Part shown: positions 1 to 32,685 of the stretch, piece after piece
How positions within the stretch are numbered: position 1 is the stretch's first letter
Layout of the letters: every line of letters begins with the position of its first letter
IMG/VR virus record: IMGVR_UViG_3300033156_000450
Coordinates: 1 to 32,685 of that record
DNA length: 32,685 bases
Direction: 5' to 3' (one strand)
Origin: a virus
Translations under genes and position numbers: made by a program
Notes under the pieces: generated by a model
Seen by the model: the letters and a program-made list of their open reading frames with translations, nothing else
What the model was told of the DNA's origin: nothing
The model's database searches: none

Positions 1-659
1 TCGGCCACGACGAGCCAGGCGGCACCCAGGGCGGCAGCCCGGGCGGCACCCCAGGCGGCAGCCCGGGCGGCCACGACGGGCCAGGCGACATCCCCGGCGA
101 CATCCCGGGCGGCATCCCAGGCGGCAGCCCGGGCGGCATCCCCGGCGGCATCCCAGGCGGCATCCCCGGCGACAGCCCGGGATGAGACCCACTGTACAGG
201 CACCGGCTGTGCGCCGTACGGCTCCAGCCGTCGCAGGTGCTCTGCGACCAGGGCCTCCACCCGCGCACGGTCGTGCGCCGGAGGCGCGAGCCAGGGATGC
301 CCGGGCAGGGCCGCGATAAACTCCAATACCTGCTGCCCCTGCGGGCCGAACGCCTGGGCCAGCGGCAATTCCTCCTCGACACGGAGGCGGCGGACGCGCC
401 ATTTGTCGTCGCCCTCGATGATTATGTCCTCCGGGGCCGCCGACACCCGGAGCAACCGCAGCGGCCAGTGGTGGCCCCGGGACGCCAGGCCCGCCTGCTC
501 CGTGCGGGCGATGTGGAGGCCCGCCTTGCACAGTCCGGCCTCAGCGGGCGCGGGATTGGGGCAGGCCGCCTCCCGGCCTACCTCATACTGCACTGTGCCG
601 CTCCGGCAGTCGGTGTAGTCGTCCCGGACGATTTTGTACCCGGTGATGCGGTCAGTCAT
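1..659 (-). CDS. DUF7666-like protein with C-terminal WDAA repeat (partial, runs off left edge)
   Basis: The frame is open from an ATG at 659 to the window edge, giving at least 219 residues with no stop, so the C terminus is missing. The N-terminal part (about residues 1-155) has the pattern I associate with the phage DUF7666 family: [10 protein letters not shown], then LCKAGLHIA, then a KWRVRRLRV strand. From about residue 160 the protein is a four-residue repeat of the type W/G-D-A-A or R-A/D-A-A, encoded by 12-bp tandem repeats. Such a repeat could form a regular helix or solenoid. The ATG overlaps the stop of the upstream gene by one base (TGATG), so translation is probably coupled. Function is unknown. 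The frame was derived by hand from the sequence; the family assignment is from memory and moderate. Confidence 0.6.
18..181. repeat. 12-bp tandem repeat encoding a WDAA-type tetrapeptide
   Basis: About thirteen imperfect copies of a 12-base unit (consensus GCGGCATCCCAG, variants GCGGCAGCCCGG and GCGACATCCCCG) lie in tandem, with one irregular stretch near 91-102. Because the unit is a multiple of three, the frame of the leftward gene is kept and each copy adds one W/G/R-D/A-A-A tetrapeptide. Copy number is expected to vary by slippage or recombination. Confidence 0.85.
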
Positions 660-922
660 CACTCCCCACCCCCAAACTGCACCCCATGCCGCTGCAAGAA
701 GGCCAGCAAAGCGCGGCCCTGGCCAGTGAGGATGCGGCTGGCGCCCTTGCATTTGGGGCAATCGACGAGATACGGCTCCATGCGGGGCACATCTAGCAAT
801 GCCTCTCCCAGCGTGGCTCCCTCAAACTGGCAGCGAGCCAGCCACTTGTCCCACTTCGGGTTCGACTTCCGGCCAAACCTCTCACACTTGGGGCACGGCT
901 CGTCAAGCGTGCTCGCGTCCAT
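659..922 (-). CDS. small zinc-ribbon-like protein, 87 aa
   Basis: This 87-residue protein has two C-P-K-C pairs, at about residues 10-13 and 55-58. That layout fits one zinc site of the zinc-ribbon or DnaJ-like type. The second pair is followed by K-G-A-S-R, resembling the C-x-x-C-x-G-x-x repeats of DnaJ. Start at 922 is an ATG with a GGGGGGA Shine-Dalgarno about eight bases upstream. It sits in a run of tiny Cys-rich genes, with its stop overlapping the start of the edge gene by one base. No known function. A role in binding nucleic acid or a host protein is only a guess. Confidence 0.75.
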   Translation of the reverse strand: MDASTLDEPCPKCERFGRKSNPKWDKWLARCQFEGATLGEALLDVPRMEPYLVDCPKCKGASRILTGQGRALLAFLQRHGVQFGGGE

Positions 923-935
923 TACTCATTCCCCC

Positions 936-1265
936 CTACTCAATCCGCTGATACAGCAGGCAGGCCAGCATCCCGAGGCGGATGGTCTCCTGCCTCATCC
1001 GATCCCGGTCAGTGTCCGCGCCGGGTTCGAGGCCGTGCGCCAGCACCTGCGTACTATCCTTGATTGCGTCCAGCAGGTCTCCGGCACTAAGCTTGTTGAG
1101 CGTCGGGCCAGCGGCGGCAACGTGGTCGCGGATTAAGCCCCCGAACTCCGCCGCTATATGCTTGAGATGGTCGCGGCACCTTGTACAAACCTGGCCTGGG
1201 ATGATGCATTTAAGGTTTTTATGTCTCCAGCAGTCGATGTGGCTGTCCCCAATGTCTCGCATCAT
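936..1265 (-). CDS. small Cys-containing hypothetical protein, 109 aa
   Basis: This 109-residue protein has N-terminal cysteines in the pattern C-x6-C-x7-C-x2-C (residues about 12-30, ending CTRCRDH), which may form a zinc site. A mainly helical C-terminal part follows. Two ATG codons stand together at 1265 and 1262; an AGGAGG sequence lies about 10-13 bases upstream and does not clearly separate them. I do not recognise the family. It lies 13 bases upstream of the CPKC protein and is almost certainly in the same transcript. The N-terminal finger with its CxxC-R-D-H end resembles HNH-associated zinc knuckles, but no catalytic H-N-H set is visible. Confidence 0.7.
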   Translation of the reverse strand: MMRDIGDSHIDCWRHKNLKCIIPGQVCTRCRDHLKHIAAEFGGLIRDHVAAAGPTLNKLSAGDLLDAIKDSTQVLAHGLEPGADTDRDRMRQETIRLGMLACLLYQRIE

Positions 1266-1324
1266 TGTTACTCATCTCCCTCCTTCGGCCGGTACTTCTC
1301 ACACCTACCGATACCGTTTTTCAG

Positions 1325-1402
1325 CTAGCAGCCGTCGAGGTGGCATTTGGGCTCTCCGCCCCAAACGCCGAAGTACTCACAGGTCTCGCAGGCGCGATCC
1401 AT
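1325..1402 (-). CDS. 25-aa Cys-rich microprotein
   Basis: A short frame starting at ATG 1402 and ending at TAG 1325 encodes 25 residues with four cysteines in the order C-x2-C-x11-C-x4-C (starting CETCEYFG). An excellent Shine-Dalgarno, GAGGAGGTG, lies seven bases upstream, much better than chance. The spacing of cysteines would suit a single minimal zinc finger. Phage genomes often hold such CxxC mini-proteins in early operons. No function can be assigned. Confidence 0.65.
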   Translation of the reverse strand: MDRACETCEYFGVWGGEPKCHLDGC

Positions 1403-1479
1403 GCCGGACACCTCCTCTCGTCAAGCGCGGCGATGGGCGAGGGATTGTCGGAGATGCCACCCACCGCCGCGCCAGGAGA

Positions 1480-1659
1480 TTACGCCGCCCGAATGTGCGC
1501 CATCAGGCACTCGGAGCAGTTGTGATTACACTCGTCATTGCATGCGCCCATATCGATCTCGGCGCAAGGTGGCTCATGCGCCTCATAGAGCATAGTCTCC
1601 ATGAGGCGGGCCAGCCGTTCATAGCTGACCTCGATTGTCCCTCTATCCTGCTGCTGCAT
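1480..1659 (-). CDS. 59-aa Cys-rich hypothetical protein
   Basis: The frame is open further upstream, but the best start is ATG 1659, preceded by GAGGAGG eight bases away. This gives 59 residues. An amphipathic N-terminal helix (YERLARLMETMLYEA) is followed by a cluster of five cysteines: one in PPC, then CNDECNHNCSEC. The cluster is likely a metal-binding knuckle. The start lies 17 bases inside the 3' end of the HNH gene, a coupled arrangement. Function unknown. Confidence 0.65.
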   Translation of the reverse strand: MQQQDRGTIEVSYERLARLMETMLYEAHEPPCAEIDMGACNDECNHNCSECLMAHIRAA

Positions 1660-2065
1660 TGTTGTTGTCCTCCTCTCCGAAATCTCCGAACATATCCCTG
1701 CCCCAAAGGGCGGGTTGTACCGACTGCCAGTCGTCCGAGGTATCCAGCTGGGCAACCATCGCCAGATAGCGGCGGCTGTCATGTGCCCTGGCATGGCAGC
1801 GGTTGCTGCAGAGGTTGCCACACATGGTTATCAGGTTAGCGACCATATCCCTGCCGCCCTCCGACCGCAGTTTGATGTGATGCGCGTCGAGACTGGCAAC
1901 TGTACCGTAGGCCCCGCACCAGCGGCAGCGGTAGCCGTCCCTTGCTAGCACCTGCATCCGGACGGCCTTTGGAACACCGTTATGTCTCCGCCGTAGCCCG
2001 GTGCGCGATTGCAGGTGGGCATAGCTCTTAAGTGGTGTCCGTCTCCGTAAGCTCGACCACGCCAC
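1643..2065 (-). CDS. HNH endonuclease
   Basis: This 140-residue protein has the HNH fold's main landmarks: a CRWCG zinc knuckle near residue 48, then D-A-H-H-I-K near residues 60-65 (the first catalytic His), an Asn in VANLITMC, and a second Cys knuckle and His in CSNRCHARAH. Free-standing HNH nucleases of this size occur as homing enzymes, packaging co-factors or recombination nucleases. Here it directly follows the SbcC C-terminal frame (TAG then GTG with no gap), which suggests a recombination or repair role, though a selfish homing role cannot be excluded. The GTG start at 2065 has GTGGAGGTGG six bases upstream. Confidence 0.85.
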   Translation of the reverse strand: MAWSSLRRRTPLKSYAHLQSRTGLRRRHNGVPKAVRMQVLARDGYRCRWCGAYGTVASLDAHHIKLRSEGGRDMVANLITMCGNLCSNRCHARAHDSRRYLAMVAQLDTSDDWQSVQPALWGRDMFGDFGEEDNNNAAAG

Positions 2066-2599
2066 CTAGACCACCTCCACGCGGGAACCCTCGCTGGTTT
2101 TGCTCACCACCAACTGGCGCGGGAACTGGTCCTGCAACTCGCTCAGGTGTGTAATGCAGAGGACCAGCCCGAAGTCCGGCGCGATGGAGAACAACGCCTC
2201 CATCAACCGCTGTTTGCCTACCGGATCGAGTGCGCCGAACCCCTCGTCGATGACCAGGAGACGCAGTTCGGCGCCGGCGCGGTGGGTCAGGAACTTGCTG
2301 AGAGCAACACGGAGGGCAAGATCACACATGAGGCGTTCGGCACCGGAGTAGGTCTGGTAGGGTCTCTCGTGCCCCTCGTCCGCTATGTAGATGCGCAAAG
2401 CCTCGGAGACCGTACCCGATTTGGTCTCTACCTGCGTCTCCAGCCGGAGTGACAGACGCCCGGCAGTCATACGGTCGAGGAGTTCGTTCGCCAGGGCCTC
2501 CACCTGTGGAACGGCGCACTCTATGATGAGCGCAGGCACCCCGCCGCGCTGGCCGAACGCCTCCACCAGCAGGCGGTAGGTCTGTAGCTGGTCCTCCAA
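2066..2599 (-). CDS. sbcC (C-terminal part): SbcC/Rad50 C-terminal ATPase lobe (separate frame)
   Basis: This frame carries the second half of an SbcC/Rad50 ATPase: the EAFG...ALIIE entry to the lobe (residues 13-27), the ABC signature YSGAE (84-88), Walker B LLVIDEGFGALD with D118-E119, and the H-loop His151 in LCITH. The first half lies in a different frame immediately upstream. The marked start is TTG 2599, which has no Shine-Dalgarno. An alternative is CTG 2614, which overlaps the upstream TGA as CTGA and has GAGGAG eleven bases before it. All key motifs are intact, so the lobe could work in trans with the N-terminal polypeptide. A single-base error or frameshift mutation would also explain the split. 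Confidence 0.8.
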   Translation of the reverse strand: MEDQLQTYRLLVEAFGQRGGVPALIIECAVPQVEALANELLDRMTAGRLSLRLETQVETKSGTVSEALRIYIADEGHERPYQTYSGAERLMCDLALRVALSKFLTHRAGAELRLLVIDEGFGALDPVGKQRLMEALFSIAPDFGLVLCITHLSELQDQFPRQLVVSKTSEGSRVEVV

Positions 2600-2610
2600 C
2601 CCGGCGATGG

Positions 2611-4269
2611 TCAGCCGTCAGCGCACTCCTCAAGCTGGCGGGACAGACGCCCGATGTCTTCGGCCATTTGCTGTGCCTGGGCCATCTGCTGCCGCAGTGC
2701 TGTCCGGGCCTGTTCAAGCTCCTGCGCTATGGGAGATATAGCATCAAGCTTGGCCTGAACGTCATCCATGCGGGCCTGAATGGCCTGTGCCTGCTGAGAC
2801 GTGGCGCGGTGTTTGTCGGCCAGTTCTTCACGCTCCTTGACCAGCCGGGCATGTTCGCTCCGTGCTACCTCCGCACGGGGCGCGAGAGCGGCCAGTTCGC
2901 GTACACTAGCTAGCTTGTCCCTGACGGCTTTGTGGACCGCCGGACTGTAGCTAGCTCCGTCGCGCTCCTCCCGGAGACTCTTGAGCCGTCCATATGCCTC
3001 TGTGTCGAGTTCCGCCGTTTCAGTTGCCGCAAGCGCTGCCTGTTCCTGCCCTAGCCGCTCTAGCTCCAGCTCATCGCTCAGCAGTTGGCTCTCGGCGCTG
3101 TGGGCCTGCGCCAGCAGTGGGCACGTCTGGCGGTGAAGCGGCTCACAGGGCACCTCAGATAGTACCGTAACCGCCGCCTTGCCGTGGTCGATCCGGCTCT
3201 CCAGACCAGCTATGGCGGCAGCCAATCGCTGCTCCTGTTTCGCCCTGGCCTCCTGTGCAGCCCGCTCACGAGTGGCAATCTGCTGAGTCAGGCAGGCAAT
3301 CTCCCGGTCTATCCCCGCCAGCCGCGCGGCCTCAGTGTCTATCTCCTCAAGCTCTTTGGTCAGACGTTCCGACTCGGAGACCGCCAACTCGATATCTTCG
3401 AGGCGGTAGAGCACGCGGGCATGCTTATCGAGGTCGCCCCGGACGCGCTTGCCCTCTGCGGCGATCTGCTCAAGCTCTTGACTTTTGGCGGCCAGGTCGG
3501 TCCGCAGTTGGGCCAGCGACTGCTCCAGTTCCGGCTTTGCCCGGAGCCTGGCATCAAGTGTGTTGACTCGCTCTTGTAGGCGGGCTACATCCGCGCCTGC
3601 CGCGGACTTCGCCTGCCGCAGTTGTGTCAGCCTAGTCTGCAATTCGTCGGTACGCCTAGCCGTAAGCAGCAGCGGCTCCAGTTTGTGCTCCGCAACAGCC
3701 TTGTCTTTGGACAACCGCCCGGCCTCGGACTTCGCATCAGTTTGCAAGCGCTCGTAGATGTCTAACCCCAGGATGCGGGCGAATACCGTCTTGCGCTCGG
3801 CGTCGGTCATGTCGGCGGTCAGGCTGTCGCTCTTGCCCTGGAGCACCAGGGCCGAGGCCGTGAACGTGCGGTAATCCATGCGGAGAACGCGCTCAATCTC
3901 CGCCTGCGTGTCGCGGATGGTTTTGCCGCCGAGGGGCAACCAGCCCTGCGGGCCGAGGACATAGAACTCAAGCTGACTCTTGCCCGCGCCCTTGAGTGAG
4001 CGGGTACGCACCACGCGGTAGGTGTCGTCGCCCAAGACGAACTCCACATCAGCCCGGCACTCCTCCGCTCCGTTGCGAACGTAGTTGTCCAACTCTTTCT
4101 GTCCACCCTTGGAGCCCTCACCGAACAGGGCGTAGGTGAGGATGTCTAGCAGGGTGCTCTTGCCGGACCCGTTGGGGCCGACCAGCGCCGCCATCTGCAA
4201 GTCGCACAGGTCGATGTCGCCGACCCTGTAGCTCCCGAAGTCGCGCACCGACAATCTAGTCGGTTGCAC
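2611..4269 (-). CDS. sbcC (N-terminal part): SbcC/Rad50 N-terminal ATPase lobe, coiled coil and hook
   Basis: This 552-residue protein begins with Walker A GPNGSGKS (31-38) and a Q-loop (Q144 in VLQGKSD). A heptad-rich outgoing helix runs about 170-370, followed by a hook with C375 and C383 (PCEPLHRQTCPLL) and a return helix from about 388 to the stop. The hook has seven residues between the cysteines instead of the classic CxxC, a variant I recall from phage and other distant SbcC proteins. With SbcD it should form the ATP-driven nuclease that processes DNA ends, as T4 gp46/gp47 do. GTG start at 4269 overlaps SbcD by 14 bases. The frame stops just where the C-terminal ATPase lobe should begin; that lobe lies in the next frame. 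Confidence 0.85.
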   Translation of the reverse strand: MQPTRLSVRDFGSYRVGDIDLCDLQMAALVGPNGSGKSTLLDILTYALFGEGSKGGQKELDNYVRNGAEECRADVEFVLGDDTYRVVRTRSLKGAGKSQLEFYVLGPQGWLPLGGKTIRDTQAEIERVLRMDYRTFTASALVLQGKSDSLTADMTDAERKTVFARILGLDIYERLQTDAKSEAGRLSKDKAVAEHKLEPLLLTARRTDELQTRLTQLRQAKSAAGADVARLQERVNTLDARLRAKPELEQSLAQLRTDLAAKSQELEQIAAEGKRVRGDLDKHARVLYRLEDIELAVSESERLTKELEEIDTEAARLAGIDREIACLTQQIATRERAAQEARAKQEQRLAAAIAGLESRIDHGKAAVTVLSEVPCEPLHRQTCPLLAQAHSAESQLLSDELELERLGQEQAALAATETAELDTEAYGRLKSLREERDGASYSPAVHKAVRDKLASVRELAALAPRAEVARSEHARLVKEREELADKHRATSQQAQAIQARMDDVQAKLDAISPIAQELEQARTALRQQMAQAQQMAEDIGRLSRQLEECADG

Positions 4270-5374
4270 TGATGCCCACCCCCTCCAGCAATGTCCGCGC
4301 CGCAGTCGTCACGGCATCGCGGCGCGCATCCGGCAAGTCGCGCAGTCCGAGCCACTGCTCCAGGGCCTCCATCGGCCCGGTAGATTCCGACACCTCGGCC
4401 CGCGCCCGCACCTCGCGCACAACCTCGGGCTGGATTGCGGCGACGTGATCCGCACCGAACTGGTGCAAAACCGCCACAATTTCCGACTCGTCGATGAGAT
4501 GCTCCGGGTCTAGCTTGTAGCGAACCCTGACAATGGCGTCACGGACTAACGGAATATCCGCAGGCCCGGTCCAGTCCACCGTGACCAGCCTTTTGGCAGG
4601 CAGGTCGTGCCACCCCACCGTCTTGGCGTCCAGGTCGATGATATAGAACCCCCGCTCGTCGTGTTCCTCGCCCCAGTCGATGCGCTGGAGCGCGCCACTG
4701 TAGAGGACGGGGGGGCAGCCATTGAGGCGTTGGGGTTTGTGGATGTGACCGAACAGAACCGCATCCCAGCCCATAGCGATAAGCTCTCCGACGGGCAGGG
4801 TAGGTTCGGACCCCATCCCGAGGACCTGTCCGCTGGAGCACTGAGCGCCGGAAATGGTCCAGTGGCCGATGAGGACAGATGGTTTGTCCGGGTCCCGCCT
4901 CGCCGCCAGACCACGGGCGATTGCCAGCAGGGCGGAGGAGATATCGGGCACCTCATCGGAGACGAGGGTTTGCGGCTTGACTGCCGGGAGGATGCCGATC
5001 TGACACCCGGCAACCGTGGTCATCGTCGGGCGGGAGTGACCCCATTCGGGGTTCACCTCGGCGAGTACCGCCGTCGGCCCCGGCCTGCCCGGCCCGGCGA
5101 GGTCGTGGTTGCCCGCACAACCCACGCAGGGGATGCCCGCCGCCTCGAATCTCTTGAGCAGGCGCACGACCGATTGCAATTGCAGGGAGCCCGGACGGGC
5201 GTCGGTGAAGAAATCGCCGGGGAACACGGCGAGGTCGACCTCGTGCTCCCTGGCTCGCTGGACCAGGGCGGATGCGAGAGTCTCCCACTCCTCGTAGCGA
5301 GTCGATACGCCCTCGCGTATCCGTTCGTAGGTGCTGTAGTAGCAGTGAAGGTCGGGGGCTAACAGGATACGCAT
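4256..5374 (-). CDS. sbcD: SbcD/Mre11-type nuclease
   Basis: This 372-residue metallophosphoesterase has the Mre11/SbcD metal-ligand series: D8-L-H10, G53-D54, G88-N-H-D91, G-H171 and G-H210-I-H212. A C-terminal region (about 265-372) matches the SbcD capping and SbcC-binding part in position only. It is predicted to be the two-metal exo/endonuclease subunit of an SbcCD complex that opens hairpins and trims DNA ends for recombination-dependent replication. ATG 5374 overlaps the upstream stop by one base (TAATG), with GGGAGGTGAG just upstream. SbcC follows with a 14-base overlap. Confidence 0.9.
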   Translation of the reverse strand: MRILLAPDLHCYYSTYERIREGVSTRYEEWETLASALVQRAREHEVDLAVFPGDFFTDARPGSLQLQSVVRLLKRFEAAGIPCVGCAGNHDLAGPGRPGPTAVLAEVNPEWGHSRPTMTTVAGCQIGILPAVKPQTLVSDEVPDISSALLAIARGLAARRDPDKPSVLIGHWTISGAQCSSGQVLGMGSEPTLPVGELIAMGWDAVLFGHIHKPQRLNGCPPVLYSGALQRIDWGEEHDERGFYIIDLDAKTVGWHDLPAKRLVTVDWTGPADIPLVRDAIVRVRYKLDPEHLIDESEIVAVLHQFGADHVAAIQPEVVREVRARAEVSESTGPMEALEQWLGLRDLPDARRDAVTTAARTLLEGVGISATD

Positions 5375-6237
5375 TACTGCTCACCTCCCGATTGCATTTC
5401 GGCGTCGGCCTTTTTGGCGCACGTCAGGCAGAGACACCGACCGAATTTCTGATGTGTCCGGTCGCAGACCTGCTGGAGGGTGTAATTGCCGACAGGTGTA
5501 ATCTCAACGCCGCAGTCGAAGCACTCAGGCGGGCCGCTGAAATCGGGGTCGCCACTGTCGGTTACCGGCGATCGTTCCTCCTGCCCGACCGCCGACTCGA
5601 CATCGATGACCTGCACCTCCTGTTCAGGCGGGGAGTACAGGCGGTTGACTGCGCCAAGAGCAGCCGCAATTACCATCTGTTTGACCTGCGGGTCGGTCAG
5701 GTCTGGCGCAAACGAAATGCGCCGGATACGGAACGGTCGCCGGAGTTCCTGCGGCGTGTACGCCGCCTTCATGCCCAACAGCGAGCGGATGACACGGTTC
5801 TGAGCGCACGACTCGGCGATTGTGTCCATGTGCGCCCGCCTCTGGCGGACCGCGCGCTCAATGCTTTTTTCGGTGTGCTTGGGCTTGCCATCCTTGTCGA
5901 CCTGCGCCTTCAGTCGCTCGGCGTAGGCATTTAGATCAACGGTGTAGCTGGCGCTGAACCCGCGCCACTGACCGTCGCCACCCTGAATGTAACCGACCGC
6001 CGAGGCGGTTACCCTGTCGTTGTTCGGCCGCTCAAACCGAGTCGGCGAGAATTGTATCCCCGCCGCCATCGCCAGCTTGGCATTGGCAACGCGGCTCAGG
6101 CAGAGTTTCCCGCCCTCGGTCTTGTATACCTCGTCCGCATTGTTCGGATTAATGCGTACTTCCGTCGCCGTCTCCTGATGCAGTGCGCTGATGTTCTGAA
6201 CCAGCGCCGTAGGCATCAGGTCTATGCACTCAGTCAT
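5374..6237 (-). CDS. putative single-strand annealing recombinase with C-terminal zinc finger
   Basis: The chosen start, ATG 6237, has GGGAG eight bases upstream and gives 287 residues; an in-frame extension to 6303 would run through the promoter region and lacks a Shine-Dalgarno. The core contains AESCAQNRVIRSLLGMK (about residues 140-157), which resembles the A-E-T-x-A-x-x-R-A-L-R-x-x-L-G-I pattern of ERF/Rad52/Sak-type annealing proteins. A C-terminal tail has CFDC (about 240) and a later CLTC (about 272), a probable zinc finger. It lies directly upstream of SbcD, the usual partner nuclease of phage annealases. The assignment rests on this motif plus context. A related phage protein of unknown function is the alternative. 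Confidence 0.5.
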   Translation of the reverse strand: MTECIDLMPTALVQNISALHQETATEVRINPNNADEVYKTEGGKLCLSRVANAKLAMAAGIQFSPTRFERPNNDRVTASAVGYIQGGDGQWRGFSASYTVDLNAYAERLKAQVDKDGKPKHTEKSIERAVRQRRAHMDTIAESCAQNRVIRSLLGMKAAYTPQELRRPFRIRRISFAPDLTDPQVKQMVIAAALGAVNRLYSPPEQEVQVIDVESAVGQEERSPVTDSGDPDFSGPPECFDCGVEITPVGNYTLQQVCDRTHQKFGRCLCLTCAKKADAEMQSGGEQ

Positions 6238-6250
6238 GAATCTCACTCCC

Positions 6251-6280
6251 TTGACGTGTGCCGTCTCGATGGAGTATAAT
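6251..6280 (+). promoter_or_regulatory. possible rightward sigma-70 promoter
   Basis: TTGACG (6251-6256), an 18-base gap and a perfect TATAAT (6275-6280). No rightward coding gene follows. A transcript starting near 6287 would run into a GC hairpin at 6310-6346 and would be antisense to the leftward operon. Confidence 0.35.
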
Positions 6281-6286
6281 GAGACG
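6262..6286. promoter_or_regulatory. inverted repeat, probable operator
   Basis: CGTCTC (6262-6267) and GAGACG (6281-6286) are exact inverted copies separated by 13 bases. They bracket the -10 elements of both candidate promoters at this site, a position where a dimeric repressor would block both. Confidence 0.45.
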
Positions 6287-6303
6287 ACAACAACATATTT
6301 CAA
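6274..6303 (-). promoter_or_regulatory. leftward promoter for the recombination genes
   Basis: On the minus strand TTGAAA (6303-6298) stands 17 bases from ATTATA (6280-6275), or 18 from TTATAC. It would start RNA about 30 bases before the ATG at 6237, giving the annealing protein, SbcD and SbcC an internal promoter in addition to the one near 7760. Confidence 0.45.
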
Positions 6304-6309
6304 GCCCCC

Positions 6310-6346
6310 GGCCCCCGGCGACGCCTGTTATTGGCTACCGGGGGCC
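6310..6346. other. GC-rich stem-loop
   Basis: GGCCCCCGG (6310-6318) pairs perfectly with CCGGGGGCC (6338-6346) around a 19-base loop, between the gene ending at 6366 and the promoter region. It may be a weak terminator or an RNA processing site. On the plus strand it is followed by GCCCCTTT, a poor U-tract. Confidence 0.5.
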
Positions 6347-6365
6347 GCCCCTTTGCGAAGGGTCC

Positions 6366-6599
6366 TCAGCCGCTCTTCTCACCCCCTACGCACAGGCGAA
6401 CCTCGATGTGTCCATCCGGCTCGACTCGTGCCGGACCCGCGAGCGCTCCCCGATGTAACTGCCCCTCGGAGTCCAGCAGATACGTACCCCGGTTGCTGGT
6501 GATTACCCCTGCCACCAGCACTTCATCACGCTCGGCCAGGGCCTCACGCAGTGACTCTAGGCGGGACCGAAAGGCGCTCTTGAGTCCGGCCATCCGCAC
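6366..6599 (-). CDS. hypothetical protein, 77 aa
   Basis: A GTG at 6599, with GGGAGGTGG six bases upstream, opens a 77-residue frame; an in-frame ATG two codons later (6593) is an alternative. A basic, helical N-terminal part (about 1-25) is followed by a short beta-rich domain containing TYLLDSEGQL. It overlaps the 3' end of the preceding gene by 56 bases. I do not recognise it. The strand-turn pattern of the second half resembles small OB- or SH3-like folds, but this is only an impression. Confidence 0.55.
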   Translation of the reverse strand: MRMAGLKSAFRSRLESLREALAERDEVLVAGVITSNRGTYLLDSEGQLHRGALAGPARVEPDGHIEVRLCVGGEKSG

Positions 6600-6795
6600 C
6601 CGTTTCCACCTCCCTGAGAGCGATAGCCGCCGTATGTGCCAGGGCGGCTAGCTGGTTCCTGGTTAGTTCGATTTCCAACTCTGTATCAACATGACAGTAG
6701 GTGCATTCCTCAACGGCGAGAATGCACTTACCGCCCTGCCAATAGATCATTACCCGCGCCTGGGGCGTGACCGATAGCCTCGCTTTCATTCCCAT
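6544..6795 (-). CDS. hypothetical protein, 83 aa
   Basis: Two in-frame ATGs stand at 6795 and 6789 inside the sequence GAGGGGATGGGAATG. The second has the better distance from GGGG. The protein begins with a beta-rich segment (RLSVTPQARVMIYWQGGKC) and continues into a short helix (RNQLAALAHTAAIALREVE). It has three cysteines, two in CTYC, and could bind a metal ion. No family recognised. It overlaps the downstream gene by 56 bases and follows the excisionase-like gene with a six-base gap. Confidence 0.6.
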   Translation of the reverse strand: MGMKARLSVTPQARVMIYWQGGKCILAVEECTYCHVDTELEIELTRNQLAALAHTAAIALREVETGADGRTQERLSVPPRVTA

Positions 6796-6801
6796 CCCCT
6801 C

Positions 6802-7227
6802 TTAGCACAACCCCCGCAATGCATCGGCCAGTTGCCGTCCTCTGTCACCGTCTCCTATGACGACGACAACTGGGCCTGTACGCTGGGGTTCGGTGGGTTG
6901 TTCGTCCTCCATCCGCGCCAGCCGGACCAGTTCAACGCTCGCCTGCGCCCGCGCCATGTCGGGGTTTCTCGTTGTCCGATACGCCTCGTCGTACAGCCTC
7001 CGGTACACCGGAGCGCCGCCGACGACCTGATATGCCTCCAACACTCGGGGCGAGAACAGCCGCCTGTCGGGAGTAGGGGAAATGTACGGCAACTGTCCTG
7101 CCTGACAGCGTTTGTGGACTGAGGATGCCGTAATGCCGAACATCCGCCCCACCTCAGCGGCTGTCAGCAAACCTTGTCCGGGTCGTGCATCCCCTGGTCG
7201 ATCATCTTGTCGAAGTGCCTCTCCCAT
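6802..7227 (-). CDS. excisionase-like helix-turn-helix protein
   Basis: This 141-residue protein holds a winged-HTH of the MerR/excisionase (HTH_17) type at about residues 20-65: LLTAAEVGRMFGITASSVHK, then a wing with the basic stretch PDRRLFSP. Such proteins act as directionality factors for tyrosine integrases or as local DNA-binding regulators. A longer helical C-terminal part and VVVVIGDGDRG near the end are not typical of simple excisionases. With the ATG at 7227 it overlaps the XRE gene by 64 bases. TTG 7170, just before the HTH, is an alternative start that would remove most of the overlap. Confidence 0.65.
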   Translation of the reverse strand: MGEALRQDDRPGDARPGQGLLTAAEVGRMFGITASSVHKRCQAGQLPYISPTPDRRLFSPRVLEAYQVVGGAPVYRRLYDEAYRTTRNPDMARAQASVELVRLARMEDEQPTEPQRTGPVVVVIGDGDRGRQLADALRGLC

Positions 7228-7733
7228 CCGAGTTTGACCCCCTCTTCGAGTCCGTACTCACGGGCCATATGCACGAGGCAGTTGATGGCGGTGTAGACAT
7301 CCCACACCTGTTCCATCAACTGTGAAACCTCCTCCATATCCAGCTCGCCCTTGTATATCTCATGGCAGAGTTTTGTGAGGACCGCCTGCACCTGCTCTGC
7401 CGATTCCTCCGCCTCCTCCACATAGCACGACCCGACCATCGCTGGGTGTCCATCGATCTGATTAGGCACCCAGCCGGTCGGGTACGGAGGGGGAGAGTCT
7501 TGGGGCGAGAGAACAAAATCGTGCTCGCTGCCGTCTTGCCCACTCATCCGAATGATAAGGGGCGACTGCAAGGCACAGGCTATATCCATGAGTACGTTGA
7601 GTGACGGCGGTTTATGCCCGTTGGCTACTGCCCATATATGCTGTGACGACACTCCCGCCTTCCGGGCCAGCGCCCGCTGGGTAAGTTTGAGACGAGCCAG
7701 TGCGTCGGGGATGCCGACAATTTGTATATCCAT
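7164..7733 (-). CDS. XRE-family regulator (Cro/early-side), 189 aa
   Basis: Residues 17-42 (LTQRALARKAGVSSQHIWAV) form a classic XRE helix-turn-helix. The rest is acidic and helical, with no clear peptidase or RecA-cleavage site. It is the first gene of the leftward early operon and faces the rightward repressor gene across 258 bases, the standard position of a Cro-type regulator. ATG 7733 is preceded by AGGGAGGGGGG, and a promoter lies only about 20 bases upstream, so the leader is very short. The large C-terminal domain (about 75-189) may sense something or dimerise; it is not recognised. Confidence 0.75.
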   Translation of the reverse strand: MDIQIVGIPDALARLKLTQRALARKAGVSSQHIWAVANGHKPPSLNVLMDIACALQSPLIIRMSGQDGSEHDFVLSPQDSPPPYPTGWVPNQIDGHPAMVGSCYVEEAEESAEQVQAVLTKLCHEIYKGELDMEEVSQLMEQVWDVYTAINCLVHMAREYGLEEGVKLGWERHFDKMIDQGMHDPDKVC

Positions 7734-7753
7734 TTTCCCCCCTCCCTGTGTAC

Positions 7754-7783
7754 ATCATACAACATGGTGTTATATAAGTGCAA
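7754..7783 (-). promoter_or_regulatory. leftward early promoter
   Basis: On the minus strand TTGCAC (7783-7778) is separated by 18 bases from TATGAT (7759-7754). Transcription would start near 7747, only about 14 bases from the ATG at 7733. Imperfect short inverted repeats (AACA-TGG-TGTT near 7761-7771) overlap the spacer and could be operator half-sites. Confidence 0.6.
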
Positions 7784-7835
7784 GGCAAGGCGGGGGTATT
7801 ATGAGTCCATACGGGAGAGATGCGCCGACCTGTTA

Positions 7836-7844
7836 TGCTATAAT
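7836..7844 (+). promoter_or_regulatory. extended -10 promoter towards the repressor
   Basis: TGCTATAAT is a perfect extended -10 element (TG, one base, TATAAT). No good -35 is present, which extended -10 promoters tolerate. It points at the repressor gene. Confidence 0.45.
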
Positions 7845-7888
7845 GCAACCAAACGGTGTATTAGCCCGATATTTAACGCCATACCGTC

Positions 7889-7920
7889 GTATTGACCAAT
7901 ACAACAAGCCGGTGTATGGT
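7889..7920 (+). promoter_or_regulatory. repressor promoter with palindromic operator
   Basis: TTGACC (7892-7897), 17 bases, TATGGT (7915-7920) gives a plausible sigma-70 promoter. The -35 box is inside an exact inverted repeat, GTATTG-AC-CAATAC (7889-7902). A dimeric regulator bound there would occlude the promoter, as expected for a lysogeny switch. Confidence 0.55.
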
Positions 7921-7933
7921 TGGCGTAGGGGAT

Positions 7934-7966
7934 TATGTGTAGAGGCTGCTGCTGCCTAGACACATA
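7934..7966 (+). other. 5'-leader stem-loop of the repressor mRNA
   Basis: TATGTGT (7934-7940) pairs with ACACATA (7960-7966); inside it AGGC pairs with GCCT around a TGCTGCT loop. The hairpin ends directly before GGGGGTG, the only good Shine-Dalgarno of the repressor gene, so it could affect ribosome access or mRNA stability. Confidence 0.55.
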
Positions 7967-7991
7967 GGGGGTGTAGGCAACGAGTACCGAG

Positions 7992-8399
7992 TTGCGCGAG
8001 ATAGGACGACGGCTGGAGCAGATGCGCAAAGACAAGGGCCTCAGCCGACGTGAGGTCGCAGAGCATTTGGGCACTACGATTCAGAGCATTTACAACTGGG
8101 AGCGCCATCGCGGCGGGAGAATGCCGCCCTATGAGGCTCTATTCGCGATGGTAGAACTGTACCAACGGCACATCGGCGAGGTCTTTGGGATACCCGACCC
8201 CAAGCGGGTGTATCTGCGGGATATCACTCATCAGTTGCCCGATGACTTGGCTGAGTGGGTCTGTCAGGAGGGCAGTGAAGAGTTCCTGCTAATGGCCCGA
8301 GAGATAGATGAAAACAACATCGATCCCGACTTCATTCGCGGCATAATCAATATCATGCGGGCACAGAAACGTCATCAAAACGAGGAAGGGGACACATGA
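7992..8399 (+). CDS. XRE-family prophage repressor
   Basis: This protein is 135 aa from TTG 7992. An XRE helix-turn-helix occupies about residues 4-45 (KGLSRREVAEHLGTTIQSIY, then NWERHR). The C-terminal half is acidic and helical and lacks a Ser-Lys peptidase, so a LexA-type self-cleavage mechanism is not supported. The start is uncertain. TTG 7992 is 20 bases from GGGGGTG, while the in-frame ACG at 7980 is eight bases from it and would give a natural-looking T-S-T-E-L N terminus after initiation. No ATG or GTG is available after the TAG at 7974. The gene opens the rightward lysogeny operon; its stop abuts the next ATG (TGAATG). Confidence 0.75.
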   Translation: MREIGRRLEQMRKDKGLSRREVAEHLGTTIQSIYNWERHRGGRMPPYEALFAMVELYQRHIGEVFGIPDPKRVYLRDITHQLPDDLAEWVCQEGSEEFLLMAREIDENNIDPDFIRGIINIMRAQKRHQNEEGDT

Positions 8400-8780
8400 A
8401 TGCCCATCGACAGAATACATCAGCCGCACATTCAGACACGTGCCGAACATGCATTTGAAGAAGTGGTGCTCCATAGCGGCACAACGACAGATTTAGGCAC
8501 GGGATCGGCCGTCAATCTGTCCGGCTACGTATGTGCCTGGCTGGTCGTCGGTGTCTCTGATATTGCCTCCAACTCACGATTGACGCTTGAAATGCAATAC
8601 CTCGCTGGCAGTAAGTGGGTTCGTATGCCCGATACTAAGGTTGAATACTCCGCAGCCACGACATCTCCACAGGCTATAGCAATAGACCTCCCACCGTCGG
8701 CGCAGGCCCGCATAGCATGGACGCTATCAGGTGACGCGCCCTCCGCGACGTGGTCAGCATCACTGCATCTGTCATCATAG
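8400..8780 (+). CDS. paralogue of the late tail-region protein at 15957-16346
   Basis: This 126-residue beta-rich protein matches the product of the leftward late gene at 15957-16346. Both have G-Y-x-x-x-W-L-V-V-x-V-x-D in the middle, a KW(V/F)...P strand, and a shared end R-(I/L)-(A/V)-W-T-x-x-G-D-x-P-S followed by S-A-x-L-x-x-x-S. The ATG directly follows the repressor stop, with GAGGAAGGGG upstream, so it is translated from the repressor message and should be made in the lysogen. The late copy lies among tail and lysis genes. A decoy or exclusion role for this copy is inference; a stray duplicate of a structural gene is the alternative. Confidence 0.75.
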   Translation: MPIDRIHQPHIQTRAEHAFEEVVLHSGTTTDLGTGSAVNLSGYVCAWLVVGVSDIASNSRLTLEMQYLAGSKWVRMPDTKVEYSAATTSPQAIAIDLPPSAQARIAWTLSGDAPSATWSASLHLSS

Positions 8781-8802
8781 GGCTGCAAACGAGGTGGGAA
8801 TT

Positions 8803-8925
8803 ATGGCAGCCCAGACAGCAATCCAAGAGCCTCCTGTCGTTTTAAAGATTGTACCGACAACCCACGTTATCGTCTATTGTGCGATATCCAGCAACATCGC
8901 GCTCATCGGTCGGCCGTCAGAGTGA
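8803..8925 (+). CDS. 40-aa hypothetical protein
   Basis: ATG 8803 follows GAGGTGGG at good distance and opens 40 residues. The middle (about residues 12-37, VVLKIVPTTHVIVYCAISSN and on) is hydrophobic and beta-prone, with one cysteine. It may be a small membrane-associated or secreted peptide, though it lacks a clear charged signal-peptide N terminus. It starts 22 bases after the tail-paralogue stop and is likely in the same transcript. Not recognised. Confidence 0.5.
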   Translation: MAAQTAIQEPPVVLKIVPTTHVIVYCAISSNIALIGRPSE

Positions 8926-9018
8926 CCGAGGAGTGATCAACCGTTTGCGTAGTCGGGTCGATCCGGGACCGGCTGCAACTGTCTCTGGGCGCTATGACAA
9001 TAATGGGGGGTTGGTATA

Positions 9019-9447
9019 ATGTGGCGGTTAGGCATCATCGGACTCGTTGCCGTCCTGCTGGCCGGTTGCAGTGCAGCGACGCCGGAGGGCATAATCGGCA
9101 GGTCGACAAACGGTGGGTCCGGTGCAACCAGCATCACGATGTCTGAGGGCACGTTGACGATCCACTACAATTTCATGCCGGTTCGGGCGACAACCGACCC
9201 CGAACTCCGCAAGGAGATAGGCCGGAAGTGGGCCGATAAGATCAAGCGGCTGTTTGACACCAGTCCCAGTCTGCGCACGGTGGTAGTCTGGGTGACGCTA
9301 CCCTACGACGATGTATATGGAAAGCGTACCTGGAAACAGTACCTCAGATGGTCCATCAGTCGCAGCAAATATGAGCATATACAATGGGACCATTTCACCG
9401 ACGACGACCTGCTGAGGATCGTAGACACCATCAAACCGCTGCAGTAA
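9019..9447 (+). CDS. lipoprotein encoded in the lysogeny block
   Basis: The N terminus is a lipoprotein signal peptide: hydrophobic residues 4-14 and the lipobox L-A-G-C with C17. The mature part of about 125 residues has a strand-rich start (GTLTIHYNFMP) and a helix-rich end (KEIGRKWADKIKRLF). It should sit on the outer face of the cytoplasmic membrane. Lipoproteins expressed from prophages often exclude superinfecting phages or block DNA entry, and the location between repressor and integrase suits such a lysogenic-conversion role, but no specific family is recognised. The start has GGGGGG about eight bases upstream. Confidence 0.8.
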   Translation: MWRLGIIGLVAVLLAGCSAATPEGIIGRSTNGGSGATSITMSEGTLTIHYNFMPVRATTDPELRKEIGRKWADKIKRLFDTSPSLRTVVVWVTLPYDDVYGKRTWKQYLRWSISRSKYEHIQWDHFTDDDLLRIVDTIKPLQ

Positions 9448-9459
9448 GGGGGTATGGGG

Positions 9460-9549
9460 ATGAGGGGTTTGCAGGCCGCAGGCTGGATGCTCGCGGGGAT
9501 TTTGCTGGCGCTGGTGCTGATAGCAGTCTACCGTCTGGCGGCGGGCTAG
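9460..9549 (+). CDS. 29-aa single-span membrane peptide
   Basis: ATG 9460 is six bases after GGGGG, and the frame runs to TAG 9547-9549, giving 29 residues. An in-frame ATG at 9454 is too near the Shine-Dalgarno. Residues about 8-25 (GWMLAGILLALVLIAVYR) form one transmembrane helix with a positive C-terminal side. It lies 12 bases after the lipoprotein and three bases before the integrase, so it is almost certainly co-transcribed. It may partner the lipoprotein or be a small holin- or toxin-like peptide. Confidence 0.55.
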   Translation: MRGLQAAGWMLAGILLALVLIAVYRLAAG

Positions 9550-9552
9550 ACA

Positions 9553-10695
9553 ATGGGGTCTATCCGCAAGCGGGGTAAGGGCACCTGGACAATCATCTAC
9601 AGCCTCGGTCGGGACCCGCAGACGGGCAAATACCGGCAGAAGTGGGAGACCATCAAAGGCACGAAGGCACAAGCAAAGGCCGTCCTGGCAGAGCGTGAGG
9701 CTGCTGTTGCCAGGGGTCAGATGCAAGACACATCGCGGATGACCGTCGGGCAGTTTCTGGCGCGATGGTATGACTCGCATGTAACCCGAATCCGGCCCGC
9801 AACCGCCACGAGCTATGAGATACAAATTCGTTGCCACATCACTCCCGCTATCGGCAGCATTCTCCTGTCCAAGCTCACACCCTTGGACCTCCAGGAGCTC
9901 TACGCCGCCAAACTACAGGGTGGCCGCAGCGACGGCAAGCCGGGCGGCCTATCTCCGCAGTCGGTGAGATATATCCACGCCGTGATTCGCGAGGCGTTGT
10001 CCGATGCCGTGCGGTGGGGGATGGTCAGCCGCAATGTGGCCGACCTGATCGACCCACCTCGGCCCGATAAACAACGTCCGACTGCCTGGACAGTCGAGCA
10101 GGCAACCGTGTTCCTCCAGGCAACCCGCAACGATGCAGTTTACCCACTCTATCTGCTGGCCCTGATGACCGGAATGCGGCGCGGCGAACTGCTGGCTCTG
10201 GAGTGGCAGGATATCGATTGGGACCGGAGGACCGTGAGCGTCCAGCGTAGCGTGCAAAGGGTCGGCCGTCGGTTGATTGTCGGTGTGCCGAAAACCGAGC
10301 ATAGCGTAAGGCAGGTCGCCCTACCCGACTCCTGTATCCAGGCCCTGCGGCATCATCGTACCCATCAGTTGCAGATACGGCTAATAATGGGCGGGCGCTA
10401 CCTCGACTGCCATCTGGTGTTCCCCGGTCCGGGGGGTGAGCATATGGAGCCCAGGGCGCTGACACGACGCTATGAACGTGCAATCAAGCGCCTGCCGGTC
10501 CCGTACATCCCCTTTCACGGACTCCGCCACACCCACGCTACAACCCTGCTCAAACAGGGCATTCATCCCAAGGTGGTAGCGGAGAGACTGGGGCATTCGC
10601 AGATTCGGACCACGATGGACACCTACAGCCATGTACTGCCCAGTATGCAGGAGGAGGCAGCCCGCGCAGTGGAGAGGGTGTTGGGCGAGTTTTAG
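9553..10695 (+). CDS. int: tyrosine-type phage integrase
   Basis: This 380-residue site-specific recombinase has a basic N-terminal arm-binding segment (SIRKRGKGTW, 3-12), a SAM-like core-binding domain (about 62-160) and a catalytic domain with the full set R209 (in TGMRRGEL), K247, H322-x-x-R325, H348 and the nucleophile Y358 in TYSH. Length and order are typical of integrases that use tRNA genes as attB. All catalytic residues are present, so it should be active. It ends the rightward operon. Its stop codon lies inside a 23-bp direct repeat, and a terminator plus a tRNA-3'-end-like segment follow, consistent with attP. The ATG at 9553 is close to the preceding stop and lacks a strong Shine-Dalgarno, so coupled translation is likely. 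Confidence 0.95.
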   Translation: MGSIRKRGKGTWTIIYSLGRDPQTGKYRQKWETIKGTKAQAKAVLAEREAAVARGQMQDTSRMTVGQFLARWYDSHVTRIRPATATSYEIQIRCHITPAIGSILLSKLTPLDLQELYAAKLQGGRSDGKPGGLSPQSVRYIHAVIREALSDAVRWGMVSRNVADLIDPPRPDKQRPTAWTVEQATVFLQATRNDAVYPLYLLALMTGMRRGELLALEWQDIDWDRRTVSVQRSVQRVGRRLIVGVPKTEHSVRQVALPDSCIQALRHHRTHQLQIRLIMGGRYLDCHLVFPGPGGEHMEPRALTRRYERAIKRLPVPYIPFHGLRHTHATTLLKQGIHPKVVAERLGHSQIRTTMDTYSHVLPSMQEEAARAVERVLGEF

Positions 10696-10709
10696 CAAAT
10701 TCGTAGCAG
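10687..10709 (+). repeat. attP-flanking direct repeat, copy 1
   Basis: The sequence GAGTTTTAGCAAATT-CG-TAGCAG recurs 278 bases downstream with only two mismatches in 23. It overlaps the integrase stop codon and contains TAGCA twice. The copies lie on either side of the tRNA-like segment, as arm-type integrase sites do. Confidence 0.8.
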
Positions 10710-10729
10710 GTTGCCTCGGCCCGTCCCCA

Positions 10730-10760
10730 GTCCGATGGAATTCGTCCCGAACCATCGGAC
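10730..10760 (+). other. 9-bp inverted repeat after integrase
   Basis: GTCCGATGG (10730-10738) and CCATCGGAC (10752-10760) are exact inverted copies around a 13-base loop. This hairpin comes directly before the terminator and may protect the mRNA 3' end or bind protein in attP. Confidence 0.6.
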
Positions 10761-10761
10761 G

Positions 10762-10795
10762 CCGAAACCCCCGCAGTGCGGGGGTTTCCGGTTTT
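10762..10795 (+). terminator. integrase terminator
   Basis: AAACCCCCGC and GCGGGGGTTT form a ten-base-pair stem with an AGT loop, extended by CCG/CGG around one bulged base, followed by TTTT. It is a strong rho-independent terminator for rightward transcription. Confidence 0.85.
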
Positions 10796-10803
10796 AACCT
10801 CCG

Positions 10804-10847
10804 TGGTCGGGCCGGCCGGACTCGAACCGGCGGCCTCTTGAACCCCA
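10804..10847 (-). other. attP: tRNA 3'-end segment, probable attP core
   Basis: On the minus strand this segment holds a perfect T arm (GCCGG-TTCGAGT-CCGGC) followed by CGGCCCG, a discriminator A and CCA. A TGGGG followed by TTCAAG upstream fits part of an anticodon arm. A full tRNA fold is not formed, since D and anticodon stems are missing, though CGGGCCG at 10882-10876 would pair with the acceptor 3' side. Phages that integrate into tRNA genes carry just such a 3' piece as the attP core. The C1-G72 pair and A73 would suit tRNA-Pro, but identity is not secure. Confidence 0.65.
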
Positions 10848-10964
10848 TTTATGCGTCATGTCGCGCGCCCTGTGGCGGCCCGGCACACGAATGCAGTTCC
10901 CACGGGGGTTTCGAGCGTCCTTCCCGGTTTGATTCGGGTCCACAGACGCCCATCGGCGCGGCAG

Positions 10965-10987
10965 GAGTTTTAGCAAATTATTAGCAG
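10965..10987 (+). repeat. attP-flanking direct repeat, copy 2
   Basis: GAGTTTTAGCAAATT-AT-TAGCAG matches copy 1 at 21 of 23 positions. The surrounding sequence is not otherwise duplicated, so this is a specific short repeat rather than a large duplication. Confidence 0.8.
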
Positions 10988-11024
10988 TCTGTCACCTCGA
11001 TATCTAAGTTCGCGGTCTAGGCAT

Positions 11025-11288
11025 CTACTCCATCGCGCCGTGCAATGTCAGCGCCCAACCTGTACCCCTGCATTCGGGGCAATCCTCTGTTACATGCCCG
11101 TTGCAGGTAGCGCAGTCAACGAGTAGGGGGTCAGGTTGGTGATTACCGCTGTATGCAACAACGGCATGAATGATTTGGTTCCTACACATATGCATGACCG
11201 TCGGCCCGTCCGCTGACATGTGAGGAGCATCCTGGCCCCATTGGCGGATAAGTGTCCTGAGCCGTGATTCGAGGGTTGTCTTATTCAT
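11025..11288 (-). CDS. small protein with half a DnaJ-type zinc finger, 87 aa
   Basis: ATG 11288 has GGAGGAGGGCGAGGGGG directly upstream and gives 87 residues. Residues about 62-80 read C-A-T-C-N-G...C-P-E-C-R-G-T-G, two CxxCxG units as in the DnaJ Cys-rich domain, enough for one zinc site. The N-terminal part is helical and basic (LESRLRTLIRQWGQ). The gene overlaps the 3' end of the ribbon-helix-helix gene by eight bases. It is the last gene of the accessory operon before attP. Function unknown; a nucleic-acid or partner-binding role is possible. Confidence 0.7.
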   Translation of the reverse strand: MNKTTLESRLRTLIRQWGQDAPHMSADGPTVMHMCRNQIIHAVVAYSGNHQPDPLLVDCATCNGHVTEDCPECRGTGWALTLHGAME

Positions 11289-11451
11289 CCCCCTCGCCCT
11301 CCTCCAGATACTTCGCAACCGGCGGATACGCCCGGATCGCCTCCACCGCCAGGGCCGACATGCTCGACCCCGGTCCAGCCTCGAACGCAGCGCGACGCAG
11401 GGCCTCGCGCATGGCAGGGGATACGTAGACGTTGAGTTGGATGGTTTTCAC
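11281..11451 (-). CDS. ribbon-helix-helix protein, 56 aa
   Basis: GTG 11451, preceded by GGGGGG-AACAAC, opens a 56-residue frame ending at TAA 11281. The pattern is a short beta strand (KTIQLNVYVSP) followed by a basic helix (AMREALRRAAFEA), a turn with G-P-G-S-S and a second helix (MSALAVEAIRAY). This is the Arc/CopG/MetJ-like DNA-binding fold. No toxin gene is evident beside it, so it is more likely a local regulator than an antitoxin. Its place in the accessory operon suggests it could control that operon's promoter at 13696-13724. Confidence 0.7.
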   Translation of the reverse strand: MKTIQLNVYVSPAMREALRRAAFEAGPGSSMSALAVEAIRAYPPVAKYLEEGEGDE

Positions 11452-11464
11452 GTTGTTCCCCCCT

Positions 11465-11704
11465 TTATCTGATATGGCCGCCGGGATTGCGGATGAGCCA
11501 GAGCATGTCTGTGGTCAGCCACTTGCGGCGGGCCTCCGCCACCGACTCGGCCTCGATGCTGTAGATGTGCCGCGCCGAGTAGCCGCCCTGTGCGCGGCAA
11601 CCCCGGTTGTGGTCGGCACAACATCGCTCGGCGGCCTCGCGGGTTGCATGGATCACGTCGCAGCCTTGGGGCGACTGCTCCCAGCAGGTATAATAACGCG
11701 CCAT
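11465..11704 (-). CDS. hypothetical protein, 79 aa
   Basis: ATG 11704 is preceded by GGAGGGGGACACCG, giving a better start than the longer frame to 11722. The 79-residue product begins MARYYTCWEQ and has five cysteines, with a helix REAAERCCADHN and a second helix SVAEARRKWLTT. The alternating strand-helix-strand-helix layout looks like a small alpha/beta fold. No family recognised. A repeated GC hairpin module (11731-11792) lies just upstream. Confidence 0.6.
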   Translation of the reverse strand: MARYYTCWEQSPQGCDVIHATREAAERCCADHNRGCRAQGGYSARHIYSIEAESVAEARRKWLTTDMLWLIRNPGGHIR

Positions 11705-11730
11705 CGGTGTCCCCCTCCTCATCTGTATTT

Positions 11731-11792
11731 GCGGTCTCCCGCGACCGGGGTTGCCCCCGGTTTCGGCCCCTACAGGGCCTCGTCAGGCGGGG
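11731..11792 (-). repeat. intergenic double-hairpin module, copy 1
   Basis: About 62 bases nearly identical to 12384-12445. Each copy has two stem-loops: ACCGGGG/CCCCGGT and GGCCC/GGGCC. The loops differ between copies while the stems are kept (CTACA versus TCT in the second stem-loop), which suggests selection for RNA structure. It spans the stop codon of the gene at 11783 and the leader of the gene at 11704. No T-tract follows, so it is not a standard terminator. Confidence 0.75.
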
Positions 11793-12343
11793 ACGTCCGT
11801 GTCGGTCACGAGTTTTCCGGCTCCAGCAATCACCTGGGCCTGATGGTCCAACAGGTGAGCAATTGCGCGGATTTGGTCGTCCTCCCACCAGGGGCAGGAC
11901 TCCAGCCACCCGCGTGCGTACTGGGTTAGCTCTGCAGCCTCTTTCAAGGCCGCGACGACTTCGCGGGACATGGCGCGTTGTGCGATAGTCTCAGATTTTG
12001 GCCTGTGGCGAAGGCCATGCCGCATGTCGTGCAGTACGTGCATGGTGTATCTCCCTGCACGCTGTTCCTGCTCCAGCATGTCCGCGATAACCGCGTACGT
12101 GCTGGCCTGAGGGCCTCCCCTCAGGAGTTTGACGGCAGCCTTAGCCGCCTGGTCGGCGACGAGGGCCACCGATCCTGCTAGGTCGATCTCGTCTTTGGTG
12201 CGGCTATCGTCTGGTTCGCACCCAGATTCTATACGCACCTGGGCATCGATAGCCCAGAGGCAACCCTGGAGCACGGCACGGAGCCAGTCAGGTGTCTCGG
12301 CCTGTTGGTGCAGGGCAGACAACGCCATCTTCGTCTGTTTCAT
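11783..12343 (-). CDS. hypothetical protein, 186 aa
   Basis: This 186-residue, almost wholly helical, acidic protein has no membrane segment or known motif. Helices near residues 5-35 (MALSALHQQAETPDWLRAVL) and 125-175 (AALKEAAELTQYARGW) dominate; the centre holds MHVLHDMRHGLRHR. ATG 12343 has GAGGAGGG a few bases upstream, immediately after a leader hairpin. Its stop lies within the first copy of the repeated double-hairpin module. It resembles many phage accessory proteins of unknown role. Confidence 0.65.
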   Translation of the reverse strand: MKQTKMALSALHQQAETPDWLRAVLQGCLWAIDAQVRIESGCEPDDSRTKDEIDLAGSVALVADQAAKAAVKLLRGGPQASTYAVIADMLEQEQRAGRYTMHVLHDMRHGLRHRPKSETIAQRAMSREVVAALKEAAELTQYARGWLESCPWWEDDQIRAIAHLLDHQAQVIAGAGKLVTDTDVPA

Positions 12344-12357
12344 CTTGTTCCCTCCTC

Positions 12358-12375
12358 GCCCGGTCTCAGCCGGGC
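12358..12375 (-). promoter_or_regulatory. leader hairpin next to the Shine-Dalgarno, copy 1
   Basis: On the minus strand GCCCGG-CTGAGA-CCGGGC is followed at once by GAGGAGGG, the ribosome-binding site of the gene at 12343. The same design recurs before the gene at 13135. Confidence 0.6.
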
Positions 12376-12383
12376 TTGATTGT

Positions 12384-12445
12384 GCGGTCCTCCCGCGACC
12401 GGGGCCTGGCCCCGGTTTCGGCCCTCTGGGCCTCGTCAGGCGGGG
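12384..12445 (-). repeat. intergenic double-hairpin module, copy 2
   Basis: Second copy of the 62-base module. The first stem here is a perfect nine-base inverted repeat, ACCGGGGCC-T-GGCCCCGGT, and the second is GGCCC-TCT-GGGCC. It lies in the gap between genes at 12456 and 12343, followed on the minus strand by a further leader hairpin (12358-12375). Confidence 0.75.
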
Positions 12446-12455
12446 CTGCCAATTG

Positions 12456-12824
12456 TCAATAGTGCGCTGCGCACACCGGCATCTCCGGATAAGCGCATAG
12501 CGTAGGCCCTACAACACGGGCCAACCGCCGACAACCGACAATTCGCCCGCCCTCATCCCGGATATAATCGTCCGGGATGAGGAAATCCTGCCGCTCACAG
12601 CACGCCTGGGCAGCGGGGAGGGAGACTATGTAGCATGTCCCCCTCTCCCTGGGCGGCAACTCATCCGCCGCTCCCAGGCGCTTGCTCACCAGGGGGATGC
12701 CGTCGATATCCCCCTGCGGCTCAATCTCCTCCGTCAGTCGGAGCACTCCGGCCGATGGAATCTCACGGACCCCGGACGCCAGATGGAGGCGGATCACGTG
12801 CGGGGTGAGGTTGACTAGGTTCAT
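12456..12824 (-). CDS. phage conserved protein of the NLTPH type, 122 aa
   Basis: The protein begins with N-L-V-N-L-T-P-H-V-I, a signature I recall from a widespread phage hypothetical family that also shows an I-P-x-S-G-x-x-R segment, a G-I-P-L-V strand, a G-T-x-Y-I-V-S strand and a final R-D-E-x-G-R-I-V-G-C-R. All are present here. Function of the family is not known to me. ATG 12824 overlaps the upstream stop as ATGA, and GGGAGGG lies six bases ahead, so it is coupled to the preceding gene. Confidence 0.75.
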   Translation of the reverse strand: MNLVNLTPHVIRLHLASGVREIPSAGVLRLTEEIEPQGDIDGIPLVSKRLGAADELPPRERGTCYIVSLPAAQACCERQDFLIPDDYIRDEGGRIVGCRRLARVVGPTLCAYPEMPVCAAHY

Positions 12825-13135
12825 GATGTTCCCTCCCGACATACAGGGGCGACGGCCCATGACAGGCCCCATTTACTCCAGCCGCCCACCTCGTACCAGG
12901 GTCGCCCCGGGGCGTCGGCAGCCAGGCGGACGGGATCCGCCGCCAACCTTTGCTTTTCTCCTGCGGTCACTAGTTCTGGGTTATTGGCAGCGCACTCCCG
13001 TGCCTGCCGGTGGGCATACGCAACTGCGTCCTCTCGCCGTTCGAACGGCGAGGATACATACGTCTGCCCTCCTTCATTGTGTTGTTCTATAACTACCCAG
13101 TTTTTTACGCCGCTCCAGTCGGTTACGGATGTCAC
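12821..13135 (-). CDS. hypothetical protein, 104 aa
   Basis: GTG 13135 with GAGGAGGGGG just upstream opens 104 residues. The N-terminal half reads like a small alpha/beta domain: a strand NWVVIEQHNEG, then FERREDAVAYAHRQARECA, a helix rich in R and A. This strand-loop-helix layout occurs in short phage proteins that modify host factors, but nothing specific is recognised. A leader hairpin precedes the ribosome-binding site, and the stop overlaps the next start (ATGA). Confidence 0.6.
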   Translation of the reverse strand: MTSVTDWSGVKNWVVIEQHNEGGQTYVSSPFERREDAVAYAHRQARECAANNPELVTAGEKQRLAADPVRLAADAPGRPWYEVGGWSKWGLSWAVAPVCREGTS

Positions 13136-13150
13136 GGTATCCCCCTCCTC

Positions 13151-13169
13151 GCCCGGCTCAGGGCCGGGC
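13151..13169 (-). promoter_or_regulatory. leader hairpin next to the Shine-Dalgarno, copy 2
   Basis: On the minus strand GCCCGGC-CCTGA-GCCGGGC is followed directly by GAGGAGGGGG. It matches the hairpin at 12358-12375 in stem, loop (both hold CTGA) and position relative to the ribosome-binding site, although the genes behind are unrelated. Confidence 0.6.
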
Positions 13170-13185
13170 TATGTATTTTCCGACC

Positions 13186-13674
13186 CTACCCAATCTCCAG
13201 CAGCCGCCGTATCTCCTCCAACCCAACCATCTGCCCCGCAGGGAGCTGGACCTGGGTGTCGGGTCCCTCCTCCTCCAGCCGCCGCCGCGCTTGGCGCACA
13301 TACGCCAGGGAGGTGGTCCGCTGGCTGGGGGTAAGCTCCTGGCCCTCAATGGCCGCCGTCCACGCCGCCAGGGCCTCATCCCAGGCGGCGACCTTCTCGG
13401 CCCGCTCCTGCTGCGCCGAGGAATCCTCGTTCAGCCCCAGGGCCTCGGCCAGATCCTCGATGCCGCCGAGGGTCCGCAGGGCGTGGCACCATTGGTCGGC
13501 GGTGCCCTTCGTCCGCACCTCTTGCCAGGTGCCGTCCGCCTGGCGGTCCAGGTAGCCGAGACCGCGCCAGGGCTGCCGCCGCGTGCCGTGCTCGATCTCG
13601 ATGTAAATCCGGCACTTGCCGTGTTTCTGCCAGGCGTTGGCCCGGTAGCCATTCCTCATTATCGTCTGAGCCAT
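13186..13674 (-). CDS. hypothetical protein, first gene of accessory operon, 162 aa
   Basis: ATG 13674 is six bases from GGGGAGGGG; the ATG at 13680 overlaps too closely. The product (162 aa) starts with a small beta-rich domain (about 8-60: RANAWQKHGKCRIYIEIEHG, then RGLGYLDRQADGTW) and ends in a long charged helical region (about 90-150) with EERAEKV-type heptads and SLAYVRQARRRLEEEG. The first part may bind nucleic acid, as KHGK-x-R-I-Y-I-E strands suggest. Not recognised. A strong promoter stands 22 bases upstream of the start. Confidence 0.6.
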   Translation of the reverse strand: MAQTIMRNGYRANAWQKHGKCRIYIEIEHGTRRQPWRGLGYLDRQADGTWQEVRTKGTADQWCHALRTLGGIEDLAEALGLNEDSSAQQERAEKVAAWDEALAAWTAAIEGQELTPSQRTTSLAYVRQARRRLEEEGPDTQVQLPAGQMVGLEEIRRLLEIG

Positions 13675-13695
13675 TCCCATCCCCTCCCCATCTAC

Positions 13696-13724
13696 ATAAT
13701 AGCATAGTGGTATACGCCTGTCAA
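13696..13724 (-). promoter_or_regulatory. strong sigma-70 promoter of the accessory operon
   Basis: On the minus strand a perfect TTGACA (13724-13719) is separated by exactly 17 bases from TATTAT (13701-13696). Start of RNA would be about 13689, right at the Shine-Dalgarno of the gene at 13674. This is the best promoter match in the window. Confidence 0.85.
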
Positions 13725-13743
13725 GGGGTTTCCGAGAAAAGAT

Positions 13744-13780
13744 GAAAAAAATTTGGCCCCACCCACAAAGGGGCGGGGCC
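13744..13780 (-). terminator. terminator of the late/lysis operon
   Basis: On the minus strand GGCCCC-G-CCC pairs with GGG-T-GGGGCC across a TTTGT loop, followed by AAATTTTTTT. It lies 22 bases after the holin-like gene stop and ends late transcription. Confidence 0.85.
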
Positions 13781-13801
13781 GGAGGGGTTGGAGCCAGCAA
13801 C

Positions 13802-14050
13802 TCAGCCGCTGAGCGTATGCTTCCCGGCGCTCCAGAATCCTGCCGCGCTCAGGCCGACGGCGAGGCCGATGATTAGTGCCCTGAACCACTCAACGTCGGA
13901 TAGGTAGGCGTGCCCCAGAGACAGTACCACGCCAAACCCGACGGCCAGCAACCCGGCGAACCGGGAGGGAAACCCGAAACCCTTGACCACCTGCACAACC
14001 GCAACGATGATGGCGACGGCACCGACTCCGCTGATGAGTTCAAAGTCCAT
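13802..14050 (-). CDS. holin-like membrane protein, 82 aa
   Basis: This 82-residue protein has three hydrophobic segments (about 7-25, 33-52 and 58-76), a short polar N terminus and no signal peptide. Size, three spans and position directly after the endolysin gene fit a phage holin, which would pierce the membrane and release the endolysin. The start, ATG 14050, has GGGAGGAG six bases upstream and lies 11 bases inside the endolysin 3' end. The sequence is not close to a holin family I can name. Confidence 0.7.
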   Translation of the reverse strand: MDFELISGVGAVAIIVAVVQVVKGFGFPSRFAGLLAVGFGVVLSLGHAYLSDVEWFRALIIGLAVGLSAAGFWSAGKHTLSG

Positions 14051-14780
14051 CAACCGCTCCTCCCTTCATACCCGACAACAGCGCTAGACAGTTGTGGGCG
14101 GACTCTTGGATATCCCTCAACTCACTCTTGACCGCTTCGATGTCCGGTCCCGGCTCCGTGCAGTCCAGCAGTCGGTATTTGCGCATGATCCCCAGGACCT
14201 TGTCTACATAAGCGATATCCGTAGCATACCCGGCGCGCCAGACCCAGTAGACGTAGGCAATGGGACAGGTGGGCCACTCGCGGGCGGCAGCGTACCTGCT
14301 TGCATCCAGAATCAGGGCGGCATAGTCACGCAGGCTGTCGACAGTGGATTCATAGGTCCTAAACTTCGCCTGGACCCGAACCTTCTTGCCGTCCCTATAC
14401 TCCCATGTTCGGCGCTCAACGCAGTCGCCTGTGCCCGTCCACTTGATGCCGAACAGGTTGTTGCCCGGTGCAGACTCGCCGAAATTACTCTCTAGACACG
14501 CCTGGGCCAGGACGGCAGCGGCAGGCAGGCCATGTGCCCGCTCGATATGCTCCACATGAGGGCGTAGAGCCGCAATGAACAAAATCCGCTTGAGCGTGCC
14601 CAATGTCTCCGGTCCGGCAATACCGTCAATCTGCAGGGCATAGTACCGCTGAAACGCCGTGACGGCCTGCGCCGTCATCTGGTCGTAGTTGCCATCGGGC
14701 GTCCCGTCCAACCAGCCCAGATATGTGAGTTCTCGTTGCAGTCGGTCGACCTCCAGGCCCGAATCACCTAGCCGCAGCAT
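14040..14780 (-). CDS. endolysin: peptidoglycan-binding plus glucosaminidase
   Basis: This 246-residue protein has an N-terminal peptidoglycan-binding domain (about 3-65; LGDSGLEVDRLQRELTYLG, with TPDG and GIAGPETL). The catalytic domain (about 75-205) is of the endo-beta-N-acetylglucosaminidase (GH73/FlgJ-like) type: AVLAQACLESNFGES with probable catalytic Glu97, then NNLFGIKW, then FRTYESTVDSLRDYA. It should cut the glycan strands of the host wall at lysis. It sits between a membrane/coiled-coil gene (17-base overlap) and the holin-like gene (11-base overlap). No signal peptide is seen, so release depends on a holin. Confidence 0.88.
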   Translation of the reverse strand: MLRLGDSGLEVDRLQRELTYLGWLDGTPDGNYDQMTAQAVTAFQRYYALQIDGIAGPETLGTLKRILFIAALRPHVEHIERAHGLPAAAVLAQACLESNFGESAPGNNLFGIKWTGTGDCVERRTWEYRDGKKVRVQAKFRTYESTVDSLRDYAALILDASRYAAAREWPTCPIAYVYWVWRAGYATDIAYVDKVLGIMRKYRLLDCTEPGPDIEAVKSELRDIQESAHNCLALLSGMKGGAVDGL

Positions 14781-15078
14781 CGCGGTAGTCTCCTCTCAGA
14801 TGCCGTGTATGTTCAAGGATTTCACGGGTCATGGCGTTCTGGTCAGACAGGGCGGCGTTCATGCTGTTCAGGGTCTCCCGGAGTTCGCGCCTATCCTCGG
14901 ATTCCTGTTGCTTGCAGGTGCGGAGATACGTAACCAACTCGGTCATCGTTTCGCCAAGCCCCTTCATCGTACTCATCACCTGCAGGGTCGAGGGCAGAAA
15001 TGCCTTGAGCACGTACACTAGTACTCCTAGAGCGGCTATGCCCAAACCTGCGTCCGCCAACTGCATGAACCAATCCAC
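14764..15078 (-). CDS. membrane-anchored coiled-coil protein of the lysis cassette, 104 aa
   Basis: The GTG at 15078 has GGGAGGTGG seven bases upstream. One transmembrane helix (about 8-29, ADAGLGIAALGVLVYVLKAF) is followed by a long polar alpha helix with heptad character (about 38-98, including EDRRELRETLNSMNAALSDQ). The layout, an N-terminal anchor and a coiled coil of about 60 residues, fits the haemolysin XhlA-type or holin-associated proteins next to endolysins. An i-spanin role is another option if the host has an outer membrane. No cleavable signal peptide or lipobox is present. Confidence 0.65.
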   Translation of the reverse strand: MDWFMQLADAGLGIAALGVLVYVLKAFLPSTLQVMSTMKGLGETMTELVTYLRTCKQQESEDRRELRETLNSMNAALSDQNAMTREILEHTRHLRGDYRDAAAR

Positions 15079-15096
15079 GTCCCGGCCACCTCCCAG

Positions 15097-15960
15097 TCAG
15101 TCAATCACAATCGCGGTGGGCACAGGGCGTTCCCGGCCGTCGCTGGGACGATTGATTACGTGCCCTTGCCAGACCAGCGTTGACGATCTACCCCCGTCGA
15201 GAGATATTGCATTGTTGCACCAGCCTGCTTGTCCGTGCAGGTCTGGTGTATTGAGCGCCATTCCCATCACGTCACGCAACTGCGTCAGAGTTAGTCCCGC
15301 ACTACCGTGCCGCCGACCGTCGGCGACGACGAACCACAGCATGGCGTCCGACCACCCGATGGCCGACCGAGGCTGACGCCTCCGCAAATTCCAGCAGGTG
15401 CGCCCGATGTCCGCTTTCCCGTCGACAATCAACCGCGTATAGCTGGCGACGCAGTTCTCCACGCCGGATTTCGCCAACAGACTGGCCCGTCCAGGGTGGC
15501 GCAGTATCCGTAGGTTGTCCACGTCGAGGATCGCCCACTCTCCGGCCCGGTTGTCTGCCAAATCATTGACGACAGTTCCTTCATATATAGTAGCGCCTAT
15601 GGGAAGGCCGGAGCGCAGGTCGAAGAACCCGCCGTTGATGGCCGCTATGTGGCCCCGTGCGTGTCTGCTGACTGGCTGAGGACGACCTAGCACCATCCGC
15701 TGAGTGTAGCGCTTGCGGTCAAATCCAAGAGCATACACAGTGTTGTTGCAGATGCGCCACTCTCTTGCTACCACGCCTGTTGCCTCATACAGAGACGCAC
15801 AGGTTTTCGGCCCCACAATCCCATCTACCGATAACCCCGCCTGCTGCTGGAACGCTACCACCGCCCGCCCCGTTTTTGGCCCATAGATGCCGTCAATCGG
15901 ACCGGGGTCGTGCCCTGCGGCCCGGAGCCACAGTTGCAGCAGCTTGTCCCCGGCGCTCAT
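15097..15960 (-). CDS. peptidoglycan-binding / phosphodiester glycosidase (NAGPA-like)
   Basis: Starting at ATG 15960 (ATGA overlap with the upstream gene) the protein is 287 residues; the longer frame to 16119 would overlap that gene entirely. Residues about 5-62 form a peptidoglycan-binding domain (DGIYGPKTGRAVVAFQQQ, then GIVGPKT). Residues about 75-287 match the phosphodiester glycosidase (NAGPA, DUF2233) family: INGGFFD, P-I-G-x-x-I-x-E-G, A-I-G-W, and SLDGGRSS near the end. This family removes sugars linked through phosphodiesters, as in exopolysaccharide or teichoic-type polymers. It may be a tail-associated or late wall/capsule-degrading enzyme. Confidence 0.78.
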   Translation of the reverse strand: MSAGDKLLQLWLRAAGHDPGPIDGIYGPKTGRAVVAFQQQAGLSVDGIVGPKTCASLYEATGVVAREWRICNNTVYALGFDRKRYTQRMVLGRPQPVSRHARGHIAAINGGFFDLRSGLPIGATIYEGTVVNDLADNRAGEWAILDVDNLRILRHPGRASLLAKSGVENCVASYTRLIVDGKADIGRTCWNLRRRQPRSAIGWSDAMLWFVVADGRRHGSAGLTLTQLRDVMGMALNTPDLHGQAGWCNNAISLDGGRSSTLVWQGHVINRPSDGRERPVPTAIVID

Positions 15961-16346
15961 GATTTTACTTGCAGGTTCGCGCTGAACGTAACCGACGGCT
16001 GATCGCCGCCTATAGTCCAGACAAGACGGACCTTCTGGCAAATCAACTCCGGCGTCACGTAAACCGTCTGGCCGATTTCGGTAATCTGCGCGATGGTGAG
16101 TCCGGGCACGGCGAACCACTTGCCCGACAGTCCGTTGTAACCCTGCAGTTCCAGGTCCATCGTCGGGGCCACGCCGGACATGTCGGTCACATCGACCACC
16201 AGCCAGCCGTGCAGATAGCCGCCGATGTCGAAGGCGGAAGTTTCTCCGTCCTGTGTGACGGCCCCTGATTCATGGAGCACGTTGTCATTCGGTGCCCTGG
16301 CGAGCAGCACCTGACAGTCACTGATGGTCTTCAAATTCGTGGTCAC
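15957..16346 (-). CDS. beta-rich late virion-region protein, paralogue of 8400-8780
   Basis: GTG 16346, eight bases after GGGAG, is preferred over the GTG at 16355, which abuts the Shine-Dalgarno. The 129-residue product is beta-rich with G-Y-L-H-G-W-L-V-V in the centre and ends R-L-V-W-T-x-G-G-D-Q-P-S. It lies between baseplate genes and the glycosidase gene and so is likely a small tail-tip or attachment protein. The clear relative in the lysogeny operon is the notable feature. Confidence 0.65.
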   Translation of the reverse strand: MTTNLKTISDCQVLLARAPNDNVLHESGAVTQDGETSAFDIGGYLHGWLVVDVTDMSGVAPTMDLELQGYNGLSGKWFAVPGLTIAQITEIGQTVYVTPELICQKVRLVWTIGGDQPSVTFSANLQVKS

Positions 16347-16359
16347 TCCAATCACTCCC

Positions 16360-16602
16360 TCACGTCGTCAGTTTGGTCGTCACAATCGCGCTGTTGAGGT
16401 CCAGCCCGCTGATGGCAACGGTGTCGCCGACGTTGAGGGTGAGGTCTACGTTGTATGGCAGCCAGCGGGTTACCGTGCTCGTCGCCGTGCGCTTGATTTT
16501 GCACTCATGGTCCGTGCTGTTCACCTGACTCACAATCCAGTAGCGGGGCAGGGGCCGGGTCCCTGCAAGGACGATGTCGTCTATTTCCCGCGCAATACTC
16601 AT
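16360..16602 (-). CDS. small tail-region protein, 80 aa
   Basis: ATG 16602 overlaps the stop of the 787-residue gene (ATGA). The 80-residue protein is beta-rich with a basic centre (DHECKIKRTATSTVTRWLP) and an OB-like pattern (VGDTVAISGLD) in the second half. Similar short proteins follow tail-hub genes and may plug or join baseplate pieces. No name can be given. Confidence 0.65.
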   Translation of the reverse strand: MSIAREIDDIVLAGTRPLPRYWIVSQVNSTDHECKIKRTATSTVTRWLPYNVDLTLNVGDTVAISGLDLNSAIVTTKLTT

Positions 16603-18962
16603 AGCTCCTGAACCTCCGCTATAACATCGTATTGGCTCGATGTTCCGTCATCAACAAGCGTGAATTTCTCAATGACATACACGGTCCCCGCCGTATCGTC
16701 CGGGTCCAGGCGCACCAGGATGCAGTCACCGGGTTCGAGGTCCGAGGCTGGCGACGGGCCGTCGGCAATATGCGTCAGTCTCGCCCGCGCCGTCTGTCGG
16801 CTGGCGCGCCGTAACTGTTCAAGGGCAAACAGGTCCAGCTTGTTCTGCGTGTTCGCCAGTGCGGCGAAGAGGATGGGACTGGCGCGTTCACCGAGGTTCA
16901 CCGTCGAGGTTTTTGACCATGCACTGTCATTCGTCTTCGTCACCTGGAGTGGATTAGTGGGACTGCCGTTGTCCGCCAGGATGATGTTGTAGATGTCTGC
17001 GTCGCTGTAAATCTGCTGTGCCTCGAACGCCGAATCGAACTCCGGCATGTCGTCCACCCACGGTTCGGTGTCAGCGAAGCGGGCGGTCAAAAACCCAAAG
17101 CGGTCGTAGAACAACTCCCAGCCGAGGTCTCTACACAACTGGTATAGACTTTCCCACTTGGTTGTGCCCCTGTTCCAGGTAACCGCAGGGACCAGTTGTA
17201 GTGTCGGTTGTATTGCCATGCGCGTTTCTCCGGCGTCGTTGGCGATTGTCTGGAGCAGGTCGAACAGACGGCCCGTTGCCGTGCCGGCGGTGGGGCGTTT
17301 AATTTCCACAAAGCGGACGGCGGGAGGGGGACCATGCCAGCCGAGGAACGTGATGCGAACATAGCGCATCGAAACATCATAGCCAATTGCGGCCAGTAGC
17401 GCTTCCAGCCGTGTGCCGCATGTAAACCGTCCGACGTGGAACCATGTGCTGTATGTCGGATGGTAATAGCTGACTTCAACCTCGTATCGCGCCAGGGGAT
17501 CGCCGTCGGCCAGACCCAGGCGACAGGAGACTTGGCTCATGTTGACCGAAGAACCGCAGTCCAGTTCCAGGTATGGAGTGAGCTCGTCGGGATCGGGCCG
17601 CCAGGGCGTTTCGTCGTCGACCAAAGCGTCACTTGCGCTGTAAGTGATGTCGGTCACAATCGCGATGCTGGCCGTTATCGGACCGCTGCTTTTGGTAATA
17701 ACGACCTTGATGTACCGGGCATTGCCCGTCGTGCCCTCTGTGTAGGTGGTGCCGTCGGTAGACAGGTAGATGGTATCCGTTCCGTTGGTGGTTACCGTCG
17801 TACTCTGTAGGTCTTCCGTCGCCTGGAGATCGATGATGGTTGTTAAGGTCAGCAGTGTCAATCCGCTGGCGGAGTAGTCCACAGAGTAGTCGCCGTCGAG
17901 GATGTCTCCCGTCTCGCTGTCGGGCTCTACCTCCGACTGAATGCCGCCGACAGTGGCCTCCAGTGTGGTCGACCCAATGCGGGCCTGTGAGGTAATGTCG
18001 TCCCCGGCGGTCATGGATGATGAACCCGTGGCCGTCGATGCCAACTGGTTGCCCTCGCTGGCCGACGTATCCTCATAGGTCGTCTCGTCCTGCCAGCGGG
18101 CCAACACCAATCCCTTGCTGCGGTCACGGCAGTAGACGATACACTCCTCCAGCCCCGGCGGGCCGGAGAGTTCAATCTCATCTATGTAGCCCTCGAATAC
18201 CTGCCCGGTTTTGGCCTCTTTGTCCAGTCGGACGTAGTCGACGTCGGCAACGCCGTCGCCGCATGCATGGTTTACCGCGACCAGGGGCCGGATGTAGTAT
18301 GTGCCGGGATAGGCAAAAGCGGGGTCATAAATATTCACATGTCGCGGTCCGGCCGGTGTACCAGTTCCGCGCAGGTATCCGGTGTAAGTCGTCCACGAAC
18401 CATCCGCGGTCTGCGTCTGCCCGGAGGCTGCGATATAGTGCTGGCTACCCAGATCTCGAAACATCCGCAGGTTAATGCCTCCGGCCGTGTAGCAATTCAC
18501 GCCGCAGTATATGCCCTTGCCGCCGCTGGCGGGGTCCGACACCTGTGCAACCCGCGTTGTGAGACGGTAAAGCGCCGTGGGGTCAAATGTGATGTCAGTC
18601 GGGTATGTAAACCATTTGTACCCGGTGAACCGCGCCTTCTTCCAGTAGCTGCAACCCGTGTCGTCGACATAGGTCACCGTCCCTGAGCCGCCAGACACCG
18701 TCCACGAATCCAGATCATCATTGTTCATCTCCGCCGCGACTACCGACTCCCATCCCTGGTATCCGTCTCCCTGCCCACTGTCGTAGATGCGCACCAGGCG
18801 ACCCAAGGTTTTGAGGTCCTGGAGATAGGTTTTGGGACACCGAAATGTGGCGGTACGCCGCACAGACCGATTCCTGTCGGCGTCAATCTCGATACGATGG
18901 CAGTCGATAGTCTTGATGAGGGTCGTACCTGCCGAGTCGTAGAGCTTACAGACCAGACTCAT
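16599..18962 (-). CDS. tail hub / tail-associated protein with discoidin-like insert, 787 aa
   Basis: The N-terminal 60 residues (beta-rich, ending TFRCPKTYLQDL) and the C-terminal 190 (DADIYNIILADNGS... to the QTARARLTHIADG and EPGDCILVRLDPDD segments) resemble phage tail-hub proteins in which a late-tail domain ends in a beta barrel. Between them lie a carbohydrate-binding-like jelly roll (about 75-250; WTVSGGSGTVTYVDDTGCSY) and a discoidin/F5-8C-like stretch (about 440-530; TPYLELDCGSSVNMSQVSCR). The inserted domains probably contact host surface sugars. ATG 18962 has GGAGGTG eight bases upstream. It follows the DNRLRE protein with a four-base overlap. Confidence 0.7.
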   Translation of the reverse strand: MSLVCKLYDSAGTTLIKTIDCHRIEIDADRNRSVRRTATFRCPKTYLQDLKTLGRLVRIYDSGQGDGYQGWESVVAAEMNNDDLDSWTVSGGSGTVTYVDDTGCSYWKKARFTGYKWFTYPTDITFDPTALYRLTTRVAQVSDPASGGKGIYCGVNCYTAGGINLRMFRDLGSQHYIAASGQTQTADGSWTTYTGYLRGTGTPAGPRHVNIYDPAFAYPGTYYIRPLVAVNHACGDGVADVDYVRLDKEAKTGQVFEGYIDEIELSGPPGLEECIVYCRDRSKGLVLARWQDETTYEDTSASEGNQLASTATGSSSMTAGDDITSQARIGSTTLEATVGGIQSEVEPDSETGDILDGDYSVDYSASGLTLLTLTTIIDLQATEDLQSTTVTTNGTDTIYLSTDGTTYTEGTTGNARYIKVVITKSSGPITASIAIVTDITYSASDALVDDETPWRPDPDELTPYLELDCGSSVNMSQVSCRLGLADGDPLARYEVEVSYYHPTYSTWFHVGRFTCGTRLEALLAAIGYDVSMRYVRITFLGWHGPPPAVRFVEIKRPTAGTATGRLFDLLQTIANDAGETRMAIQPTLQLVPAVTWNRGTTKWESLYQLCRDLGWELFYDRFGFLTARFADTEPWVDDMPEFDSAFEAQQIYSDADIYNIILADNGSPTNPLQVTKTNDSAWSKTSTVNLGERASPILFAALANTQNKLDLFALEQLRRASRQTARARLTHIADGPSPASDLEPGDCILVRLDPDDTAGTVYVIEKFTLVDDGTSSQYDVIAEVQEL

Positions 18963-21079
18963 TCGGTCGACACCTCCGTGAGAGACAACATCACACCGCC
19001 GTAGAGGCCGGAGCCGGTCATGTAGATTTCCTCCTCAGCGATAGACGTCACCTTACCTCGGAGAACATTGCCCCGGTCGTCCCGGTAGGTGGCCGCCGCC
19101 GAGGTTGAGAATAGGTCGTAGACGGCATCCCGTCCCGTGGTATTGCTGAACCTAATGTCCAGGTCTACCTCCTGCGGTGCCCATCCCCGGTCCTGCACCT
19201 GATAATGTCCGTCGAGGTCCAATCGCTTGCTCGACCGACGGCCCCGCGTGAATCGGGGAGGACGACGCAGGTAGATTTGACTGTCGCCGATCCAGGAGCC
19301 CACGAACGTCACGGAGCCGGAAACCCCGGTGGACAAAGGGGACTCCGTCTCGTCGGTGGCAATAGCCGAAACGGCGTAGGTGTAGGTTGTGCCACTTGCC
19401 GCCGTCTCGTCGTCGTGGGAAGTGGTATCGAGGATGGACAGGTTGATCGCCTCATAGGCACTGGTGCCCGCCGAGGCCAGTCTGCGGTAGAGGTTGTAGC
19501 CGGACAGTATCTCCGCACTGCTGCTGGTCCAAGACAGTTGCACCTCAGCCGCAGAGGATGCGCCTGTTGCCGCCAGTCCGGTAGGGGCGGTGATACCAAA
19601 CTGCATCCAGGTAGGTGTTGCGTAATCAGACCATGTCAGACCGGATTCGTAGCATCTGACGCGGGCGCGGTAGAGGGTATCGTATCCGAGTCCGTCCCCG
19701 GTGACCATGGCATCATTTGCGCCGGTGGACGTCACCTCGCCCGAGTCGTAGATGACAGTGCCCTCTTCGTCCAGGACCTGCGTTTGATATTTCGACTGAG
19801 TGCCCCCATAGGTCCAGGTGAGGGTAGGTGTAACGTCGTTGTTGGCGGTCGAGGGAGCGACCTGGGAGCCGGTGGGATAGGTCATGCTGGGGGTGGGGAG
19901 GGTGTAGATGAACTCCAGCTTGGGGCGCTGGGAGGTCGTGCCGTAGTCGCCAGAGCGGAAATCTACAACTGCGTTGGTTCCTGTGCTATTGGGATAGAGA
20001 TAGAAACCATAGTGTGTGTAGGTGGCGTCGGCCCAGTGTTGCAGAAGAGAGGTTACATCCCAAGCGTGGAATCCAAGATCGCTATCCGTTGTAAATGTAA
20101 TCGTATCATAGACCGTGGAGCCCTTGTTGTTGGCCATGGTATTCCACGTCGCGGAGGACGACGCCCACGAAGTTGAGCAGCGATAGAGTTGTGCTGGCAA
20201 CGCAATAGTCGACGTGTTGGCGATGTTGTATGCATTAAGCGACAATGTTCCGGTTGTAACGGTAATTGGTTTTCCCACATATGTGTCAAAGCCCGTGGTC
20301 TCCACTAGTACGTGTTTTTCAAATTTATCGCGACACCTCAGCTGAAGGTAGGTTTCTGTGCCGTAATTATCCGCAGGGTCATCTTTGTGGATAAACGTAT
20401 CCTTCCCCGGCCCCGGTTGGAGCGTTACGCTCGGGTCGACGGTCGCGGGCCATGCCCGATCCGGTGCGCTCAGCCAGTCGACATTGACGGTGAGAGTAAT
20501 CGTATGCCCGCGCAGGGATACACTTACATTGCCCTCATTGCCCTCAGCATCGACAACGGTAGGGGCGGGAATGCGGGCGATTACGGCATCATCGGCGGTA
20601 AGGAGAATGACCTGTCCCTCCTGGCGGGCCTTAACGCCCACGGAGTGCATCGAGAACACATACTCAATCGGAGCGTCTGGCCCGTCCAGAACGATGTCCT
20701 CTTTAACGCCCTCGGGGCGGACGGACAGCCGCAGGTCGGCAGACTGCCACAGACCGGGGTAGGTTATACTACCGCCATCAAGCTTTGGCTTGCACTGCTG
20801 GACTGCCTGTGGGGCGAACGATACGTGGCGGCCCGGACCGAACCCAATACGCCAGTTGCCATGACGGCCAAAGCGCGACCAGTGCTGGCCTTTGCAGCGA
20901 TATTCATACCCGGTCTGGGCCGCCCGGTCGTCCTTGCCAATGATGCCCCTGTACTGCTCCAGCTGGCCCGTATCGCGGTCGTGGTAGTGCATTCCTTGCT
21001 GGACGACTACGCGGCGCTTACCATCGCCAATATCATAGGTCTTGCTGTGCAGTGTGCGGAGTTCGGGTAACTCACGCAT
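18959..21079 (-). CDS. DNRLRE- and fibronectin-type tail protein, 706 aa
   Basis: ATG 21079 lies six bases after AGGTAGGTG; the GTG at 21088 abuts the Shine-Dalgarno. Domains in order: an N-terminal beta-rich region (1-210), a DNRLRE-like module (about 220-385; GPGKDTFIHKDDPADNYGTE), two fibronectin-III-like domains (about 395-490 and 495-590), and a C-terminal strand-rich domain (about 595-706; DSQIYLRRPPRF) that resembles distal-tail (Dit) proteins in position. DNRLRE modules are usually found in secreted proteins of bacteria and archaea, not in phage tails. It sits between the tape measure and the hub, the usual place of Dit. Whether the middle is a receptor-binding spike is inference. Confidence 0.7.
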   Translation of the reverse strand: MRELPELRTLHSKTYDIGDGKRRVVVQQGMHYHDRDTGQLEQYRGIIGKDDRAAQTGYEYRCKGQHWSRFGRHGNWRIGFGPGRHVSFAPQAVQQCKPKLDGGSITYPGLWQSADLRLSVRPEGVKEDIVLDGPDAPIEYVFSMHSVGVKARQEGQVILLTADDAVIARIPAPTVVDAEGNEGNVSVSLRGHTITLTVNVDWLSAPDRAWPATVDPSVTLQPGPGKDTFIHKDDPADNYGTETYLQLRCRDKFEKHVLVETTGFDTYVGKPITVTTGTLSLNAYNIANTSTIALPAQLYRCSTSWASSSATWNTMANNKGSTVYDTITFTTDSDLGFHAWDVTSLLQHWADATYTHYGFYLYPNSTGTNAVVDFRSGDYGTTSQRPKLEFIYTLPTPSMTYPTGSQVAPSTANNDVTPTLTWTYGGTQSKYQTQVLDEEGTVIYDSGEVTSTGANDAMVTGDGLGYDTLYRARVRCYESGLTWSDYATPTWMQFGITAPTGLAATGASSAAEVQLSWTSSSAEILSGYNLYRRLASAGTSAYEAINLSILDTTSHDDETAASGTTYTYAVSAIATDETESPLSTGVSGSVTFVGSWIGDSQIYLRRPPRFTRGRRSSKRLDLDGHYQVQDRGWAPQEVDLDIRFSNTTGRDAVYDLFSTSAAATYRDDRGNVLRGKVTSIAEEEIYMTGSGLYGGVMLSLTEVSTE

Positions 21080-21088
21080 GGTTTTCAC

Positions 21089-23464
21089 CTACCTAATTAT
21101 CTCGGCATGTCTGCTATTGCGTATCGCCCGAACTACGGCGGCCTCGATACGACGCGCCATTGATTCGGTGTCGTCTTCACTCCGCACTTGTGGATTGTTG
21201 ATGTTGACCGTGACTGTAATATCTCCACCCATGTTCCCCAGTTTGTTGAGAGGGACGATGAGTTCCGGGCCCGCTTCTCCGACCATCGCAGGGGTCGGAG
21301 ACGTCACCAGCCCGCCGTTCGCCAGACCGGGAGGGGCCACGCCGTAGCGGCGCTCGAACCACGCCCGTTGCCATTCTGGAGTTGCGGCGTGGTAGTCTCT
21401 TTGTACTTGTTGCCACGCGGCGGTCAATTGTTCGCGGCTGAGCATCGAACCGGCCCATTCGCGGGCCATGCCCATCCCGATGGGCAACCCACCCTGCATG
21501 GCGGCCAGCGCCCGCTGTAGGGCTCCGACGTAGCGGCTTTCCGCCGTCTTGGCCGTGGCCTCCATCTGTTCCTGCTGGGCCAGCAGCGCCTCGGTCGTAG
21601 ACCGGATTTCGGCCCCCAGTTCGGCCTCCTGCAACTGAGTGTTCAGGAGTTCGAGATTCAGTTCTTGGGCCTCAACACTGGTTGCACCTGTCGCCGCTAT
21701 CTGCTGGTCGAGGGCGGACTGCAGGACGGCGATCTTGTCACGAACACCCTCCATTACCGTACCCAGGAGCTCTTTCCGTCTGGTGAGAATGTCCGTCTGG
21801 TCGGCCAAACCCCTCATCGATGCAAGCTCCGTCTGCATCGTCAGGGTCAATGCCTGCAGCTTGCTGTCGGCCAGCATGATTGCCTGCTCCATCGCGGTTA
21901 GGCCGTCGGTCGCTCCTCCAGTACCACCCGCCGCATCGGCCACCGCCTGAATCTGCCGTGCCTGGGCCTTTGTTGTTTCCACAAACCGTCTCATGGCCCG
22001 GTCTTCCTCAAACATCCCAGCCGCAGATTCCGTAACTGGCAGAGTCGCTTCGCGGGCCGCCCTTTGCTGAATCGCCACCAGGTCAGGGATGCCTCCAGGT
22101 GCAAACATGCTCGGCGTGATTGTCTCCACCGCGCCCGTCTCCTGCATCCTCTGGGCGAGGGATACGCCAGCACCGATTGATGCACCGGCTAGGCCGATAG
22201 GCCCGAACATGCCCATCTTGGCGTACATGCCCGCGAGTGCCCTAGCTACAATCGGTGCGTTCGTGATGATATTGCCCATCAGGATAAGGACCGGGCCTAT
22301 TGCGGCCGCCAGTAGACCGAAACCGATTATCGCCTTCTGGATGTCTGGGTCCAACTCTGCAAATGCCTTGGCATTGTCACGGATACCTTCTGCGAGGTCG
22401 ACGACATAGGGCAGAAGAGTCTCACCGATTTCGATTGACGTCGCCGCTAGCTGCGCTTTCAATTCGGCGAACGTTTGGGCAGCCGTGCTCTGGACGGCCT
22501 CGAATCCCTCATTGGTCATGCCCAGACTGTTGTTGATGGACTCCGAAATCTGTACAAACGTCTCGCCCTGACTGGCTGCCGTGCCTAGCACACCGGCGAG
22601 GGCACGGACATTAGGAATTACCTGCGCCAACATCTCCTCATTACCGGCAAATGCTCCGACCAGATCGACCAGGGCCTGTGCCAGACCGCGCTCCTGGATG
22701 GACGCCCGCAGGTCATCTATGGTCATGCCGACCGTGGCCAATGCCTCACGTGACATTTTCGTGGGTTTGAGGACTAGACTCAATGTGCCGCGCAGAGCAG
22801 TAACGGCCTCCTCCGCCGAGACGCCGATGCGGGTGAATGTAGCAACAAACGCGCCCAACTGCTCAAATGAGACGCCCGCCTGTGCCGCTATGCCCATCAC
22901 ACGACCGAGGCTGCCTGCAAGATCGGCGGCTTCCAGGTTACCCTCTCGAACCGTTGCGACCAGAATGTCCGTTGCTCTAGCGGCAGACAGATTGGCGGGA
23001 CCATATGCCTGCATCGCGCCGGTAACGGCCCTGGCTATCACTCGTGTTTCACCCAGGCCGATTGCTGATGCCTTCGCGGCAGCTTCAACGATTTTCAGCG
23101 ACTCAGCCCCACGCACACCGGCAGAAGTGACTACAAACAGCGCTTCAGACAGTTCCTGTGGCGTTTTGCCGAGAGCAGGACCCATCGCCTTGATGCTATC
23201 CCGCCATTTATCCACCTGTTCGGCCGCTATGCCAACGAGAGTATGGACCTTCATCATACTGGCCTCGAAGTCAGTCGCCATTTTAATGCTCGCCCCCGCA
23301 ATGAGGGCAATAGGGGCAGTAATATAGGTGCTCATGACCCGGCCCGTGGCCTTCATCTGACTGCCGAGTTTACCGAGGTTCTTCTCAGCCCTTGTCATCG
23401 CCATGTTAAAGTCCCGTGCGTCGGCGGTGATTTTGTATCCGAGTACGCCCAGGAGCGTCGCCAT
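21089..23464 (-). CDS. tail tape measure protein, 791 aa
   Basis: ATG 23464 follows GGGAGGTG with a five-base gap. A TP901-type core at about residues 60-330 is clear: TDFEASMMKVHTLVG, TPQELSEALFVVTSAGV, LGRVMGIAAQAGVSFEQLGA and FTRIGVSAEEAVTALRG. A membrane-like stretch (about 385-440) and a long helical section (about 530-680) follow. The length sets tail length in siphoviruses, so a tail of roughly 120 nm would be expected by the usual 0.15 nm per residue. Chaperone genes G and GT lie just upstream, as always. Confidence 0.92.
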   Translation of the reverse strand: MATLLGVLGYKITADARDFNMAMTRAEKNLGKLGSQMKATGRVMSTYITAPIALIAGASIKMATDFEASMMKVHTLVGIAAEQVDKWRDSIKAMGPALGKTPQELSEALFVVTSAGVRGAESLKIVEAAAKASAIGLGETRVIARAVTGAMQAYGPANLSAARATDILVATVREGNLEAADLAGSLGRVMGIAAQAGVSFEQLGAFVATFTRIGVSAEEAVTALRGTLSLVLKPTKMSREALATVGMTIDDLRASIQERGLAQALVDLVGAFAGNEEMLAQVIPNVRALAGVLGTAASQGETFVQISESINNSLGMTNEGFEAVQSTAAQTFAELKAQLAATSIEIGETLLPYVVDLAEGIRDNAKAFAELDPDIQKAIIGFGLLAAAIGPVLILMGNIITNAPIVARALAGMYAKMGMFGPIGLAGASIGAGVSLAQRMQETGAVETITPSMFAPGGIPDLVAIQQRAAREATLPVTESAAGMFEEDRAMRRFVETTKAQARQIQAVADAAGGTGGATDGLTAMEQAIMLADSKLQALTLTMQTELASMRGLADQTDILTRRKELLGTVMEGVRDKIAVLQSALDQQIAATGATSVEAQELNLELLNTQLQEAELGAEIRSTTEALLAQQEQMEATAKTAESRYVGALQRALAAMQGGLPIGMGMAREWAGSMLSREQLTAAWQQVQRDYHAATPEWQRAWFERRYGVAPPGLANGGLVTSPTPAMVGEAGPELIVPLNKLGNMGGDITVTVNINNPQVRSEDDTESMARRIEAAVVRAIRNSRHAEIIR

Positions 23465-23549
23465 TCCGTCACCTCCCAAGATAGAGGACCGCACGGCAGC
23501 AGGGATGCGAGGAGGGGGTGCCCACAACCCTGCCACCGGCGGTCATAAT

Positions 23550-24097
23550 CTAGCTCTTAGCCTTGCGCTTGGCCTCTTCCAGGGCCTTTTCCTCAAACTC
23601 GGCCTTGAGTATGTAGTACGCCTCGTGCTCCGAGAGTTCGCGGCTGCTCATGCGATCCAGCATTTCGGCAACGGTCATTCCCCCCAGGTCATGTGCTAAG
23701 CGGAAGTGGAAGTATCGCCTGGGGTTTCGTCGGAGTTTCCCACTAGCTCTTCGATATCCTCACCGCTGAGGCCGTTGAGCTTTTGGGCGACGTTGAACAG
23801 CCGCTGAATTGCCGCGCATGATTTGTTGCCCAATGAGTCAATGTCGCCCTTGCTGAACATCGGCTTGCCGTCGTTGTCGACGATGCACCGGACCAACAAC
23901 CGGGCGCGCAGGTTTTCGAAGTTCAGCTTCGTATTCCGGCCCCGGACCTGGAAGTTCTCGGCCTCGAACGCGTCCCGCTCCGTGCCAGTCATCCCACGCA
24001 TCCGGACCTTGCCGCCCCATTCGGGGACGTCGACCTCGACGGTTTCAATGTCCTTGGCGCGAAGTATCTCGTCCCGAGAGAGAAACTTGCCCGTCAT
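23550..24097 (-). CDS. tail assembly chaperone GT, made by -1 frameshift
   Basis: This entry spans a frameshift product. The G frame is read from ATG 24097 to Asn121. Ribosomes slip back one base at GGGAAAC (23741-23735), and reading continues in the -1 frame for 61 more residues to TAG 23550, giving 182 residues. The extension (RRYFHFRLAHDLGG and on, then MSSRELSEHEAYYIL) has the S-S-R-E-L-x-E-x-x-A-Y-Y motif common in T extensions of siphovirus tail chaperones. Such GT proteins bind the tape measure and the tail tube during assembly. A separate 42-residue start at ATG 23678 is possible but its Shine-Dalgarno is weak. Confidence 0.85.
23696..24097 (-). CDS. tail assembly chaperone G, 133 aa
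   Basis: This 133-residue acidic protein starts MTGKFLSRDEILRAKD and continues with VDVPEWGGKVRMRGMTG and ERDAFE, the pattern of siphovirus G chaperones (tail assembly chaperone, gpG-like). It ends in a short acidic tail (ETPGDTSTSA). Both G and GT are needed for tail assembly, usually in a ratio set by slippage. ATG 24097 has AAAGGACGGGG upstream. Confidence 0.8.
   Translation of the reverse strand: MTGKFLSRDEILRAKDIETVEVDVPEWGGKVRMRGMTGTERDAFEAENFQVRGRNTKLNFENLRARLLVRCIVDNDGKPMFSKGDIDSLGNKSCAAIQRLFNVAQKLNGLSGEDIEELVGNSDETPGDTSTSA
23735..23741 (-). promoter_or_regulatory. slippery heptamer GGGAAAC
   Basis: In the zero frame the codons read GTG-GGA-AAC, so G-GGA-AAC fits X-XXY-YYZ exactly, as lambda G/T does with GGGAAAG. 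The -1 frame is open from 23759 to 23552, and the G frame stops at 23696, 37 bases later. Position, frame and extension all agree. Confidence 0.88.
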
Positions 24098-24117
24098 CTA
24101 TACCCCGTCCTTTCTGT

Positions 24118-24744
24118 TTAGCCGAACGTGATTGCCCTGTCGTCTGCATCCAGGGTCCCAGACCACGATACCGCTCCTTCCACTAACCCGTCGACGGCCG
24201 CAGACACATCATCGGTATTCAGGACCGCCCAGGCACGGGCGAAGTAGGTGTCCGTGCTCGCATGGAACATCTCAATGACGCAGGGCTGCTGACTCGTGCT
24301 GGTGAGGATGTCGACGAACGTATTGTCTGAATACCACTCGCTGAGTGAACCGGACACGTCCTTCAAGCCCTGAATGCGGGTCCGCCAACTGTCGCCGAAT
24401 ACACTGTCGTCGAGGTTGTTTGCCGACACGGAGATGGTCCACGCATGGGCATTCGCCGCCGACGATAGGGGCACATAATCTCCTGAAAGCGTGACCGCTC
24501 CACGAGACGTTGCCGCCACTGCAAACGACACCGATCCGGCGAGTCTGTCCAGTGTGTAGGTCTCGGTGCTGGTGGACCCGTCCACATAGACGATCATCGT
24601 TGCCGTACTGCCCCAGGGCTCTTTGTTGATGTCTGTCGATGATACGTAGTAGACCTGATAGTCGGTGCTCGCACATGCCTCGGTAACGAATGACACCGGC
24701 GCGCCGGAGACTTTTACCAACGCATGGTTACCTGCATATGCCAC
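24118..24744 (-). CDS. tail tube-like protein, second copy, 208 aa
   Basis: GTG 24744, seven bases after GGGAGGTG, opens 208 residues. The region around residues 115-135 (SVFGDSWRTRIQGLKDVSGS) matches THFGDDWRQRIYGIGDVTYS in the upstream gene, and both continue into a W/F-Y/W-D/S strand and end with a D-x-x-A-x-V-D-G-x-V tail (AAVDGLVEGAVSWSG against ASVDGAVTFSAEL). The N-terminal 90 residues here are extra, possibly an added immunoglobulin-like or decoration domain. It may be an alternative tube, a tail collar or a tube-tip protein. Confidence 0.7.
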   Translation of the reverse strand: MAYAGNHALVKVSGAPVSFVTEACASTDYQVYYVSSTDINKEPWGSTATMIVYVDGSTSTETYTLDRLAGSVSFAVAATSRGAVTLSGDYVPLSSAANAHAWTISVSANNLDDSVFGDSWRTRIQGLKDVSGSLSEWYSDNTFVDILTSTSQQPCVIEMFHASTDTYFARAWAVLNTDDVSAAVDGLVEGAVSWSGTLDADDRAITFG

Positions 24745-24781
24745 AGGGCTTCACCTCCCATTGATGTACTGCCCAGAGACA

Positions 24782-25177
24782 TCAGGTGGAAGCCCCGAAC
24801 GTGGAGGCACCGACGAGTTCCGCGCTAAACGTTACCGCGCCATCGACCGAAGCCCCGATGTCGAACGAGTTCACGCGCACCAACTGCTTGAACCCCGTGG
24901 ACCCGTCGGGCAAAACGGTGATGTAGAGGTCGGTGTTGTTGATGAGAGAGTCCTTGATCTTTACCTGCCCATTGGTGTCGTCCGGGTCCCAGAATCCGCC
25001 CACCGAATACGTCACATCGCCAATGCCGTAGATGCGCTGCCGCCAGTCGTCGCCGAAATGCGTTACGTCGATCGGACCACCGGAATTCGACATCGTAAAC
25101 GAGTTGAGCTCGTCCACCGCCGTCAGTGTGCCACCGGTCGAAACCTTGATCACCACGTCCTTGCCGTCCAGAGACAT
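24782..25177 (-). CDS. major tail tube protein, 131 aa
   Basis: This 131-residue beta-rich protein has the tube-protein core H-F-G-D-D-W-R-x-R-I-Y-G-I-G-D-V plus a following G-G-F-W-D-x-D-D turn. It lies directly after the tail terminator and before the chaperones, the fixed place of the major tail protein in siphoviruses. ATG 25177 has GGGAGTG eight bases ahead. The upstream gap (25178-25300) holds nothing else I can support. Confidence 0.78.
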   Translation of the reverse strand: MSLDGKDVVIKVSTGGTLTAVDELNSFTMSNSGGPIDVTHFGDDWRQRIYGIGDVTYSVGGFWDPDDTNGQVKIKDSLINNTDLYITVLPDGSTGFKQLVRVNSFDIGASVDGAVTFSAELVGASTFGAST

Positions 25178-25300
25178 GTAGCCGTCACTCCCTGTCTGTT
25201 CTCACCTCCCCTGGTGGCAACCCCAATACAAGGATGCGCCCCGGCAGGCGGTGGGGTAAAGCCGCTTTTCGCCGCGTCCGGCTATCCAGGGCGCAAGGGT

Positions 25301-25711
25301 TTACGTTGTCTGGTACATGCAGCGGAAGTTTAGTGCCCAATGGTAATAACCGTTTTCGTCCTGCTCAATCCAGATCGGCCCCGACTGTTCTGCCCGCAAA
25401 TCCATGTAGGCTGGACTGCCGATGCTGGCACTCTGCAGGGTGTCGTATACATCCTGCGCCAGAGCGTAGCCCGTACTGAACCCGGTGCTACGGACTCTCA
25501 CCTGCATCGTGGGCCACCTGATTTCCGTCGCCGTGCCGAAAATGCGGGAAGCAGGTCCGCCGCCGGTGCCCTGGACGAACAGCGCCGTCGCTTCTATGCC
25601 CTGTGCGGTGGAGGGTGGCCGCAATGGGCCAATGAACAGGTCCGAACCCAGGGTAGCAACGCCCTGCGTGGACAAATATGTTGCGATATCCTCCGGGAGT
25701 TTATGACTCAC
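25301..25711 (-). CDS. tail terminator protein, 136 aa
   Basis: This 136-residue protein resembles phage tail terminators (gpU/minor capsid protein 3-like): a strand pair MQVRVRSTGFSTGYALAQDVYDTL and a final W-I-E-Q-D-E-N-G-Y-Y-H-W strand before the C terminus. It would cap the tail tube and join it to the head. GTG 25711 overlaps the gp10-like gene's stop (GTGA). Confidence 0.65.
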   Translation of the reverse strand: MSHKLPEDIATYLSTQGVATLGSDLFIGPLRPPSTAQGIEATALFVQGTGGGPASRIFGTATEIRWPTMQVRVRSTGFSTGYALAQDVYDTLQSASIGSPAYMDLRAEQSGPIWIEQDENGYYHWALNFRCMYQTT

Positions 25712-26166
25712 GTAGACCCGCCCTCCTCAGTGGGAGACTGCGGTACGTCGCCCTGCAACTGCTGCCCATAGTCCTGCACGTCCTGGTAGCGTTCGACATG
25801 CTCTTGGATACTCTCGGCCCAGCCGGGGGCGTCTTCCTTCACCGGCTGTTCGAGATATTTCGCCTGCCCGCCCGAGGGATGATTTAACGACAGGTCCTCG
25901 TGCTGCTTGATTGCGTAGTCCGACGCCGGGCCGCCGTAGCCCATTTCGAGAGAGATGAGACCGGCGATGACACGGGGCAAAGTTACGTATCCCGAACCGC
26001 GCAGAGTGCCGAGGTCGACGGGCACAAAATCCCGCTTGCTTCGGGTCATGGTTTTCGACGCCTCGATGTACAGCCCGCTGGCTATGGCCCGTTTCTCATG
26101 CTCAATCTGCTTGCGGGTCCGCTCCTGTGCCTCTGTCACCCCGGTGATCCTAACGTGCTCTGACAT
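25708..26166 (-). CDS. HK97 gp10-like tail completion protein, 152 aa
   Basis: This 152-residue protein has P-V-D-L-G-T-L-R-G-S-G (about 47-57) and a HPSGGQAKYLEQPV motif (about 95-108), both typical of the HK97 gp10/minor capsid protein 2 family. It would act at the head-tail junction during tail attachment. The ATG at 26166 lies 17 bases inside the preceding gene. Its C-terminal part is acidic and helical. Confidence 0.82.
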   Translation of the reverse strand: MSEHVRITGVTEAQERTRKQIEHEKRAIASGLYIEASKTMTRSKRDFVPVDLGTLRGSGYVTLPRVIAGLISLEMGYGGPASDYAIKQHEDLSLNHPSGGQAKYLEQPVKEDAPGWAESIQEHVERYQDVQDYGQQLQGDVPQSPTEEGGST

Positions 26167-26494
26167 TGCCGCTCAACCATGTTTTGTGGTAATCGGTGTT
26201 GCCGTTCTCATCAACCCGCTCTGCTACGTGGGCCACAACCCTACCCGGTTGCGAGGTGCTATCTCCCGGCAACCAGATTCGGTCGCTGATGCCGATAACC
26301 GAGGTGGTAATGAGCTTGTGACTACTCATCAGTTCCTGTCCCGCCGTGTCGAACAATTTGGTCTGCTCCCCCACGATCCGGGCGGCCATCGTGGTTGCAG
26401 TGGCATATGTGATTTCGCCGTAGTTGTTGACGGTGGTTGACGGTGCGGCCACCCTGATTGTCTGGCCCAGCTGGGTCGCAAGCTGTGCGTCCAT
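26150..26494 (-). CDS. head closure / head-tail joining protein, 114 aa
   Basis: ATG 26494, six bases after AGGGTGG and ten bases after the connector stop, is preferred over the long open frame to 26827, which would lie wholly across the connector gene. The 114-residue product is beta-rich, with MAARIVGEQTKLFDTAG, a SVIGISDRIWLPGD strand-turn and a final HVAERVDENGNTDYHKTWL. Size, fold type and order (connector, this, gp10-like, terminator) match siphovirus head-closure (minor capsid protein 1) proteins. Confidence 0.65.
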   Translation of the reverse strand: MDAQLATQLGQTIRVAAPSTTVNNYGEITYATATTMAARIVGEQTKLFDTAGQELMSSHKLITTSVIGISDRIWLPGDSTSQPGRVVAHVAERVDENGNTDYHKTWLSGNVRAR

Positions 26495-26504
26495 GTACAC
26501 CACC

Positions 26505-26927
26505 CTACGTGCTGCTCGAACTCTGCGGATAGTCGTCCATGCCGCGTTTGAAAAAGGGCTGAACATAATCGGTGTCCTGCGCTCTGGTGTCTTTTGTGGC
26601 CTCTGAGCGCCCGCCGACGAACAGCCGTGCACCGTAGCCTGCTTGCCTGCGCAGGATTTCCGCCCGCTTGGTGTAGGCCGCCGCTCTCTGACTGGCCTTG
26701 ACCGCAAGCCCCTCATTCTCCGTATCCGCTTGCCGGGAATAGGTGGCCGCAATTGAATCACAGCACCACGCGGCCGCCAGGGAGTGATTGCTGGAGTAGT
26801 TGGTGAGGACAGCGTTGATCTCCTCATCCGTCAGCAGGGCGGTGCCTGTCGAGGTGTCGCCAATCAGAAAGCGGACCGTCGACAGTCCGCTTGAACCAAC
26901 CGTTGTGCTGTTGTAGGTCGCGGTCAC
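26505..26927 (-). CDS. head-tail connector (gp6-like), 140 aa
   Basis: This 140-residue, mainly helical protein has V-R-F-L-I-G-D-T followed by LLTDEEINAVLTN, the common start of gp6-type connectors. Helices AAAWCCDSIAATYSR and SQRAAAYTKRAEILRRQA follow. It would form the ring below the portal. GTG 26927 is used. It sits between a beta-rich structural gene and head closure. Confidence 0.8.
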   Translation of the reverse strand: MTATYNSTTVGSSGLSTVRFLIGDTSTGTALLTDEEINAVLTNYSSNHSLAAAWCCDSIAATYSRQADTENEGLAVKASQRAAAYTKRAEILRRQAGYGARLFVGGRSEATKDTRAQDTDYVQPFFKRGMDDYPQSSSST

Positions 26928-26940
26928 CGCCCATCACTCC

Positions 26941-27276
26941 CTAAGCGCTGTATCGCTGTGTCTTGCCGTGAATCCAGACGTGGCCCTTGGTTCCTGCCGC
27001 TGTGGACTCGCCCAGCGTGACGATGATTTTTCGGCCCGGCTGGACGGGAATACCTGCGGGGAACTCGATGCTGAATGTATCGTCGATGTAGTTGGTCCAA
27101 AGCGTCCCCGAACTGGTGGCCACCGTCAGAGTCTTCGGCGTCCCGGCTGCGGAGTACCCGCCGCTGATGCCGAAAATGATGTGCTGGCTGGCCGTGCTGG
27201 CGGCCTTCGTAACGCTCGGGGCGGTGCTCGATGCCGTAGAACCCTCCAGCCAACCGAAAATGGCGTTAATCCCCAT
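26941..27276 (-). CDS. beta-rich structural protein, 111 aa
   Basis: ATG 27276 has AGGAGG eight bases upstream, so the longer frame to 27360 is not used. The 111-residue product has strands HIIFGISGGYSAAGTPKTLTV, then FSIEFPAGIPVQPGRKIIVT, then GHVWIHGKTQRY. It is serine/threonine-rich near the N terminus. Its place between the zinc-finger protein and the connector points to a head or neck decoration protein; no family is recognised. Confidence 0.6.
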   Translation of the reverse strand: MGINAIFGWLEGSTASSTAPSVTKAASTASQHIIFGISGGYSAAGTPKTLTVATSSGTLWTNYIDDTFSIEFPAGIPVQPGRKIIVTLGESTAAGTKGHVWIHGKTQRYSA

Positions 27277-27508
27277 CGCCTCTGCCTCCTTTATGCTTAC
27301 GGCTGTGCGCTCCAAGGGCCTGTGGCGTTCTGAACACCTCGCCGCAAACGTCGCAGACATACTCGTCGGGCGCTTCCTCGATCCACTCCAGATTCAGCAG
27401 TTGCTTGATGCGATTCGGGCTGGTGATGGCCGATGACTGTAGCCTGTCGCCCGGCTCGTAGGTCGTACCGCCCGTGTAGAACCGCTTTCTTACAACGTAG
27501 GTCGTCAT
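27266..27508 (-). CDS. C2H2 zinc-finger protein, 80 aa
   Basis: Residues 52-72 form a classic C2H2 finger: C52-D-V-C55, twelve residues, H68-S-R-K-H72, with F59 and L65 at the normal hydrophobic positions and QALGAH in the recognition helix. The N-terminal half (YVVRKRFYTGGTTYEPGD) is a beta-rich segment seen at the start of small phage head proteins. The C-terminal tail is basic and glycine-rich. Its ATG overlaps the preceding stop (ATGA). C2H2 fingers are uncommon in phage structural operons; DNA binding within or near the head, or a purely structural zinc site, are both possible. Confidence 0.75.
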   Translation of the reverse strand: MTTYVVRKRFYTGGTTYEPGDRLQSSAITSPNRIKQLLNLEWIEEAPDEYVCDVCGEVFRTPQALGAHSRKHKGGRGDGD

Positions 27509-28422
27509 TTGCAGAACACCTCGTTGATGTAGTGTGTTCCCTCATACGCTCCCGCCAGTTGGTGATGGGCGACGTTGTGGGTTTCCGCTTGCTTGCGGGC
27601 CTCGGCTTCCTCCCTGGCTATCTGCGCCAGTAGCTGGTCGAATGCCGCCTTGCAGACCTTCGCCTTATCCGGCCCGAGGTTCTTCGTCAGCCAGCCGATT
27701 GCTCCGCGGGCACCGATACACTGATTTACATGGCCCTCGGCTTTGGCCTTCTCTCTCGCGTGGGCATTCCGCTTCTCGGCGAGTTCGCCCAGGCGGTCAC
27801 GGAGTTTGGGTCCCATGATGTTTTCCTCGAACCCGTAACGATAGGCCGACTTCAGCAGGTCGGACTCCGGCGGTATGTACACATCGATGCCCTGCCCCAG
27901 CGCCCAGCCGATGAGGAGTTCACACGATGGCCGCTGGTGCGCGTACTCCGTCTGTTGCGCCATATCGACGCCGTAGATGCGGATCTCCTTGAACCTCTGA
28001 TGGATGGCCAGGGCGATCATGTAGCTCACGGAGTTCGTCCAGTAGTCGGGGAACAGGTTGAAAACCGCCTGCGGAAACTCGATGCCGTTGGGAATATCCG
28101 GGTGCGGTTTGCACAGGTAAACCGGGATGCCCATCTTCGCCAGCCGTTCGGCGTGATCCTCGCACCGCTCCTTGCCGCGCTTGCGGGTAAATCTGTCATA
28201 GTGCAGTTCGAACCAGCGGCTCCATGGAGCATTCTGCGGAATGTCGGGGTCGAGGTAGAGTTCGTTCAGGCCCCAGTACTCGTAGTCGTCGGTCTTGTCC
28301 CAGGGCACGAGCTTTTTGCTGTTGGCAAACCCCACAATGCAGACTCCGCCTCTGGAGCGTAACGGAATGCACTGCGTCGTCTCGGTCGTCGTCTCGGGCT
28401 TGGCCTTGGTCTTGTCGGTCAT
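27505..28422 (-). CDS. GT42-like (sialyltransferase-fold) protein with helical tail, 305 aa
   Basis: The first 200 residues carry motifs shared with the neighbouring 189-residue gene: Y-W-G-L-N-E-L-Y, R-W-F-E-L-H, I-P-V-Y-L...H-P-x-I-P-N, and TNSVSYMIALAIHQRFKEIR followed by IYGVDM. The last resembles the T-S-G-x-Y-x-x-x-x-A-I-A-x-G-Y-K-E-I-Y-x-x-G-I-D motif I recall from Campylobacter CstII (GT42), a nonulosonic-acid transferase. The remaining 100 residues are charged helices. With PseB and PseC just upstream, a sugar transferase acting on a virion protein is a reasonable inference. A non-catalytic Rossmann protein of phage heads is the alternative. Confidence 0.5.
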   Translation of the reverse strand: MTDKTKAKPETTTETTQCIPLRSRGGVCIVGFANSKKLVPWDKTDDYEYWGLNELYLDPDIPQNAPWSRWFELHYDRFTRKRGKERCEDHAERLAKMGIPVYLCKPHPDIPNGIEFPQAVFNLFPDYWTNSVSYMIALAIHQRFKEIRIYGVDMAQQTEYAHQRPSCELLIGWALGQGIDVYIPPESDLLKSAYRYGFEENIMGPKLRDRLGELAEKRNAHAREKAKAEGHVNQCIGARGAIGWLTKNLGPDKAKVCKAAFDQLLAQIAREEAEARKQAETHNVAHHQLAGAYEGTHYINEVFCK

Positions 28423-28988
28423 TTTGCATTACCCCCTATGGTTTGTGGTGGATCAGCGAGGCCGTAAAGCCACTGTGCCTTCAGTAGGTCGCAGTTCGGC
28501 GACAAATGCACTTCTATGCCCTGTCCCCTTGCCCAGCCGATGTAGTACTCCAGGCAGGGACGCTGGGCCCTGTACTCATCGGACAGCGATGTGTTGATTC
28601 CGTATACATAGATGCTCGGCCGTTTCTCCCATATGGCCAGGGCTATCAGCCATGCCGCAGAACCCGTCGCATACCGCCCGAACTGGCAGGTCACTCCATA
28701 TGCCGGATAAACGACGCTGTTTGGTATGGCCGGATGTACCTGCCACATGTAGACGGGCACCTGAAGAGCCGCCAGCGCCTTGATGTGCTCCTCGGCTGGC
28801 GTTGGATAGTCCCTGTCCCATCTGTTGGCGTGTAGCTCGAACCAGCGCGCCCACGGCATGCCCGGGTATTTGCAGTAAAGTTCGTTGAACCCCCAGTAGT
28901 CCACATCGGAACGACCCAAAACGAAGTCGTTCCAAGCCGGGTCCTCCGGCGCTCCGCCTACGATTGCTACCCCGCGCAGGTCACTCAA
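28419..28988 (-). CDS. short paralogue of the GT42-like protein, 189 aa
   Basis: This protein aligns throughout with the first 200 residues of the neighbour: Y-W-G-F-N-E-L-Y, R-W-F-E-L-H, I-P-N-S, W-L-I-A-L-A-I...Y-V-Y-G-I-N, E-Y-R-A-Q-R-P-x-x-E-Y-Y-I-G-W-A-R-G-Q-G-I. It lacks the helical tail. The start is TTG 28988; an in-frame stop lies directly before it, and no ATG or GTG is available, so TTG is likely, with GTAAGGTGA near it. Its stop overlaps the next start (ATGA). A pair of paralogues could form a heterodimer or use two acceptors. Confidence 0.5.
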   Translation of the reverse strand: MSDLRGVAIVGGAPEDPAWNDFVLGRSDVDYWGFNELYCKYPGMPWARWFELHANRWDRDYPTPAEEHIKALAALQVPVYMWQVHPAIPNSVVYPAYGVTCQFGRYATGSAAWLIALAIWEKRPSIYVYGINTSLSDEYRAQRPCLEYYIGWARGQGIEVHLSPNCDLLKAQWLYGLADPPQTIGGNAK

Positions 28989-30159
28989 TCACCTTACCCC
29001 CCAATACTGTTTTCACGGCCTCGATAACCGTCTGCACATCCCCATCCGACATCGCCGGATACAGGGGGATGGTCAGGGTGCGCTCGTAGTACTGCTCGGC
29101 GTTGGGGCACGTCACGTTGGCATAGCCGTTACGCCGATACCACGGATGATGGTAGACCGGCATGTAATGTACCTGTGTGCCGACGCCCCTGTCGGCCAAT
29201 TCCTTGTGCACATCATCGCGGGTGGTGCTCAGAGCGGTCCAGTCGACCTGGAGACTGTAGAGATGCCAGGCGGATTCGTCGCCGGGCCAGGGTCTGGGCA
29301 GGGCTACATGCTCCAGGTCGCAAAACGCTTTGTGATAGGCAGAAACAATCTCTAACCTGCGGGCCAGGAACCTGCGAAGCCACCGAAGCTGTGACCTGCC
29401 CAGTGCGGCCTGAATATCGGTCATTCGGTAATTGTAGCCGAGGTCGACCATCAGACCATCTGGGCGGGTGAATCCGTGGTCGCGGAAGCACCGCAGGGCC
29501 TCTGCATATTCCGGGTTGCCCGTTGTGACTGCTCCGCCCTCGCCGGTTGTAATCGCCTTTACGGGATGGAAGCTGAACACCGTCATTTCAGCATACTCAT
29601 TGTTGCCGACTCGGCCCGCGTGCGCCGACACCGCACCGAGTGCGTGAGAGGCATCAACGATGCCTATGCATCTGCGCACATTTTCGGTTATCCATTTGCC
29701 ATTAAACAGACGGGGTCGGGTGTGTACTATGCCGATATCTTTCCATGGTCGCCTGTCCTGCCAGGGGTGCCCACACATGTCAACGGTGGCCCAGCAATCC
29801 GTGTGCTCTGTAAGGGCTGCGCCTAACCGCTCGAAACTCGTGTCCGGTACATGCGGAGAGAACGCATCCACAAACACCGGTCTGCCACCGCAGTACAGTA
29901 CGGCGTTGGCCGTGGCCGCAAACGTAATCGCAGGGACCAACACTTCCGTGCCCGGTTTAACCCCGGCCACATGGTAGGCCGCATGCAGTGCCGCCGTACC
30001 CGAATTGAACGCCACCGCATGGTCGGCACCTACATACTCGGCCAGTGCCTCCTCGAAACGCTCAACGACCGGCCCCTGAGTGAGCCGGTCGGACCGTAGA
30101 ACCTCGACTACCGCCTGAATGTCGTCCTCATCTACCCACTGCCTGCCGTATCCAAGCAT
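28981..30159 (-). CDS. pseC: PseC-like sugar aminotransferase, 392 aa
   Basis: This DegT/DnrJ/EryC1/StrS aminotransferase shows the PLP lysine K201 in FSFHPVKAITTGEGG, the cofactor Asp169 in IVDASHALG, N-S-G-T-A-A-L-H near residues 52-59 and GYNYRMTDIQAALG. Among this family it looks most like PseC, which converts UDP-4-keto-6-deoxy-AltNAc to the 4-amino sugar, the second step of pseudaminic acid synthesis. Start ATG 30159 overlaps the PseB gene by 28 bases. PseB and PseC as a pair strongly support the pathway assignment. Later enzymes (PseH, G, I, F) are not in the window. Confidence 0.8.
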   Translation of the reverse strand: MLGYGRQWVDEDDIQAVVEVLRSDRLTQGPVVERFEEALAEYVGADHAVAFNSGTAALHAAYHVAGVKPGTEVLVPAITFAATANAVLYCGGRPVFVDAFSPHVPDTSFERLGAALTEHTDCWATVDMCGHPWQDRRPWKDIGIVHTRPRLFNGKWITENVRRCIGIVDASHALGAVSAHAGRVGNNEYAEMTVFSFHPVKAITTGEGGAVTTGNPEYAEALRCFRDHGFTRPDGLMVDLGYNYRMTDIQAALGRSQLRWLRRFLARRLEIVSAYHKAFCDLEHVALPRPWPGDESAWHLYSLQVDWTALSTTRDDVHKELADRGVGTQVHYMPVYHHPWYRRNGYANVTCPNAEQYYERTLTIPLYPAMSDGDVQTVIEAVKTVLGGKVIE

Positions 30160-31124
30160 GTGATGTACCCCCTCAGATCATCTACCCCCAGCCACCAGTC
30201 GTTTGTGTCACTGCGGTAGGACCAGCTTGCGAGAACCGGCTCGCCGCTCTTGCACTCCTGCCAGTAGGGACTCGCTGAGTAGATGATGTAGGTGCTGCCG
30301 TCTTGGCGGGTGTGGCGACTCTCCTGTTCCGAAATCAACTCTTCGTGTACCTTCTCGCCGCCTCTGATGCCGATGATGCGTTGCTCACAACCCGGAGCGA
30401 CGGCCTCCGCAAGGTCGGTCACGCGCATGCTCGGCAGACGAGGGACAAACACCTCGCCCCCCTGCATGCGATCGAGGCATTGCAGGATAAACGCGGCGGC
30501 CTGGGGCAGCGTGATCCAAAACCGCGTCATTTGCGTGTCGGTGATGGTGACATAGCCCGACTTCGCTTGCTCTTGGAACAACGGGACCACCGAACCCCGC
30601 GACCCTACGACATTGCCGTATCGGGCCACCGCCAGCCGCGTGTTGCGTCCACCTGCGTAGACCGTGCCCTGGACCGTTACCCTTTCGGCGCACAACTTGG
30701 TTGCCCCATAGAGGTTAATCGGGTTAACTGCTTTATCCGTGCTGATGAGCAACATTTGAGACACGCCGCAGGCGATGCAGGCCGAGACGACGTTTTGGGT
30801 GCCGATGACGTTGGTCTTGATAACCTCGTCCGGATTATACTCGCCAGAAGGCACCTGTTTGAGTGCAGCGGTATGGATGACTATGTCTACTCCGCTCAGG
30901 GCCTGCATCAGGCGTGGCCGATCCCTGACGTCGCCCAGCCAGTAGCGCATGGGTGAGCCCGACATCGGGCGTTTTTGCGCCATTTCTGATTGCTTGAGTT
31001 CATCCCGGCTGAACACGATGATTCGTCTAGGGGGGGAGGGGTGGGCCAACAGTGTCTTGACCAACTGCTGGCCCAGTGAACCCGTGCCGCCCGTGATTAG
31101 GACGCTTTTACCCTCAAACCGCAC
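30132..31124 (-). CDS. pseB: PseB-like UDP-GlcNAc 4,6-dehydratase, 330 aa
   Basis: GTG 31124, five bases after GGGAGGGG, gives 330 residues. It is an extended short-chain dehydrogenase: nucleotide motif G12-G-T-G-S-L-G-Q19, GDVRD (64-68), HTAALKQVPSGEYNPDE, the catalytic S-T-D130-K131 and Y139-G-A-T-K143, and YGNVVGSRGSVVP. The TDKA...NPINLYGATK and VVGSRGSVVP segments are close to PseB (inverting 4,6-dehydratase) and less like FlaA1/CapD long forms. It makes UDP-4-keto-6-deoxy-L-AltNAc from UDP-GlcNAc. It follows the Ser-rich repeat gene with a 14-base gap and feeds PseC. Confidence 0.85.
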   Translation of the reverse strand: MRFEGKSVLITGGTGSLGQQLVKTLLAHPSPPRRIIVFSRDELKQSEMAQKRPMSGSPMRYWLGDVRDRPRLMQALSGVDIVIHTAALKQVPSGEYNPDEVIKTNVIGTQNVVSACIACGVSQMLLISTDKAVNPINLYGATKLCAERVTVQGTVYAGGRNTRLAVARYGNVVGSRGSVVPLFQEQAKSGYVTITDTQMTRFWITLPQAAAFILQCLDRMQGGEVFVPRLPSMRVTDLAEAVAPGCEQRIIGIRGGEKVHEELISEQESRHTRQDGSTYIIYSASPYWQECKSGEPVLASWSYRSDTNDWWLGVDDLRGYITCLDTAGSG

Positions 31125-31138
31125 TCCTACCCCTCCCA

Positions 31139-32685
31139 CTAAGTGGTTGTGATGCTGCTGACCTGGTCGGTGCTCGATACGATGAGCCAGCGCTCGCAGG
31201 TCTGGGCAATTAGCTGAACTACCTGGCCTGCACTGCCAAACACCAACCTACGATTGCTGCCGTCAAACGTGATGCCGGTAGAGCCCGTAGCGCCGCTGAT
31301 GATGACGCTTGCCCACTCCGACGTGTTACTGATGCTGGCTGCAAAGATGGTCTTGTGTAAGCCCACCACCGGGTTCGCAAGGGTATACGTCGTGCCCGAC
31401 GACGCACTGGTGATGGTTGACACACCGTAGGCCAGCAGAGTGTCACCGGGGCCGGACGATGCCTCTACGTTGTCGACCAGTCCGCCACTCGCCTTGAGTC
31501 TGCCCGACGCCTCGATGTCGCTGGTGGCGTTTACGCCCAGACAGGAGACATCGGAGGTGGCGTTGATGCTCAGGGCTGATGCGCTGCTGCTGAACGTCGC
31601 GCCAAGGGCGCTGATGTCGGAGGTCACACCAACCGACAGGAACGAACCGCTGCTGCTGACGGTCACCCCAAGGCTCACCGACAGATCGGATGTCACGCCG
31701 AGAGAAGCGAACGTACCACTGCTGCTTGCCGTGAATCCTCGCGCCGATACGTCTGACGTTGCAGTCAGTCCGACGCAACTGACATCGGAGGTAACGCTGA
31801 GAGACAGCAGAGTGCCCGAGCTCGATGCCGTCAGACCACGACACGACAGGTCGGAGGTCAGGGTCGCCCCGACCGCAGACAGGTCGCTGGTGACGCCCAG
31901 CGAGAGGACCGACCCGCTGCTGGAGGCGGTGAGCCCCCGACAGGACAGGTCAGATGTAAGCGTAGCACCGACGGCCGACAGGTCGGAAGTCACGCCAATG
32001 CTCAAGAACGAACCCGAACTGCTGACCGTAATGCCCAGTGCGCTCACGTCACTCGTGACCGATAGCGACAAGGCAGAACCACTGCTGCTGAGGGTCAAGC
32101 CGCGAGCGGAAATGTCGGATGTCGCAGTCAGTCCAAGACAGCTTATATCCGACGTTGCCCCGATGCTCAAAAACGACCCGCTACTCGATGCCGTCAGGCC
32201 CCGGCAAGACACGTCGCTGGTGACTCCTACGCTGAGGAACGAACCCGAACTACTGGCAGTGAATCCCTGGCACGATATGTCAGACGAAGTCGCCAGACTG
32301 CCTACCGTCGCGTCGCTGCTGAGAGTGAGGCTGCGCCCGGAAATGCCGCTGGTTACCCCCACCGACAGGAAACTGCCGCTACTAGAGGCCGTAAAGCCCT
32401 GGCAGGCAATGTCGCTGGAGGATGCTAGGGAGTCTACGGTGGCATCGCTGGACAACGTTAGAGAGCGTCCGCTGATGCCGCTTGTGACGCCGACACTCAA
32501 AAATGAGCCACTACTCGATGCAGTGAATCCCTGGCAGGTGATGTCGCTACTCGACGCCACGCTGCCGACTATGGCCTCACTCGAAAGAGTCAGGTTAATG
32601 CCGCTGATGCCACTACTGGAGGCGATGGTCGCGCCGACTACCGCACTACTGGCGGTCAGGGTTTCGGCGGAGAAATCGCTCGTCA
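31139..32685 (-). CDS. Ser-rich 11-residue-repeat fibre-like protein (partial, 5' end beyond window)
   Basis: The frame is open from the right edge to TAG 31139, giving at least 515 residues; the true start lies outside. About 400 residues are two alternating 11-residue units, T-S-D-[IVL]-S-[CA]-x-G-[LVFA]-T-[AVL] and S-S-S-G-S-[FVA]-L-S-[VIL]-G-V, a pattern suited to a beta-solenoid or trimeric fibre shaft. The last 115 residues (from GGLVDNVEASSGPGD) form a distinct domain with an LLAYGVSTITSASSGTTYTL strand set, probably a head, cap or trimerisation domain. Serine and threonine make up a very large share. It precedes the sugar genes in the operon, so it is a candidate glycosylation target. 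Confidence 0.72.
   Translation of the reverse strand, partial: TSDFSAETLTASSAVVGATIASSSGISGINLTLSSEAIVGSVASSSDITCQGFTASSSGSFLSVGVTSGISGRSLTLSSDATVDSLASSSDIACQGFTASSSGSFLSVGVTSGISGRSLTLSSDATVGSLATSSDISCQGFTASSSGSFLSVGVTSDVSCRGLTASSSGSFLSIGATSDISCLGLTATSDISARGLTLSSSGSALSLSVTSDVSALGITVSSSGSFLSIGVTSDLSAVGATLTSDLSCRGLTASSSGSVLSLGVTSDLSAVGATLTSDLSCRGLTASSSGTLLSLSVTSDVSCVGLTATSDVSARGFTASSSGTFASLGVTSDLSVSLGVTVSSSGSFLSVGVTSDISALGATFSSSASALSINATSDVSCLGVNATSDIEASGRLKASGGLVDNVEASSGPGDTLLAYGVSTITSASSGTTYTLANPVVGLHKTIFAASISNTSEWASVIISGATGSTGITFDGSNRRLVFGSAGQVVQLIAQTCERWLIVSSTDQVSSITTT

Follow-up and report, generated by a model that had tools for sequence, protein, structure and literature searches.

The 32,685-base virus record analysed here (the window) carries two 62-base modules that, judged by sequence and predicted fold, are complete type I hammerhead ribozymes on the minus strand. 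Both are predicted to cleave themselves. In each, the 3' strand of stem I has a second complement a short way downstream that can pair with the first bases after the cut, so cleavage would yield an mRNA with a 5'-terminal hairpin. The ribozymes lie between accessory genes, and they probably cut the shared transcript into single-gene messages with protected ends and serve as an attachable cassette, while two GCCCGG hairpins would keep Shine-Dalgarno (SD) sites free.

Copy A is located at 12384-12445 (-) and copy B at 11731-11792 (-), each including one arm of the post-cleavage hairpin. On the minus strand, the module is ordered CCCGC-CUGACGA-stem II-GAAA-stem III-UC^-GCGGG, where ^ is the predicted cut (C12397/G12396 in copy A, C11743/G11742 in copy B). 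The conserved core CUGANGA...GAAA...NUH is present in both as CUGACGA, GAAA, and GUC. Stem I is formed by CCCGC and GCGGG, and stems I, II, and III have lengths of 5, 5, and 9 in copy A and 5, 6, and 7 in copy B. All three helices form around the core of both copies, including the core-adjacent pairs A15.1-U16.1, 10.1-11.1, and 1.1-2.1. Stem I is the open end and hairpin loops close stems II and III, an order that fits type I. For copy B, the minimum-energy fold of 11800-11723 is the full hammerhead (-37.9 kcal/mol). Each 62-base module begins one base beyond stem I and ends where the 3' arm of the post-cleavage hairpin ends.

The covariance model R1 was built from 40 other phage and prophage hammerheads, excluding the window and its relative, contig L208. 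It scores copy A at 58.8 bits (E 1.4e-12) and copy B at 65.4 bits (E 3.3e-14), and the next-best score is 14.5 bits. Pair counts in the R1 alignment agree with the stems; since its sequences had been selected for pairing, the independent evidence consists of the scores of the window copies and a reversed-sequence control (below). The pattern CTGANGAN{7,20}GAAACN{8,30}GTC occurs twice in the window versus 0.04 times expected from shuffles. The Rfam model RF00163 (Hammerhead_1) describes the same core, stems, and open-stem-I topology. Its score for copy A is 16.7 bits and copy B is absent from its hits, so the gathering cutoff of 34 bits, a search threshold and not a biological feature of hammerheads, is not reached. 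Hammerhead_1 also misses clear class members in L006, L029, L160, L163, and L167 and is therefore insensitive to this class.

The two modules had been pointed out in a first-pass annotation, which described loops that differ while stems are kept and unrelated genes behind the elements. All of this is borne out, as is its view of a shared RNA device rather than gene duplication. Processing was among the three functions it offered for such a control device, although the hammerhead identity went unrecognised. As the module is a hammerhead, the RNA itself is predicted to make the cut, and a processing enzyme is unnecessary.

The source of the window is a temperate tailed phage, as indicated by an integrase gene (9553-10695, +), a holin gene (13802-14053), an endolysin gene (14040-14780), and tail genes (16599-18962 and 21089-23536). 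The ribozymes and GCCCGG hairpins are situated among accessory genes between the lysis genes and the integrase, downstream of the former. All genes around the four elements are on the minus strand, and the RNA elements are therefore to be read on that strand. The first gene, behind the 13151-13169 hairpin, encodes 104 amino acids from a GTG start (12821-13135, -). It is followed by a 122-aa gene (12456-12824, -), upstream of ribozyme A, whose stop codon begins 19 nt before the ribozyme core. The 186-aa gene between the ribozymes (11783-12343, -) ends in a UGA (11785-11783) that is part of the CUGACGA core of ribozyme B; its protein has no relative in viral_contigs. Downstream of ribozyme B is a 79-aa gene (11465-11704, -) that starts MARYYTCW after an SD at 11720-11711. 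An 85-aa open reading frame called for this gene begins within the leader.

The 122-aa protein resembles PADLOC PDLC01138 'Unk_01' (E 4.1e-24) and PHROG 30542 (E 1.1e-22). 'Unk_01' is a small protein that is sometimes fused to CARF, and the 122-aa protein would be a phage copy of a defence-associated small protein. A nucleotide search of annotated phages gave no relative of the window, and a search of the whole window with Rfam at gathering thresholds found int-alpA alone. This int-alpA RNA is located at 25221-25292 (-), near structural genes (48.9 bits versus a cutoff of 35.8). Beside the integrase, at 10803-10850, is an apparent 3' end of a tRNA gene (GGTTCGAGTCCGGCCGGCCCGACCA, minus strand), which is probably the attachment site; ARAGORN detects no whole tRNA there. 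At 11025-11318 (-), a 97-aa protein carries a motif like a zinc finger that resembles anti-TRAP (NCBIfam E 1.7e-5, below cutoff). SbcC- and SbcD-like genes occupy 2611-5374 (-). The window starts with a 12-nt repeat array (2-190), and degenerate repeats spaced at multiples of 33 nt lie in a coding region at 31571-32625.

Contig L208 is 97.9% identical to window 7488-11792 and 94.4% identical to 13184-15644. From 11792 to 13184 there is no collinear match, and the genes there differ. Homology stops at 11792, the first base beyond stem I of ribozyme B, and genes have been exchanged at the ribozyme edge. In L208, the stop codon of a 304-aa gene is, judged by sequence, the UGA of the hammerhead core. 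An exchange at this position is what recombination scars might leave, and a contact of loop II with the tail is not evident in the window copies, as in inactive hammerhead relics. That the modules are such relics or scars with no RNA function is nevertheless very unlikely, as every core base is intact in copies A, B, and L208, and loops and stems have changed while pairing was kept.

Core-pattern scans of viral and genome contigs yielded 29, at least 119, and 48 stretches that carry such a core. A descriptor of the core and three stems identifies 240 unique type I hammerheads in the 201 sequences searched and 0 in the same sequences reversed; core patterns had been used to collect the loci, which makes the reversed sequences the relevant control. 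Most of these hammerheads (200/240) are positioned between open reading frames. In 83 of 203 cases, the upstream gene terminates at the UGA within the CUGANGA core. An SD and start codon follow within 100 nt of the cut in 158/216, at a median of 36 nt, versus 19% in shuffled tails. In contig G002, 16 such ribozymes are packed into 8 kb, where most of them alternate with genes, and many of its genes end inside the next ribozyme. This array of 16, at L212 1219-9275 (contig IMGVR_UViG_3300036780_000230, 16718-24774), has approximately one ribozyme per gene, and one of the genes is DNA-ligase-like. Successive gene leaders of a Bacillota contig (L163 2414-2749) contain different ribozymes, a hammerhead and a Twister-sister (53.9 bits), with seemingly the same role.

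The post-cleavage hairpin in both window copies reuses the 3' strand of stem I. The predicted cleaved mRNA begins with GCGG[GAGGA]CCGC in copy A (12384-12396, -; -5.9 kcal/mol) and with GCGG[GAGA]CCGC in copy B (11731-11742, -; -7.7 kcal/mol). Across the class, 85 products start with GCGG, and in 55 of them CCGC starts at nucleotides 8-25, as opposed to 6/85 and 10/85 in later stretches. Swapping tails within the GCGG class shows no excess of pairing at nucleotides 1-2 (0.871 versus 0.875), as expected because the arms are the same throughout, and a fifth base pair of the hairpin reaches only p=0.05. The covariation evidence therefore rests mainly on other stem I sequences. Among 92 products of the non-GCGG type, one per locus, 29 have at least 4 bp starting from nucleotide 1-2, compared with 10.7 +- 2.9 after tails are swapped (p=0.0005, the floor of 2000 permutations). 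Folding energies agree with this test, and the excess is not seen when the start is shifted downstream by 10, 20, or 30 nt. The downstream arm varies together with stem I: the pairs are GUGGG/CCCAC in L104, L107, and L167, UGUGGA/UCCACA in L142, UAUUGC/GCAAUA in L109, and CGGGA/UCCCG in L116. A TTA-type subclass is largely without the 5' hairpin (nucleotides 1-2 paired in 12%).

The downstream arm and the 5' strand of stem I compete for the same bases. Pairing downstream excludes stem I and so cannot operate during the cut itself, only ahead of it or following it. Minimum-energy folding of the full-length RNA gives the product hairpin instead of stem I in both copies, which makes the timing of folding matter. 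This fold is what would be expected if the alternative hairpin regulated cleavage by competing with stem I, in response to folding conditions, a ligand, or ribosomes at the core UGA. The uncut window RNA would in addition hide the SD (CCCCGCCU with AGGAGGGG), and the cut would free it: in the window copies, predicted SD accessibility increases on cutting from 0.18 to 0.69/0.99, and in L208 from 0.19 to 0.76. Shuffles, however, give each window case a 6-10% probability of arising by chance. Across the class, accessibility is 0.39 versus 0.44 with shuffled upstream halves, and SD masking by the uncut ribozyme was rejected as a class feature. Stem I is also transcribed before the downstream arm, which gives the ribozyme the first chance to fold. 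A cleavage switch of this kind is accordingly an improbable explanation. Pairing after the cut is likelier than before it, because transcription produces the 5' strand of stem I first and reaches the downstream arm only at the end.

Cleavage into single-gene messages, the preferred reading, would proceed as follows. As the polycistronic transcript emerges, each ribozyme would fold its stems I, II, and III and cut after the conserved UC. The ribozyme would stay on the upstream message as a structured 3' terminus; the stop codon of that message precedes the cut and, for copy B, is the core UGA itself. The downstream message would start with the freed 3' strand of stem I, which would pair with the second complement CCGC a few bases on. 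The new 5'-OH end would then fold into a hairpin from its very first bases, ahead of the ribosome-binding site. Each gene would thereby receive its own message with standard, protected ends, and a cassette that ends in a ribozyme could be joined to any gene. One point against this mechanism is that a ribosome terminating on the core UGA would cover the ribozyme.

At least 4 complementary bases between loop II and nucleotides 4-14 of the tail are present in 47/85 GCGG members versus 16.8 +- 3.4 after swapping. The window copies, in which loop II is short (AGA, UGUAG), show no evident pseudoknot of this kind within nucleotides 4-14 and may therefore cleave slowly. In copy B, stem I contains an A bulge, and a CUGUA/UACAG pairing further down looks possible by eye only.

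Cleavage could also lower expression. The glmS ribozyme of Bacillus subtilis likewise resides in an mRNA leader and leaves a 5'-OH message, which is degraded by RNase J1 (PMC3997798). It differs from the phage elements in having another ribozyme fold, in being ligand-dependent, and in its location in the 5' UTR of its own gene. By this precedent from Firmicutes, the phage ribozymes would cut for down-regulation, with the 5'-OH exposing the downstream message to decay and the 5' hairpin merely tuning it. Such decay is also a reason why the 5' hairpin may matter. In a large part of the class, covariation preserves a hairpin that begins at nucleotide 1-2, and both the literature on 5' stem-loops, as represented in PMC3997798 by Emory 1992, and the synthetic RiboJ element (PMC6206723) point to stabilisation. 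Down-regulation is thus considered unlikely.

The GCCCGG hairpins are a separate element. GCCCGG[CTGAGA]CCGGGC (12358-12375, -) directly abuts the SD GAGGAGG (12351-12357, -) of the 186-aa gene, and GCCCGGC[CCTGA]GCCGGGC (13151-13169, -) abuts the SD GAGGAGG (13144-13150) of the 104-aa gene. The first-pass annotation had placed both correctly, leaving the strand unstated. A hairpin of at least 6 bp is found directly upstream at 5 of the 53 GGAGG-plus-start sites in the window (0.75 expected), and two of the five are GCCCGG hairpins. They are probably spacers that keep the SD unpaired in a very GC-rich RNA. The gene at 12343-11783 is the only one with both a ribozyme and 5' hairpin and an SD-adjacent hairpin. 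No ribozyme precedes the 13151-13169 hairpin, which was itself considered as a third, degenerate ribozyme and rejected, as R1 has no match nearby. The proposal of one device common to all four elements is therefore too broad: the two ribozymes with their 5' hairpins are alike, and the two SD-adjacent hairpins are of another kind.

An earlier suggestion was that a phage translation-control protein binds the GCCCGG and double hairpins, the former with a CTGA loop. Two similar stems do lie directly at SD sites, and an unrelated contig, L154, has GCCCGGCGGAACCGGGC or a near copy before several of its starts. The ribozyme identity fully explains the double hairpins, though, and there is no evidence for such a protein: the loops vary (CTGAGA and CCTGA in the window, CGGAA in L154), no candidate protein was found, and the exchanged cassette of L208 has no GCCCGG hairpin before its GGAGG sites. 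Protein binding is a very improbable explanation. L154 is the comparable case; hairpin matches in L149 and L151-L153 appear, by eye, to be coding sequence and were set aside. L154 also has an approximately 60-nt leader (CCCGATCCGGCGGGAACCACCGCCATGCCCGGAATTGCTGGCGGTAAAAAAGGAG) that occurs twice (5940-6003 and 7383-7447) before unrelated genes and has no Rfam match.

Tandem hammerheads in prophages are an established type. The available portion of Perreault 2011 (PMC3088659) reports cleavage in vitro for three tandem arrangements, cleavage in E. coli as well for the A. tumefaciens arrangement, and a suggested role in processing long phage RNAs. The hammerheads described there flank single genes or short blocks in prophages, and the identities of these genes are not constant. 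The window has the same organisation, with two co-directional ribozymes separating its accessory genes. Pseudoknots between stems I and II are described for all three types in that portion of the work, and the loop II/tail complementarity of the present class resembles them. The largest cluster it names is a triple, compared with 16 ribozymes in G002. Neither a further complement of stem I that would form a 5' hairpin after cleavage nor a core UGA used as the upstream stop codon is described in that portion. A 2017 review (PMC6155905) called the role of hammerheads in prokaryotes and their phages open. No report of the 5' hairpin was found in the open-access papers searched, which is weak evidence of novelty; the hairpin appears to have been overlooked in phage hammerheads so far. 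The window ribozymes belong to a known type, and the covarying post-cleavage hairpin and the stop codon within the core are, as far as can be told, new observations. Together, these two features suggest a testable role in making protected single-gene messages.

A close parallel is RiboJ (PMC6206723), a synthetic element in which all messages start with the same hairpin after cleavage and expression rises. In RiboJ, an sTRSV ribozyme and a 23-nt hairpin appended as a separate part are placed at the promoter junction. The order of hammerhead, hairpin, and ribosome-binding site is shared with the phage elements, where sequence and covariation predict that the cleaved message starts with a hairpin ahead of the ribosome-binding site. 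Unlike in RiboJ, the 3' strand of stem I doubles as one arm of the phage hairpin, and the element is located between genes. The evidence leaves evenly balanced the broader proposal of a widespread phage type I class in which this strand serves catalysis and then seals the new mRNA 5' end as a hairpin. Its members would be natural RiboJ-like parts, up to approximately one per gene, that give uniform single-gene messages and exchangeable cassettes. If so, the design behind RiboJ, a product of synthetic biology, already exists in nature, which would supply many natural variants of it.
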